From Stropharia rugosoannulata (lineage: Eukaryota; Basidiomycota; Agaricomycetes; Agaricales; Strophariaceae), in NCBI GenBank assembly GCA_028532985.1, contig JANCIK010000002.1, positions 3,782,001 through 3,846,000 of the forward strand: a stretch of 64,000 nucleotides of DNA, given 5' to 3'. The position numbers and the translations under genes are program-made. The notes below the pieces were generated by a model. It was not told the DNA's origin. It saw only the letters and a list, made by a program, of their open reading frames with translations, and searched no databases. Below, piece by piece: positions 1-64,000 of this stretch (positions are counted from its first letter, which is position 1; every line of letters begins with the position of its first letter).

Positions 1-972
1 AGATCATGCTAATCCATCCTGTACTTGCCAAGTACCATCTTATAGGTGTCAAGTGCCCTTAGGACGCATTTTCCCTCATATATCTGTCAATACCCGGCCA
101 GACAGTATGATTTCTGCATTTCCTGGTTCGTCTCATTAATACCTATCCAACAGTACCATTCATTGCATGATTTGACAAGCTTGAGGGCGATCTCAATCTT
201 TGTGTCCTCCTTCCCCTGGATGGGACAATTTAATTCATAGGTGCGCTTCTGGATATCCTGAGTGTCTCAAACTTTGGGAAAACTTACTCAACTACATAAG
301 GTACCTGCTCCTGCGCCGGCTTAATTTTTGGGGCAACCAAGCGTCCTTCATCTCAAGTTGCTAGTCAACTTCGGAGTGTTGAGGTATTTCTATGATTCTG
401 ACATAGGTTCGTCTCCAATCTCCTTAATTCTTTCTATGATGAACTCACCTTGATTGTGGCTTTCTAACAAGCCCTCAAACGCTATATATCGTCCCTTGGA
501 ATCCAAAAATCCGCCATGTGCTCCTCCTCCTCCTCCCTCCTCCAGGTAAAGTACTTCATATCTTGGGTTCCTGTTTGTATTTTTGGCTAATTCTTTTTGG
601 AGTCTTTTACTATAGATATGTATCGACTAATCGACCAGTTTATGGCCTCCGATATGCCCTCAATATCTGATGTCCCTATTGACCATATGACTACTATTGC
701 AGAGTTGAATATCATCTCCCTCCTTCAATTTTCAACAAAGGCTTTCGCAACTAGGCATGTTTATTCACCATTTATGTGGGGTTTGAACGCGTTCCTTACA
801 CAAATTTTGAGACTCCTGGATGCCTGTGAGTAGCCATGTCCTCCTCCATCTCCCTGTCTTGGACTAATTTTGCTCTAAGTTGGGAACTACTTCTTCAATT
901 GCGTCGCGGTTTTTTGGAGCTTCTTCGCGTTAATTCAGGCTTTCTAACGAGCCCCTGAACGCGTTATTCCGA
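1..972. other. No recognisable gene; AT-rich flank
   Basis: No coding region with recognisable protein content is visible in either strand. There is a short CTC/CTCC microsatellite near 519-545. A phrase resembling CTTTCTAACRAGCCC occurs twice (about 461 and 941), and the second copy leads directly into the inverted repeat that starts at 973. The region may be the inner part of the reversed repeat copy, or the interrupted start of the element A LTR. I cannot decide which. Confidence 0.5.
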
Positions 973-1342
973 GCAGAATTACCATCTTCATAAGCGCCCT
1001 ATCACTGTGTTGTATTATATGTATCCACATGAATACTGTATTATCTAGTGTAGTTAGAGTCAATATATAACTTGTTTTTTATAAGAAGTTTGAATAGTAC
1101 TTGTTAAATGGCATTATATATAAACATCTTTGAATGATACAAGGTACATCTGGTGGATCCTAGGATGCCTTGAGCTGCCCTGGATTGCCTTGGGAAAGTT
1201 GTACCTGGTAGTTTGCAGAGGGACCTTGCCCTGAGTGCACCTAAGGGCCCTGGCTGCTTTGCATGCCCTGGCTGCCTTAGGATCTCTAAGGCAGTGCCAG
1301 GGAGATACAAAGCCCCTGGGGACAAAAGTCATTTTCCTGATG
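973..1342 (-). repeat. 370-bp inverted repeat, left arm
   Basis: This is the reverse complement of 3411-3780, equal in length and nearly identical by eye. The two arms flank the leader and first part of element A gag. The inner end is the TIR (CATCAGGAAAATGACTTTTG read on the minus strand) of the 954-bp element at 3411-4364. This arm therefore looks like the end of a second, oppositely oriented family member. Beyond 973 the two copies diverge quickly, although short matches (TTTCTAACG, GCGGTTTTTTGG) continue to about 908. Confidence 0.85.
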
Positions 1343-1612
1343 TTGCCCAGACATTAATCTGAGACTTCTAGAATTAAACCCCTCCTTAAAACGAACTTGC
1401 AGGCACTGTACAGCGGACTTCGGGACTGAACTCACGAGACTCTTAAAACATCACAGTCCGCTCAGCGGAGAGGACCAGGAGAAGCGTAGACATCTATAAT
1501 CCGCTTAGCTGAAGAGCGTCGCTCGATCTAAGGGATAGGATCTCGCTCCGCTGGGGTTGTGTGTGTTGTGTTTCTTGTGATTCGAGTCTAGCCCCGCGGC
1601 AGACCTCTCATC

Positions 1613-1630
1613 TGGAGCCCACCGCGAGGG
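1613..1630 (+). other. Primer-binding site candidate of element A
   Basis: TGGAGCCCACCGCGAGGG begins with TGG, lies two bases after an LTR-like CTCTCA end at 1610, and recurs exactly beside the 5' LTR of element B (minus strand, 32030-32048). Its complement would be a tRNA 3' end ending in CCA. I did not identify the tRNA. Confidence 0.65.
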
Positions 1631-1795
1631 GTAGGTTCAGAAATCTCATATAGTGTTTCGGGGACCACGGCTTAGCGCCTATTACAAAACATTTCAAAAA
1701 TTTCAAATACAACGGGGACGAGTAACAAGCGAGGCAAATTTCCTGCACCGTCGTCGCTAGCAGAACCAGCGGAGGCTAGACCATCATTTGGTATA

Positions 1796-3410
1796 TTGCC
1801 TCCAAGCGGGCGATCAACTAGGAGCAAGAAAGACGCTGAGCTTGTGGAACCATTGGTGATTACACCTACTCGAGATAGAAAAGCGAAGAGGAAAGCAAGG
1901 GAAGAGGCGTGGCTACAAATAGAAACGCAGGATCTTGCTCAGCGCGTACCAGGAGCGCTTACAGAGAGTGACTCAGAGCGGGAGGACGGGCCCAGCGGAT
2001 TCTGGGGACCGCCTTCTGGAATTGAAACAGACGACCGCTCAGCGGACGGAGACATTACACTTGAAGTTGCACCATTTGGCTCATCAGATAGCCAAGCTAC
2101 TCAAGACACACCTCCTCCGTTTTCGGAAGTATTCGAGACTGCTAAGAGATCCGCTCAGCGGACGACAGATAATAGTGAGAGTGAGGCCGAGCGCGTGGCC
2201 AGAGATATATTTGAAGGAGAATTGTCAGACCTTTCCACAAGTGAACACGAACCGCCCCCTGAAATTATCACCATGCCTAAGGAAACGTCTATGCCTGTGC
2301 GCGGAGCGTGCGGTGCACCAAGCTTCGACCCCTCCGCTGAGCGTGATGAACTCCCACGCTACTTCGAGGACTTAGAGGACTGGTTCAAGCGCGCTGAGGT
2401 GACGGAGGATGATGAGAGGAGAGGCTATGTAATAAAATATGTACCCATGCAGACAGCGGAGGAGTGGAAGAATTTACCAGGCTATGACACCAAGAGTTAC
2501 GCTGAGCTGAAGAAGATGATCCTCAATGAATATCCTGAGGTGATCAGTATTCAGACGGGGTCCATCGCGCGCCTAAAGAAGCTATGCAAGGAGAACCAGC
2601 GCATCTCGGAGGAAGACCTCCAGGTGCTGTTGGACTTCAAGCGGGCATTCTTAGCGGAGGCAGCGAAGTTGACCAAGGTGCCTACCTTGCTGGCTAATCA
2701 TACGCTGGTGACCTACTTCACCAACAGTCTCACAGCGGGGTTCAGGGAGAGGTTGTTTAACAAGCTGGATATCGACTACACTACGAGAACGTCGTTTGAC
2801 AAGTACCTAAAGGAACGCAATATACCCTTTACGGCGCCAGCGGGGATTCAGGTGGAAGCGCGGACTGAGGACATGTATCCGCTGAAGCAGGTGGCGGAAA
2901 TGGCAGAGCAGATGGCGCGCACCAAGAATCCTAGCACTTCGCTCAGCTTGACTCGAGACTCAGCGGACGGGCTCATGCCTGTGCCTGCCATCAAGACCGA
3001 GTCAGCGGAGGTGCATACGCTGCGCGGGGAGATTGAGGACTTGAAGGGTTTTGTAGCGTCGTTTAAAGATACGTTGTCGCTGGTAGAAAAGACGGTGGCA
3101 AAGTCAAAGGAGACCAATAAGAAGGAGTTGGAAGATATTCTGCGCAATGTAATGTCATCGCGGGCGGCGCCTGTCGCTGCGCCAGTCCAGCCAGCGGTAC
3201 CTATGATGCCAATGGGAGGACCAGGTTTCAGCGGAGCGCTGCCGCGTCCGTTTCAATACCAACAGCGACCTGAACCGAGGTGCTTCTATTGTAAACAGAT
3301 GGGACACATCGTAGCGGAGTGTATTGTGAGACAACAGGATCTGTCCGCTGGGAAGATAATCATCACGGAAGCTGGAAGGCTCCAACTCCCAGATGGATCG
3401 TCATTACCTT
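1796..3410 (+). CDS. Element A Gag, N-terminal part (interrupted)
   Basis: This encodes the structural Gag of element A, which forms the cytoplasmic particle. About 170 low-complexity acidic residues come first. A capsid-like helical region follows (FEDLEDWFKR to about residue 350), then a zinc knuckle CFYCKQMGHIVAEC near residue 500. The frame is open upstream to about 1672 without an ATG; the first ATG in frame is at 2275, so the true start is uncertain. The reading frame is cut at 3410 by a 954-bp TIR element and resumes in the correct phase at 4367 once that element and a TT duplication are discounted. AGCGG or CCGCT occurs about 20 times in this 1.6 kb by my count, in all three codon phases. 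Confidence 0.85.
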
Positions 3411-4364
3411 CATCAGGAAAATGACTTTTGTCCCCAGGGGCTTTGTATCTCCCTGGCACTGCCTTAGAGATCCTAAGGCAGCCAGGGCATGCAAAGCAGC
3501 CAGGGCCCTTAGGTGCACTCAGGGCAAGGTCCCTCTGCAAACTATCAGGTACAACTTTCACAAGGCAATCCAGGGCAGCTCAAGGCATCCTAGGATCCAC
3601 CAGATGGGCCTTGTATCATTCAAAGATGTTTATATATAATGCCATTTAACAAGTACTATTCAAACTTCTTATAAAAAACAAGTTATATATTGACTCTAAC
3701 TACACTAGATAATACAGTATTCATGTAGATACATATAATACAACACAGTGATAGGGCGCTTATGAAGATGGTAATTCTGCCGTGTTCTTGGGTGCGTTAG
3801 AAACGTATAGACGAGCTAAAAACGTACCAAAAAACCGCTTTATAATGTGGTTCACTGTTCTGACGATATACAGCAATCTCTATTGGAACAGGCCTATTCC
3901 ATGATCCATCCTTGTCTGCCCTAAGCCCAGGTCAGGATCCAACAAGGTAGCAGCCATCAAAACTGCCTGAGTAGAGTGAAGCCCAAGCATACAAGTAAAG
4001 TTGGGTGAGGGGGGTGGGGAAGACAAGAGTGAAGTGCAAGTGAACTTAGAGGACTTAGTCGACTTAGTGCGATATTGGATAGGCTTACATAATCAAATTA
4101 TCGCACTATTTGAAGTACTTAAATGGGCATGTCACCCACATAATGTGTATAATTTTAATGTTTGAAAATCAACAATGAAGGTGGGAAAAGTCGTTCAAGC
4201 TGGCTTTATTTCCCCACGTTGCATGGAAATTCAAAGCATGCCAGGGCATGCCAGGACATGCCAAGGCATCTCATGACATCCTAAAGTAGTTAAAGGCCCC
4301 ATCAATTGATGATCTGATCGCACTTTCCTAAAGTGCCCTCCGATCAAAAGTCTTTTTCGTGATG
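3411..4364 (+). mobile_element. 954-bp non-autonomous TIR element inside gag
   Basis: It begins CATCAGGAAAATGACTTTTG and ends with the reverse complement of CATCACGAAAAAGACTTTTG, giving 20-bp TIRs with 18 matches. TT lies on both sides (3409-3410 and 4365-4366). Removing 956 bp restores the gag frame exactly. Subterminal CCAGGGCATG-like repeats occur at both ends (about 3480 and 4233-4270). There is no transposase ORF, so it is MITE-like. The first 370 bp form the right arm of the inverted repeat with 973-1342. The superfamily is not assigned. Confidence 0.75.
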
Positions 4365-4366
4365 TT

Positions 4367-4701
4367 GGGACCCTTCGCGCGCTATCAAAGAACGTGTAGA
4401 TGAGTGGCATAAGAAGAATGGGCCGCCAGCGCAGCAGACCTACATGGCGCCGGTACACCCAGCGTACATGGGGACTCCGCCGAGCATGGTGTACGCCCAG
4501 GTCTACCAACCAGCCAGCTCTCTCGATGAGACTTATGAAGAGCAAATTCGAACGCTGCAGCAGGAGCTGGACAGTCGGAAGGCGTTCTTAAAAGAGCGCT
4601 CAGCGGTCAAGACGCCAGAGGAGGTGATAGAGGAGCAGCGGCAGCTGATCGCGACTATGAAAGCGGAGCGGGATGCAGCGCTGAGCCAGGGTTTCGATTG
4701 A
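4367..4701 (+). CDS. Element A Gag, continuation after the TIR insertion
   Basis: The frame continues the Gag interrupted at 3410. It starts AIKERVDEW and aligns in position with the IKERIENIL segment that follows the zinc knuckle in the Gag of element B. It continues through a proline-rich stretch and a short coiled-coil-like segment (EEQIRTLQQELDSRK). The ORF ends at a TGA at 4699-4701 and the remaining linker is in the -1 frame from 4698, so a small indel or a frameshift separates them. This junction lies well before the protease, so decay is more likely than programmed shifting. Confidence 0.7.
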
Positions 4702-5219
4702 GTCTGATGAAGGGAAGCGCGGGCAGAGTTCAGCGTAGCGGCTCTGATAAACCCAAGAACCCGGAAGACGTAAATAAGAAGCTACCAGTAAGAGGTACAC
4801 CCAGGACAACTATCGAGGAGGTCGACAGCGGAGATGAGGAAGAGTTTATAGAGGAGATTAGTAGACAGGCGCCCAGCGGAGCGGAGAAAAAGAAAGTAAG
4901 CTTCGCAGCACCAGCGCAGAAAGTTGGAGAGAATAAAAAGCCAGCGCAGGTGCTGTATGTAATGGTTCCTCCGCTGCGCGTACCAGAAAAGAGTCGGCCG
5001 CCTGTAAGAGAGGCGCCGATGCCAGTGCTAGAGAAGAGGAAGCCAGCGTATAAGTTGCGCGCGGCCATTGAGGATGAGGCGCAAGCGGACGAAGTCCTTA
5101 AGTGTTTAGAGAGCCAGAAAATAGAGATCACTCAAGGGCAATTATTGGGGATCTCTACAGCGGGGTTTAGGAGGAAGTTTGTCGAGCGTATCATACCGCG
5201 CAAGGTTCCGCTGCATCAG
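4698..5219 (+). CDS. Element A Gag-protease linker (truncated by the giant insertion)
   Basis: A charged linker rich in Lys, Glu and Pro. It ends with EITQGQLLGISTAGFRRKF, which corresponds to the EITISQRELLAISGELRKYF segment before the protease of element B. The last codon is CAG at 5217-5219, followed by TAA. The downstream continuation LDYEAEEWEMDEA begins at 59757, preceded there by CAG in the same frame. AGCGG/CCGCT is dense here (about a dozen sites) and disappears beyond 5219. Confidence 0.75.
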
Positions 5220-6359
5220 TAAAAAGTGGGAAAGTTGATTTCGCATTTTAACTCCGATATCACGATGGTCATGTTTTTTCAGGTTGTATGCCTTTATGGG
5301 GCATTGTCCCGAGATATTCATGGCGCTCTTGGCATGACGAATATATACTATTGTTACACTAGACTATAAGTACATGTAATATGATACAATTATGTTTTTT
5401 ATAAGTCATGACCTGGTGTAAGACGACATACCACAGGTCATGATTTCAAGATTCTGAGAATGTCTGTAATATATTACTCACTAAGCTACTACATTAGAAT
5501 CATTAGGCTACAAGGTAACGTGTTTATCATGTAGTGTACTTATTCTATGAAAGGATAAGAACTGAAGCATGTGCTAAGGTAAAGCTAATAGCTGCTCAGT
5601 GTTTTAGTAAGTAAGTGGGCTAATGCAAACTCATAAAAGTATTTTCAAGTCTATCACAATTTCGGTAGAATACTGACTATAGTTATCTTATTTCAAGAGG
5701 CCTGAATACAAATTTTATATACAGGCATTCAAATATACGTTAAGGAAACTTGTGAGGCTGAAAGGACGTTAAACGCAATCAACGACCTGCGATAATTAAT
5801 TGGTACTATGATCGTTGAGGGTAGAAAATCCAAACTCACTAATTCTGCCTGCCTTCATACGCCGAGACTGCTTGACTGTCATTCTTGATGGGCTTGCTGA
5901 ACGGATTTTCACCAATGGTGCAGAATTTAATGGCTGAAAGGGTCCTATGAATGGCATAATAAGAAATATACTATAACAACCAGAACTTTATGTCCAGACT
6001 TACAAAAATAAGAGCACCTGTGATTGAATAAATGATTAATCTGAAAGGTATGGAATCCTTGAACATCTATTAACTTACAATAATACGACCAGCTGCCATG
6101 TTTTTGAGATGGGATTATATGAAGGCAGTTGAGGGTAGTGATGAGGTTGATTGAAGATCAAAAGGGTGCGTGAAAATATTGATATTGGTTGGATGAGTGA
6201 CTAAACAATCAAGTACATACCTGGGCTCAACGATACCAAACAGCAGAGAGCCAAGCAAGCTGATGCAGCGCCATGCAGCATCACTCATATACCTATATTT
6301 CCAGGAAGAAGAGCATGGGCAGGCCTTGTACTGCCAACCTAAGGAGCGCACAGCAGCGA
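5220..6359. other. AT-rich spacer at the left end of the 54.5-kb insertion
   Basis: No supported gene. The sequence is AT-rich and lacks the AGCGG motif that marks the retroelement on its left. If the 54.5-kb segment is a single mobile element, this is its left end, starting TAAAAAGTGGGAAAG. I found no convincing inverted repeat to the right end at 59753. Confidence 0.5.
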
Positions 6360-7362
6360 TCGAAGCCGCCGCAGGGTGCGGGGCAGAACCTCAATGCCCC
6401 GCCCTGTCCTGCTGCTGCGCAGATCGACCCCCGCCCAAAACAGAAGAAGATGCACCCCAGCACGTAGGTAGTGCGTGCTGGGGTGCTTGCGAGCGCCCTA
6501 CGGCCACCGAAACGGCCGCAGGGCACACGGGGCGTGCTGAACGCCCCGCCCTCTCCTCCCCCCCTGGGCTCCTGCGGCGCGTCGACGCCCGGCCGAAACG
6601 AAAGAAGACGCACCCCAGCACGAGGGCAATGCGTGCTGGGGTGATTGCGAGCGCCCTGCGGCCGTTTCAGTGGCCGCAGGGCGCGCGGGGCGTACTGAAC
6701 GCCCCGCCCTCTCCTCCCCCCCTGGGCTCCCGCGGCGCGTCGACCCCCGGCCGAAACGGAAGAAGACGCACCCCAGCACGCATGGCCTGCATGCTGGGGT
6801 GCCTGTGAATGACCTGCGGCCGTTTCGGTGGCCGCAGGGCACGCGGGGCATTGAGTACGCCCCGCCCTGTCCTCCTCCCCCCCTAGGCTCCCGCGGCGCG
6901 TCGACCCGCGGCCGAAACGGATGAAGACACACCCCAGCACGCAGGCAATGCGTACTGGGGTGCCTGTGAGTGCCCTGCGGCCGTTTCAGTGGCCGCAGGG
7001 CGCGCGGGGCGCACTCAACGCCCCGCCCTTTCCTCCTCCCCTGCCCGGGAGCCGGCCCGGCTGCCGCAGCGTGTCGACACCCCGCCAAAACGAGCGAGAA
7101 CGCGCCCCAGCACGCAAGTAGTGCGTGCTGGGGTGCATGCGACCGCCCTGCGGCCACCGAGACGGCCGCAGGGCGCGCGGGGCGTACTCAATGCCCCGCC
7201 CGGTCCTCCTCTCCCCGCCCTGGGCTCCTGCGGTGCGTCGACGCCCGGCCGAAACGGATGAAGACGCACCCCAGCACGCAGGTAATGCGTGCTGGGGTGC
7301 ATGCGAACGCCCTGCGGCCGTTTCAGTGGCCGCAGGGTGCGCGGGGCGTTGAGTACGCCCCG
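6360..7362. repeat. GC-rich hairpin satellite, left part (about 6 units of ~160 bp)
   Basis: Tandem units with successive starts near 6452, 6610, 6768, 6928, 7102 and 7266. Each unit holds three perfect or near-perfect hairpins: H1 (CACCCCAGCACG paired with CGTGCTGGGGTG), H2 (GCCCTGCGGCC paired with GGCCGCAGGGC) and H3 (GGGGCGT paired with ACGCCCC). A CT-rich tract and GTCGAC follow. The long open frames across this region in several frames are a by-product of the GC-rich repeat. Element C inserted into H3 of the last unit and displaced the rest of the array to 18897. Confidence 0.9.
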
Positions 7363-7546
7363 TGAAACGCTGGCGCGCTTCAGTGTAGTTTGCGTTCTTA
7401 AATCACACGATAGAACCAGTCAATATGTATATTGAGGTACTACGTGTAGGAAAAGAACTAAGGGGGAAAAGGCGCGTCTGGCGCCTTTTATATCGCATCA
7501 ATGCATCACGTGTATAGGCGGTGGGTATCCTCTACGCCCCGTTACA
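7363..7546 (-). repeat. Element C 3' LTR
   Basis: A 184-bp LTR that differs from 18713-18896 by one G/A and one G/C, seen by direct comparison. It ends TG...CA. Flanked on the left by CCCCG and on the right by the polypurine tract. Confidence 0.95.
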
Positions 7547-7558
7547 CACCCCCCCTTG
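7547..7558 (-). other. Element C polypurine tract
   Basis: On the minus strand TCAAGGGGGGGTG lies directly before the 3' LTR, the expected position of the plus-strand primer. A similar run (AAAGGGGGGGGACC on the minus strand) occurs at about 9823-9837, just upstream of the extra ORF, and could be a second internal tract. Confidence 0.8.
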
Positions 7559-7758
7559 AGATCGTGTACGATCTACATCATATACAATAGTGTCAGCTCT
7601 AATTTATTTATTTTTTGTTTTACTTTTGTGGTGTCGAGTTCGGGTTTTCTGATCTTGAAGTCTTGCGGGACAATTTCGGAGCGCGTAGGCCGGCGGCGGC
7701 TTCCCAAGGGATCCCGGTAGGGTATCTCCTTGGTAGCTGCCTGTGCGCCGGGCGGCTC

Positions 7759-9786
7759 CTAAGCTGTGGTGGTCGTTGAGCCCTCGGTCAGTTCTACAGC
7801 GGGGTCTACCTCCATGCTATTGCCATCTTCTTGGTCCGTTGGCTTAGGCTCGGCCTGTTCGATTGGGTCAATTGACGGATGCGGCATGCCCCATGTCCAC
7901 GGCTCGAAGTCCGGGACATTGCGACAGAGGAGCACTGAGGGCGCGTGGTCGGCACCGTATGCCAGCCAATGGGGGTCGCGAAGGTCGAGGCGTCCGGGGT
8001 CGCAGCTCACGAAATACTTGAGACGGTGTACGTCATCCGTGGATGGTGTCCACCACCCGGATATGCCTTTGTACGTGGGCGGTATCCCATATTTGCGCAG
8101 TCGCTCCATGCGATCGTCGTCGACTGCGAGTACATCGTCCATGCGTCCTTCATTTATAGCCACATGTTCAAGGTACTTCCGTCCATATGCGTAGCTATTG
8201 TCGATGAACATTACCGGCATCCCAATGCTAATCAAATAATTGCATAGGTCATCTGTTGTCAGATTACGGGATGCCGACGCGCTGAGTACAAACGACGGGA
8301 ATGTGAATGGCGGTCCCTTAGCTGGGCGGTATGGCTCGTCCGGGTATAGGACGTCATGTTGGTCGATGTGTTCCTGGTACAAGTGTGGCCTGGCTGCTAG
8401 GTATGCGAAGTGCAAGAGGACTTCTCGTCTTGTGGTGGAGTCGATTGGGGCTAGGGCACAAATTAACCTGTACGCCACTACTGTCTCTACGCGTATGCGG
8501 CCCCCATAGTCCCCGATGATCCCGTTGATCGCGTTCGGCCCCCCTATCGTGTGGTGCAGTGCTATGTACCTGCAGGAGGCATCCACATGGTACCGATTGT
8601 CTGGGGCTTCAATGGCAAACCCGTCGTACAGCTCACGATTGCGTGGTCTCAGGTTCTCGCGAATCGGCCGAATGGGCGAGAAGGGCAAGATCTCATTGAC
8701 CCCGCTCATACTCTTCGGGTAGTACTTCGGGTTGTACCTGCCTCGGTCCAGTATCGCGCGCATTGTATCATCGTGCAGCGATGGGTCGATGCGTTGGACT
8801 GCAACATAGAATGCCCGTAAGAGTACGTGCGCCCGCTTCTGGTCAAGTTCGTTTGCCTTTTTGTCTCCTGCAACTCCAGCCAGTCTGTCCAGCTCCTCCT
8901 CGTTCATAGGGAAGCCGAATGGAGCCACAGAGTACGTTACTCCCAAGGCTGGTTCCGGTGGTTCGTGAGGGTTGCCAGATTCCAAGTGGTCAACGACTTT
9001 TATCGCGTCCGCTCCTACGTATACCACATTGGTCGCAGGGTGTACGAATATGGGGCCCCATAACGAGGCCACGTTATACAGGTGGTTCGGTCTTACGGCC
9101 GTTTTGCCGTGTAGGATCCATCCTTTAGCTAATGCGAGCTCCCTGAAGGCGGCGTCGAGGCTGTCGCTACACTCCAATGCTCGCTTCCGTAGGAGGTACG
9201 CAATGAGTCCCATTCGCTGTTTCTTCTGATCGGGGGTTTCCCCTTCCGGGGGCGCGGCGATGGTCACTGTGGATAGGTCAAGGCGCTTTTTGAGGTCGCC
9301 ATCCTTTATCTGAGGCCATAGAGCCGCATACTGGTTGGAGTTGTGCTTCATGCTCTTCCCTTCCGCTCTGCGGGACGCTTCCTTGCGCGTAGCGTCCAGT
9401 ACTTGCACTAGCTCGTGTGCTTTCCTCGCTCGTTCTGCCAATTCGCTGTCGTCTTTGGCGCGCGAAGCACTGAAGTCGATTACTGTGGTGCGTATTGGCT
9501 CCTTATTCTCCGCTTTTTCGCTGCGTCTACACTTCTTGGATGGGCGATTCCGTTCGTCGGCCACTTTGGTAGCCTTCGTGTCGGGATCGTCTGGTGCATT
9601 GCCGTACAGTTTCGCAGTGATGGCTGCGTAATCCGTATATGGTCGAGCAGCGGCAGCCATCCGTTCTGGTGGTATCGGCGATATGTTTGTGCTGCTGATC
9701 ACTGCCGCGGAAGACCAGGGTGTCATGACACTTGCTTCGTTGAGGCTATTCACTACGCGGGTGAAGCTCGGCCTCGGGCCTGTCAT
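7759..9786 (-). CDS. Extra 675-codon ORF downstream of pol in element C; function unknown
   Basis: I do not recognise this protein. It is intact, begins with ATG at 9786, lies in the same orientation as gag-pol and sits between the integrase-chromodomain ORF (ends 10124) and the 3' LTR. The N-terminal 100 residues are low-complexity and basic (RPSKKCRRSEK). A charged helical stretch follows, then a mixed globular region from about residue 190 to 640 with many aromatic residues (RYHVDASCRYIALHHT, YLISIGMPVMFIDNSYAYGRKYLEH). The C-terminus is acidic. No signal peptide or membrane segment is seen, so it is not Env-like despite the env position. No zinc knuckle, protease or polymerase motif is present. 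Translation probably needs a spliced or separate mRNA, because 340 nt separate it from pol. Confidence 0.8.
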   Translation of the reverse strand: MTGPRPSFTRVVNSLNEASVMTPWSSAAVISSTNISPIPPERMAAAARPYTDYAAITAKLYGNAPDDPDTKATKVADERNRPSKKCRRSEKAENKEPIRTTVIDFSASRAKDDSELAERARKAHELVQVLDATRKEASRRAEGKSMKHNSNQYAALWPQIKDGDLKKRLDLSTVTIAAPPEGETPDQKKQRMGLIAYLLRKRALECSDSLDAAFRELALAKGWILHGKTAVRPNHLYNVASLWGPIFVHPATNVVYVGADAIKVVDHLESGNPHEPPEPALGVTYSVAPFGFPMNEEELDRLAGVAGDKKANELDQKRAHVLLRAFYVAVQRIDPSLHDDTMRAILDRGRYNPKYYPKSMSGVNEILPFSPIRPIRENLRPRNRELYDGFAIEAPDNRYHVDASCRYIALHHTIGGPNAINGIIGDYGGRIRVETVVAYRLICALAPIDSTTRREVLLHFAYLAARPHLYQEHIDQHDVLYPDEPYRPAKGPPFTFPSFVLSASASRNLTTDDLCNYLISIGMPVMFIDNSYAYGRKYLEHVAINEGRMDDVLAVDDDRMERLRKYGIPPTYKGISGWWTPSTDDVHRLKYFVSCDPGRLDLRDPHWLAYGADHAPSVLLCRNVPDFEPWTWGMPHPSIDPIEQAEPKPTDQEDGNSMEVDPAVELTEGSTTTTA

Positions 9787-10123
9787 CGCGTGTTAGTCCA
9801 ACGTTCTGGGTATCTCGTTCTGGGTCCCCCCCCTTTATGGAAGGTGAAAGACTTCCAGACGAAGTGTATGGGTAGCGTACCTTGGCCAGGCGCGCCACCG
9901 TGTCCGCGACCTCTGCCACGCATGAAGCCCCCGCGGGGCGGCGGAGAATACCAGTGGGATTGCATGAAAAGGCCGTATAGTACGCTGTGATGAGGGGGGG
10001 AAGCAAGAGGCTCTCGAAAACTTCACCCCCGTTCCCCAGGAACCCCCTTCGGGCGGCCTGTACTATTAACCCGTCGCATGGGCGTCGGTGTGTCCCGCCA
10101 AGTCCGCCAAGGTGGACTGTCTA
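9787..10123 (-). other. Spacer between pol and the extra ORF of element C
   Basis: Non-coding, GC-rich. It contains a polypurine-like tract on the element's sense strand at about 9823-9837. No promoter or splice site can be assigned with confidence. Confidence 0.5.
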
Positions 10124-11389
10124 TTAGCCGTCGCGCTTGGCCATCCCCGTGGGTGCGCGCGGTAGCTGCGAGGGGAACCTCACATTGTGGAGCTCGAGGT
10201 AGCGGTCGAGGGCTTCCAGCTTTCGACATTCTGCGTGTGGTTCCCAGGTTGTGTCGCCCAGGGACCAGCGTACTTCGTATTCCAGCTGCCCCTGTTCGTC
10301 CCGTCTATGGCCTACTATCTCGTCTACGAACCATTCTTGCTCATTGTCAGCACCGAAGTCGTAGGGCTCTGGCGTAGCACGATTCGGGAACAGCGCATCA
10401 GAAGATGCGTGGTATGGGCGTAGTAGAGAGACGTGGAACGTGCCGTGTACACGTCGTCGTTGCAGCACAGGAGGCAAGTCCAACTTGTAGTTGGACGTCT
10501 CGGGCCGGGCCGCGGATACTCTGTACGGGCCGATATATTTCGGGCGTAGCTTGTGAATTCGGTTCTTAGGTAGGTTCAAGTTGGCGGTTGATAGGAATAC
10601 TAAGTCACCGACGTTAATCTGCGGTTCTGCAGAACGTTTACGGTTCGCCTGCTTGGTTTGCCACATGCGTGCCTCAATAATTGCGTCGTGCGCACTCGCA
10701 AGGTTGCGTAGGGCCTGATGCGCAAAGTCCTTTACTCCGCGGGGTACGTTCGAGCCTCTAATCTCTTTGATCATGCTCGGCATATACCCCTTGTTGAGCT
10801 CAAACGGTGCGTACCCTGTTGACTCGGATATGCTTGCGTTAATAGCGAACTCCGTCATATCCAGGCATTCGACCCAGTTCTCTTGGTTGTGAGAAACTAC
10901 GGATCGTATGATCTGTGCCACTGATCGGTTAGCCCTCTCTGTTTGTCCATCCGTCTGGGGGTGGAATGACGTAGACATTAGGAGTTTTGCACCCAGGATC
11001 TTATGCAATTCTGTCCACCATTTCGACGTGAACTTAGGATCACGGTCGCACACTATAGACTCAGGTAAGCCGTGAAGACGCACTATCTCGCGTCTGTATA
11101 CCCATGATAGTTCTGAGGCCATCATCCGTGTATTGACAGGAATTAAATGGACCATGCTGGTCATTCGGCATATTATCACCCAGAGGTAATTGAAGCCTTT
11201 TACTTCTGGGAATGGGCCTATGAAGTCCATTCCAATGGAGTCCCAAGGTTTAGTGGGGACGGGTAAACTATGCAGTTTGCCCGTGGGGTGTGCATTGGCC
11301 CCTTTAGTGGTTTGGCAAGTAATGCAAGTCTTGCACCATTCCTCCAAATCCTTCCCCATTCGTGGCCACCAGTACCACCGCCGGACATA
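10124..11389 (-). CDS. Element C integrase and C-terminal chromodomain (downstream part of pol)
   Basis: This inserts the cDNA into chromatin. The Tc1 insertion separates it from the first half of pol. The zinc-binding CC pair (CKTCITC) is here, while the matching HH pair lies across the insertion near 12745. Catalytic residues are visible: MDFIG, VCDRD and QTERA, spaced as DD35E. A GPY-like region follows (KYIGPYRV), then a chromodomain at the C-terminus (EWFVDEIVGHRRDEQGQLEY ... WEPHAECRKLEALDRYLELH), the hallmark of chromoviruses and thought to guide insertion to marked chromatin. The frame agrees with the upstream pol half: 1,323 bp plus a TA shifts the phase exactly as observed. Confidence 0.92.
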   Translation of the reverse strand, partial: YVRRWYWWPRMGKDLEEWCKTCITCQTTKGANAHPTGKLHSLPVPTKPWDSIGMDFIGPFPEVKGFNYLWVIICRMTSMVHLIPVNTRMMASELSWVYRREIVRLHGLPESIVCDRDPKFTSKWWTELHKILGAKLLMSTSFHPQTDGQTERANRSVAQIIRSVVSHNQENWVECLDMTEFAINASISESTGYAPFELNKGYMPSMIKEIRGSNVPRGVKDFAHQALRNLASAHDAIIEARMWQTKQANRKRSAEPQINVGDLVFLSTANLNLPKNRIHKLRPKYIGPYRVSAARPETSNYKLDLPPVLQRRRVHGTFHVSLLRPYHASSDALFPNRATPEPYDFGADNEQEWFVDEIVGHRRDEQGQLEYEVRWSLGDTTWEPHAECRKLEALDRYLELHNVRFPSQLPRAPTGMAKRDG

Positions 11390-12712
11390 CTCGTGGTCAC
11401 AAAAAGTGATGGTCACATACCTATTTCCCACGCGTTGAACTCCTCCTACCTCCGACATTCTGCAGGTATATTTCATTTCAACATCAATTCTGAGCTATGA
11501 AAATTTGACAGTCAATATATTACTTTAATTTGTACATATAACAAAAATTAAAATGGAGTATGACCACCATTTGCCTCCAAAACAGCCTGCACACGCTGAG
11601 GCATTTGTAAAATGTGCTTGTTGATCTTTTCGATTGATAATTCCTCCCATGCGGCTCGGACTGCTTGTTTGAGTGCATCAACTGAATTTACCGAAGGGTG
11701 AGAGCGAACAATAGCTTTGAGGTCATGCCAAACTGGCTCGATGGGATTTAAATCAGGTGATTGTGCTGGATGACTTTCCAACGGAATGTTGTTTTCTTCA
11801 AACCACCTTTGTGTCGATTTTGCTCGATGGCTAGCTGCTCCATCATGCTGAAATTTTACCAAACCCTTCTCCTGTGCTATCCCTTCCCAAAAGCTCTTTA
11901 AAACTCCATCCAATACCTGTGACTGATAACGAGAGGCAGTCATTCCTCCACCCTTTCCCCCAGGATAGTCAAGAACAAGTAATGGCCCTTTCTGGCCAAA
12001 AATTATACAGGCCCAGATCATAATGCGGATGGAGGACTGACTGAATGTTGGAACAATACAGTCCTCGTGAAATTCCTCTTCTGGGCGGCGCGTGACAAAG
12101 ATAGGGCCATTCCGATCACCTAAGCAAACATAGCATTCATCCGAGTAGATAGTGGTCTTGAAATCTTCGTCACTAAGGCCCTTTTTATCCTTTGCCCAGG
12201 CAAGCCTTGCAGTCTTGTGAGCACGAGTAAGATATGGTTTACGTCTTGCAACTCGTCGATGGTATCCATGTGCATTTAAGACATTCCGAACAGTTGATAC
12301 TGATGGCTGTGATGGCAAGACATTACTAAGCTCGGAAAGTGCACTTCTTCTGTGTTTCTTGACCTCTCGGATAAGGGTACGCTCCTCACGGAGGTCTAAT
12401 AGCCTTGGCCTGCCAGATCGAGGACGATTGGAAACAGTTCCGGTTGATTTGTACTTCGCAATAATCTTCCTTGCAGTTGCAATTGGAATGTTTTCTGCTT
12501 CAGCTGCGGATTTTGCTGTTTGGTTGGCCAAAACACGTCCAATTAATCGGTTCTTTTTGGGAGTATCATGCTGAGTACGTGCAGTATTTACAGAAGACAT
12601 TTCGTAGTATGGGAGTATGTGGTTGTAGAGATATGAAGTGGATTACGCGTCATGAATCTGAGTGGAGGTGCAATGATGCAATCATGTGACCGTTACTTTT
12701 TGTAACCACGAG
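11390..12712 (-). mobile_element. Tc1-type DNA transposon inserted in element C integrase
   Basis: 1,323 bp, flanked by TA at 11388-11389 and 12713-12714, with about 29-bp TIRs that start CTCGTGGTYACAAAAAGTRA and have about three mismatches. It carries a single intact transposase gene. Length, TA target and TIR structure fit the Tc1/mariner superfamily. It interrupts the zinc-binding part of the element C integrase. Confidence 0.96.
11548..12600 (-). CDS. Tc1-type transposase, 350 aa, intact
   Basis: A cut-and-paste transposase that binds the TIRs and inserts at TA. The N-terminal third has helix-turn-helix content (AAEAENIPIATARKIIAKYK, then a GRP-type linker SGRPRLLD). The catalytic triad is visible: IYSDECYV, FQHDGAASH and DLNPIEPVW. 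Thirty-four residues lie between the second Asp and the Glu, so it is DD34E, the Tc1 arrangement. The length of 350 aa is typical. There is no internal stop and both TIRs are present, so the copy may be active. Start and stop lie about 110-160 bp inside the TIR ends. Confidence 0.95.
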   Translation of the reverse strand: MSSVNTARTQHDTPKKNRLIGRVLANQTAKSAAEAENIPIATARKIIAKYKSTGTVSNRPRSGRPRLLDLREERTLIREVKKHRRSALSELSNVLPSQPSVSTVRNVLNAHGYHRRVARRKPYLTRAHKTARLAWAKDKKGLSDEDFKTTIYSDECYVCLGDRNGPIFVTRRPEEEFHEDCIVPTFSQSSIRIMIWACIIFGQKGPLLVLDYPGGKGGGMTASRYQSQVLDGVLKSFWEGIAQEKGLVKFQHDGAASHRAKSTQRWFEENNIPLESHPAQSPDLNPIEPVWHDLKAIVRSHPSVNSVDALKQAVRAAWEELSIEKINKHILQMPQRVQAVLEANGGHTPF

Positions 12713-15393
12713 TACATATGTGTCTTATGCGTTGCAAAGTGACCCACTACTGAATGTGCTTGGTCAATTATTTTAGTTACCAATTCTCGGTCCGTTTGGG
12801 GTATGCATGTCACCCGTTCACCAGTGGTATTTATCATGTAGACCAGTCCATCGTCCGATATTCTAAAGTTACGGAATTCGTCTGGTTGGGATAGTATAGG
12901 TGCGTAGAATTTATCATCTCCGTACCCGGATTTTATTTGTTTGACGAGCGCGTCCTCTTTCAGTAATGTGGGTGGTGCCACTGCGCGATCCCGTTGTAGT
13001 GCCTCGCCCAGCGTGATATCAGGCTGTCGTGCGCTGTGTATCGCCGCACGTTCTGTCTGCCGTGTCGCGCGGTCGGTCACATTCTGGTGTTTGTGTAGCG
13101 CCTCGGCCTCTCTTGTACGCGGCTCCACCGAGTCCTTGAGGACCTGTAGGCGCTTACTTCGACGCACGTTTCCCTTGTCCACTCGCATTGCTTTCATGGC
13201 TTCGTCTTGGGGAAATGCTTCCTTATACCTAGGTATTGGTAGGTCGTCTCCCATTTTGTCAATCCGTATGTCTGCACTGACATATTCATGTGTTGCATAT
13301 GAGTCAGCCGGAGTATCACTCTCGTAATACCTCGACAGGCAGTCTGCAATTTTGTTGAGTTCCCCCTTTACATATGTAATATCAAACGTGAATCTGGCTA
13401 GGTAATCTAGCCATCGACGCTGTTGGTTACTTAATGTAATCTGCGTTTTGAAGAATTCCAACGCTTTATGGTCAGTTATGATATGTATCTTATAACCGAC
13501 TAGCTTATCCTCCCATTTTAGGAGTGCCTCCAGTATGGCTAAGGTTTCAAGTTCATGCACTGCATAGTTGTGCTGTGCTGTTGTGAATTTCCTCGACATG
13601 AACCCTGCCGGCCGGCAGTCCTGCCAGCTCGGCCCTTGTCCGTACATGGCTCCTATGCCTGATTTGGAGGCGTCGCATATCACCCAAATAGGCTGGCCAG
13701 TCTCAGGTCGTATGGGCTGTAGTATCGGTGTTTTTGTACATAATTGCTTTATGGTTTCGAAACACCGTTGGTGGATGGGTCGCCACATAAACGGTGCGCC
13801 ATTCTGGCTCATCGCTAGTAGTGGACCCGTGTATACTGATAGATTGGGAAGGAAATTTCCTACATAATTAACCAATCCCACGAACCTCTGGATATCGTTG
13901 TACGTTCTGGGTGTGCGCCAATTACGTATTCGTTCCAACTTGTCCTCATCTGGATGTATACCATCGTCGTCAATGATGTGGCCAAGGCAATCTACACGAT
14001 CTGCGTATAGCTCGCACTTGGCCCATTTTAAATATAATTGGTTATCCCTCAATCGATCAAACACTATTTTCAAGTATTGTTCGTGCTCTTCAATTGAGTC
14101 TGAGAATATGAACATATCATCCAGGTACACATGTAAGAATATCCCAATGCAATCCCTGAATATGAAGGTCATCATCCGTTGGAATGTTGATGGAGCATTA
14201 CAGTCCCCTTGCTGCACCACGTTGCTCACGTATGTTCCAGCAATTGTGCTGAATGCAGTTTTATGAACGTCCTCTGGTCGTATCCGTACTTGTTCATAGG
14301 CGTCCGTCAGATCAATCTTGGATCTATATTTAGCTCGTGCTACGTCTTCCCTTATCACTTCTTGGTCGGGGAGCGGAGTCACGTCTTTAATTGTGTTGTC
14401 ATTACGCTGTCGGCAGTCAATAACCGTACGCAATTTTCCATCCTTCTTTGGGATACACATCAATGGTGCAGCCTGTGTTGCACTGCTCGGAGTCCACCAT
14501 CCAGCTGCTACATAGCGATTCAATTTCTCGTGAAATTCTTTCCGTAGGGATTGGGGACATCGTGGTGCATGGTATGAGTATACTCTCTTTTCGTCTATTA
14601 GGTGTATCTCATGATTAATATCACGGAATGGAGGTAGCTTGACCGGTGTGCCATTTACCATGTCGTGATATTCCTCTTTCCATTTGTTTCTAAAATTAGG
14701 TATCTCGGCTTCCATTGGGTCTGGCTGCCTTGTTTCCCTGGCTGCGCGTATAGCCTCCTTATCTGGTGGTATTTTCTTGCGCTCAAATCTGTCTTTTAAT
14801 TTCTGAATGTTCATTGTAATTGTATCTTCCACATTCAATCTCATCTTGGTATGTCCCAGCCTTATAGTTTTAGCTCTGGGATATATGTCATCAAAGCTCA
14901 CGGCTTCGGATATCTCGCTAGATGCAGCCTTCCGATATGTTTCGTGGCTTTTCCGTGGGTATTTGTCCTGCCATGCTTGTCGTGCCGCAGCGTCAAATAT
15001 CATTTGGTTTATTTCTGCCGGCATCCGTGGGTCAAGTGTCCACTCGAAGTCGGTTGGTGGAGTTGGTCTTTCCCAAAAACGTCTGCGAAACGGTTCATTA
15101 GGGTAGACATTGTTGTTTATGTTTGAATCACCCAGATGGTCCGGCTTCTCAATGTTATTCTTTGTGGTTGAATCACCAGTTTGACCTGGCTTTTCAACAT
15201 TATTAAATTCAACGTTATTTTTATTTTCTACTTTCTCATTTTTGTTATACTCTTCCCCCCCTCTCCGAGGCCCATTAAGGGCCTCAGCATCCACAGATAT
15301 GTGTGCCACTACGGACTCAGAAGAAGCAGGCAGCGCCCGCTCCCTCTGCTCCCGTTGCGCCCTGAGGTCGCCGTCTTCGATAACCTCTTCCAT
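12713..15393 (-). CDS. Element C reverse transcriptase and RNase H (upstream part of pol)
   Basis: Copies the element RNA into DNA. The first ATG is at 15393, in the same frame as Gag with only a UGA and seven codons between, so it is probably made as a Gag-Pol readthrough product. The RT core contains KDGKLRTVIDCRQRN, KIDLTDAYEQVRI and the catalytic VYLDDMFIF. RNase H follows (WVICDASKSGIGAM, ELETLAILEALLKWE, IITDHKALEFF). The region ends within the integrase zinc-binding segment (VVGHFATHK), where the Tc1 element is inserted. The N-terminal 200 residues are Asn/Glu-rich and low-complexity. Confidence 0.93.
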
Positions 15394-15414
15394 GGATGTC
15401 TTTGGGGGCGGCCG

Positions 15415-15420
15415 TCACTT
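15415..15420 (-). other. UGA-C leaky stop context between Gag and Pol of element C
   Basis: The Gag ORF ends TGA (15417-15415) followed directly by CGG and six further sense codons before the pol ATG at 15393, all in one frame. UGA followed by CGG is a known readthrough context in plant RNA viruses (type II contexts). I infer translational readthrough. An independent start at 15393 is the alternative. Confidence 0.6.
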
Positions 15421-18400
15421 CGCCGCCTTGTGGTCACTTGCACGTGTTCGATGCACGCGCAGGTCGATGTCCGGCGCAGAATATTCCACCGCTGGTATAG
15501 TGATCCCGTTAACCGTGACAGTCAGGTCACCAAAATCCAGTTTCACTTTATTTTTATGCATGAACGGCGTGCCAATAACCATGTCATAACGGTCAAGGTT
15601 ACATATGTCCACGTATGTCTCTTGCTTGTCAGCACCCGGCATAGATATTTTCACGTCTGCACCATGTGTGATACTGGCGCGACTACCCACGGTTCCTAAC
15701 TGTACAGTGAATGGGTCCAACAGCGGGTAAGCAGTTATGTTAGCCACATCCGCAAACGCTGGGGATATGGAAGTACAAGTGCTACCTGCATCCCATAACG
15801 TCCAAGCATCTTGTCTGTTCACTGCACTGTACGTTAGTAAGCAGCGCTTTTTTGCGAGTGGAATCACTGGTCGTGCTCGTGGGGCCTTCTCTGCCTTGAA
15901 TACCCCACGCAATTTTTTAAAGAACCCAGGCTTCTGTGTAGACGCCTGCTCTGATGCCCGGTCTGTCATGGCTGATATTTGATCTTTGACTTTATCAGGC
16001 TGACCAAAGTCAATGATACCTAGTGTTGATTTGTCGTCTTCACTGTGCCCCTCATTCCTTTTAATTGATGTACGGTTAGGCGTTGTGAAGAAATCTATGA
16101 TGCGCATAGCATACATGCGTTCACAGTCGTCATTACGTGCATAATAGTCACTATTGTAGTCATCATATGCAATGTAATCCGTCTCTAGTGATTCGACATT
16201 GCCAGCAGTGGAAGATGTATCGCTGCCATCTATCCCTGCTTGAGCCGATCCTTCTGGTGTGAGTTCCTCGTGCGTGGTCTCCACCCCTGCATCCTCGTGG
16301 TGCGAGGGTTCTCCGCCACTTATTATTGAGTGTGCTGCACGAATGAACTCCCGTCGAACGCCGGTTGGTTGTCCACCGGGGTTATGTTTCCTTTTTGGGC
16401 ATGATGATGTATAGTGTCCTAGCAGTCCGCACTCGTAGCACTTGATCAGTGCCAGCAGCTTGTCACCTTGGTTCACGGGTGCAAGGTTATTGCCGTTCTC
16501 CTGCTTGTGGCCTATGGGATTGTACTCCTTAGGTTTCCCTTGTGCATCCTGTCTTGGGATGTAGTTGCCCCTTCGGTTATTATCCCTTGTCACTGGTCGG
16601 GCACGCTCACCCAGTTTGTCTTCTCGTGATTCACCACCCCTACCGAAGATCTGGTCCGATGTTCGATAGTTTGTGAATACTCCGGGTTGAGCAGATATGT
16701 TATAATGTCTGGCAGCTTTCTCAGCTAGCTCTACATCTTTACACTCTGACAGCAATTCCTCTATTGTGTTAATCTGCGCTGATAATCCTCTTCGGAATAG
16801 TTCGCGTCTCCAATTATCCGGCAAGGCTCTCAAGAATCTATCTGACATGGTGAATCGACCTGGGTCACTCATCATGTCGTGTTTAGCTTGTTGTAACCTT
16901 TCGTACAACCCCTGTACACCAGTGTCAGGGTAATAACATATTTTATCAAAGATCTCCCGTGCCTCTGCTGTGACAGAGATAAGCACAAATTGGTCGTACA
17001 GTGCACACACTATCTCCTCAAACGTCCATTTCAATTTCTCTCTTGTAGCGCCCAGGACATGTCTACGGAGAAAGTCTTTTGCCTTTCCGTCCACAAACGA
17101 TTGGCAGTACAGTACTCGACCTTCTTCTTTGTCTGGCCCACTCAAATTAGCCATTGCAAAGAAGATGGAAACATCTGTCACCCATGCTTCTAGCACCGAC
17201 ATTTTATCTGCACCGTCATACTTGGTGATGGATGATATGCTGGGTGGTTTGGGTCTATCTTTCTCAAGTCCCACAAACCGTGGACATCCACAATGATCTC
17301 GGACTATGTCCATTAATCGTTGGTGCATGTCCAGCTTGTATCTCTCGTGTGCAGCCTGTATTCCTGGAACAGTGCTCGCACGATTGAAATTGGGTGGTGG
17401 ATTGAATAATGTGCCCATGGTTGATACTTGTCTAGTATCTACCGCTTCGGGGTTCTGTGCCCACTGATTGTGTTTCATATGTGTATCGGGCACGGTAATA
17501 TTATTAATATACGGTGATGATCTATCAATTTCCAGTTTAACCGCTGTGTCGTGTGCGCTGACATGCGGTTGCTGGTATGTTTCTCGAGCTGGTGTCCCGC
17601 GAGCCGCGTTCTGTTGATGAACAAACAGTTCGCGCATAGCGTCCACTACGTGGCTGCCCTCCCATCGTACTCCTTGGTCAGAGTATGCAGAGGTGCCTTT
17701 ATTTTTAACGTCCTCATTATGAAGATGTTGTAATACAACCCGATCATTAATGTCGTTGGCTATTCCGTATTGGGCAGTAGCTGGTACCTTGTATCGGTTA
17801 TCCAACTCATGTTTAGTACTTGGTGAGATCATGCCCTGGTGACTCGGTGTTGCCGCATGTGTGGGTCCATGGTCTGATCTATTATGATGTGGCGCTAACT
17901 CACTTATGCCCGTTGCAGATTGCCCATATTGGCTAGCCACGAATGCTCTGTTCGCGGCTGAATCCACACCACTTGTAGTTACTTGTCCACTGGCTATGCT
18001 GCCATTCGTACTTTCACTCTCGTCCGCCTTTGATTGCAGTGCATTTCTTTCATTTCGCTCGGTCATTATTGTATACATCTGTACAGTGACACTGACCCCT
18101 TTCATTACCGCGTGTACGAAATCATCATCATCGAAATCGTTATGAGGTAATCGCCGCGCTTGGCGTACTAAAGTAGCTGTGGTAAGCGCTTCCCTTACTA
18201 ATTTTGTCCGTTTCATTATTGGAACTTCCTCTTCCTCGATTGTCTGCCAGAACAGTATCAATTGACGAGCGAGAGAGCAATCCATTGGGATGATAGGGAA
18301 CTGGTCGCCAAGTCCGTGCTTACGCATTTCGTCAAGCGCGCTTAGTCTTGTTCTATTTTGGGAGGCCGCTTGGCCCGGCTCGGAGAACTCCGTCATAGCC

Positions 18401-18639
18401 GTCCGATCGGCTCCGATATTTGCCATCAATTCAGACAATTCTCCTGGGGGGATGCTGACTGCGCTCGCATCCCCGCTTCGTAGGGAGCTATGCTCGTTGG
18501 GCCCACCATGGTGGCCGGCCATTATATTGGATATGTTTGTGGTATCTGCACCGGGTGCAGACACCTCGGATTGTCTTCTCGACCTATCCGGTTGTGGTGT
18601 GGCTGACGTGCGAGACGGTGAGTTCTCGCTGCTAGCCAT
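15415..18639 (-). CDS. Element C Gag-protease, 1074 aa
   Basis: The ATG at 18639 lies 73 nt after the 5' LTR. The first 450 residues are low-complexity. A retrotransposon Gag core follows (LKWTFEEIVCALYDQF, YERLQQAKHDM, FLRALPDNWRRELF), then a zinc knuckle (CYECGLLGHYTSSCPKRK). An aspartic protease domain near the C-terminus has WDAGSTCTSI as its active-site loop, with Ala in place of the usual Ser/Thr after Asp, and ends with YDMVIGTPFMHKNKVKLDF. Gag and protease are in one ORF and Pol follows across a single UGA. The protein is large for a Gag because of its disordered N-terminus. Confidence 0.92.
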   Translation of the reverse strand: MASSENSPSRTSATPQPDRSRRQSEVSAPGADTTNISNIMAGHHGGPNEHSSLRSGDASAVSIPPGELSELMANIGADRTAMTEFSEPGQAASQNRTRLSALDEMRKHGLGDQFPIIPMDCSLARQLILFWQTIEEEEVPIMKRTKLVREALTTATLVRQARRLPHNDFDDDDFVHAVMKGVSVTVQMYTIMTERNERNALQSKADESESTNGSIASGQVTTSGVDSAANRAFVASQYGQSATGISELAPHHNRSDHGPTHAATPSHQGMISPSTKHELDNRYKVPATAQYGIANDINDRVVLQHLHNEDVKNKGTSAYSDQGVRWEGSHVVDAMRELFVHQQNAARGTPARETYQQPHVSAHDTAVKLEIDRSSPYINNITVPDTHMKHNQWAQNPEAVDTRQVSTMGTLFNPPPNFNRASTVPGIQAAHERYKLDMHQRLMDIVRDHCGCPRFVGLEKDRPKPPSISSITKYDGADKMSVLEAWVTDVSIFFAMANLSGPDKEEGRVLYCQSFVDGKAKDFLRRHVLGATREKLKWTFEEIVCALYDQFVLISVTAEAREIFDKICYYPDTGVQGLYERLQQAKHDMMSDPGRFTMSDRFLRALPDNWRRELFRRGLSAQINTIEELLSECKDVELAEKAARHYNISAQPGVFTNYRTSDQIFGRGGESREDKLGERARPVTRDNNRRGNYIPRQDAQGKPKEYNPIGHKQENGNNLAPVNQGDKLLALIKCYECGLLGHYTSSCPKRKHNPGGQPTGVRREFIRAAHSIISGGEPSHHEDAGVETTHEELTPEGSAQAGIDGSDTSSTAGNVESLETDYIAYDDYNSDYYARNDDCERMYAMRIIDFFTTPNRTSIKRNEGHSEDDKSTLGIIDFGQPDKVKDQISAMTDRASEQASTQKPGFFKKLRGVFKAEKAPRARPVIPLAKKRCLLTYSAVNRQDAWTLWDAGSTCTSISPAFADVANITAYPLLDPFTVQLGTVGSRASITHGADVKISMPGADKQETYVDICNLDRYDMVIGTPFMHKNKVKLDFGDLTVTVNGITIPAVEYSAPDIDLRVHRTRASDHKAAK

Positions 18640-18712
18640 TTTTAGGTGTTGTGTGAAAATTTCAATTCACAGTAGCTCGTAGTACCGAAATATAATTCGC
18701 GGTTCAACAAAG

Positions 18713-18896
18713 TGAAACGCTGGCGCGCTTCAGTGTAGTTTGCATTCTTAAATCACACGATAGAACCAGTCAATATGTATATTGAGGTACTACGTGTAGG
18801 AAAAGAACTAAGGGGGAAAAGGCGCGTCTGGCGCCTTTTATATCGCATCAATGCATCACGTGTATAGGCGGTGCGTATCCTCTACGCCCCGTTACA
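18713..18896 (-). repeat. Element C 5' LTR
   Basis: A 184-bp LTR, partner of 7363-7546. It abuts the CCCCG duplication and the resumed hairpin satellite on its right. Confidence 0.95.
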
Positions 18897-19180
18897 CCCC
18901 GCCCTTTCCTCCTCCCCTGTCCGGGAGCCGGCCCGGCTGCCGCGGCGCGTCGTCACCCGGCCGAAACGAGACAGAACGCACCCCAGCACGCAAGTAGTGC
19001 GTGCTGGGGTGCATGCGAACGCCCTGCGGCCGTTTCAGTGGCCGCAGGGCGCGTGGGGCATTGAATACGCCCCGCCTTTCCTCCTGTTCCACCCCCGGAC
19101 TCCCGCAGCGCGTCGGCCCCCACCCGAAACGGAAGAAGACGCACCCTAGGACGCGGTATTTGCGTCCTAGGGTGCGTAAC
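18897..19180. repeat. GC-rich hairpin satellite, right part
   Basis: Continuation of the array at 6360-7362, separated by element C. It has one full unit (H1 near 18979, H2 near 19021, H3 near 19052) and the H1 of a last unit at 19141-19175. In that last H1 both arms have changed together (CACCCTAGGACGC paired with GCGTCCTAGGGTG), so pairing is preserved. Confidence 0.9.
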
Positions 19181-20910
19181 TGGAAGCCCCTGTAGCCATT
19201 TTCATACATCCCATCCCCTTGCAACATGCAAGAAGCGATGTTTGCGCTCCTGTGCGGCCCTACCCCCACCCCAACGCACTACTTTCTCAGGACCTCCGGC
19301 CCACCTCGCTGCCCTCCTCACCTTCGCAGAACTGGCGTCCGAGATCTTTCTTTTTCCGTTGTGGATGGGCCGCTGCGTGGGTGCAGGCGAGAAGCAGTCT
19401 GCTGAGTATGGCGCTAATACTGTGGGCGGAAGTTAGGGTGCAGGCGCGTGCTGCAAAGACAGGAATTAGGGACGGAAGGAGGAGACCGAAGGATAGAAGC
19501 ATACAACATCAATATTGACACATAGCGTGCGCCCGACCGGTGTGCTATTAGGCCGTGGTGCGGGATTGTGCTCGCCATCATCGGCATGCGGGTGGGCGCG
19601 GGTGTGGGCATGGGATGTATTACTAGTGATGGATTGAGGACCCAGAGGTGCAACGTTTTCTGTGAAGAGTCGGTTAGCGTAGAGTGGGTACGAACCAACA
19701 GACTCGCCAAGTCGCCAGGGCAGGTTAGGGGGGTGATGGGGTAGAGACACAGGATCGGCTTGATTTGGTGTCCAAGCTTATGCAGAGTCCTCCTGCGCGT
19801 GCGGTTGTTGGTAGGGCGTCGTCTTTTTCGAGCGAACGAGCAAGTTCAAACGTTCATTTCCTTGCGCACATACTGACTAACTGTTAAGTAATCCATATTT
19901 TCAATGACCGCGCGCGCGCTGTTCCTGCCCCTCTAGAGGACGAGCATATTGGGTGAATTAGATGTAGTTGTTAATAAATATGGCAAAGGGAGGTACCTTG
20001 GGCATTGCTTGGGCAGAGTCTCCTTGTCTACGACGACTTATTGTCGTGTGATCTGGGTGTAGGCTAGCTGACTAAGTAGGATGGGGAACCTGGGGTTCCG
20101 AGTGTCAATTGTACCGTATTACCACAATTACAAACATTTACACATGTAATATTATGCTGGAAACGGTCATCCTTTTGGATGACCAGAGGGTCGGTGGTTG
20201 TAATGACCAAGATCCGCTCTTTGTCTCTGCAGTCTATTCCCTAAAAGATAAAGAAGCTAATGTACCTCATAGGAGCACTTCGGAGCGTCCCATGCGTCGC
20301 GGTGTGGTGGGTTCACAAAATCAAGGTAAGTATATCTGGATACAGTCAGAAATTGACGTACTTAGTGCTTGCAAGTCTTGCCTTATTGTATTAGGCCTTG
20401 GAGTTGTCGAGAACAGCGTGCTTGGTCGCATTGATGACTCGCGCGCGCGAGATGGCCTCCTCAAGTCACGGCAAGTCTGTGTCGGCAAACATCAGCTTCG
20501 TATGCAGCGTCTTCCCCCGCTTTCCGCGCAGTAGCATGCGGTGCAACTGCGTTCAAGTTGTGCCGAGCTGTTTCTAAGGGACGGTGGGGTCTTAATGCGG
20601 ACCCAATATTGATACCCATCGATTAGCAGTGACTAAAAGTACATACCATTAGTTCGCACAGGGGATAATTAAGAAAAGAACATACCAACTTGCTATTTTT
20701 GCTCAGTCTCCTGCGACAGACGCAGTGTCCTTTTCTGAGAGAGAGAGAAGTTGGCTGCAGTGTTGGTTTTACTATTAATAGAACATTCCCATTTGTCCGA
20801 TATCTGTCACGGTTGATGTAGGTATATACATAAATAAAACAAAAAACAAAAACAAAAACAAAACAGCAAGCAAAAAGTAATGAATAGCACATAAGAGAAA
20901 ATTACTTGTC
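19181..20910. other. No supported gene
   Basis: Nothing recognisable. An open frame at 20109-20534 has no domain, no splice context and no compositional support. An A-rich low-complexity run with CAAAAA repeats lies at 20830-20880, and a short GA repeat at 20739-20750. Confidence 0.5.
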
Positions 20911-21484
20911 CTATTTATCTACAAAGTCCAAGACACCCAACATTCCTTCATATTCCAGATCTGAGAAGAATATGAGACCCTCCTGCTCCCTGATTTTCTG
21001 TATCGCTTTTTTTAATGAACTGAATGGGCGTGCATTATGTGCATCCTTATTAGCAATCTCCAGAATTCGAATCTTCTTTTGGGAGATGAATTTCAGTAAA
21101 GACTCATTGGACAATAGCTTTTGAAACTTGGTTTCTTCAGCAGCATTGCTATTACAAATGAGCGCTTCAAGGTTGTCCCTGCGGATCTTGTTGATAGCTT
21201 CGCCTTTCGCCTTGGGTGACAATGAGGACAACTGCTTGAAAGCCTCCACGGACGGTTTGATGATGTCATTTAACCATTTGCGAATGCCTTGGTCAGACAT
21301 ATTGACGGGCTTGCCGCCAACTCCTTTGCAGATTAAGCGCGTAGATGATAACAGGGCTGACCTGAACCGTACTCTAACAAATGGGATTTGTTCCTGGTTC
21401 TCAGTTACAACGAGGGTTAGAGAAAGAGGATAAAAAATACCGGAATGGCGAGCACGTTGTGCTTTTTCAAAACCGCTTCGACGG
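20911..21484 (-). pseudogene. Coiled-coil gene, 3' part (split by element B)
   Basis: The 3' half of a gene whose 5' half is at 33017-33971. The exon interrupted by element B continues from 21480 to 21441. A 47-nt intron follows (21440-21394; GTATTT...CTAAC...CCAG), and the last exon runs from 21393 to the stop at 20911. Exon lengths (563+40 and 483 nt) keep a single frame. The C-terminal part is basic and helical (IRKWLNDIIKPSVEAF, LLKFISQKKIRILEIANKDA) with no recognised domain. Function unknown. Confidence 0.75.
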
Positions 21485-22449
21485 TGTGAGGTGCGTAGTT
21501 GGGTTGGACTGGTCTGAAAAGCCTGTCTCTATAGTTCACAATGTGCGAAGGCAACGTGTGTACAACGATAGCACGTTGAAAAGGTTTTACTTGTTTTATA
21601 ACAAGGAGCTTCCAGTGTACGAGGTTTATACAACGGTTTCCGATGCGAACTGGTATGATGTGTGTAGGTGGAATTTAACCCTGAAGGAAGCTGGAGAAGT
21701 ACAGAGATATTCTACTCCTTAAATACCCGTCTGGTTGCCATGCCCAGATCGTACCATATACATCCACGAAGATCCGACCGCCCGTGCTGACTTTATCTCG
21801 TCGGAAACCATGCTGCACTACAGCATGCTTCATATCTTGGCCACAAATTTCCTTATCTTCGGAAACCAAGCCCAAGCACAAGAAATCTTCCTGTGGCCGG
21901 ATCATCTCCATGTTCACCCCTAAACATACATCTCCTCCAACCCTCTCTCCACACCTATGTCCCTTGTGTTTGTGTCGAGATTCTTCTGCTTTCTGCTACC
22001 ACACGCCTGCATGTCGTCGGAAACCCTTGCATATCTTCGGAATCCGTCACCATTGTTGTCCCAGGTCGTATGTATGAGTATTTCCATGTGATTGACTTCC
22101 TTGTGGGTCCATAGTTACATCAGATTGTTAATATTGATCTGATGTTGTCGGCATCAGAAGTCCAATATTACTCTGATGCTGTTGTCTTTCTTGATCTGCC
22201 ATTGAGTTGTAATAACATCTTGAGTCTTCCTTGTGCTTGTCTTCTTGTTTCATCATGTACATATTTCATATCTTCGAATAAACTTGCATCTTCATATCTC
22301 AGTCTTCATATTTCGTGCTTCTTCTTGTTCTTTCAGTTTCCGATAGTAGTTTCCGATCGTTATGGCGGATATGTCGCTTCTTGTGTATCTATGTTGTAAA
22401 CCTTATGGTTATTCTTGTTTTCACGAGGGGCCAGCCCCAGCCCCTCACA
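21485..22449 (-). repeat. Element B 3' LTR
   Basis: A 965-bp LTR repeated at 32052-33016 with an offset of 10,567 bp and no difference seen. It contains about seven TTCCGA/TCGGAA sites. Short open frames within it (78-113 codons) are identical in both copies and are not taken as genes. Confidence 0.96.
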
Positions 22450-22465
22450 TCTCCCCCCAACTTTT
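22450..22465 (-). other. Element B polypurine tract
   Basis: Minus-strand AAAAGTTGGGGGGAGA directly before the 3' LTR start (TGTGAGG), the expected plus-strand primer. Confidence 0.8.
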
Positions 22466-22496
22466 AAAATACCACCCTCCTGGGTGGTCGGAAACC

Positions 22497-22504
22497 TATA
22501 AATT
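22497..22504 (+). promoter_or_regulatory. TATA box of antisense gene 1
   Basis: TATAAATT, 39 nt before the ATG at 22536, on the strand opposite to gag-pol, just inside the 3' LTR. Confidence 0.6.
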
Positions 22505-22535
22505 TCAGCCAAAAGCGTCGTCGCCATCAAGCACC

Positions 22536-23279
22536 ATGGACCCCGCAGCAGAAAGAATATTTCGCTCGCTCTGTTTTGCTCCAGGAAACCGAAGCCATGC
22601 ATTCGTGGTACCAACGACCATGCGTGAATTTGCGTTGTCCATCCGTCACCAACATGAAATCCTGTGCCTCGCCATCTACAAGGACATCCGCACTCGCAGC
22701 GTACGAGAACTGAACATAATCGACCATGCGCAAGTGGAAGCGTACGTTCATGATCACCTTGATCACATGGTAAGCCCTCGAACCGTTTCACAGCTAGCCC
22801 TGCTAATGATAGCGCAGCGCTTATTGCTATGCTCTCGCGTCAACATGCGGCCGTCAAATGAGCGTGAAATTGAGCGTATGATTCCACCTGAATGCCGCTA
22901 CCTAAGCGCAAGTGCCAGGCATTTACTGGAGATGTTTCCGATGGAGGATCATGAAGGGTTCGAATATTGGTCGACCATATTGCGGTTCATGGCGCTATAT
23001 GCTGAAGACACTGCCGACGCGACCAAAGAAAACCAAGTCGACTTCAAAGAATATAATGAACTAGACAGCAACAGTCGGTGGTGGATACAGTTTTCAAACC
23101 GCGTCAAAGCCGAAGACCCCCTTGAAGAACACCTGCCTGCATTCAGGCCAGCCGCGACACCTGAAGACACATCAGATATCGAAGAAATTCCAGCGGCGAT
23201 CTTTCATCTTCAAACGGCCGTGCCCACCCAACGTCCGCATGCCAGATTCCGAACATCGGTGCGAGAGATGGATATATAA
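22536..23279 (+). CDS. Antisense gene 1 in element B; unknown function (about 231-247 aa)
   Basis: Not recognised. The ATG at 22536 follows a TATA box by 39 nt. The protein is largely helical (MREFALSIRHQHEILCLAIY, CRYLSASARHLLEMFPM, STILRFMALYAEDT) with an acidic, proline-containing C-terminus. A 48-nt in-frame segment at about 22770-22817 has GTAAG, GCTAAT and CAG signals and is probably an intron, leaving about 231 aa. The TAA stop (23277-23279) lies inside the TATA box of the next gene. It is transcribed against gag-pol, so its intron would not be removed from the element's genomic RNA and could be inherited. Confidence 0.7.
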   Translation: MDPAAERIFRSLCFAPGNRSHAFVVPTTMREFALSIRHQHEILCLAIYKDIRTRSVRELNIIDHAQVEAYVHDHLDHMVSPRTVSQLALLMIAQRLLLCSRVNMRPSNEREIERMIPPECRYLSASARHLLEMFPMEDHEGFEYWSTILRFMALYAEDTADATKENQVDFKEYNELDSNSRWWIQFSNRVKAEDPLEEHLPAFRPAATPEDTSDIEEIPAAIFHLQTAVPTQRPHARFRTSVREMDI

Positions 23280-23280
23280 A
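23273..23280 (+). promoter_or_regulatory. TATA box of antisense gene 2, overlapping the stop of gene 1
   Basis: TATATAAA, 45 nt before the ATG at 23318. The TAA inside it is the stop codon of antisense gene 1, so the block is tightly packed. Confidence 0.6.
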
Positions 23281-23317
23281 GCGTAGAGCACAAGTAGATA
23301 GTTCCATAGCACCCGCA

Positions 23318-23806
23318 ATGCAAGCGCCTTTACGTCTATATCTTCAATCATTAGTGCTTGAGTTGCCCACCGATCTAAACGATTTCCGATCGCGATTTCC
23401 GATCCCATATGTCTTCAAACATTGCCTTGATCCCTTCGTCGAAGCCCTAGAATACGAATACACACGAATACTCCAGCTTGATACAATCAACTTGCAGCCT
23501 GTCATAACCGATCTCCGGTCCTTCTTGTTCCTAGGACAAACCATAGCAGTAAGCAACTTCTTCAGGTGACGTGCCGCCCTAACACAATCATAGTATATAG
23601 CATGGCGTGGTCGCCAGCATGCAGCCATACATCTATCGCCTAGCGAGCAAATCACCATGGTCGAATTGAGAGTGCTAATGCGTATGCGATACATGACGAT
23701 GACCTTTGGATACACCGGGCACGAGATTCCCGAAATCAAAGAGCGTATGGACGACGTTTTCTTCCAGTATCAACAGGCATGTGTGTGCAGAGTAGGCGAC
23801 CCATAA
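23318..23806 (+). CDS. Antisense gene 2 in element B; unknown, two exons, 147 aa
   Basis: Exon 1 is 23318-23548 and exon 2 is 23594-23806. They are separated by a 45-nt intron with GTAAGC, a CCTAAC branch site and TAG. Both exons are whole codons (77 and 71 including the stop), so the phase is exact. The product has helical segments (FVEALEYEYTRILQLDTINL, VELRVLMRMRYMTMTFGY) and no motif I can assign. The TATA box is 45 nt upstream. The gene continues the head-to-tail array of antisense genes. Confidence 0.72.
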
Positions 23807-23910
23807 CCAGCAACCGGCTGTCGGAAATTAGCTAGATAATCTCCAGACAAGTGACATGTACCCATGCGTCCAGATCATCCAATGCCAAGTAGCCCAGCGC
23901 CTGAAAACTG

Positions 23911-23918
23911 TATAAAAG
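23911..23918 (+). promoter_or_regulatory. TATA box of antisense gene 3
   Basis: TATAAAAG, 38 nt before the ATG at 23949. Confidence 0.65.
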
Positions 23919-23948
23919 GAAAGGCAACTAGTCTGTCCAACACCAGAA

Positions 23949-24459
23949 ATGAGCACCACCACTCGATTCACCGCATTATTGACCACAGCTGTGAAGAATC
24001 CAGCGGACATCATGCAGGTCCTAGAGCATGCCATACGGCCCACCATAGACCAATTGTTATCCGATCAAATGCTACCTCGTTCCGCAGCAGACACGATGGA
24101 AACACATCGGACACTTGCCGCCCTGTGCCATTACATTGTAAGTTGTCCCACTTGACCTGTTGAAATCAAACCCAATTGACAGTCCATATTCTGCACAGAA
24201 TGACCATTTTGAAGATCACATAACCGCGAAACAATTTCGACCCCGGTCATCGTGGACATTACTCTTGCTTCGCCGGATCATGAGCGAATACGGAGCCGTT
24301 CTTGTAGACAGCGAGCAGGATAAGGCATTAAGCCTACTCAAAGCAGCTGAGAAGCAGTCGCAAGGTTTCCGCCACTGCTACTTGTGCGAGACTGACTTCA
24401 CCATAGATGGAGTAGAGAGATGGAGGGACTGGATTGAGAGACAAGCCAATCAGCCGTAG
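23949..24459 (+). CDS. Antisense gene 3 in element B; unknown, two exons, 149 aa
   Basis: Exon 1 is 23949-24137 and exon 2 is 24199-24459. They are separated by a 61-nt intron (GTAAGT...CACAG) in phase 0; other acceptors give stops, whereas this one is open to the TAG at 24459. The N-terminal part is helical (PADIMQVLEHAIRPTIDQLL). The C-terminal part has a CYLCETDF pair of cysteines and a Trp-rich end (GVERWRDWIERQ). The cysteine pair could bind metal, but no second pair is nearby. Function unknown. Confidence 0.72.
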
Positions 24460-25007
24460 ATACAACTGCTCATAGATGTAAACCCATTATAATAGATTTC
24501 CGCACACAATTTTGACGCTGTCATATGATGCCGAAAAGAGCCGAATGAAAATGAAAGATGCCGAAGTAAGACTGAACATGCCGCCCAGCTTACACATGCG
24601 CCATCACAGCCGAAAATGCCAGTTGAAAACTCCGCGGCGGCCCAGAGCATTGCCGCAACAACAACCCGACAGCAGACCAAAGAGGTATCGCCATTTCCTA
24701 AAGCAGCACGGCATGTCACCATAAACCCGGCGCCATCACGCCGTCATACTTGATTAGGCAACGCCGCTTTCCAGAACAAGAGCCACGGTGATTTCCGACC
24801 TAAAAATAGAAAATCCGAACAAGATTCGCGTCGAAGTTATCGCAGTTCCAGTAAAGGCAGCCCAATTGTCCAACATACAGGACCGAGTCATAGAGAAGAA
24901 TCCACAGCATTCTATCGGTTTCTTCGTAGTGCCATCCGCGCATGACGCCGTACCCAATCCAAGCTAGCCGATATCCGAAAACGTGCAGAACCACAGTCCT
25001 AGAAGAA
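24460..25007 (+). other. Intergenic part of the element B antisense block
   Basis: No convincing gene. An open frame of 70 codons at 24512-24724 is Arg/Gln-rich with no start context. TTCCGA-like sites continue. A TATA box for gene 4 lies at its end. Confidence 0.5.
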
Positions 25008-25015
25008 TATAAAAG
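25008..25015 (+). promoter_or_regulatory. TATA box of antisense gene 4
   Basis: TATAAAAG, 71 nt before the ATG at 25079, followed by a pyrimidine-rich leader. Confidence 0.65.
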
Positions 25016-25078
25016 CCCGCCCATTCCACTCATACTTTCACCATTCTTTCCTTCCCTCCTCCATCTCCCTTCCCAATA

Positions 25079-26073
25079 ATGCCTCCTCGTCGTACCGCTC
25101 GTCCTGCGTCTACACACGAAGTCGACATGCGCTGGGCCGCCCCTCAAATCCTTGGTCTCGCTGAAGGATGGTACGAATACGAGCAAGTAAGTAGCCATGG
25201 AGTAATGAATGTCTGTTTTATTAACCATTGATCCAGATATGTTCTTGGTGCAAAAATCACCCCGGTTACATGTGTACCTTGCGCTACACACCTCGCTGGA
25301 GCAGGGCGTGTACCAACTGCAAGGTTGACAAAAAGAATTGCAGCAATAATACTGCCGAATGTGTAAGTTTCTGGTAATTGTTTTCGGTCGTTTTTCATGC
25401 TGATAACTTCATCCGTAATTTAGAAACAACACCCGGGCGACTTCTTGACTCGCGCCCTAGCCGGTAGCGACTTCTCATACGACCGACGGTTCCGTACCGT
25501 CCACCCAGATCCCGAAGAAGAGAGCGATGACAAGAGCGACAGCAACCAGGACGATGATGACGAGGAAGTAGACGAACTCGAAGAAAATGACGAGGCCAAC
25601 ACAGCAGCCCTCCACGACGCGCCCACGAGCCCTATGCGCATTGAGGATGACGGCCCTCTTCCCTATTATGACGCTATGCACGCTTTCGAGTACACAGATA
25701 CCATTGTCGCGAACCAAAAGGATGTTGGCGAAGGAACCTCAGGTAAGTAAATGCAATTTCCTATCATCAACAGTTTCGGCAACCGTATTGTACAGGTATT
25801 ACGCGTTCCAGCCCCAGCACAAGTACTAGCGGACCTGTCGAAGGTTTACCATCGTATGCGCCATATACACAATTGGTGCGAGATTTCCGCGAATGGCAAA
25901 CGACTGCTGACCCGACAAATGGGCTTGAAGAGCTGGACGACCTCTGCGACCGAAACTTGCGACATTATTCCGATATGGAAAATCGACTTCGCGATCTGGT
26001 GGAATTATCGATGGAGCGCATTGAGGAGATCCGTAAAATCTCCGGGGAAGTCAAAAGGTTCCGCAGGAAGTAA
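25079..26073 (+). CDS. Antisense gene 4 in element B; Cys-rich putative metal-binding protein, four exons, 276 aa
   Basis: Exons 25079-25186, 25237-25362, 25424-25742 and 25796-26073, with introns of 50, 61 and 53 nt, all GTAAG...AG, whose phases close exactly to the TAA at 26073. Exon 2 is cysteine-rich (ICSWCKNHPGYMC and RACTNCKVDKKNC), with spacing that loosely resembles Zn-Cys fungal DNA-binding domains but does not match Zn2Cys6. A long acidic Asp/Glu tract follows in exon 3. The C-terminus is a coiled-coil-like helix (MENRLRDLVELSMERIEEIR). I infer a nucleic-acid or protein-binding regulator, without proof. It converges on the end of pol at 26332. Confidence 0.78.
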
Positions 26074-26331
26074 AAGGGAATTTATATGTATTTCTTCTTG
26101 TCGTATTTCCATTCACCCTTCGTCGGAAACCAGTTGTCATAATATCTTGTAATCAATAAATTGTCTTGGCCATGCGTATTTTAGTTTGACAACCATAATT
26201 TCATAATCTTGTAAAAACAGAAACATAACCTAAAAGAAAAAGAGTTTATTTAACAAATGAGAAGAAATGAACTTGAAACTGTTGAAGCTCCAATAAGAAA
26301 TTTAAGTTGTGTAAGCGTTTTCGGAAACTTG

Positions 26332-29300
26332 TTATTCATCATCAGGCGCCACTTGCGAGTCCTCTGGTACCTCTTCTCGTACCATGCCTTCAATTAGATC
26401 CTTGGGTTGAGATAATAGTTCCCATGGTATTTCCAGCGGTTCTCTTGATATATAAGGTATTAGGCGATATGCGGCGAATCTCTTGTAGGATACGGCTCCA
26501 CTGAGTTCAGCACAGATGTAAGACCCCCCTTTCGTTCGTCGTAACACCATTAGAGGCCCAAAGTATCGCGGTTTTGTTTTCCGATCAAGTGATTTTTCAA
26601 CTGGTGAATTTCTGACTAGGACCAAAGTACCTGGTGCGAAGTCTTGTAACACGATGCGATGCTTATTGTATTGTTCAAAATAACGAGCTTGCCTCAGCCG
26701 TGCTTGCTCCACTTTGTCCTTGACCCTTTCAAGATCCTCCGGTCGCTTCTGCAGCATTATAGCTCTTCGTGCTATTAGCTCTTCTTCGGAAATCATATCA
26801 ACTTGATCGGGAAACATGAAGGTTGCTTCTGTGATGTCAAATGGGAATAACGGTTCCACCCCGTGCGCGATATAGTAGGGAGTATAACCTGTTGATTTTT
26901 GTACCGTAACATGTTCAGCCCATAAAACAAATCGGAGAATTAATGGCCATATTGATAAGTCGCCTTCACAAGTCTTGACTATTGCTTCCCTAACATCGAG
27001 ATGTCGTTTTTCAATCAAGCCATTTGCCTGCGAATTATATCCCGAAATCCTGATGTGGTAGATTCCATATTTTTCCGCCAAATAGTTCACGGCTTTAACC
27101 CAAGGTGTACCATTGTCTGTCACGATAACAGCCATAGCTCCCCATCGCGACATAACATCCAACAGAAATTCTCCTATAACCGTATGGTTTTCCGACGCTA
27201 CAGCCAGAGCTTCAGGCATTCCCGAAAGTGAACATCGTAGATGAAGACAGAGATGTTTTCCCCCTTTTCCTTTGGGCATAAAGAAAGTATCCGCGTGAAC
27301 CTTGACAAATAGCGACAATGGACGAGCTACCATTGGCGGAATGAGGTTTTTTACCCTTGACTGTCGCTGACATATATCGCAAGTTTTCAAGTACCACGTA
27401 AGATCATTACTGATGTTAGGCCACCAAAAACGCTTCGTGAGCCTATTCCACACAGTGAAATAAGACTTATGTCCTAAGTTATCGTGTACTTCTTGAAGTA
27501 TCCGAAGCCTATCTTCTTGTTGTATCACTTGTTTATGTTCACCATCGTCGGACCTTTTCCATAACTTTCCATCCAGTATGAAGAATTGCCTTACTTTCTT
27601 GAGGAAGCGGTCGTACTCCTTTCTTGTGCGAATCCATGCGGGTCTTTCGGGGTCGCCTAGAAATTCTTTGACCTTCTTTAATTCCTCATCCATGTCAGCC
27701 CCTCTGTCGGAAACTGGTAACTTAAGCGTTGTAGTAATTTCCGCACGGTGAGGTATCGATTTAGCTGCAATAAGTACCATAGCCTTGTAAGACAATGACG
27801 ATCCTGGTATTTTCTTCTGTACCATGGACATGTGAGTGAATTTCCGATCGTCATTTTTGTTTAAGACCCAGATTCCGAAGCCGCATGCCCTGTCGATCCA
27901 GTCTTCTACTTCTTCTTCGGAATCTTCTTGAGGATCTAATTCTGATCGTCTCCTTCTTGACAGACCGTCTGGTGAATGTGATTTTCCAGGGACGTGTTCT
28001 AGCTTGAAGTCAAACAAAAGTATGGCGGCTATCCAGCGATTTATCGTAGCATTAGGTTGTATATCGGGGTTGTTTAACATTCCCTTGAGGTAACTCGCAT
28101 CAGTCCTGACTATCAAGTTTTCCACTCCAACCAGGTATATCCGATATGCTCTAAGGCTGCGAAATAGGCCATATAACTCGATCTTGGCTTGTGAGTATCT
28201 TGATTCTCTTTCGTTCCAAGTTATCGAACCAAACCGCGCAGGATGTTCCTTTCCGTCTTCTTTAACCTGAGATAAAATAAAACCCACGGCTATGTTGCTT
28301 GAGTCCACCTCCATTATGATCTGTCCTTCGGATTCATAGTCCAATGCCGTTAGTGCGGGAGACTGAATTAAGAGACGCTTTAAACTGTCCATTGCTTCTT
28401 GTTCTCTTTGTCCCCATGTGAATTCAACGTCCTTCTTTGTTAGTTCAGTTAACGGTCTTGAATGCATTGCATAATCTTTTATAAAGATACGCATTACACC
28501 CAATGTTCCCAAGAATGAGCGAACTTCTGTCAAGTTTTCACAAGGTTTCCAATCCCTGATAACTCTGACTTTTGACTCATCAACCGTCCTTCCTTGGATG
28601 CTGCACATATGGCCAACAACATTAATTCTTGGTACAGCCAAAAAGGATTTCGTGGCATTGAAGGTTCCTCCAGCATGCTGTATCCTTTGAATAATGCGGT
28701 GTACATTTTTCAAGTGTTCCCAGACAAATCTTCTGATACCAGGGTTTTCGGAAATCGTTTCATAGACCCCATTCTCATCTTGATAATAAGATCGTGGTCC
28801 TTTGACCGGTACATCATCCACAAAAGGTGCCGTAAATTCAGGAATCTCAGGCTCCAAGATAAATGACACATCGCCCTGTTGGACTTGAACCGAATTTGTA
28901 AATCCTTGTGGTAGACGGGTCAATCTCAGGTTTCCGATAGGCGAAGAGAACGTAGTATAATCTCTTGAATCTTGATGAAGAACCCGATGGTCAAATCCTA
29001 CAAACAAATCAAACATGGCATAGATAGTTCTTCCACCGAAAGATTCCGCATAAAGTTCTACAACTGGCGGTAGAGCTGAGTCTTTTATGGTTACTGCATT
29101 CAACCTTCTCAGGTCATGCACTACCCGTATTGCTCCGCTTTTCTTTGGCACATATAAGATCCTTGACCGATAAGGTGAACTAGAAGGCTCATATACTTTG
29201 CTTGCGACCTTATCTTGAAAAATTCTCGTGACTTCTTTAGCGATGCCTGGAGGTATCGGTATCGGTTTTTCCGCCCATGGTTCATGTGGTACAACGGGTA

Positions 29301-29910
29301 TCTTTAGAGGTTCAAAATAGTCTTCTCTGAAGGCACCTTTCTCCATCTCATTCCAGGCGAATCCCATCTCATGTTCTTTAATGATCCATTGAACTAGACG
29401 AGCTTCATCCGGTGTCAAGAAGCCATCTTCATTTATGTTCCAGGCGTCCATTCGTTCTTTAGTATAGCGTATTCCTGGTTCAATATGGTCCACTTTAAAA
29501 GGTAACGGTCTCATATTAGCCAGAGGATCCGATGGAATTCTTCTAATAACACGATATTCTTCGGGAAGTGTAGTTGACACAGGAAACGTCCGTCTTGCCA
29601 CAGGTTTATATTTCTTCCTGGCTTTTATTATTAGTGCTCTTTGTTGAAAAGAGTAAGCATAAGTCTTCTGTAAACATTGGCCGATAAATCTAGCCGAAAC
29701 TTCAAAATTAAAATTAGTAGGGTATATTTCATGGTATGATGATCCTCTTTCATCATCTATTCTTGCCGCAAATAAGGGAGTTATAAATCGTCCAAATGAT
29801 AGTGCTGAAGGAATATCCTTCTCTTGCTGTTCATGTCGTTTCTTGTGCACTATATTTAACATGAACATCTTTCCCGACCGTTTTAATTCAGTCGGGATTC
29901 TGGAAAATCC
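26332..29910 (-). CDS. Element B RT, RNase H and integrase (pol)
   Basis: The polymerase part, in the -1 frame relative to Gag-protease and entered at the GGATTTT site (29910-29904). The open frame itself extends upstream to an ATG at 29982. The RT has AIRVVHDLRRLNAVTIKD, an ILDL-type block MFDLFVGFDHRVL and PFVDDVPVKGP, where FVDD replaces the common YxDD. RNase H has IIMEVDSSNIAVGFIL and LIVRTDASYLKGML. The integrase has the HHCC finger (VHDNLGHKS, CDICQ) and the triad HADTFF, IVTDNGTP and GLIEKRH, with 34 rather than 35 residues between the last two. No chromodomain is seen at the C-terminus. The ORF is intact at about 1,200 aa. Confidence 0.93.
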   Translation of the reverse strand, partial: GFSRIPTELKRSGKMFMLNIVHKKRHEQQEKDIPSALSFGRFITPLFAARIDDERGSSYHEIYPTNFNFEVSARFIGQCLQKTYAYSFQQRALIIKARKKYKPVARRTFPVSTTLPEEYRVIRRIPSDPLANMRPLPFKVDHIEPGIRYTKERMDAWNINEDGFLTPDEARLVQWIIKEHEMGFAWNEMEKGAFREDYFEPLKIPVVPHEPWAEKPIPIPPGIAKEVTRIFQDKVASKVYEPSSSPYRSRILYVPKKSGAIRVVHDLRRLNAVTIKDSALPPVVELYAESFGGRTIYAMFDLFVGFDHRVLHQDSRDYTTFSSPIGNLRLTRLPQGFTNSVQVQQGDVSFILEPEIPEFTAPFVDDVPVKGPRSYYQDENGVYETISENPGIRRFVWEHLKNVHRIIQRIQHAGGTFNATKSFLAVPRINVVGHMCSIQGRTVDESKVRVIRDWKPCENLTEVRSFLGTLGVMRIFIKDYAMHSRPLTELTKKDVEFTWGQREQEAMDSLKRLLIQSPALTALDYESEGQIIMEVDSSNIAVGFILSQVKEDGKEHPARFGSITWNERESRYSQAKIELYGLFRSLRAYRIYLVGVENLIVRTDASYLKGMLNNPDIQPNATINRWIAAILLFDFKLEHVPGKSHSPDGLSRRRRSELDPQEDSEEEVEDWIDRACGFGIWVLNKNDDRKFTHMSMVQKKIPGSSLSYKAMVLIAAKSIPHRAEITTTLKLPVSDRGADMDEELKKVKEFLGDPERPAWIRTRKEYDRFLKKVRQFFILDGKLWKRSDDGEHKQVIQQEDRLRILQEVHDNLGHKSYFTVWNRLTKRFWWPNISNDLTWYLKTCDICQRQSRVKNLIPPMVARPLSLFVKVHADTFFMPKGKGGKHLCLHLRCSLSGMPEALAVASENHTVIGEFLLDVMSRWGAMAVIVTDNGTPWVKAVNYLAEKYGIYHIRISGYNSQANGLIEKRHLDVREAIVKTCEGDLSIWPLILRFVLWAEHVTVQKSTGYTPYYIAHGVEPLFPFDITEATFMFPDQVDMISEEELIARRAIMLQKRPEDLERVKDKVEQARLRQARYFEQYNKHRIVLQDFAPGTLVLVRNSPVEKSLDRKTKPRYFGPLMVLRRTKGGSYICAELSGAVSYKRFAAYRLIPYISREPLEIPWELLSQPKDLIEGMVREEVPEDSQVAPDDE
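29880..29910 (-). other. Programmed -1 frameshift signal of element B
   Basis: GGATTTT (29910-29904) lies in the Gag zero frame as G-GAT-TTT. It is followed by 7 nt and a perfect 6-bp stem, CCCGAC paired with GTCGGG across a 12-nt loop (about 29896-29873). Shifting back one base enters the pol frame as GGA TTT (Gly-Phe). GGAUUUU is an established slippery heptamer in plant RNA viruses (dianthoviruses). Confidence 0.75.
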
Positions 29911-31861
29911 GCTAACTCTTTTTCGGAAACCTTGTTCCTGGGCTGAGTTGGAATAGTAACCACCTTTTGCGTGTTGGGGCAAGTCAAAGTAATTTCCTGG
30001 TCGCCATTTGTATAATCCCTAGTAGTGCACCCAGTATACACAAAGAACGGTCGTCCTATCAGAACTTGAAAAGGGGCTTTATCCACGACATGTACTTGAA
30101 AATAGAGTTCAAGGCTTCCAATAGTGATTTTAAGGTTTTCGCACATTCCGTCCGTTTGCGATAATTCCGTGTTGGCAGACTCCATATATATTTTCCTTTC
30201 TGGGTTTATATTGTGAGACAGTTTTCTCCATATGCGCTTGTCCATTGCCATGATTTCCGATCCTTGGTCCAAGACACATTCCGCCGTGAATTCACCGTTT
30301 AGCAACGCGGTATCACCCTGAGTTTCATAAGGAGAAGCCGTCAAAAGGACTCTATCTGATGGCCCATTTTCCGAAGCAAATTGTAGCACATAAGACCCTT
30401 CATTTTCTTCGCCATGGACATAGCTAACCGTCGGAATTCTCTTTGGTGTAGTTGTTTCCTTGAAATATTTCCGAAGTTCTCCAGAAATAGCCAACAACTC
30501 TCTTTGAGAAATAGTAATTTCTGCATCCAAAGATTTTGATATGACTTTCTTAAGAAGATCCAGATTTTCCGCTCCTGAGGTGAATCTGTACTGGGGTCCT
30601 TTAGCCGGTTCAAATCTTACATGTGCTTCTGGTATTGTCTTTTCCGATTTCCTTTCGGCAATCACGACTTCAGGGACTTTTTCATAAGCAGATGAGTTTT
30701 TGCCTGGTCCAGGTTTATCTTGGGGCGAAGACCTTGTCTTCAGATAAACCTCACCGATTTCTTCGTCGACTTCTTCGAGTTTACTGGAAGAATTAAACAA
30801 GGTTTCAGCCGTAGTACAGGAAAACATCATTGTGGTAGCTGGCGACAGGTGAGGGGGTACATCTCGAGCACGTTGCAGTTTGAGGATGTTTTCAATCCTT
30901 TCTTTTATTGTTCCAGTTCCATTGATCCAGTCGCCGTTAGCCATTGTGAATCTACCATTCGGTCCTTGTTTGATGATTCCCTTGTTTATAAATTCATCCG
31001 GCAAGTTGCAAGACCTCATAATATGATTAATGTCTCCGCAAAACAAGCAACCAGGGGCGTAGCGCGGAGTGGAACGATACATAGGTCTTTCTTGCGTCGG
31101 AAAAGATGTATTAGGTTGGCCTTGCATAAACATCTTTATTGATCCTAATTCCGATGTCATTTTCCTTAGCATGAGCTCAAGAGCAGTTTCTTCGGTTTTC
31201 GTCCGTTCACGAGGTGTGTCTTCAAGGCCATACCTGTCAGAATAAGCGTTATCTTGAAGAACATATCGAGCCGCTCGATTAACTTGAAGATAATCATGAA
31301 CCAGGCCCGGTTTCCGCTTCGGGTCTTCAGCCGTTAATTGAGTAAGAACCTTCGCCCTGAATTCTTTTGGAAGACCTAGAACATAGTTTCTGTTGATGTC
31401 GTCTCTTGATGATAATTGCTCCTTCTCCAGATAAGTAGCTATAATCATGAATTCACAATGATATTCTGCTAGAAGTTCTTGATTATCCATGGGTTTGCTC
31501 GAAAACTTCTGTATTAATTTATGCAGATCGTTGACTGAGTATTTGTAGAGCGAATCCAACCCAGGGAAATATTCCAGTAATATTTGTTTATTCTCCTTCC
31601 AGGATTTGTTTTCATCTAGAATATTCTTCCATGTTTCGTGGTATCGGTAATCCACATACCACAGGGTTTTTGTAATCCGTGTGATATCCGATGTGTCTCC
31701 CTGTCTTTGCATAATTCCTCGATGTCCTCTAGGTATCGATGTAAAGGAGTAGTGGGTCCTGTAAACGATGGAGCATCTTTTGAGTTGCGATTTGGGTAAG
31801 GCTTGACTTTGGGCGCCACGGTTTGAACTTCAAAAGGGTTTGCTTCGATTCCGTGATCCAT
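29883..31861 (-). CDS. Element B Gag-protease (one frameshift near 31700)
   Basis: Gag capsid-like region (YRYHETWKNILDENKSWKEN, LLAEYHCEFMIIATYLEK), zinc knuckle CLFCGDINHIMRSCN, linker and aspartic protease with VLDQGSEIMAM (Gln after the catalytic Asp) and FQVLIGRPFFVY. The N-terminal part (ATG at 31861) and the main part (open from 31712) are in different frames, overlapping at 31616-31712. A single-base loss near 31695-31710 explains this. The frame is also open upstream to about 32040 without an ATG. The gene ends at 29883, after a -1 slippery site. Disruption near the N-terminus would block expression unless it is a sequencing error. Confidence 0.85.
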
Positions 31862-32029
31862 TTCCGATATATGGCTGAGTACTGAAGATATTTGGCTTCC
31901 TGACGGTGTCGGTCTTTTCCTTCTTCTCTTGATGGGCGCTTCAGGAGGTTGTAGGGGTATAGCAAATTCTGCAGCAAGTTGACGAGTTATCCGACGGTCT
32001 GGAACAGACGGATCTATTGTGAACTGTAG

Positions 32030-32048
32030 ACCCTCGCGGTGGGCTCCA
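32030..32048 (-). other. Primer-binding site candidate of element B
   Basis: TGGAGCCCACCGCGAGGG on the minus strand, three bases from the 5' LTR end and identical to the element A candidate at 1613-1630. Confidence 0.7.
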
Positions 32049-32051
32049 CGT

Positions 32052-33016
32052 TGTGAGGTGCGTAGTTGGGTTGGACTGGTCTGAAAAGCCTGTCTCTATA
32101 GTTCACAATGTGCGAAGGCAACGTGTGTACAACGATAGCACGTTGAAAAGGTTTTACTTGTTTTATAACAAGGAGCTTCCAGTGTACGAGGTTTATACAA
32201 CGGTTTCCGATGCGAACTGGTATGATGTGTGTAGGTGGAATTTAACCCTGAAGGAAGCTGGAGAAGTACAGAGATATTCTACTCCTTAAATACCCGTCTG
32301 GTTGCCATGCCCAGATCGTACCATATACATCCACGAAGATCCGACCGCCCGTGCTGACTTTATCTCGTCGGAAACCATGCTGCACTACAGCATGCTTCAT
32401 ATCTTGGCCACAAATTTCCTTATCTTCGGAAACCAAGCCCAAGCACAAGAAATCTTCCTGTGGCCGGATCATCTCCATGTTCACCCCTAAACATACATCT
32501 CCTCCAACCCTCTCTCCACACCTATGTCCCTTGTGTTTGTGTCGAGATTCTTCTGCTTTCTGCTACCACACGCCTGCATGTCGTCGGAAACCCTTGCATA
32601 TCTTCGGAATCCGTCACCATTGTTGTCCCAGGTCGTATGTATGAGTATTTCCATGTGATTGACTTCCTTGTGGGTCCATAGTTACATCAGATTGTTAATA
32701 TTGATCTGATGTTGTCGGCATCAGAAGTCCAATATTACTCTGATGCTGTTGTCTTTCTTGATCTGCCATTGAGTTGTAATAACATCTTGAGTCTTCCTTG
32801 TGCTTGTCTTCTTGTTTCATCATGTACATATTTCATATCTTCGAATAAACTTGCATCTTCATATCTCAGTCTTCATATTTCGTGCTTCTTCTTGTTCTTT
32901 CAGTTTCCGATAGTAGTTTCCGATCGTTATGGCGGATATGTCGCTTCTTGTGTATCTATGTTGTAAACCTTATGGTTATTCTTGTTTTCACGAGGGGCCA
33001 GCCCCAGCCCCTCACA
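32052..33016 (-). repeat. Element B 5' LTR
   Basis: A 965-bp LTR, partner of 21485-22449, followed by the ACGG target duplication at 33017-33020. Confidence 0.96.
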
Positions 33017-33971
33017 ACGGTTGCCTCCAATTCTTCCTCCAGTTCATCGACGCATACTTTCAACTCGGAAATTGTCTCGTCGCTATCTAAAAGCTTCGCA
33101 TTGACGTTCTCCAACTCCACCTTCTGAAGATCTACCTCAACTTGCAGTGCGGATACTATAGCGTCCTTTGCTTTGTCTGCTTGTTGAAGCACTCCGATAT
33201 CAATAGACTGCCTCAGCAGCTGATCCGCTTGGGCCTCCCTTGCTTGCTGCGCCTCTAGGTATTGCTGTTCAAACTGCACGCGGGCAGCATATTCAATGTT
33301 CAGGGAAATTTTGACCCGCGCATAATGCCCTTCGAAGATGGTCTGCTGAGCAAAGAGTTGGTTTTGTTGATAGTGAATTTGCGACTGATGGAACGCGAGT
33401 TCCGTGTTAAATCTGACTTGCTGAGTGTCTATCTGCTGCTGTTGTTGACTAGATTGTTGTCGATAATTGTTAATCTCGGTGGTCTGCTGGGCGGTCTGCT
33501 GCTTGAGCAGCTGAATTTCTTGGATATTTGTAGCGATATCCCTGTCCTTCCGGGCGTCTTTCTCGAAGAGGTAGCGCACCTGATTAATTCAGATAAGTTA
33601 ACTTGAAAAAATTGGATTGTTTAGAGATGATCATAATTCACCATCTCCTGCATTGTCATATCTTGGTTTAATGAGCCCGAAGCGGGAGTCGGTGTAGCGG
33701 TACCGCGACCCGGAGTTCCGGAATGCGGAGTAGTTTCCCAGCCCACCGTAAGCTGCCCACTGGGGGGGGACAAATGGTCGTCTGCGTTAATCAAACAGGA
33801 GCTATGATCTTCACTGGTAACGTCCATGCTGTGGCTCGAACTCGCTTTCGAGCTGAAAGACGCTGACATACCAGAACTGGCTGTTGAGCTGGTTGCAGAG
33901 CGAGGGCTATTATGTCCCTCAGCAGTGGGGACGGACGCTGCTGGGACATTGACCGTCAAGCGGGGGTCCAT
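33017..33971 (-). pseudogene. Glutamine-rich coiled-coil gene, 5' part (split by element B)
   Basis: Exon 1 runs from the ATG at 33971 to 33642. A 62-nt intron follows (33641-33580, GTGAAT...CTAAAC...TCAG), and exon 2 runs from 33579 until it is cut at 33017 by element B. The rest is at 20911-21480; spliced and rejoined, the gene would have 471 codons. The first 110 residues are Ser/Thr/Pro-rich and disordered. Exon 2 is a long Gln-rich coiled coil (EIQLLKQQTAQQTTEINNYR, LQVEVDLQKVELENVNAKLL). No enzyme motif and no family recognised. It lies upstream of the Plavaka gene, in the same orientation, and may be part of the same large element. Confidence 0.78.
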
Positions 33972-34479
33972 GACGGAAGAATATTGAAACACAAAATCTC
34001 CACACTTCCCTTCCCACCGTAGCCCACGTTGACACTGCACTTCCAACTCAAACACAACCACTGCGGTCACGGTCAATCTGCTATCTACGTCAAGCTATAT
34101 ATAAAATATCAACGTGTACTGCGGAGTATTACAAAAAAGAAGTGCCCTATCTACCCAACCAAACTAACAAGTACCACACGCAAATCCGAAGATGACCTTC
34201 TCAAAGGCATACCTACGTTACGGTGGTCCGTGGTCCAAGCAAATGGTACGCATTCCGCAAAGTCGGGGGGATATGTGCTTCTTTAGGGGAGGGCTTTCAC
34301 GAACTCGTGACAGGTGGCCGCCTGCTTTCGCACGTAGGTGCATATCAAACGAAAATAAGCGAGTCTAGACCTGCTCATAATTAATACATATCATATCATA
34401 TCACTGTTAGTCATTCTGCGGGAAGCACGAAATGCAAAGGATTAGCCAGTAGTAGTAAACTTACATCTATATATCTAAA
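33972..34479. other. Intergenic region between the coiled-coil and Plavaka genes
   Basis: No supported gene. It should contain the promoter of the coiled-coil gene (minus strand) and the 3' end of the Plavaka gene. Nothing else stands out. Confidence 0.5.
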
Positions 34480-37400
34480 TTAAAGACTCCCCTCCATGTC
34501 CGTATCATCGTCATCGTGGTCAGACTCGTCGCTAAGACCTTGATCAGAAAGGGACTCCTCCAGCGCATCAATGGATTCTTGAGTAGCATGGGATTGGTCC
34601 TGTTCGTGTGCAATGCGGGCTATATTCTGTAAATCCATGTGATTTTCTTCCGGGAAATCTTCGTCTGTTATTTGAGACTCAGGAGAATGGTTTTGACCCT
34701 TGTGGCCAATCCCATGTCCCAGATATCTCATAAACATATCACGGTCAACGAATCTGAAGAATTAAATCAATACAAAAACAAATGCACTGTGCTTCTTAAA
34801 CGTACATTCCTACATAATAGTTCATCCAGTTGTCTGGTGTTTCATGGGGCCTTACTCCGATCTCGGTGTTCCTTGTCGATTTACCGTCGTGAAACGCAGG
34901 TATAAGATGACAACCCCGTATAACGAGCGAAGGGTCTAAAAGGCCAAATGTATGCTCGCCGGTATCAGGACTGAATGTCACCTTTGGCAAGCGCGCCTGT
35001 TGTCGCCCGAAGGAATAGTGCGGGACCTGATCCAACCATCGTACCCAAAGAAATTCCATTCTTTGGATACAGTAATCACGGGAGTTTACACCAATGTGTT
35101 GCACGTTCGCGTGATAAATACCCATCACAGAAGCATACCAGAAAGGATGCGAACCTGGACTAGTATCAGGAGATGCAGTAATAATAAAAGGGTGCGTGCG
35201 AGGATTGATCGTGTCATATTGCCGTCTCAAATCATACGTCGTATAGTTAATTCGGGCGGTATGGACTTGATAAATGGTCTCGTTTTGAAGGCGCACAGTG
35301 AGACGGTCGGCGGGTGTGAACGTATCTCCAGAAGAGCCCCGGTCAAGTAAACGTCCCAAGAGATGGTCTTTCAGGGCAGTTATGAAGCGCTATATCAAAG
35401 ATTGTTAGTATTCTTGAAAATTCTGGCAAAATTGTACGCTTAATGATTACTTTCTTTCCTGGGTGCTCTGGAGCTGTGAGCACAAATGTGTATATATTAA
35501 GTGGAGTATTTTGAGACTTTGATATATGATGATGAACCTCGAGTGGACTTTGTTCAGCAGCATTGATTTCATGTTGTTCTTCGGATGATAGTGTTTGTAT
35601 CCGGACGTACTTCTTGCCAATTTGTTCAATGGCATTACGTTTATTGGTAAGGCCATACAGTTGTTTGACCAGACGGTGAGCCAGTTCCCCCTACAGAAAT
35701 CAGCAAATGCGTATCTCCACAATATGAAAACAGGCACCAATTGTGTTGAATAAGAGTCTGTCGTACCCCATAAGCGGATATGTTCAACATAATCTCCCAG
35801 AAAATGATATTTAATTGTTGTCAAGTTGAGTGTTTTTGCGTGTCTCCCTTTATTGGAAAGGTAGGGTGCTTCTATAATTGATAGGTCTTTAGTACATATA
35901 TATGAAGGAGTCTTGTTATATAACACCTACGATGTGGATTAACAGTCGACACTGCTGTTGGTGGTGCCGTGAGATCTTCTGTTGGAGTTGCTGAAGGATG
36001 AGCAATACTTGTGCATTGGTTCTGTGAATAGACGGGGGTGTTATTCTTTAATTCACGGCGCCTGCGAGCCGCCGTCTCTCGAGGGAGTTCTTCAGTCGAA
36101 AATTGAGAGCATGTCAAATCTTGAAAATTCTGCATAAGCAGACCAAACTCAGCAGTTAAGGCTTCAAGCAAAGCGAGCAATGTTTCAGTATGCATGCGTA
36201 ACTTGGCAAGGGCATGCCATTCAGCCGTGCGATAGAGTAACTTCATAAGGCGGCGGTTATGTGGTTCAGCTAGAAGGCCTTCAAAAGTGGGAATCGCACA
36301 CTATCCGATGGCACCTATCAGCCCACCGGCATGCACAGAGTTGTCATTTATTTAATAAGCTCTCTCACCTGTAGTAAGTCTTCGAAGTCGCGTGCTGCCA
36401 ATTTCTTCATCTCTGATGAGTTTTGCGAGAACTTTCTAATAGTTCCAGATCCGAAAGTTGAGATATGTCGATATCTGTTAGTATGTGAGTAAGTAACCAC
36501 AAATAGTACTGGGGTTCGAATACCTTGAATCAAGCTCGTTAACTAGAGTATCTGGACCTTCACCAGCAGCGTAAAGTAAACGAATAAGTTGTATGAATAG
36601 TGATTTCCATACACCTAGTTCAAATTCGTGCAAGAGATCAACGACTAGCATTTTCGACGGATTAAAACCTTTCCCAAGTCGGATGGAAAACACATTCTAG
36701 AAGAGATATTAGCTAGATTGTGGAGGGCAAAGTCATTAACCTACCGCTGTGGGAACACCTGAGAATTGTTTAAGTAGTCCATCAACACCGCTACCGTTTA
36801 TTGGTTTTGCGTGTTTATATATGAGTGCCCGCGCTTTTTTGACGTTACTGGCCATAAATTGGCGAATATTCTCTATACGAGCTGCACTGTCATCACGAGA
36901 GCCTAGCTTATGGATTGCCGACTTAGATACAAGACATCGGGGGCAAGGAAAAAGCCCGTTATCTCTAATGGTGGCTAGTAAGACCCTTGATAACGCGAGT
37001 CAGATGCACAGTAATGAGATGATGAGTAATAGCACACACTTTTCGGGGTAGTCCGCTGAATACGTGAATATTCTAGGATAGACCCGTCGTTCAATCCCAT
37101 CGATACACATGATTACTATGCCATAGGTACAAGCGTGAATGAAATCATCATCAAGAATAATGTTCCATGAGCTATGCATAAGTTCTCGGCGACAATGAGC
37201 CATAATGGACTGTTTTTGAGTCCTCCATTTACAGTGGAATATAGATACGAAGTCTTGGAATGAGTCTGGTAACTTGAGATGATGCGTATTCAATAAGAGC
37301 AGTATATATGAGGATAATTTGGGCACTTATTGAAGGAATATATGCCAAGTGATACAAGGCTCGCGAGTTTGGCTGTGCCCGAATGTATTTCGAAAGGTTT

Positions 37401-38688
37401 CCCAACATTAGGTAAATTGGCCATGCTTTTGCTGTTCCAAAATTCGTGAGATGCGTAGCGTCAGATGAGAACATTAATGCTGCCACGATCTTCTCCCGTT
37501 TACAATCCAGTTGTTCTGGAGGGAGCAATCCACGTCGTTGGACTTGCTCGTGCTCATGCAAGAAAGCGTCTGAAGTGTAGACTTCACCAAAGATACGCTC
37601 TTCTCTTCCCGTAATGGGAGAGGTATGGTATAATTTGAACAGCGAAAAGTGAAATAGATGAGCATGAGGACTACGGAAGGCGTCTTTAATCACAGTTGTG
37701 AGTTTGCGATGCATCATGCCGGGTACAGAAAAGCACTGGGGTTTGACACCAACTGCTCCGGAGGGAACCATTATATCAACCTTGCTTTCTGTAAAATGTT
37801 CTCGAAAGGGAGAAGCTGCTATGGCCTTGTCAAGACGGATGTTTTCCTTATGAGCGTCGAAAGCAGCAAGGTGGTCTGGGGAAAAACCAGGTGCGAGAAT
37901 AACCTTCCTGATGAATTCATTCGTCTGGCCTTCTGATTTCGCTGAGCTTCCATTGTTCAACCACTGCATGACACGATGAATCGTAATATTCGGAAAAGGC
38001 CAGTGAGGGTTATTGACAGTGGGACGAGCTGGCTGTTCAGTAGATGGAGAATTTGTTGCCAGATCATTAAGGGACAGTGAGGCGTCAGGATCTCTCGTAG
38101 GTCTTCGGGGGTAGTCTCTCCAGATCCCAAACGAATTGACCGCCGTCACCAGTCGATCTCGTACAATAAGCACTACTCGTCTTATGGTTCCAAATTCAGA
38201 CTCCCTCTCATTGGGTGAAGTCGGTTCAGGGAGGAAATCGTCGAAGCGGCAGGGCAGTCTATAATTCCGTCGAGGGCGTCCTGCTCTGGTAAGCTCTGGT
38301 ATAGGTGGCCCTGCTGGCTCTGGCTGCACCGCATGGACTTCCAGCCGCCCTGGTGAAAATTGCAGTAAAACGTTGTCACCGACATTTATATTTTGCTCGT
38401 CATCTTGGCTCATTGCGACATTGCGACTAGATGCAAGAGCAGCCTGGCATAACTTCAGCCTAATTTTTGAATATAAGTAATGGTGATAAAAACCTGTAAG
38501 CGGTGCCTTCTGTCCGCTTGTTTGGGCAGGTGGCTTAATAACTTGTGCATATGACCGTTTGCATTGCAGGCGTCCTTTGTAGCTTGCCGAAAGCGCTGGA
38601 CATGCACGCATGACTTTCTGTGTCGAAGCAGATTTTTGTTTTCGGCGAAGGTGCGGCTGCATCCTGCTACACAAGTAAGTGGAGCCAT
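34480..38688 (-). CDS. Plavaka-type DNA transposase, multi-exon
   Basis: A large transposase of the Plavaka type, grouped with CACTA-like or KDZ transposons of Agaricomycetes. From the probable ATG at 38688, an N-terminal zinc finger (CVAGCSRTFAENKNLLRHRKSC) is followed by conserved blocks in family order. These include SLWP-like KAWPIYLMLGNLSKYIRAQP after DATHLTNFGTA, the ELMHSSWNIILDDDFIHAC block, FTYSADYPEK, a cysteine pair (CPRC, about 36950), MLVVDLLHEFELGVWKSLFI (about 36640) and RKLAARDFEDLLQ-type KKLAARDFEDLLQ. Then come the WHALAKLRMHTE block (about 36200), LGDYVEHIRLWGTTDSYSTQ (about 35780) and VDRDMFMRYLGHGIGH (about 34740), ending in an acidic tail. About ten short introns separate these blocks. 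I saw no obvious disabling stop inside the conserved blocks, but I did not verify every junction. Confidence 0.85.
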
Positions 38689-39337
38689 CAACGCGAGTAT
38701 CAACAAGATGAAGCCCAGGTATCGACGCAAATCCACGAACGTATGTCAGAGAAGGTCGGCGGACACTGTTGATATAATAATAATAAATCAGTTCATAATT
38801 TTCGAAAAGGACGGTATGTGAATAAACCGGAGTCGAGTGACTCGCTTCGGAACTCATAGGCCGGGGGCTAAAACCTGAAACGGCTGTGATTAGTACATAT
38901 GCCAGCGGCTGCGATACACAGAACAGAGCTGACTCACAATTTATTGATGCCATCACCGTACTAAACCACAAGCACCGAAGTTGTGCTCAAGTACTAGTAC
39001 AATGTGACAGTTATCGTACATTTATTATAGGCGCAACTGAGGCGCAACTCTAGCATTTATTCTTAGTACCTCCATCATTCATATATGTATTGGCGTTGCA
39101 AGCAAATGATGTGTGTGAATAATGCGTCTACGGGATACGTCCATTGAATAACAAGATAGTGTACCTCCGAGTCCGGGATACGATGTCCATGAAATAACAG
39201 AATAGCTTGTCACCAGAATATGTCCATGCAATAACAAAATAGCGTGCCTACGGGATATGTCCATGGAATAACAGTGTACTCAAAACGGTAGCAATAAAGG
39301 TACAAGAGTAGTAGAGTGTCCCATTGTAGAATGTGCA
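38689..39337. other. Intergenic region with a short tandem repeat
   Basis: Lies between the start of the Plavaka gene and the end of the KOW gene. It holds the tandem repeat at 39121-39272 and otherwise nothing recognised. The Plavaka promoter should lie here. Confidence 0.5.
39121..39272. repeat. Four imperfect tandem copies of a ~36-45 bp unit
   Basis: Each copy contains ATAYGTCCATGNAATAACA followed by a variable GC-richer part. Copies start near 39121, 39157, 39203 and 39240. Confidence 0.7.
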
Positions 39338-41660
39338 TTACTGCCTGCGAATACGGACCGGCGGAAATATCTGTAAGAGGTTGTGGCTTGCAAACTGGAC
39401 ATCCGGATTGTTTTTAGTGGCTGATTTGACGCCCAGTTTACGCACGGTGCATATGTTATGTTCGATGCGCATGACCCTATAACAGAGGCCTTGCAATGGG
39501 CCCTCTAAGTTTACTATGACCAGATCGCCTTCAGACTCCGGGAACATGGGGCTAACTAGTTCAAAAGAAAAATATGATGTATCCATCTTATCCCGTATTT
39601 TTACAAGATTGTGTTCCACTTCAAGGAATTCGACATACGGGCTCTGTATAGATGGGTGATCAACCTTTAATTTGAGTCTAGCACCCCGCAAGTGCGGTAC
39701 AGAAATCCATTGAACATGCCATCCAAGGGATTGGAATGGCGGTGGTGGGGTCCGAGGAGGAGGAGGCGGTCTGGTAGTCTGAGATCGAGGAGGAAGGGGC
39801 GGTGGAGGTGGCGTCCGAGAGGGAGGCAGGGCAGGTAGGCGCTCGTCGGAGGGAGAGACTATTTGTAGGGATGGAGTGGCCCCAGGCGCAAGTGCGGGAG
39901 GAGAGAGTGAAGGGGCCAGAGAAGGTCGAGGGGTCCGGGAAGACGGGTCCCAAGCAGAACAATCATAAGACTGGGACTCGGAGGGGTCCCACGCTGGTGT
40001 ATTCTCCACAATGGATGTCGAAGAGTTGTGTTCCACTGCAAACGAAGATGTGGACGAAGTACCTTCCAAAGGTGTTCCTGTCACTAGTGCGTGGCTGCAA
40101 CTGTCTAGATGCGTCCTAGTATAGATCAGTGCATGCTTATTTCGTGAATCATGAAGAACCTCACAGGCATGCCAAATCTTCTAACTTGATTTTGATGCAT
40201 TGTTGTAATCGCGTATCCAGTTGCACGAAGGCGTAGCCATCCAGGGTCGTCGACTTGATAAAGCCTTTGTAGCGCTTGAATTCATGAATTCCTATTACCA
40301 TGACGCGCTTTGAGACATAAATATCATTAGGATTCTTCCCGCCCAAAGTTTCCCGTTTCCCATGTTGTGATCGAGGCTGCAGGCCGATAGTACGTTTGTG
40401 AGAGTAGAACTCAACGCTTGACCTGGAAACATGGACCTACATACAAGGAATCAGTGATACATCCCTTGAACGAAAAAGATATATTACCTCTGTATAAGCA
40501 TTGATATTCACAATACATAGTTCACCGTTTGAAAATCCAATCACCCAACCAATAACGTCCTTGTGTTGACCTTCTACAACCTTAACTTCATCCCCGATAC
40601 AAAATTCCGCCCTCACAGTATCCATTGACATGTCTTCTGAAATATCTTGCGAAGGCAAGTATACAACGACTCTATTTTGTGACAACTCGCTGATCTCTCC
40701 ACTCAAATTGACGTAGGGCCCCGCGACAACCTTGACCTTATCTCCAAACTTCAGGTGCCGAAATTCTATTTGTCGTTCCATCCTGGCTGCTTCGACATCC
40801 GGGAGAAGAGATGATGCGCGAAAGATAGTCAATTCTGCTATAGACGGAAGAGGCTCGAAGATGGGAACAGTTTTAATCTTCTTCAAGTCGACCAGTAGAA
40901 ATCCCTCAGCAGAGAAGAGTTTGCCATTCCAGGTGAATGCGCCGCAGCGCCCCGCTTTTGCAACCTTCCCGGTAGGTAGACGTCTACGCGGCAGGAGTTC
41001 CTGCTGTGGCCGCAAATGGTCTTCGATAGGATCGTCGAGCGCAATTCGTGGAATCAGTGCCAGGTACACGTTGTCGTCAGGCCTGTCAATCGTCGTTATA
41101 AGGCCTGTGTCACCCGCATAGAACGCCCACTTTTTCTGGCTCCTGCGTATCCTCACCCAGGGCCAATCAGAGTGGGTGCACGAGAGATTGATTCTGTTAA
41201 ACACATGGTCCGGAAGGTTGTTGCGTAGGTCGTCTCGCAGGAAGGGGAACGCTTCGAGTCGCCACCCAATCAATTCCTCAGCAGCCCGTTCCGATCCAGT
41301 CGAATGCGAATCGTTGTCGTCATCAGGAAAAGTTGGCCGTCCTGAGGGGGGGTATGCTTTCGATTTTTCGGCGCGAGCATGTGCACGATCCAAAAGCCCT
41401 TGCCAGGAGTCGTTATCCCTGTCTTCCTCGTTAACCGTTGAATCGCGTCGGAAGCGATGCAAACTTGCAGAGTCTGCCGCGTCATCGTTTGACTCAATTG
41501 CCTCTGCTCGAAACCGTCATTAATCCGACCTGGTTTTCAACAACCTCAGAAATGCATACCATCAATGAAGTCCCCTACTAAACCGCCCCTGCTGCGACTG
41601 TCATCAGAGCCCGAGTCGTCACCAACAGTGGCCTGTAAGTCGAGGAATATGCTCTGCGCG
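39338..41660 (-). CDS. SPT5-like KOW-domain protein (5' end incomplete)
   Basis: A member of the expanded KOW/SPT5-like family of Agaricomycetes; by analogy with SPT5 it may bind RNA polymerase or nucleic acid, but the role of these paralogues is unknown. The main exon (about 41510-40488) has an acidic start, an NGN-like WPWVRIRRSQKKWAFYAGDT region and two KOW motifs (HLKFGDKVKVVAGPYVNLSG and CIGDEVKVVEGQHKDVIGWV). A 48-nt intron leads to a third KOW exon (YVSKRVMVIGIHEFKRYKGF, about 40440-40168). Another short intron leads to the last exon (to 39338), with Pro/Ser repeats of the WDPSE type resembling an SPT5 CTR and a final KOW-like segment. An upstream exon ends near 41570 (ATVGDDSGSDD). 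The first exon was not found. Confidence 0.8.
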
Positions 41661-43841
41661 CGCGGACATTAGTTTTGAAACATTTATAAACTAATAAACT
41701 ATTTAGAGCACCATTGATTCTATTAATGTACGCTACATAAAATTATCTTGGTGAGAGTGAGAAGAGATCATGAAGTCCATTCAAAGTCCTATAAATATCT
41801 AACATTAGGGCCGGGGATTGAAGGGAACCTGATAGTCGCGATATTCGATCTATTAATAAGTCCCTAAATGCGAAGTCAGGGAACTTTATGTCAAAGGATT
41901 TCACCTCTCTAGAGTCTATACTGGCATTCTCTCCGCCCCGCTCACTGAAGCCAACTTTAGCTAGGCTTGCTTACCCCCCGCTTCGATTCCGAACTGCCCA
42001 GTAACCCCGCATAATCGTTGATGTCAGAAATGACTGCCCTCCAGGCGCTGATGCATCTTATCCGGAGGTCCCGACGCATTGCAACACCCGTTTGCACGTT
42101 TTTCGTCTATTTATTGACTAACGGTGCGTCTTGCCTTGTTCAATGTTATGCTCGCTGTTATGATCGCCACTCTGCGGTTGCGCTGACTACGATGCGATGG
42201 AATTACAGCTGCTGGACTCTGACCGCTATCCGACACGTTCAAAGAAGTTCCTCAACGTATATATCAAACCAGAGGGGACTGTAGAGCGACGCGATGTGTT
42301 ATCATCCCAGCAGTGAGCACATGCGAGTCTAAAATCTACCTCTTTCTTTCATTAAGAACTGATACCTAGCACAGGTTCAAGCGGATATCTGTTTCGTGTA
42401 AACAAAGTGATTGGTACATATTCCCTTGTTGCATATAACCTTCCCCCTCCCGCCGCGGGTGAGTTTTTGCAACTCACTTGTGACAGGAGTCCAACCTCTC
42501 CAGGTCGAGATCACCAGTTGGTCTTGGTGTAAATGCGATCAATGTATCCAGCGCGCGTCAATATTTGGGATACTTAGGATAACTTATCATACTACGTTGT
42601 ACGCGTCTAAAAACATATTACTACCCCCTGCATGCATTTTGTGCATGTGATATTGTGTAAAATACCAGCTGCGCACTTGAGCTTACGATAATAATTGACT
42701 AGATATGTGAGATCTGGTGAGATATATATGGCCCGGAGTAATACTACTGTCTGAACTCTTTTCTATACATCCCCGCCAGAACGTCTATCACAATAAGTTC
42801 ACAAGCGTTCACGGGCGGCCCGGAATGCTTTGTCAGCCGGTTCTGGGGAAGACATGACTAATCATTAGTCATTTCTTCTGCGTAATGAGTAGTTACATAT
42901 ATGTGATCTTGACGTGACCTAAGACCGTTGGTACTACATTGAAAGTGGCACAGGCAAGCGAGACCTGGGTGGATGGATTTTCGCACAAAAAAAACAACAA
43001 AAAAGATTTTAACACCGCTTACAGAAGTACTTGAAACTCGATCTTTAGACCCCGAATACCGCAAATGTTGATTTCTTGGGTACACTTTGATTAGTTTCAA
43101 GTATATATACCAGACAACTACTAACTACACAAGTTTTCAATTCGTACAAAATTTGTATCAAATTTAAACATTTATGGGAACCATCTCTTTCGGGAGCACT
43201 CCAACTGCTATGATTTAGGTATTAATTCCTAAGGGACCTATCCGATAAGATGACACCGAAACCTGAGCGAGGACTCACGTGAAACAAGGAACGCGATGGT
43301 CGAGTTCTGGGGAGCCAGAGAGAGACGCAAGTGTTGGGGCAAGCGAATGAGTACGCAAGAAATCCCGAGATATGTTGGACGTGGAGGTAGACGGTGGCTT
43401 GTGACCGCGTCGTCCTGCCCAAAGTCGTGCCCGGTGGTGGACAGGCAAGTCCCAGCGCGGCGCGTACGCTGATTGGGCATAGGGTGCAGATCATGCGGTG
43501 CGCTTGTTTCACTGGTTTACCTGGTCAACGGTGGTGGACGACATGATGACGATGAGCCTGCGGTTGGGCCGCAAGGTGATGCTAGTGACCGTATGCGGCC
43601 ATGCACTCCTGGGCGATTATGAGAAGGAATGGGGAAGGTGCGCTGCTGGATCTTGTTTGAGGGAGGCGAGCTGGTCCCACTTGGAGATGGTAAGCCCGCT
43701 CTCGCGCGCGGTGGCTGATGCGGAGGCCGATGGAGCGGACCAGCTGTGAGACATCATGTCCGGGAGAACCTGGGACGGGGCGGGGACAGGTCTGGGGCAG
43801 GGTAAAAAAGACACGACTTAGATGGAGACTGGCGTGGGCCA

Positions 43842-44480
43842 TGACACAAGGACGAAGCAAGTCCTCACACATTGTGCACGTAGCGCCGTATTGCACCTGT
43901 GACTGTGGCGGCGGACGCCCCGGACATAGCGCGCATGGCCGTCTTACAGTGCAAACTTGTGCTCGCACAGGCAGCTGCGCGTCCACAGTCCGTCCGAAGT
44001 TCCATCCACCTGAGTTCCGCATAGTTAATTGGACAGCCCTACATCGATGCAAGGTAAGCAGAAACACGAGAAGAAATATAACAAATAGACTTACATTCAT
44101 TTATGTTCGCAGTGCGCACAAATATCATCGGATGGTCATGCTCCCACTCGCCGCGGGGCGCTGAGATCAAGCAATTACACGATGACGAGGCAAGTCCTCG
44201 CACATTGCGTTCATTGCACCGTTGAGGGTGACAGCGGACACCCCGGACATGGCGCACATGGCCGTCGTACTGTAATACGAGCTCGAGGCCGCACAAGCAG
44301 CGTCCGTCCACACGAGCTTCGCAGAACCAATTGGAAAGGCCTACATCAATTCAAGGTAAGCAGAGCCGCAAGAACAAAAATGACAAATAAGACTTACATG
44401 CATTTGTGTTCCCAGCGTGTGCACAAATATTATCAGAAGGTCATGCTCCTGCTCGCTGCGGGGCGTCGAGATCAAACTCG
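43842..44480 (+). repeat. Tandem duplication of a ~320-bp segment with intron-like sequence
   Basis: Unit 1 is about 43842-44165 and unit 2 about 44188-44480; a fragment continues near 44505. Each unit encodes a short His/Gly/Arg-rich stretch (CGGGRPGHSAHGR in one, GDSGHPGHGAHGR in the other). Each then has a GTAAGCAGA...CAG segment of 59-60 nt (44054-44112 and 44356-44415) that looks exactly like an intron, followed by AHKYHRMVMLPLAAGR or VHKYYQKVMLLLAAGR. This suggests duplicated exons of a decayed or unusual gene. Confidence 0.6.
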
Positions 44481-44987
44481 CGTGGGCCGTTATTAGACGA
44501 CGATACGAGGCAAGTTCTTGCAGCCACTCCGTGCTTGACCACCGGGTTTTACCTTTTGTGCTGCAGCCTGCGCTCACGACGTCATGGTAAGCACAATGTC
44601 CTAGCACAAGGTAATGTTGTCCGCCTGGCGGGCTGGTTGGGGGGATACAGCGCTCGCCCAAGTAGTCGACGCGTTGTGGATCAGATCGAGTTGGTCCCTT
44701 CACCGTAGCTAGAACGCCAAGGTTACTCTGTGTGCCCGGTCGCCCGCAGACGGAGCTTCGTTCCACTAGATGGACAGCGTAAGCAGCCGAAACAATCCCA
44801 AAAAGGTACTCACCCGGGCTCCGACCTTTTCTAGTTCGTTGTGGTCTATCATCACCAGCGAAATGATGGTGACATTATGGGACGGAGTGTCGAATGTTGA
44901 GGGGGGACCTGGGGGGGACCTACTTGTATGTACCTTTAAGCAGAATGCAGATCCGATCACAGCGCGACTGGCTCGGGTCCAAAAAAC

Positions 44988-45012
44988 ACGGCCCCGTGAC
45001 GCGGGGCCGTCG
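44988..45012. repeat. GC-rich palindrome
   Basis: ACGGCCCC and GGGGCCGT arms around a GTGACGC loop, in otherwise AT-rich DNA. A potential hairpin of unknown role. Confidence 0.8.
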
Positions 45013-45196
45013 CGTCAGGACGACTCAAACCCGACCCTAAAGTGAATGTCAAATTTCTTGTTCAAGCATACAGAGCCTTCTTTCAGCTTCACGTTGTGCG
45101 AAATGTACGGAGGGCTCAGAGTTTAGAAATAGATTTTCAGTAGTAGCACGCTCGAAGATTTGTTGAAGCTTGAAATAAATTGGACACTCAGTGATC

Positions 45197-48100
45197 ATGG
45201 ATACTCGGACCTCAAGAAGTAGTACTGGCGGTACGTCTCATATGGACTCGTACCATGCCATATCACGGTGATATTATATATATTCATGATTGGGTTATCA
45301 CAGCCAGAAATCTGCGCAGTCGCTGTCTCATCAGGGACTACCCTCTGTATCGAATAAATGTGGACAGTGACCTCTCACAACTGTTCTCGGAAGGCAGTTC
45401 TTTTCAGGTACGTGGTTTTGGCATCAAGTACACTGTTCCTTACAAAGTTGATGGCCTGTCACTGAAAAGCGGCTGGCAATCAGTTTACAGAATTATGAGA
45501 GCAGCCTTTCTACATCGGTGACACAGGAACAGTTAATAATTCGTCGTCTTCTTGATGATTTGTCGATCCCCTATTCTGCGGCTCTGACGCAGCAAATTAC
45601 TTCAAAATATAGCCACAAAGTTTCGGCTCTGCTTGCGGTTTACCGATTGCTGGACTTGGAACTACTTCATAGCAGTATTCATCACCCTCTCACTACACGT
45701 TCTCCACGTTCAAACACCATAACACACGAGATGGTGGACAAATCAAGCAAAGTGAAGCTACTTTGGAAGAAAATATCTAATTGGCAGAACGTGTTTACCA
45801 CTTTGAACGAGTGCTTTCATAACGTTAATATCGAAGAACAATACAGCGACTCCGACGCACTACCGTTTGGGCGACCTTTGTCACATCTACGAGGACTGGC
45901 GGACCGGTTTTCAAATGAACAATATGGCCATATCGTTCAGAATTTTCGTGCTGCAGCACTTCATTGGACAGTCCTTCACGAAGTGCTTTCACAGGATGAT
46001 CAAACCCTACCGACTCTTCCTGATACTTTTGAGGGCTTTTGCAGTATCTTTGGCACGGAGACTGTCGATCAATCAATAAAATCGTGTAGCAGACTTCAGA
46101 ACTACCTCAAAAATCACAGTAATGGAGAACTAGTTCTGCCCTTACATTTGTCTCTGTTGATAACGCCCCTTTTCTTCTTGATACCGGCTAGCCTTGTTGG
46201 TAGTAGGTTCCATCGTGGATTACTCAATGAGGTTAGTAATTGTCGATCCATTTGCATGAGTCTAACATGATGGTCTTCAGCTTTCATGTGCGCTTGGGAA
46301 TGAGAAACCTCCAATTCTTATCCAAGCAGAAAGGGCAATCTGGATCACATTCTCGAAAATAGCGAAGGACTCCACCTTACCAGTGGTTCACAACTCTATT
46401 CGAGAGTTACTTAATACACATTCTGTTGTCGAGGTCATAACAATGTCGCCAACGGATCACGCATTTTCATTCTTCCAACGCAAGTATTTAAGTTCTTATA
46501 TCTTGACTGTTAATGACCTTTTCATCAGCAATATGCGTGCCTCAGCAAGGCAACTTACCGACACCTTCGCAACATATAATAGTGCCCTCCACTCTTCAAC
46601 TTATACGTGATCAAACAACGGACGAAGATTCAAATATAATTTGTGATGGAATGCAAATAATTGTTGCACAAAACACAGAACCTATGGAAGGGTTAAATGC
46701 CGTACATAACTCTGGAATCCAAAGTAGCTTGACGGGTATTACTACCGGTCAGAGCGCCTGCAATGACTTGGCTCGTTCACAATGTAATCAAGACAACGTC
46801 ATACATTCGGCTGCGTATGATGGGATGCAGGGCGAGTCCCAAGTTGAGAGGGGGCGCCCTCATAACAAAGATATGGATGACATCCATTCTAATATGAATA
46901 TCAGAGGCAACAACAATATAGGCGAAGATTTGATAGATCCTCTTACCATCAATGCCGAAAGGGACACCAGCAGTGGTGTGGGGGACGAAGGTCCTACCGT
47001 AAATCTCACGGTAGAATGCAGCACTAGCGTAATGGACTGTGATGTCGATCCTATGGCGGACGTCGAATGGGGCGACAACGGATGCGCAAAAGACGTTGAT
47101 ACCCCGATGAATGTTGAAGGAAATTGCAATGCGGACCACATACTAGCCCCCTCTTGCATTCCTACGAATATGGACGTCGCAGGGACCGATACCGAAGGCG
47201 TGGAGGGCGATGTCCATTCTCCTTCGAATGTTGAAGTTGACGGTGGGGTCAAGCCGCATACGCAGCTCCGGAAACGCCGGGTACAGGATCACAGAAAAAA
47301 CGCGGGAGTTAGGAAAAGACATAAATCTGGAAATAACGAACGCCACGTACAGGATTATAGGAACGATACTAAGGAAATCGGGGGCAAAAATAGACACGGA
47401 AAAACCAAACGTCAGGTACAGGTTTACAGAGACCGCACGGTAAATCGCCAGAAACGAGATGAAGAGTCTGAAAAAAAGAAAGTGGCCGCCGCCGACATTA
47501 GCGCTTCAGAAGAAGGCACTTGGATAAGTCTCGACGAAGATATATTTGTTAGTTTTCTACTTTTATTTGCTGAACTACTGAACTAATGCTTTGTAAGGTT
47601 CAAGCCTCTGTCTGTAACCTTGACGTTTTGACTAAGGTGAAGACCAAACTCCCCATGAACCGTTTGGTGAAAGCTTGGGGACCGCGAGGTGAAACACTTG
47701 AATTTGAGCCTATGAATCATGTATGTCTTGCTGTCCGCCTTTTTTCCTGCTAAATTTCTAAGGTTTATTAGCATGCTTCTACTATACAATCTCTACAATC
47801 GCTCTTCTCTCGAATCGAAGAAGGCTACGAAGATGGTAAACCTTTATATCTGAAGGATAGAACGGCAGAAAGTTCTGGGAAGGAATCTGTTTTCAGAATC
47901 ATAAGCCAGTCCGAGTTTATTGACATGGAGCAATCGGATATTCAAGATATACTCCGCAAACAACATATTGTTATCACTGATAGACACCACAAAACTGATA
48001 TAAGCTTTCGGGATGCCGTGTTAGATATCGCACAAGAGAGCACAATAACTTCTATTCAAGGTGATTTCCATACTACTTGATACGATACCAGCAGCTTTCT

Positions 48101-49677
48101 AATTCGTAAACCATCAACAAGACCATAGCATACCCGATGGGGTCGCGCGGACTCGCACAGGAACAGTTGGCGATATTCTTAAGGCTTCCGAGTCTGAAGA
48201 TTCTAAGATCTTGAATTGTCTGGGCATCAAGAACCCCTGGGCAAGCTATGACTGGACGCCTTTCTCATCGGATGCTCATGCAATGCAGATTGTGTTTGGC
48301 CAGGAAGGGTGGCCTTTAAATAGGCCTCTTCCAAAGGAGCATCTTCGATGGAACTTGGTGGCCACAAAGGATGCCCATCATTTCTGGCACATCGACAGCG
48401 ATGGCTACGGAACATTCCTCAATGTTGTAACGGGGTCCAAGTGGTGGATAGTCGCGCGGCCCAAAAATGACCTTAATTTCCATGTATTCAACACTACTGA
48501 GCTCTTCCTTCAGGAAGAATTCAGTATTTACAAAGCAGGCGAAAACCTTTTTGATGTCGAAGCAATTCTTCTGCAGCCTGGGTCCGAGCTGTACGTTATA
48601 TACATCGATCTAGATCATCTACGAAGCTGATGCTAACAATCTACAGTATCATGCGTCCTAATACCCTTCATACTGTTTACACTCCCCAGAATACCGTCTG
48701 TCGAGGAGGCCATTACTACGCGACTTCCACGATGCGAGACACCGTAACAGCTGTGGTGCACACCATGTTATGTGACCTCTTCATCACCAATGCCACCTAT
48801 ACGGACTCTCGAGTTATTCTAGCTGAGATTATTAATTTCTATCATACAAGCCTCGTCAAGAAATCTCTCATAAGTAGTGAGTATCCCGCGTATGCAATGA
48901 TTCAATGTTTTGATTTCCTCTTCTCGATAAGGTTCAGCCAAACCCCATGTTCCGGATGTCGCAAAGCCGGAATCATTCGAAGATCTCCTGCTTGTGTGTA
49001 GTCTTGGTGTTATGATCAATGTCCTGTGCCACGCGACATATACCGCCCCTGGGGTAAATTACCTCTCAAAAATGGATAGCACACAACGCAGACTATGGGA
49101 TCTACATGATATCAATGGTGTATCAGAAGACGATCGAAAATTATTCTGCCTGACTCGAGGATGGTCGTTGGAACTCATCCTGTGGCTGGACGCGACCTAT
49201 ACTACCGATATGGGTGGGCCACCCATTCAGGCAGTCTTCTTAACTGCTTTGGTCGACTTATCAAAGATGTTATGTCATTACAAGTGGCGTGCAGACCAGA
49301 AGAATGTTCCCTGTCCACCAAACTTCACCCTAGCACGACTTAGAAATCAAATACACTCCGCGTTGACCTTGGTTGCTCGTAGATTGGACCCATCTATTGT
49401 CCAATCCGCGAAGCTTGACTTGGACACTAAAAACTGGACACTGCCCATGAGCGAAAATAACGCCAACAGAATCTTACCCCACATATCAGCTGTCAATATC
49501 CATGAACGAAGTTCTGGTCCAACGTACACGCGAAGACCCCAGTTAGAGCTGTTTGGAATGGGTGAGACGGAGCTTGATTTCAAGTGTTTAAATTGGATCA
49601 AGTTCAATGGGAAAGAGGTTCTTAATTTCACTACACGCAATCTGAAAAGTCATCCTGATAGTTTTCTTTTCATGTAA
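45197..49677 (+). CDS. JmjC-like protein, multi-exon, with long N- and C-terminal extensions
   Basis: A probable Fe(II)/2-oxoglutarate oxygenase-fold protein. The JmjC-like core spans about 48340-48770: WHIDSDGYGTF supplies the His-x-Asp metal pair, GSKWWIVAR follows, VEAILLQPGSELY leads into an intron, and MRPNTLHTVY supplies the distal His. Substrate unknown; related domains demethylate histones or hydroxylate proteins. I place the start at ATG 45197 (MDTRTSRSSTGG). N-terminal exons to about 46610 are helical and unrecognised. A long acidic and then basic region (46600-47550, KKRRVQDHRK-type repeats) could be nuclear. The C-terminal exons from 48936 to 49677 form a helical region typical of this fungal family (LDPSIVQSAKLDL). 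It could be two adjacent genes rather than one. No frame-disrupting lesion was noticed. Confidence 0.65.
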
Positions 49678-50406
49678 AGGTCAAGATACAGAATACGTAA
49701 ATATGCAATCATCATGCCCATAATTTTTTTTTAATACATGAGATTCAATCATCACTCTGAGCCCGGAACGGAAGACAAGACATCCGAGTCCTCAATAGTA
49801 GTAGTACAGTCAACAGGGCGGCGCTCCGCCTGCATAGTAAGCCGGATGCTACACAGACCAATGCCAATTGCGAGTCACGACGACCGTTATAATTTTCAAA
49901 ATTACGAAGAGCTAGTGCTGACTCCAGGCACGATGACTCCGTTCTTACAACAGGGTGCGATCATAGACTCCGAATATATTATACTATATGGGGACCGCTG
50001 CTGCCGTGGTATGAGTCTGACACTTTCGAAAACATAACCAATACGGCTGTCTGGCCGCAGGCTTAGTAGTAACTGTGACTACTAATATTTGAAAGAGTCG
50101 GATTCAAGTATTTAAGAGGCTTACATTTCATGTAGAAAGTGCATGGCAAAATGTACATTTTTTGGATATACTATTACAGGCGACCATGACCGTTAATTTA
50201 CTACTAGGTGCGCTAGTCTCAAACTAGTCTCGGAGGAGTCAAATAATGAATCCGAATCGGGGCCTTAAGTTAGCCTCAACTTGAGTCATTATAACCAGTT
50301 ATGAAGACGAGTCAGGCCAGAAACATTATATAAATATAAAGGTGCTCAGTTAGACTAGTACGGCCAACTTCAACACTATACAAACCAGTCACCGATATTT
50401 CCTATT
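49678..50406. other. Intergenic region
   Basis: Lies between the JmjC-like and DUF6698 genes. A 99-codon open frame (49738-50037) has no supporting feature. A TATATAAATATAAA stretch near 50329-50340, about 70 nt before the next ATG, is a possible promoter. Confidence 0.5.
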
Positions 50407-51723
50407 ATGCCGCCTTCCGGAGAGTCTGGCCTCGAATATAACACTGGGCAGGAGGAAAACCAGGCAGAGCGGGCCACTCAGAATAATGCGAATGCGCAAA
50501 TTGCGCGACTTAAACGCCGCCTTGCTTCTTCTCTAGAAGAAGTCAAAGAGCTCTCGCAGAGAAAAAATAAAAGGCCACCGTAAGCATTCTCTTGAATTGC
50601 TTCTAAAGGTTATTTACCTAGGTTTCAAGGACAATTATTACTTTGGGGCGCGGAATTCGGCGCCTTGTGTCTCTTTATGACTCTTTGGATGACCTCATTC
50701 AGGCTGCAGATGAATACAATGTTGATGACGTCGACAATGATGAAGTAGATCTGATAACTCCTGATGTATTGGAGAAATGTCAAGAGTGTGTTTTTTCCCC
50801 GCTGTATTGCCTAGCTTCTTGACACTATTAAAAGGACTGCACAATGGTTTTCAGCATTCAAAATTCTTATACAGGTATTGCCTTCGGTGGCACAGGCAAT
50901 TGAAGATCCTGATATTGATATTGACTCATACCTAGCACAGGTGTGTTACAATATTTTCACCTTTTACCTGTCTCTCTAATGGTACACTATGATAGCTGCA
51001 GAAAGGTGCAAATGATGCTTGTAGTGACGATGTTCGAAGAATCAAAGAAGAACTTGCACTGTGGCTCAATGCAGATTATAAACCAAATCCTCCACTTAAT
51101 GTGAAATGCAGAAATGACCGTGGCATAAACAATGATGTAACTGGCCGTTTACTATGTCCCATTGAATATGACTGGGATAATGAAGTGTGAGTACAGTTTT
51201 TTTGTTTAGCTCTTGGGCATGTTTTTTTAACATACATACATACATACACAGGGTCCGTGATCAAATCCGATCTGGTACTTGCAATATTTCTGAGGATTAC
51301 TTTCTTCGATGTTTTTATCCATATGGAAAAGGGGATCAAGATAATATTGAGAAAGGATTTCTTAGAAGTGGCTTATTAGTCAAAGTGAGTACATTTCCAT
51401 GTATGCAACTTTATATTTACTTATACATATTTCTTCTCAATAGACATATTCTAGCATTTTTACATCACCTTCATCATCTGATTGCTTTGATGATGAGGAT
51501 GAAAATGGCTCAGCAAGAAAGAAGCAACGACTGTCTTCTGAAACAGCCCATAAAAAAGCCACAAAGTGTAATGTGGCCAATATTCTGGGTATGAACGGAC
51601 GTGTTACACCACGTTCCATTGCTTATGTAGCTGTTCTAGTGGGTGTTTCAATACTTATATTTGTCAATTGTATTCTTACTTTTGCTACTCTAGTTGGCCT
51701 TTAATTTGACTGATGCTGGCTAT
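50407..51723 (+). pseudogene. DUF6698-family gene, 5' part (split by element D)
   Basis: The ATG is at 50407; exon 1 ends at 50579, a 50-nt intron follows, and exon 2 starts at 50630. Characteristic family blocks appear in order: TIITLGRGIRRLVSLYDSLD, the LQKGANDACSDDVRRIKEEL block with CRNDRGINNDVTGRLLCPIE, the QIRSGTCNISEDYFLRCFYP block, and VTPRSIAYVAVL with LAFNLTDAGY. Several introns are GTGAGT...AG. Function is unknown; the family is widespread in Agaricomycetes and often lies near transposon genes. Element D interrupts the exon beginning at 51694 after ten codons. The gene resumes at 57941 and would be intact without the insertion. Confidence 0.8.
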
Positions 51724-52186
51724 TGTAAGGGGACGCTGTGCGTCACCCTTTATTTTTATTCATTTCGTCTTCCTTCACTTTCTTTTATTTTATTTTATTT
51801 TTATTTCTTACGCCGCGCGCAGCCCGTGCAGTGTACACTATGCTCTGCAGTGTGTACTGTGCACAGGCGCGCGCGGTTTACATCATGTGACGTACTGATG
51901 GGACACGTCCATCATGTGTTGTGCATATGATGTATGATGCACATCACATGAGGACGTGATGTGGTGGCTTCTTGTGGCGGATCAACTGTATAGTTTATTC
52001 TCACGCATCAATCAACGCTTCTATTATGTACTGTGGCGCCCAGCAGCGGGTTTCCTTAGGCTTTTGTCTTCGGAATCCCTCTGCTAGGTGCGCTTCTATT
52101 GTATTTATAGTTTACAGCTTAATAAACTTCGGAATCCCTCTGCTAGGTCTCGTGTGAGCTCGACACTGCGCAGAGTCGCCCTTACA
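51724..52186 (+). repeat. Element D 5' LTR
   Basis: A 463-bp LTR identical to 57473-57935. It contains a direct repeat of CTTCGGAATCCCTCTGCTAG (about 52068 and 52128), an imperfect palindrome GTGCAGTGTACAC...GTGTACTGTGCAC near 51824-51862, and a cluster of CATCATGTG/CACATGATG-type inverted words at 51882-51962. Confidence 0.96.
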
Positions 52187-52214
52187 GTACAAAAGCCTCT
52201 GCCTGGGACCAGTT

Positions 52215-53486
52215 TTGGACGCCTACTGCCTTCGGAAACGGCCTAGGACTCCAACACCCCTCCCTGCTTCGATGTCGATGGATACAGACGCCTCTGCGAG
52301 CCCTGAGGCGGGAAATACCTTGTCCAGACCCGCCCTCACCCTCACGTCGCTTCTGGAGTACGTCGACCACAATAACGCGATTTTTCGGAAGGAATTGGCC
52401 GACGTTTCGAGCTCCCTTCACACTATCCGCACCCTCCTCGAGACTACACTTGCCAGCTCGCATTCTGCACCTGCACCCGCCCCTCCTGCGCCTCGTGATC
52501 CCCCTCCTCATCTCGACGCCCACACGGCTCCTGCAGCTGCAGTTCCCACTGTCTCTCGCCTCAAACCTGCGTCTCCCAAACCATTTGATGGTTCACGCGA
52601 AAAAGGGCGCTCTTTTCTTAATTCTTGCACCATTTATTTCGCCCTGGCTGGCTCGCAGTTTCCTGACGAATTCTCTCGAGTTCTTTGGGCCCTTTCTTTC
52701 ATGAACGAGGGCCGCGCCGCCCAGTTCTCGAAACGCGCCATGATGTCTGGATTTTCCGACTTCAATCTGCGTAGCTGGGACGCCTTTGAAGCCGTGTTCA
52801 TTCGCGATTTTTGCGAGCAGCACGAGGCCGAGCACGCTCAGCTCGCCCTCGAGAGCACCTCCTACCATCAAGGCCGCCGCTCTGCTGAAGAATACGTCGA
52901 CGCCTTCAAGGACCTTGTCCTCAAGTCTGGGTACATTGACGAGAAGGCGTTGATTATGAAGTTCCGTCGTGGTCTATCCCCTTCGCTGGACAGTCAAGTC
53001 GCCAACCTGCCCTCGGAGAGTCGACCCGCCTCGCTTCAGGGATGGTATGAACGCGCCGTGGAGGTTGCTCGCAACCGCGAGACCAACCAGCTCTTCCGTG
53101 CAGCACACCCTACGCCTTCTGGTCCCCCCGCGGCTTCGCGTTCATCCGCCTCCCCTGCAACCGTTCCACGTGCTTCTCTGCCCATTATTCCTGCCCCTCG
53201 CGCGCCTGCTGCCCCTGCTCTTCCTCTGGGCGCTCCCATGGACATTGATCGTGCTCGTAGTGCTGGGAAGACACCCCCTACCTGCTATCGCTGTGGTAAA
53301 CCTGGTCACATCTCTCGAGATTGTCCCCGGGCTTTCGACATTCGCCACATGACTCTCACGGAGCTTCAGGAGCAACTCGAGCACATGCGCGCTGCGGAGG
53401 GCCAGGAGGATGCTATTCCGCCGGTGGATGAAAGGAAGGAGGATGATGTCCAGGAGGAGGAGGATTTTGTGCATCGCGACGAGTGA
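52215..53486 (+). CDS. Element D Gag, 423 aa
   Basis: Start codon uncertain: the frame is open from 52215 and an ATG follows at 52272. The capsid-like core contains LNSCTIYFALAGSQFPDEFS, WALSFMNEGRAAQF, FEAVFIRDFCEQ and AEEYVDAFKDLVLKSGY. A zinc knuckle (CYRCGKPGHISRDCP) is near residue 355, followed by an acidic tail. The gene ends at TGA 53484-53486, sixteen bases after the GGATTTT heptamer (53462-53468) that leads into pol. It is intact. Confidence 0.93.
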   Translation: MDAYCLRKRPRTPTPLPASMSMDTDASASPEAGNTLSRPALTLTSLLEYVDHNNAIFRKELADVSSSLHTIRTLLETTLASSHSAPAPAPPAPRDPPPHLDAHTAPAAAVPTVSRLKPASPKPFDGSREKGRSFLNSCTIYFALAGSQFPDEFSRVLWALSFMNEGRAAQFSKRAMMSGFSDFNLRSWDAFEAVFIRDFCEQHEAEHAQLALESTSYHQGRRSAEEYVDAFKDLVLKSGYIDEKALIMKFRRGLSPSLDSQVANLPSESRPASLQGWYERAVEVARNRETNQLFRAAHPTPSGPPAASRSSASPATVPRASLPIIPAPRAPAAPALPLGAPMDIDRARSAGKTPPTCYRCGKPGHISRDCPRAFDIRHMTLTELQEQLEHMRAAEGQEDAIPPVDERKEDDVQEEEDFVHRDE

Positions 53487-53496
53487 GCGGCGTGCC
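53462..53496 (+). other. Programmed -1 frameshift signal of element D
   Basis: GGATTTT (53462-53468) is read in the Gag frame as G-GAT-TTT. Seven nt follow, then a stem: GCGACGAG (53476-53483) paired with CTCGTTCGC (53497-53505), with one bulged base and a 13-nt loop. Slipping back one base enters the protease-RT frame and avoids the Gag stop. The layout matches the element B signal. Confidence 0.75.
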
Positions 53497-56400
53497 CTCG
53501 TTCGCGCGTGGCAGTCGTTATAGTGTACTGTCGGTAGAGCCCTGCGAATCTATTTCTGTTCCAGACCTACCTTCACGACTGCCTGACACGCCTAAATCCC
53601 CTGCTCCCAAGTCTCACTCCATTGCTGCGTTACGCATCCAGGCCCGTGCTCGCCGCTGGGAGCGCGCACTTCCCTCTCATTACACCATTGCCGCTACTCC
53701 GAGTCCCAACTCCCTTCACCTTCCAGTGGAGATCGAGACCACGGACACGGGCCAGCGTTTTCGCCTCAGGCCCCTGGTTGACTGCGGCGCTGACCAGTGC
53801 TTCATCAGTCGCAAGTACGTCCAGCAGCACAAGCTGACGGAACGCCCTCTCTTGGTCCCCATTCCAGTCCACAACGTTGACGGTTCACTCAATGAAGACG
53901 GCTCTATCACGTCCATTGTGGAGCTCATCCTTCGCTACAAGGACCACACTGAACGCGCCGTCTTCCCCGTCACCAACCTCGGACGTCAGGATATGATTCT
54001 GGGCCACACTTGGCTTCGAGAACACAACCCTGAAGTGGACTGGATCACTGGAGAGGTGAAGATGTCACGGTGCCCACGCCAGTGCTCCACGTGCCGTGAT
54101 GAGATCCGTGCGGAGAAGTCTAAGCTTCGCGCAGAGATCAGAGCGGTAGAGACCTGTACCCAGGGCCCTATGCCCCTCCTTATGGAGCTGGAGGACGATG
54201 ACGACGAAGTCCCCGAGATGGAGTTGGAGGAAGTTGAACCGCTGCCTGCTCCTAAGGACGCTTGCAGCTTACTAGAGGCCCTCCACTCTGTCTGGGAGGA
54301 CGACGACAACCGGCTGTTTGCGGCGTCGTTACCCCCCGAGTCCCAGTTCATTCAGTCTACCTCCACCATGTCCCAGCGGCTCGCAGAAGCCTTTGCGTCC
54401 AACTCTGGACAGAAGGACTTCCGCGACGACGTTCCTAACCATTTGCATGACTTCAAGGACGTCTTCTCAAAGGAGTCCTTTGATGTCTTGCCAGAATGTC
54501 GACCTTGGGATCACGCCATTGAACTGGAACTCGGAGCAACACCCAGCAACTGCAAGGTGTATCCTATGACGCTTCCTGAGCAGAAGGAACTAGATGCATT
54601 CTTACAGGAGAACCTCGCCACTGGCCGTATTCGTCCCTCTAAGTCTCCGATGGCGTCTCCTGTCTTCTTTATCAAGAAGAAGGACGGGTCATTGCGCCTC
54701 ATCCAGGACTACCGTGTGCTGAACGCCATGACCATCAAGAACCGCTACCCGCTTCCTCTCGTCTCTGACCTCATCCAACAACTCCGTGGTGCCAGCTACT
54801 TCACCAAGCTTGACGTGCGGTGGGGGTACAACAATGTGCGCATCAAGGAGGGAGATGAGTGGAAGGCAGCGTTCGAACAAACCGCGGTCTGTTCGAGCCT
54901 ACGGTTATGTTCTTTGGTCTCACCAACTCGCCTGCAACGTTCCAGACCATGATGAACGAGATATTCAACGACCTCATTTTCGAGGGCATTGTCTGTGTCT
55001 ACCTTGACGATATCCTCATCTACACCAAGACCCTCGAGGAACATCGTCGGGTGACATGTCTGGTCATGGAGCGTCTGCGACTCCACGGTTGTATCTCAAG
55101 CCGGAGAAGTGCGAGTTTGAGAAGCGTCGCATTGAGTATCTGGGGCTCATCATCTCGGAAGGTCAGGTGGAGATGGACCCGGTCAAGATTGCAGGTGTAG
55201 CAGAGTGGCGGTTCCCAAGTCACGCAAGGAGGTACAGAGCTTCTTGGGCTTCGTCAACTTCTATCGCCGCTTCATCGAGGACTTCTCTCACCATGCCCGT
55301 CCGCTTTTTGAGCTGACGCGTAAGGATACTCCCTGGTCGTGGTCCTCTGATGCTCAGGCCGCCTTTGACATGTTGCGTACTGCGGTGACTTCGGCTCCCA
55401 TCCTGGCTTTCCCTCGTGACGACCTGCCCTACCGCGTTGAGGCAGACTCCTCGGACTTTGCTACTGGTGCTGTGCTCTCTCAGCAGTCGCGTGAAGATGG
55501 GAAATGGCACCCTGTCGCCTATTACTCCAAGAGCCTCAGTCCCGTACAGCGTAACTACGAGATCCATGACAAGGAGATGCTAGCGGTCATTCGAGCCCTG
55601 GAGGAGTGGAGACACTTCCTTGAAGGTGCAGCTCATCCGGTGGAGATCTGGACAGACCACAAGAATCTGGAGTACTTCATGACGGCCAAAAGCTTAACCG
55701 CAGACAGGCCCGCTGGTCCCTCTACCTCTCCCGCTTCGACTTCACGCTCCGCCACCGCCCTGGCCGTTCCATGGGGAAACCTGATGCCCTCTCGCGACGA
55801 GCTGATCATGGAGACGGCGCTGGGGATAATGCTGAGATGACACTCCTCAAGCCCGCCTTCTTTGCTATCCGGGCGCTCGAGGCGGTGGAGCTGGTGGGCG
55901 AGGAGAAGGACTTGTTGCACGAGATCCGGAAGGGAAACCGTCAGGGGAAACATGAGGAGATGGTGGCGAAGGCAGCAAAGGGTTTGTTGAGCAGTGGGGC
56001 CCGTTCTGTGCGATCCTCGGAGTGGAGGATGCAAGATGGTCTCCTCAGCTTCCGGGATAAGATCTACGTCCCCAACGACCCTGATCTCCGCCGCCGTATT
56101 GTCTCCTTACACCACGACACCAAGGTGGCTGGTCATGCTGGACGTTGGAAGACACTGGAGTTAGTATCGCGCAACTACTGGTGGCCCCAGATGTCTCGGT
56201 ACATTGGACAGTACTGCAAGACCTGTGACCTCTGTATTCGCACCAAGATCCAGCGTCACCGCCCGGTTGGTGAGCTTCATCCTCTCCCTATCCCTGAGCA
56301 GCGCTGGGCGGTTATCAGTGTGGACTTCATCGTGGAACTCCCTCTCTCCAATGGACATGACGCCATCATGAACGTGATAGACTCAGTCTCCAAGCGCGGT

Positions 56401-57460
56401 CACTTTATCCCAACGACTACCACTGTTAGTGCACTTGGAGCGGCCCGGCTCTATCTCCGTTATGTCTGGCGCCACCATGGTCTCCCTCGGATAGTCCTCT
56501 CGGATCGTGGGCCTCAGTTCATTGCCGAGTTCACTAGAGAGCTTTACCGGTTGTTGGGAATCCGCCTGGCGGCGTCCACTGCCTACCACCCCCAATCTGA
56601 TGGTCAGACGGAGCGCGTTAACATGGAGTTGGAACAGTACTTGCGGACCTTCGTGAATGAGCGTCAGGACGACTGGGAGGATCTCTTGCCTCTGGCCGAG
56701 TTCCAGTACAACAACCATGTCCACGCCTCCACCCAGCATACGCCTTTCATGCTCGACACTGGACGACACCCTCGGATGGGCTTTGAACCTCATGAAGCTC
56801 CATCGTCTCTGGAGACTGTGAATGAGTTCAAGGAGCGGATGGCTAGTACATTGGAAGAAGCCAAGTCAGCGCTGGCTAAGGCCAAAGATGACATGGCTCG
56901 CTTCTACAACCGGCGACGTGACCCTCTCCCGGTGTACAAACCAGGTGACAAGGTCTACCTGGATGCGTCAGACATCCGTACCTCCCGTCCCTCCAAGAAG
57001 TTGTCCCACCGTCTCCTGGGCCCGTATACGGTCGAGGCTGCTGTTGGATCTCATGCCTACCGTCTCAAACTCCCAGTTTCTCTCAAGCGTCTCCACCCTG
57101 TCTTCCCTGTTGTCAAGCTCACGCCCTGTCTCCTGACCCTATTCCGGGCCGCATTGCAGCGCCTCCTCCGGAACCTGAGCTGGTGGATAACGAGCTGGAG
57201 TACGAGGTTGAGGCCATCCTCAACAGCCGCATCCATCGAAACAGGCTTCAGTTCCTCGTCAAATGGAAGGGGTATGGGTATGAGGAGAACTCCTGGGAGC
57301 ATGCGGAAGACGTCTTCTCACCTCAGCTGGTGGCCAAGTTCTACCGGGAACATCCTGATGCTCCGCGGGTTATTGGCTCCCTGGCAATTGAGCCTGGACG
57401 GTATAGAACAGTCAATGGTGGCGAGTGGATCACCTTGCCACGCCGGGACGCCGTGTCTTG
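53462..57460 (+). pseudogene. Element D protease-RT-RNase H-integrase-chromodomain (several 1-nt lesions)
   Basis: The protease loop is LVDCGADQCFIS. The RT begins DGSLRLIQDYRVLNAMTIKN and YFTKLDVRWGYNNVRI, then loses frame near 54880. VCVYLDDILIYTK (about 54990) is in the next frame, and frames shift again near 55090, 55210 and 55690. RNase H (YRVEADSSDFATGAVLSQ, WTDHKNLEYF) and integrase (HHCC finger with CKTCDLC, VDFIVELP, LSDRGPQF, GQTERVN) are readable. A further shift near 57140 precedes the chromodomain (EYEVEAILNSRIHRNRLQFL ... WEHAEDV, to 57460). Each lesion looks like the loss of one base in a short homopolymer. Given the identical LTRs, sequencing error is a serious alternative to decay. 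Confidence 0.9.
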
Positions 57461-57472
57461 AAGGGGGGGTGA
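57461..57472 (+). other. Element D polypurine tract
   Basis: GAAGGGGGGGTGA directly precedes the 3' LTR at 57473. Confidence 0.85.
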
Positions 57473-57935
57473 TGTAAGGGGACGCTGTGCGTCACCCTTT
57501 ATTTTTATTCATTTCGTCTTCCTTCACTTTCTTTTATTTTATTTTATTTTTATTTCTTACGCCGCGCGCAGCCCGTGCAGTGTACACTATGCTCTGCAGT
57601 GTGTACTGTGCACAGGCGCGCGCGGTTTACATCATGTGACGTACTGATGGGACACGTCCATCATGTGTTGTGCATATGATGTATGATGCACATCACATGA
57701 GGACGTGATGTGGTGGCTTCTTGTGGCGGATCAACTGTATAGTTTATTCTCACGCATCAATCAACGCTTCTATTATGTACTGTGGCGCCCAGCAGCGGGT
57801 TTCCTTAGGCTTTTGTCTTCGGAATCCCTCTGCTAGGTGCGCTTCTATTGTATTTATAGTTTACAGCTTAATAAACTTCGGAATCCCTCTGCTAGGTCTC
57901 GTGTGAGCTCGACACTGCGCAGAGTCGCCCTTACA
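57473..57935 (+). repeat. Element D 3' LTR
   Basis: A 463-bp LTR, partner of 51724-52186, followed by the GCTAT duplication. Confidence 0.96.
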
Positions 57936-58222
57936 GCTATTGGATGGAGACTTATAATTCATTTGACTTTCAGGCATTATATTTATTGATAGTTGAGTTC
58001 TTTGAAGCTCCCAGTGGTCCAGCAGCACAAAAGCGTTCACAAAGTTTGCTCAAATGGTGGACCACGTATGTATTTCAAGCATTTTTGTCTGTCTAGAATA
58101 TTGACTACATTCTCAATAGACAAATATTTCCCCATCATTCCAATGCATCCACTAATACTCGCAAATCTAGAGAAAAGCTTGCTAGGCAAAGAGCAATACG
58201 GGAAACAACACCACCTATATAA
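57936..58222 (+). pseudogene. DUF6698-family gene, 3' part
   Basis: After the GCTAT duplication the interrupted exon continues (WMETYNSFDFQALYLLIVEF, FEAPSGPAAQKRSQSLLKWW) to 58065. A 64-nt intron follows (58066-58129, GTATGT...AATAG), and the last exon ends at TAA 58220-58222 with a basic tail (KSREKLARQRAIRE). This EFFE...WW ending is typical of the family. The frame agrees exactly with the 5' part when element D and one GCTAT are discounted. Confidence 0.8.
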
Positions 58223-58382
58223 TATATTTTTAATATTTCTCAATACTTAGTACAGTTTGGTGCTTGATAATGTTCTTATGAAAGTATTTGGTATTTAATG
58301 TAAAGCAAACACTGTTCATTGTGCATAAATGTTAACATGAGTCAAATTTGAAGTTTAAATTTCTACAGCCTGTTTGCTGGTA
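58223..58382. other. Short AT-rich spacer
   Basis: 3' flank of the DUF6698 gene; nothing else seen. Confidence 0.5.
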
Positions 58383-59250
58383 CACCAGTGGGCAGCACAG
58401 TATCAGTAATGTACCAGGACATAGCATAGTGTTAGTAGAGTACCAGTATATAGAACAGTGTTAGTAACATACCAGTACATGGCACAGTGGCAGTAGTGTA
58501 CCAGTAGGTAGCACAGTGTCAGTAACATACTAGTACATAGCATAGTGTTAGTAAAGTACCACTAAATAGAATGGTGTTAGTAACAGACCAGTACATGGCA
58601 CAGTGGCAGTAACATACTAGTACACAGCATATTGTTAGTAGAGTACCAGTATGTAGAACAGTGTCAGTAACATACCAGTATGTGGCACAGCAGCAGTAAC
58701 ATACTAGTACGTAGCATATTGTTAGTAGAGTACCACTATGTAGAACAGTGTCAGTAACATACCACTATGTAGAACAGTGTTAGTAACAGACCAGTACGTG
58801 GCACAGTGGCAGTAACATACTCGTATGTAGCATATTGTTAGTAGAGTACCAGTATGTAGAACAGTGTTAGTAACATACCAGTATGTGGCACAGCAGCAGT
58901 AACATACTAGTATGTAGCATATTGTTAGTAGAGTACCAGTATGTAGAACAGTGTTAGTAACATACCAGTACGTGGCACAGTGTTAGTAACAGACCAGTAC
59001 ATGACACAGTGTCAGTAACATACTAGTACATAGCATAGTGTTAGTAGAGTACCACTATGTAGAACAGTGTTAGTAACAGACCAGTACGTGGCACAGTGGC
59101 AGTAACATACTCGTATGTAGCATAACATTAGTAGAGTACCACTATGTAGAACAGTATTAGTAACATACCAGTATATAGCACAGTGTCAGTAGTGTATCAG
59201 TAGATAGCATAGTGTTAGTAACATACCAGTACATAGCATATCTCTTGTAA
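58383..59250. repeat. 29-bp minisatellite, about 30 copies, with an 87-bp higher-order period
   Basis: The unit is close to TACCAGTACATAGCACAGTG followed by TTAGTAACA (29 bp). Three unit types alternate over much of the array: one with GCATATTGTTAGTAGAG, one with GAACAGTGTTAGTAACA and one with GGCACAGCAGCAGTAACA. They give an 87-bp higher-order repeat. The array lies near the right end of the 54.5-kb insertion. Confidence 0.92.
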
Positions 59251-59753
59251 AGCATAACTTTTTGTAATCCATGTTTAAGTTGTAGACTGAAGTACTTTTT
59301 TCTCCATTTTATCATTTATAACACTCATTTTACAATGATGTTAAGAACCATAATTCCTCTGCATAAGTGTCATTTCCAGCCATTTCTTTCCAAATATCTT
59401 ATTTGATGCAATTATATTTTTATATTTATCATATATCACAACTATTTTTTTATTTGATAACTGGTGTCGGAATTCCACATAAAAGACATTTTCCATACCA
59501 GTTTCATTCACATACATGCTAGTACAACCAATGACTTAAAGTACCATATTGGACAAGAACTACAACAAAATTTTGTTGATTATTAAATTGGAGTGGACAT
59601 ATAATGTACTTATATATAGTGTTGTAAGATTATCTAAATATTACATAGATTTTGACGGGTTACATGTATTGCAGAGGCCTTACAAGGCATTCTTCGACCT
59701 TATCAATTTTTTCAGTTTTTAGTGATGTGGATGTAAATACCATGTGGGTTTTG
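59251..59753. other. AT-rich right end of the 54.5-kb insertion
   Basis: No gene. Very AT-rich with T-runs. It ends ...ATGTGGGTTTTG at 59753, followed by CAG and the resumed element A reading frame. The open frame that reaches upstream to 59652 is fortuitous, since its first 35 codons are insertion sequence. Confidence 0.5.
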
Positions 59754-60491
59754 CAGCTGGATTATGAGGCAGAGGAGTGGGAGATGGACGAGGCCATCGC
59801 CCAGCTGAAACAGGAGAACGAAGAAGAAGAGTTCATGCGAATGGACGAGCTCCCAGCGGCGACATTCCTCACTTGCGCGGAGGAGCGCGGTGGCTTACAA
59901 CCCGGTACAATAATCATGGAGGATCCCTATGAGCAATACATCTCGACGCTACAACCCGGCAAAAAGCCAAAGGGATTAATTGTGGCACGAGAATCGCACC
60001 ATCTCAAGGCAGTATTTCCGCTGATTAATGGGAAAGGCCGTGCAGAGACTCTGCTCGACAGCGGATCGCAAATAGTGTCCATGGCGCAAGATACCGCGGA
60101 GCGACTAGGCTTAAGCTGGGATCCTGACTTTACCATTAGGATGCAGAGCGCTAACAAACAAGTCGAGTCGACTAAGGGCTTAGCGCGGAATGTACCTTTT
60201 GTGTTCAGCGGACTGACAGTGTACCTACAAGTGCACGTTATCAGCGCGGCCGCTTACGAGGTTCTGTTTGGGAAGCCGTTTGAGATTCTCACTGAAAGCA
60301 ATGTGAAGACGCGTGGGGATGGCACAGTGGAACTTACGCTGACGGACCCAAACACTCAGCGGAAGCTAGTGGTACCTACGTATAATCGGGGGTGCGGGCC
60401 AAAGATACTTCAGCGGGAGCCAGATGTGCAGGACTCCAGCGCAGCGGGGGAGCCGCACGCCGACCAGGATTTTCAGTCCTCGATGATTTGA
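59754..60491 (+). CDS. Element A protease region of Gag-Pro
   Basis: Continues the linker that ends at 5219. An acidic lead (LDYEAEEWEMDEAIAQLKQE) is followed by the aspartic protease: TLLDSGSQIVSM has a canonical DSG, and YLQVHVISAAAYEVLFGKPF closes the fold. It corresponds block for block to the protease of element B (FQVLIGRPFF). It ends at TGA 60489-60491, after the GGATTTT heptamer at 60467-60473. Confidence 0.88.
   Translation, partial: QLDYEAEEWEMDEAIAQLKQENEEEEFMRMDELPAATFLTCAEERGGLQPGTIIMEDPYEQYISTLQPGKKPKGLIVARESHHLKAVFPLINGKGRAETLLDSGSQIVSMAQDTAERLGLSWDPDFTIRMQSANKQVESTKGLARNVPFVFSGLTVYLQVHVISAAAYEVLFGKPFEILTESNVKTRGDGTVELTLTDPNTQRKLVVPTYNRGCGPKILQREPDVQDSSAAGEPHADQDFQSSMI
60467..60473 (+). 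other. -1 frameshift heptamer of element A
   Basis: GGATTTT in the Gag-Pro frame as G-GAT-TTT. The -1 frame is pol (GGA TTT TCA, Gly-Phe-Ser), the same tripeptide as at the element B site. I see no equally clear stem-loop 7 nt downstream. Confidence 0.65.
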
Positions 60492-63196
60492 TGCGTCAAG
60501 GAGAGGTCGCGTTAATGTTCGAGCGGGATGATAGGACTGGAAAGATAGAGATAGCAGGGTATGCGTTGCCAAAGAATGGAGGGAGATTTGGCTCCGCTGA
60601 GCTGAGAGATGTGTACATGGCTCAAGCTGTGCACGAGGCTGAGATGGAGGATAAAGAGAAAGCATCAATTTATAAGTACTTTCAGCAAAAAGAATGGCGA
60701 GAAAAAGAGACGGTGAAAGGCGAGCCGAGGGGGCAATTCCGCTCAGCGGACCCCGAGCAAAGCCAGTCAGCGCGGAAAGGAGTAACTAGAAAGCGGTTAA
60801 CTGGTAAAAATGCCACTACGGTAACCGTCTTTGCAGGAAAGAAATATAAGCCGGTCGCTGACAAGGTCAGACCCGTTTACCAAGAGCTACCAGAGAAATT
60901 CAGAATAGTGAGAGAGATAAAGGGAGATCCGCTGAAGGAAATGCCTCCGCTGACGGTACACCCACCAGAGTTTGTACCCACGGGAAGGTACACAGCGGAG
61001 CGGAAGGAGGAAATAGATAAAGCGCACGGAGGAGATTTCCTGTGGCCAGAGGAGCGCAAGCTAGTACATCAGGTGTTCATGCAGCAGAATGAGGTGTTCG
61101 CGTGGGATGACACGGAAAAAGGGAGGTTTAGAACAGACTTCTTCCCGCCGGTGGATATTCCAACGGTAGAACATACGCCGTGGGTACTGAAAAATATACC
61201 CATTCCGCCAGGCATGTACGAGCGGGTGTGCGAGTTCATCGCTACTAAGATCCGCGCTGGGACCTATGAACCCTCCAGTTCATCGTACCGGTCGCGCTGG
61301 TTCACAGTAACAAAGAAAGATGGGGTGTCCTTTAGAATAGTACATAGCTTAGAGCCGCTGAATGCTGTTACCATCGCGCACTCAGGATTGCTGCCGGCAG
61401 CGGAGAGTCTGGCAGAGCACTTCGCTGGGCGTGCGTGCGGTGGAATACTGGACTTGTATGTAGGCTACGACGAGCGGCTCTTAGCGGAGTCGTCTCGCGA
61501 CTTAACAACATTCCAGACACCGTTTGGTGCGCTCCGCTTAGTAACCTTACCAATGGGCTGGACCAATTCTGTACCCATCTTCCATGAAGACATAACTTAT
61601 ATTCTCCGCGATGAAATACCAGACGTCACGGAACCGTACATTGACGACGTACCTATCCGCGGACCAAAGACACGGTATGAATTAGAGGATGGAGGGTACG
61701 AGACGATTCCAGAGAACAGCGGAATCAGGCGTTTTGTGTGGGAACACATGCAGAATGTGAATAGGATAGTTCAGCGGATGAAGTACTCAGGAGGGACTTT
61801 CAGCGGAAAGAAATCCATATTGTGTGCAGCGGAGATTGTAGTGGTGGGACACTTATGTACCTACGAGGGTCGAAAGCCAGCGCCAGATAAAGTGCACACC
61901 ATCCTCAACTGGGGACCGTGTAAGAATGTCAGCGATGTGCGCGCCTTCATGGGTACGATGGGGCTCCTGCGTATTTACATCTCAGACTACGCTAAGCGAG
62001 CGGAGCACATACAGCGATTGTTGCGTGGGAAAGAACCCTTCGAGTGGGGGCCAGCGCAGCAAGCCAGTATGGATGCACTGAAGGATGGAGCGCGGAACGC
62101 ACACTGTGTTAAGCCGCTGGACTATACACTGCCAGGACCGATCACGCTGGCAGTAGATACGTCTTGGCGCGCTGTAGGGTTTTATATCTACCAGCAAGAT
62201 CCGCTGAACGCGAAGAAGCGTGTGTACGCCCGCTTTGGGTCAATTCTGTTAACTGAGAGGGAACAGCGGTTCTCACAACCAAAGAGAGAACTATATGGGC
62301 TATTGCGAGCGCTGCAGGCGTGCTATTACTGGCTCATCGGAGCGCGGAAGTTGGTAGTGGAGACGGATGCCAAATATCTCAAAGGGATGTTGGATAATCC
62401 GGGCATGGGACCTAACGCTACCATTAACCGCTGGATAGACAAGATCCTTATGTACCACTTTCAGCTGAAGCATGTAGCAGGCAAAACGTTTGGCGCGGAC
62501 GGCCTGTCGCGACGAGAAGGACAACCAGGAGATGAAGAGTATGAGCACTCAGCGGAGGATGATGACCAAGAAGTAGGTCCGCTGGAGTATAAAAAAGTGT
62601 ATGAAGAGGATCCCGATCCGCTGAGTTTAGAAGAGTTCAAGGACCAGATCGACGACCGCGGAGGGTATCTACAAGCTGGATTCCTCAACGAGTTGTTTGA
62701 TGGTCCCGCTGAGCCAGCTAGAGCGGAGGCACATTCGGTGGACTGTTTCCAGTTAGAGTTGGAGCGGGCGAGAAAAGAGACGAGAGAAGAACAGCGGACA
62801 GTGTGTAACTTCCTACAGACAGAGGAGGTGTCGCCCGCTCAGCGGGCGTACTTAGAGAAATTTGTTCTGGCACATGTAATTCCAGAGTCAAAGATAGATG
62901 AGTTGGAAGACGAAGAGTACGATGAGCGGAATCGAACGTCAGCGGGGAAGGACATGGATGATAAGCTGCCTATGATAAGGTATTGGCTGCAAAATCCCAG
63001 TACAAGACCCAAGGATATGAGCGAGCGGGAGTATCAGAATTTCATCCGCAACGCACGAAACTTCTTCTTAGACAAGGATGGACGGATGTACCGGCGCTCA
63101 GTGGACGAGGCACATAAGCTGGTAGTTGATCCCGCTCAGCGGACGCGCATGACAGTCTGGGGCACAGAGGCGCATATGCCACACGCAAACTGCTGA
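60467..63196 (+). CDS. Element A RT and RNase H (pol)
   Basis: Sister of element B pol, with the same block order. RT: TKKDGVSFRIVHSLEPLNAV, GGILDLYVGYDERLL and the catalytic PYIDDVPIRGP. RNase H: ITLAVDTSWRAVGFYIYQ and LVVETDAKYLKGML, then INRWIDKILMYHFQLKHVAG. An acidic linker leads to the integrase finger. The open frame ends at 63196 after a frameshift between about 63100 and 63148; HDSLGH, the first half of the zinc finger, is read in the other frame from 63148. RT blocks agree with element B at protein level while the DNA uses quite different words, rich in AGCGG. Confidence 0.92.
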   Translation, partial: GFSVLDDLMRQGEVALMFERDDRTGKIEIAGYALPKNGGRFGSAELRDVYMAQAVHEAEMEDKEKASIYKYFQQKEWREKETVKGEPRGQFRSADPEQSQSARKGVTRKRLTGKNATTVTVFAGKKYKPVADKVRPVYQELPEKFRIVREIKGDPLKEMPPLTVHPPEFVPTGRYTAERKEEIDKAHGGDFLWPEERKLVHQVFMQQNEVFAWDDTEKGRFRTDFFPPVDIPTVEHTPWVLKNIPIPPGMYERVCEFIATKIRAGTYEPSSSSYRSRWFTVTKKDGVSFRIVHSLEPLNAVTIAHSGLLPAAESLAEHFAGRACGGILDLYVGYDERLLAESSRDLTTFQTPFGALRLVTLPMGWTNSVPIFHEDITYILRDEIPDVTEPYIDDVPIRGPKTRYELEDGGYETIPENSGIRRFVWEHMQNVNRIVQRMKYSGGTFSGKKSILCAAEIVVVGHLCTYEGRKPAPDKVHTILNWGPCKNVSDVRAFMGTMGLLRIYISDYAKRAEHIQRLLRGKEPFEWGPAQQASMDALKDGARNAHCVKPLDYTLPGPITLAVDTSWRAVGFYIYQQDPLNAKKRVYARFGSILLTEREQRFSQPKRELYGLLRALQACYYWLIGARKLVVETDAKYLKGMLDNPGMGPNATINRWIDKILMYHFQLKHVAGKTFGADGLSRREGQPGDEEYEHSAEDDDQEVGPLEYKKVYEEDPDPLSLEEFKDQIDDRGGYLQAGFLNELFDGPAEPARAEAHSVDCFQLELERARKETREEQRTVCNFLQTEEVSPAQRAYLEKFVLAHVIPESKIDELEDEEYDERNRTSAGKDMDDKLPMIRYWLQNPSTRPKDMSEREYQNFIRNARNFFLDKDGRMYRRSVDEAHKLVVDPAQRTRMTVWGTEAHMPHANC

Positions 63197-64000
63197 TGGA
63201 GCGCTTCTGGTGGCCAGAGCTGGAGCGGGATGTCTACTGGTATGTCAAGACATGCCATGTGTGTCAGCTGAGGCAAAAGACGATTATCCAGATTCCGCGG
63301 ACAGAGACACATACGCCGTCCATCTTCCAGCAGCTACACGCGGACACTATGCACATGTCACCTGCCTCAAATGGGTACAACTACATAGTGCACGGGTGGT
63401 GCGCGCTGAGCTCATGGGTGGAAGGTCGTCCGCTGAAGAAAGAGAATGCAAGGGCGATAGCGCAGTGGATGTTTGAGGATATTATCTGCCGCTGGGGATG
63501 TCTTAAAGAAATAATCACAGATAACGGTGGACCGTTCCGCGCAGCGCTCAAGTACTTAGAAAAGAAGTATGGTATTACAGGGATTACCATCTCAGCGTAC
63601 AACTCTCAGGCGAACGGAAAGATAGAGCGGCCCCATTGGGACATCAGACAAATGTTGTGGAAAGCGTGTGGAGGTACCGAGGGCGCACATAAGCGCTGGA
63701 GCAAGTTCTTCTACCATGTGCTGTGGGCGGACCGCGTTACAGTGCGCCGCGGATTTGGGTGTTCACCCTTCTTCATGGTCACTGGCGCGCACCCGATACT
63801 ACCGCTGGACATCGCTGAAGCGACGTGGCTGGTCAAGTTACCAGATCGGGTACTTACCACAGAGGAGTTAGTAGGGTATCGTGCGCGCGCGCTGGCCAAA
63901 CATAGGGACACAGTAGAGGAAATGCGTCAGCGGGTGTCAAAGATAAAGCGGGATGCTATCAGGGAGTTTGAGCGAAAGCACTCCGCTAAGATCAGGGACT
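63148..64000 (+). CDS. Element A integrase (partial, truncated by the window edge)
   Basis: Reads HDSLGHRG, then FWWPELERDVYWYVKTCHVC for the HHCC finger. The catalytic core has LHADTMHMS, IITDNGGPF and NGKIERPHW, with 34 residues between the last Asp and Glu, as in element B. It is in the -1 frame relative to pol upstream, so a small indel is present. The C-terminal part continues (AEATWLVKLPDRVLTTEELV) to the window end. No chromodomain is visible before the end. Confidence 0.88.

Follow-up and report, generated by a model that had tools for sequence, protein, structure and literature searches.

The window, i.e., the whole 64-kb stretch of DNA that was analysed, seems to come from a mushroom-type fungus and contains an LTR retrotransposon at 21485-33016, read on the - strand. 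Its two LTRs (3' LTR at 21485-22449 and 5' LTR at 32052-33016, both -) do not differ at any of their 965 bp, run from TG to CA, and are flanked on the outside by ACGG, a 4-bp target duplication. By sequence, a primer-binding-site-like stretch TGGAGCCCACCGCGAG (32033-32048, -) lies 3 nt past the 5' LTR, and a polypurine tract AAAAGTTGGGGGGAGA (22450-22465, -) adjoins the 3' LTR. The gag region (29883-32095, -) comprises two overlapping frames, 31616-32095 and 29883-31829; in the Pfam scan the second contains DUF4100 and the first has no match. Pol (26332-30018, -) carries RT, RNase H, and integrase in that order within a single frame, with RT_RNaseH and Integrase_H2C2 above the Pfam cut-off and RVT_1 below it (23.4 vs 29.6 bits). 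By its LTRs, primer-binding site, polypurine tract, gag, and pol, the element is a Ty3/gypsy (Metaviridae) LTR retrotransposon.

Between pol and the 3' LTR, inside both LTRs, four genes lie on the + strand, opposite to gag-pol. This is the antisense block, with its polypurine tract, that a sequence-only reading of the DNA had placed here, and its coordinates are right. An antisense coding region in this position, which is what defines an aORF-3R of LTR retrotransposons, is present in nearly all copies. The TATA boxes stand 38-71 nt before the respective ATG, at the distances claimed earlier. Those of gene 1 (22497-22503, +), gene 2 (TATATAAA, 23273-23280, +), and gene 4 (25008-25014, +) are conserved in all 20 copies, and that of gene 3 (23911-23917, +) reads TATAAAA in 12, with variants in 8 of the 20 (TATAAAG in 5, CATAAAA in 3). 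The stop codon of gene 1 (TAA, 23277-23279) does fall inside the TATA box of gene 2, as had been noticed. The term operon-like is not apt for the block, because every gene in it comes with a conserved TATA box of its own.

Gene 1 (22536-23279, +) encodes 247 aa when read through and 231 aa if a possible in-frame intron of 48 nt (22770-22817, +) is spliced out; its frame is open in 15 of the 20 copies compared, and one of the 15 lacks the ATG. The 48-nt segment is in frame as proposed, and its differences among copies, judged by eye, are largely synonymous, so the segment may be coding sequence, or be spliced optionally, and is perhaps not an intron. Gene 2 (23318-23806, +; exons 23318-23548 and 23594-23806) encodes 147 aa, is open in 16 of 20 copies, and has a predicted phase-0 intron of 45 nt (23549-23593, +). 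Gene 3 (23949-24459, +; exons 23949-24137 and 24199-24459) encodes 149 aa, is open in 17 of 20 copies, and likewise has a predicted phase-0 intron, of 61 nt (24138-24198, +). Gene 4 (25079-26073, +; exons 25079-25186, 25237-25362, 25424-25742, and 25796-26073) encodes 276 aa and is open in 14 of 20 copies. Its three predicted introns (25187-25236, 25363-25423, and 25743-25795, all +) are 50, 61, and 53 nt long in the window and 50-52, 59-61, and 52-54 nt among the copies; their lengths drift, and the exon frames are intact in the 14 copies with an open gene 4. Every proposed intron, that of gene 1 included, has GT..AG ends in all 20 copies, and no intron is lost. The introns predicted earlier for genes 2-4 keep their frames and are backed by this comparative evidence.

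The comparison covers 20 element copies in one genome. Among the best candidates scored, 21 sites matched the RT-RNase H query over its full 490 aa at ≥97% identity. At 20 of these, paired by eye, block matches lie on the predicted side and in the predicted orientation, in one case some 17 kb off across a probable nested insertion. The remaining site (C12:1642967) has no block match among the best candidates scored. Pooled over open copies, dN/dS is 0.12, 0.19, 0.23, and 0.13 for genes 1-4, 0.11 for pol, and 0.14 for gag; between types, the upper bootstrap limits are 0.15, 0.29, 0.42, and 0.17 for genes 1-4. All four antisense genes are under purifying selection. Both the conservation of the block in other copies and its constraint had been named earlier as checks, and sequence comparison confirms the four predicted + strand genes as real, selected, and element-borne. 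Chance open frames with chance splice sites, whose only support is that genes 2 and 3 are short, have practically no probability and are ruled out by dN/dS far below 1 in all four genes and by intron-length drift with the frame kept.

The block might instead consist of captured host genes, or be an independent mobile element that sits inside the retrotransposon, and the genes' own TATA boxes and intron-like sequences are indeed as in host genes. Such an origin is very improbable. Genes 1 and 4 have no genome match outside the element copies, which speaks against the separate mobile element considered earlier. In the protein database they have no homologue at E 0.01, whereas pol, as a control, found 1056 relatives at E 1e-10; the database supposedly consists of intron-free calls and would miss split genes. 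Moreover, related Ty3 families in the same genome have antisense genes at the same place, under constraint and some with predicted splicing. In several of these, exon 1 is short and the intron is in phase 0; a spliced-ORF search recovered one gene of L033, and the antisense region of L032 has no acceptable intron. When the four proteins were compared by tblastn with the loci of six relatives and the rest of the window, the best E was 0.038, taken as chance. Within the block, BLASTP gave a best E of 1.5 among genes 1-3 and, between gene 1 and gene 4, an E of 0.84, and the shared layout of the genes is only suggestive of paralogy. Pol had no match in viral contigs.

None of the four proteins has a Pfam match up to E 5, the TRP28 Transposase 28 domain (PF04195) included, and NCBIfam gave one weak match, of gene 3 to a relaxase (E 0.087), far below cut-off. 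DNA binding by the block products therefore has no domain model in its support in Pfam or NCBIfam. The gene 4 product has a Cys-rich exon 2, an acidic exon 3, and an exon 4 that looks coiled-coil-like by eye. Its Cys pattern is CX2CX7CX11CX2CX6C. The Zn(II)2Cys6 transcription factor motif is CX2CX6CX5-12CX2CX6-8C, and gene 4 was rejected as a member of this class on its different spacing and the lack of a Pfam match. Predicted structures are weak, with pLDDT 67.5 and pTM 0.33 for gene 4 exon 2 alone and pLDDT 41, with helices, for gene 1; the best match of gene 4 among PDB sequences was a cyanoglobin at E 0.097, taken as chance. As no Pfam or NCBIfam model matched convincingly, the regulatory role suggested by the sequence-only reading is one that we infer, and its interpretation of the block is partly supported overall.

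Gene 4 occurs in at least five deeply diverged types among the 20 copies. Its dS is 0.063 within types (22 pairs) and 0.823 between them (69 pairs; another between-type estimate is 0.79). For the same types, dS within and between is 0.068 (40 pairs) and 0.094 (131 pairs) in pol, and 0.049 (29 pairs) and 0.063 (107 pairs) in gag. A mutation hotspot was rejected as the cause, because within types gene 4 varies no more than pol. The introns of gene 4 differ by 0.266 between types and 0.017 within. A sliding window over 19 copies (type E excluded, and L012 and L022, with interrupted pol, excluded in pol and gag) shows a single sharp between-type peak at gene 4 (24949-26148), with a net divergence of 0.085-0.219 per 150 bp; most pol and gag windows lie between -0.004 and 0.022, and genes 1-3 form only a low shoulder. 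The gene 4 protein is conserved (omega 0.13, and 0.03 in the Cys region), and adaptive change gave no sign, except perhaps in codons 111-145 (omega 0.53).

Gag-pol trees of 17 copies reject clade status for types A (p 1.5e-6), C (4.6e-4), and D (1.3e-47), i.e., for three of the four types tested, which indicates that the tie between gene 4 and the backbone has been weakened by recombination. Gene 4 is not free of the backbone, since type B is a clade on the gag-pol tree as well and the four types are still clustered there (5 changes against a shuffled mean of 8.7; 0 of 200 shuffles as low). Gene 4 itself is mosaic: type B and L035 are 99/100% identical in exon 1/intron 1 and 53% in exon 3b. 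The types are therefore old, discrete, and placed by recombination on a largely homogenised gag-pol backbone, and a multi-type gene 4 suggests a distinction of element lineages from one another. No LTR segment was found to co-vary with all gene 4 types. Near 21855-21930 of the LTR, all seven type A copies share one haplotype, and types A2, B, and C and the type D copy L027 share another; L026 is rearranged there, and L028 (type E) looks A-like. Beyond this segment, L014 (type A) is mixed.

The types might derive from distinct lineages of the element or from distinct host species, having met through horizontal transfer, recombined, and persisted by chance, without any type-specific role. Recombination is clear in this family, and the canonical gag of Ty1 is described as having arrived by horizontal transfer and recombination (PMC7055915). 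We nevertheless regard such neutral admixture as unlikely: divergence peaks over a single gene and drops on both sides of it, gag-pol is homogeneous, and for 20 copies to show at least five types, gene 4 alone would have to have been retained repeatedly.

Control could also act at the RNA level, where antisense mRNAs would pair with genomic RNA and the resulting dsRNA would feed small-RNA silencing; gene 4 types would then diverge in nucleotide sequence because diverged sequence escapes the siRNAs of other types, with the protein conserved. The divergence of gene 4 is mostly synonymous (dS 0.8, omega 0.13), and its 4-fold sites exceed intron-core divergence 1.5-fold, against ratios of 0.82 and 1.06 in genes 2 and 3. 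In addition, the genome has RdRP and Piwi-domain matches, and dsRNA formation has been proposed for plant antisense ORFs (PMC7264820). On the other hand, the omega of gene 4 is close to that of pol, as expected from plain ageing of protein types, its introns are strongly diverged too, and the 4-fold excess may reflect constraint on the introns or an effect of the alignment. Genes 1-3, too, are antisense, yet show only the low shoulder. On balance, RNA-level control seems rather improbable.

Single antisense accessory genes are known from the plant elements Grande, RIRE2, and Retand and from the fungal Boty brtn, and their functions are unknown according to a review (PMC7264820). The aORFs of plant Ty3 elements (maize Grande gene23, rice RIRE2, Silene Retand, PvRetro13) likewise lie antisense between pol and the 3' LTR; Grande has an antisense transcript from its own promoter, and some of the products show nuclear localisation or predicted DNA binding (PMC7264820, PMC11963269). 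A cluster of Retand may contain more than a single antisense ORF, with 104 detected in the study (PMC7264820/PMC11963269). In contrast to these, with sequences compared through the Pfam scan only, the present block has four genes, three with predicted introns and one multi-type; introns go unmentioned in the main texts of PMC7264820 and PMC11963269. Boty brtn of Botrytis (Zhao et al. 2011, cited in PMC7264820 and PMC8365987) is likewise an extra antisense gene of a fungal Ty3 LTR element, by description, with one gene named against four here. Extra ORFs of unknown function beside gag-pol are also described, with no orientation stated as antisense, in fungal Gypsy elements (PMC2864245) and bdelloid rotifer LTR elements (PMC5408684). 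The novelty claimed earlier therefore narrows, because of Boty brtn, to the array of four genes with introns and to the several types of gene 4, which look new; the literature searched holds no four-gene spliced antisense array with a multi-type gene.

The copy-number control system of Ty1/Ty1', with p22 from gag, resembles this family in its localised divergent gene on a similar backbone, in mosaics with breakpoints near the gene ends, and in purifying selection on the divergent gene, and its self-control is type-specific (PMC7055915). The Ty1 type gene is gag and sense, whereas here it is a separate antisense gene with a role read from the evolutionary pattern. The fungal LTR element crapaud of Podospora likewise has localised old divergence, with 14 subfamilies, located in the 5' half of its LTRs (PMC10787394) and not in a gene as here.

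That the block is an integral array of self-encoded antisense regulators of this Ty3-type element, with gene 4 type-specific, has about an even chance of being correct, its function being one that we infer. The four genes would be transcribed from integrated DNA by their own promoters. The predicted introns would persist through retrotransposition because they lie antisense in the genomic RNA and so escape its splicing. The products may be small regulators of the element, and gene 4, with its Cys-rich and acidic regions, would most likely act type-specifically on its own element family. It is proposed that rare gene 4 types would therefore escape control by resident copies, and such escape would preserve several old types even as the remainder of the element becomes homogeneous, a possible parallel to the divergent gag types in Ty1 copy-number control. 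Against this reading of gene 4 stand its low omega, the clustering of its types on the gag-pol tree, the lack of a Pfam or NCBIfam model for DNA binding, and the lack of an LTR segment that follows all types. A more far-reaching reading, rather less likely than not, makes gene 4 an identity locus, i.e., an antisense-transcribed self-control gene whose several ancient types would be maintained by negative frequency-dependent selection, with elements in control groups comparable to the immunity groups of temperate phages.

With many copies in a single genome, selection on all its genes, evidence for introns, and old types on one backbone, this family makes the question of antisense gene function testable; if control is type-specific, the element copies that each type of gene 4 should affect can be predicted. 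It also shows how predicted introns can be carried stably by an element that replicates through RNA. If gene 4 is an identity locus, a whole clade of fungal Ty3 elements would possess a dedicated antisense regulatory compartment.

The block of antisense genes belongs to a complete, minus-strand Ty3-type LTR retrotransposon (21485-33016) comprising LTRs, a PBS-like site, a polypurine tract, gag, and pol. The paired LTRs are 965 bp long with 100% identity, start with TG and end with CA, and have ACGG on the outer side of both. The PBS-like TGGAGCCCACCGCGAG lies 3 nt past the 5' LTR, and the polypurine tract adjoins the 3' LTR. Profile searches gave RNase H and integrase zinc-binding matches in pol above the cut-offs, an RT match below the cut-off, and a DUF4100 match in gag, while named pol relatives in a protein database search came from Leucocoprinus, Candolleomyces, Pleurotus, and Rhodofomes, which suggests a basidiomycete host that forms mushrooms. 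Between pol and the 3' LTR lie gene 1 (22536-23279), gene 2 (23318-23806), gene 3 (23949-24459), and gene 4 (25079-26073), all on the plus strand.

The block (22450-26300) has 36 matches in its own genome (48.0 Mb, 20 contigs). Nearly the whole block is covered by 19 of these, four follow positions 1-3083 of the block (or nearly) before a diverged 3' end, and the remainder are split or partial copies. Two element copies, L012 with C1:141227-142696 and C10:1698038-1712667, are apparently split by nested insertions of ~15 kb. Protein matches to genes 1 and 4 in this genome are confined to the places of block copies, as compared by eye. The comparison set consists of 20 copies of 10 kb each (19 nearly whole and one with a diverged end), beyond which two more diverged gene 4 pieces were fetched.

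Open frames are found in 15/20 copies for gene 1 (one without ATG), 16/20 for gene 2, 17/20 for gene 3, and 14/20 for gene 4. Across these 20 copies the block is conserved and under purifying selection, with pooled dN/dS in open copies of 0.12, 0.19, 0.23, and 0.13 for genes 1-4, compared to 0.11 for pol and 0.14 for gag. Between gene 4 types, codon-bootstrap intervals are 0.07-0.15, 0.10-0.29, 0.14-0.42, and 0.10-0.17, respectively. The TATA box that the sequence-only reading assigned to each gene is conserved among copies. Its proposed introns hold in large part: GT..AG is present at every one in 20/20 copies, intron loss was seen in 0/20, and gene 4 introns vary in length (50-52, 59-61, and 52-54 nt) with the exon frame intact in 14/14 open copies. 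However, the 48-nt intron of gene 1 is in frame and its changes among copies are coding-like, which leaves its intron status in doubt.

Copies L016-L026 are 97.2-98.3% identical to the window element in pol but merely 88.8-93.5% in the block, and this divergence is located in gene 4. Typing of the 20 copies by gene 4 identity profile gave seven of type A, one A2, six B, three C, two D, and one E. Between types (without E), gene 4 has dS 0.82 and dN 0.10, against a backbone dS of 0.094 in pol and 0.063 in gag; within types, dS is 0.063, 0.068, and 0.049 for gene 4, pol, and gag. Gene 4 introns likewise diverge by 0.266 between types and 0.017 within. The between-type peak extends over genes 1-3 as a low shoulder. 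The gene 4 types are thus old and discrete, not fast-mutating. Its protein is conserved, with omega at 0.03 for the Cys region and 0.53 for the acidic one, which favours ordinary purifying selection acting on old types over rapid adaptive change. Within the LTR, 21855-21930 carries one haplotype common to type A copies and another common to A2, B, C, and L027 (D); nearer to the block, the LTR does not separate these two groups.

In gag-pol trees built from 17 copies, omitting L012, L022, and L028, type B holds as a clade while monophyly of A, C, and D is rejected; on the gene 4 tree all four are clades. Types still cluster on the gag-pol tree more strongly than with shuffled labels, so the linkage of gene 4 to the backbone is loosened, not lost. 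Recombination also occurred within gene 4, as indicated by the E-type piece L035, whose identity to type B is 99% in exon 1, 100% in intron 1, and 53% in exon 3b.

Antisense genes are also present in related families of the same genome, where pol identities refer to the window element. Four elements at 61-62% have an antisense ORF of 158-159 aa directly past pol (places matched by eye), free of stops in all four and 43-45% identical to the query copy in the other three. L031 and L032, both read whole, differ by pS 0.82 and pN 0.38; L031 has a 51-nt phase-0 intron after 59 codons, and the intron search found none acceptable in L032. L029 (63%) has an antisense gene (C12:330349-330982) that a phase-0 intron interrupts after 59 codons. 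This gene is repeated 8 kb away in the same orientation (C12:322306-322936), reflecting either a tandem element or a gene lying in the LTR. Two or more antisense genes occur in the L033 family (~52%); they carry TATA boxes, and their phase-0 introns follow codons 49 and 55. One of their exons matched at 7 places, 6 without stops. No clear antisense gene was found beside pol in L030 (53%). In families at ~50-51%, an antisense ORF gave 100 match rows, some being second pieces of one copy; 86 of the 91 rows with E <= 1.2e-34 lack stops, and the strand opposite to pol was confirmed by eye for a few. Six fetched matches plus L034 fall in two subfamilies. Omega is 0.06-0.16 in 10/12 pairs between them (dS saturated and omega not computable in the other two), 0.09-0.39 for pairs inside the first subfamily, and 0.25-0.55 for those inside the second. 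The first intron is in phase 0 after 49-78 codons in 7/8 small antisense genes tried (genes 1-3, L029, L031, and two of L033, with L032 the exception, and gene 1 counting solely if its intron is real). This shared layout would be at most suggestive of homology.

Elsewhere in the window, a second Ty3 element occupies the right edge (57500-64000; pol 60386-63196) with ~50% identity in RT-RNase H, and its antisense-ORF match lies just past the window end (C2:3846543-3846800, minus strand). An ORF at 11548-12642, presumably resembling a Tc1/IS630-type transposase, sits between two frames of Ty3 pol (10124-11494 and 12682-15414). The high-GC stretches 6100-7400 and 18786-19150, where identical peptide words recur across several frames as judged by eye, are probably tandem repeats.

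A literature search by title and abstract, with subscription papers mostly outside its scope, found neither a four-gene intron-bearing antisense array nor a multi-type antisense gene. As the genomic RNA is antisense to the block, block introns should escape splicing and survive each cycle; all 20 examined copies retain them. Expression would be driven by the genes' own promoters in the integrated DNA, and selection on transposing lineages would maintain all four genes. For the gene 4 types, RNA-level silencing is a live rival explanation, RdRP and Piwi-domain matches being found in the genome, and neutral admixture is another. A study on Ty1 (PMC7055915) describes mosaic elements with breakpoints near the gag ends, purifying selection on gag, and sensitivity to a self-encoded restriction factor determined by gag type. 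Divergent gag on a shared backbone there resembles the old gene 4 types on a homogenised backbone here, and by this analogy gene 4 would most likely provide type-specific self-control of the element.
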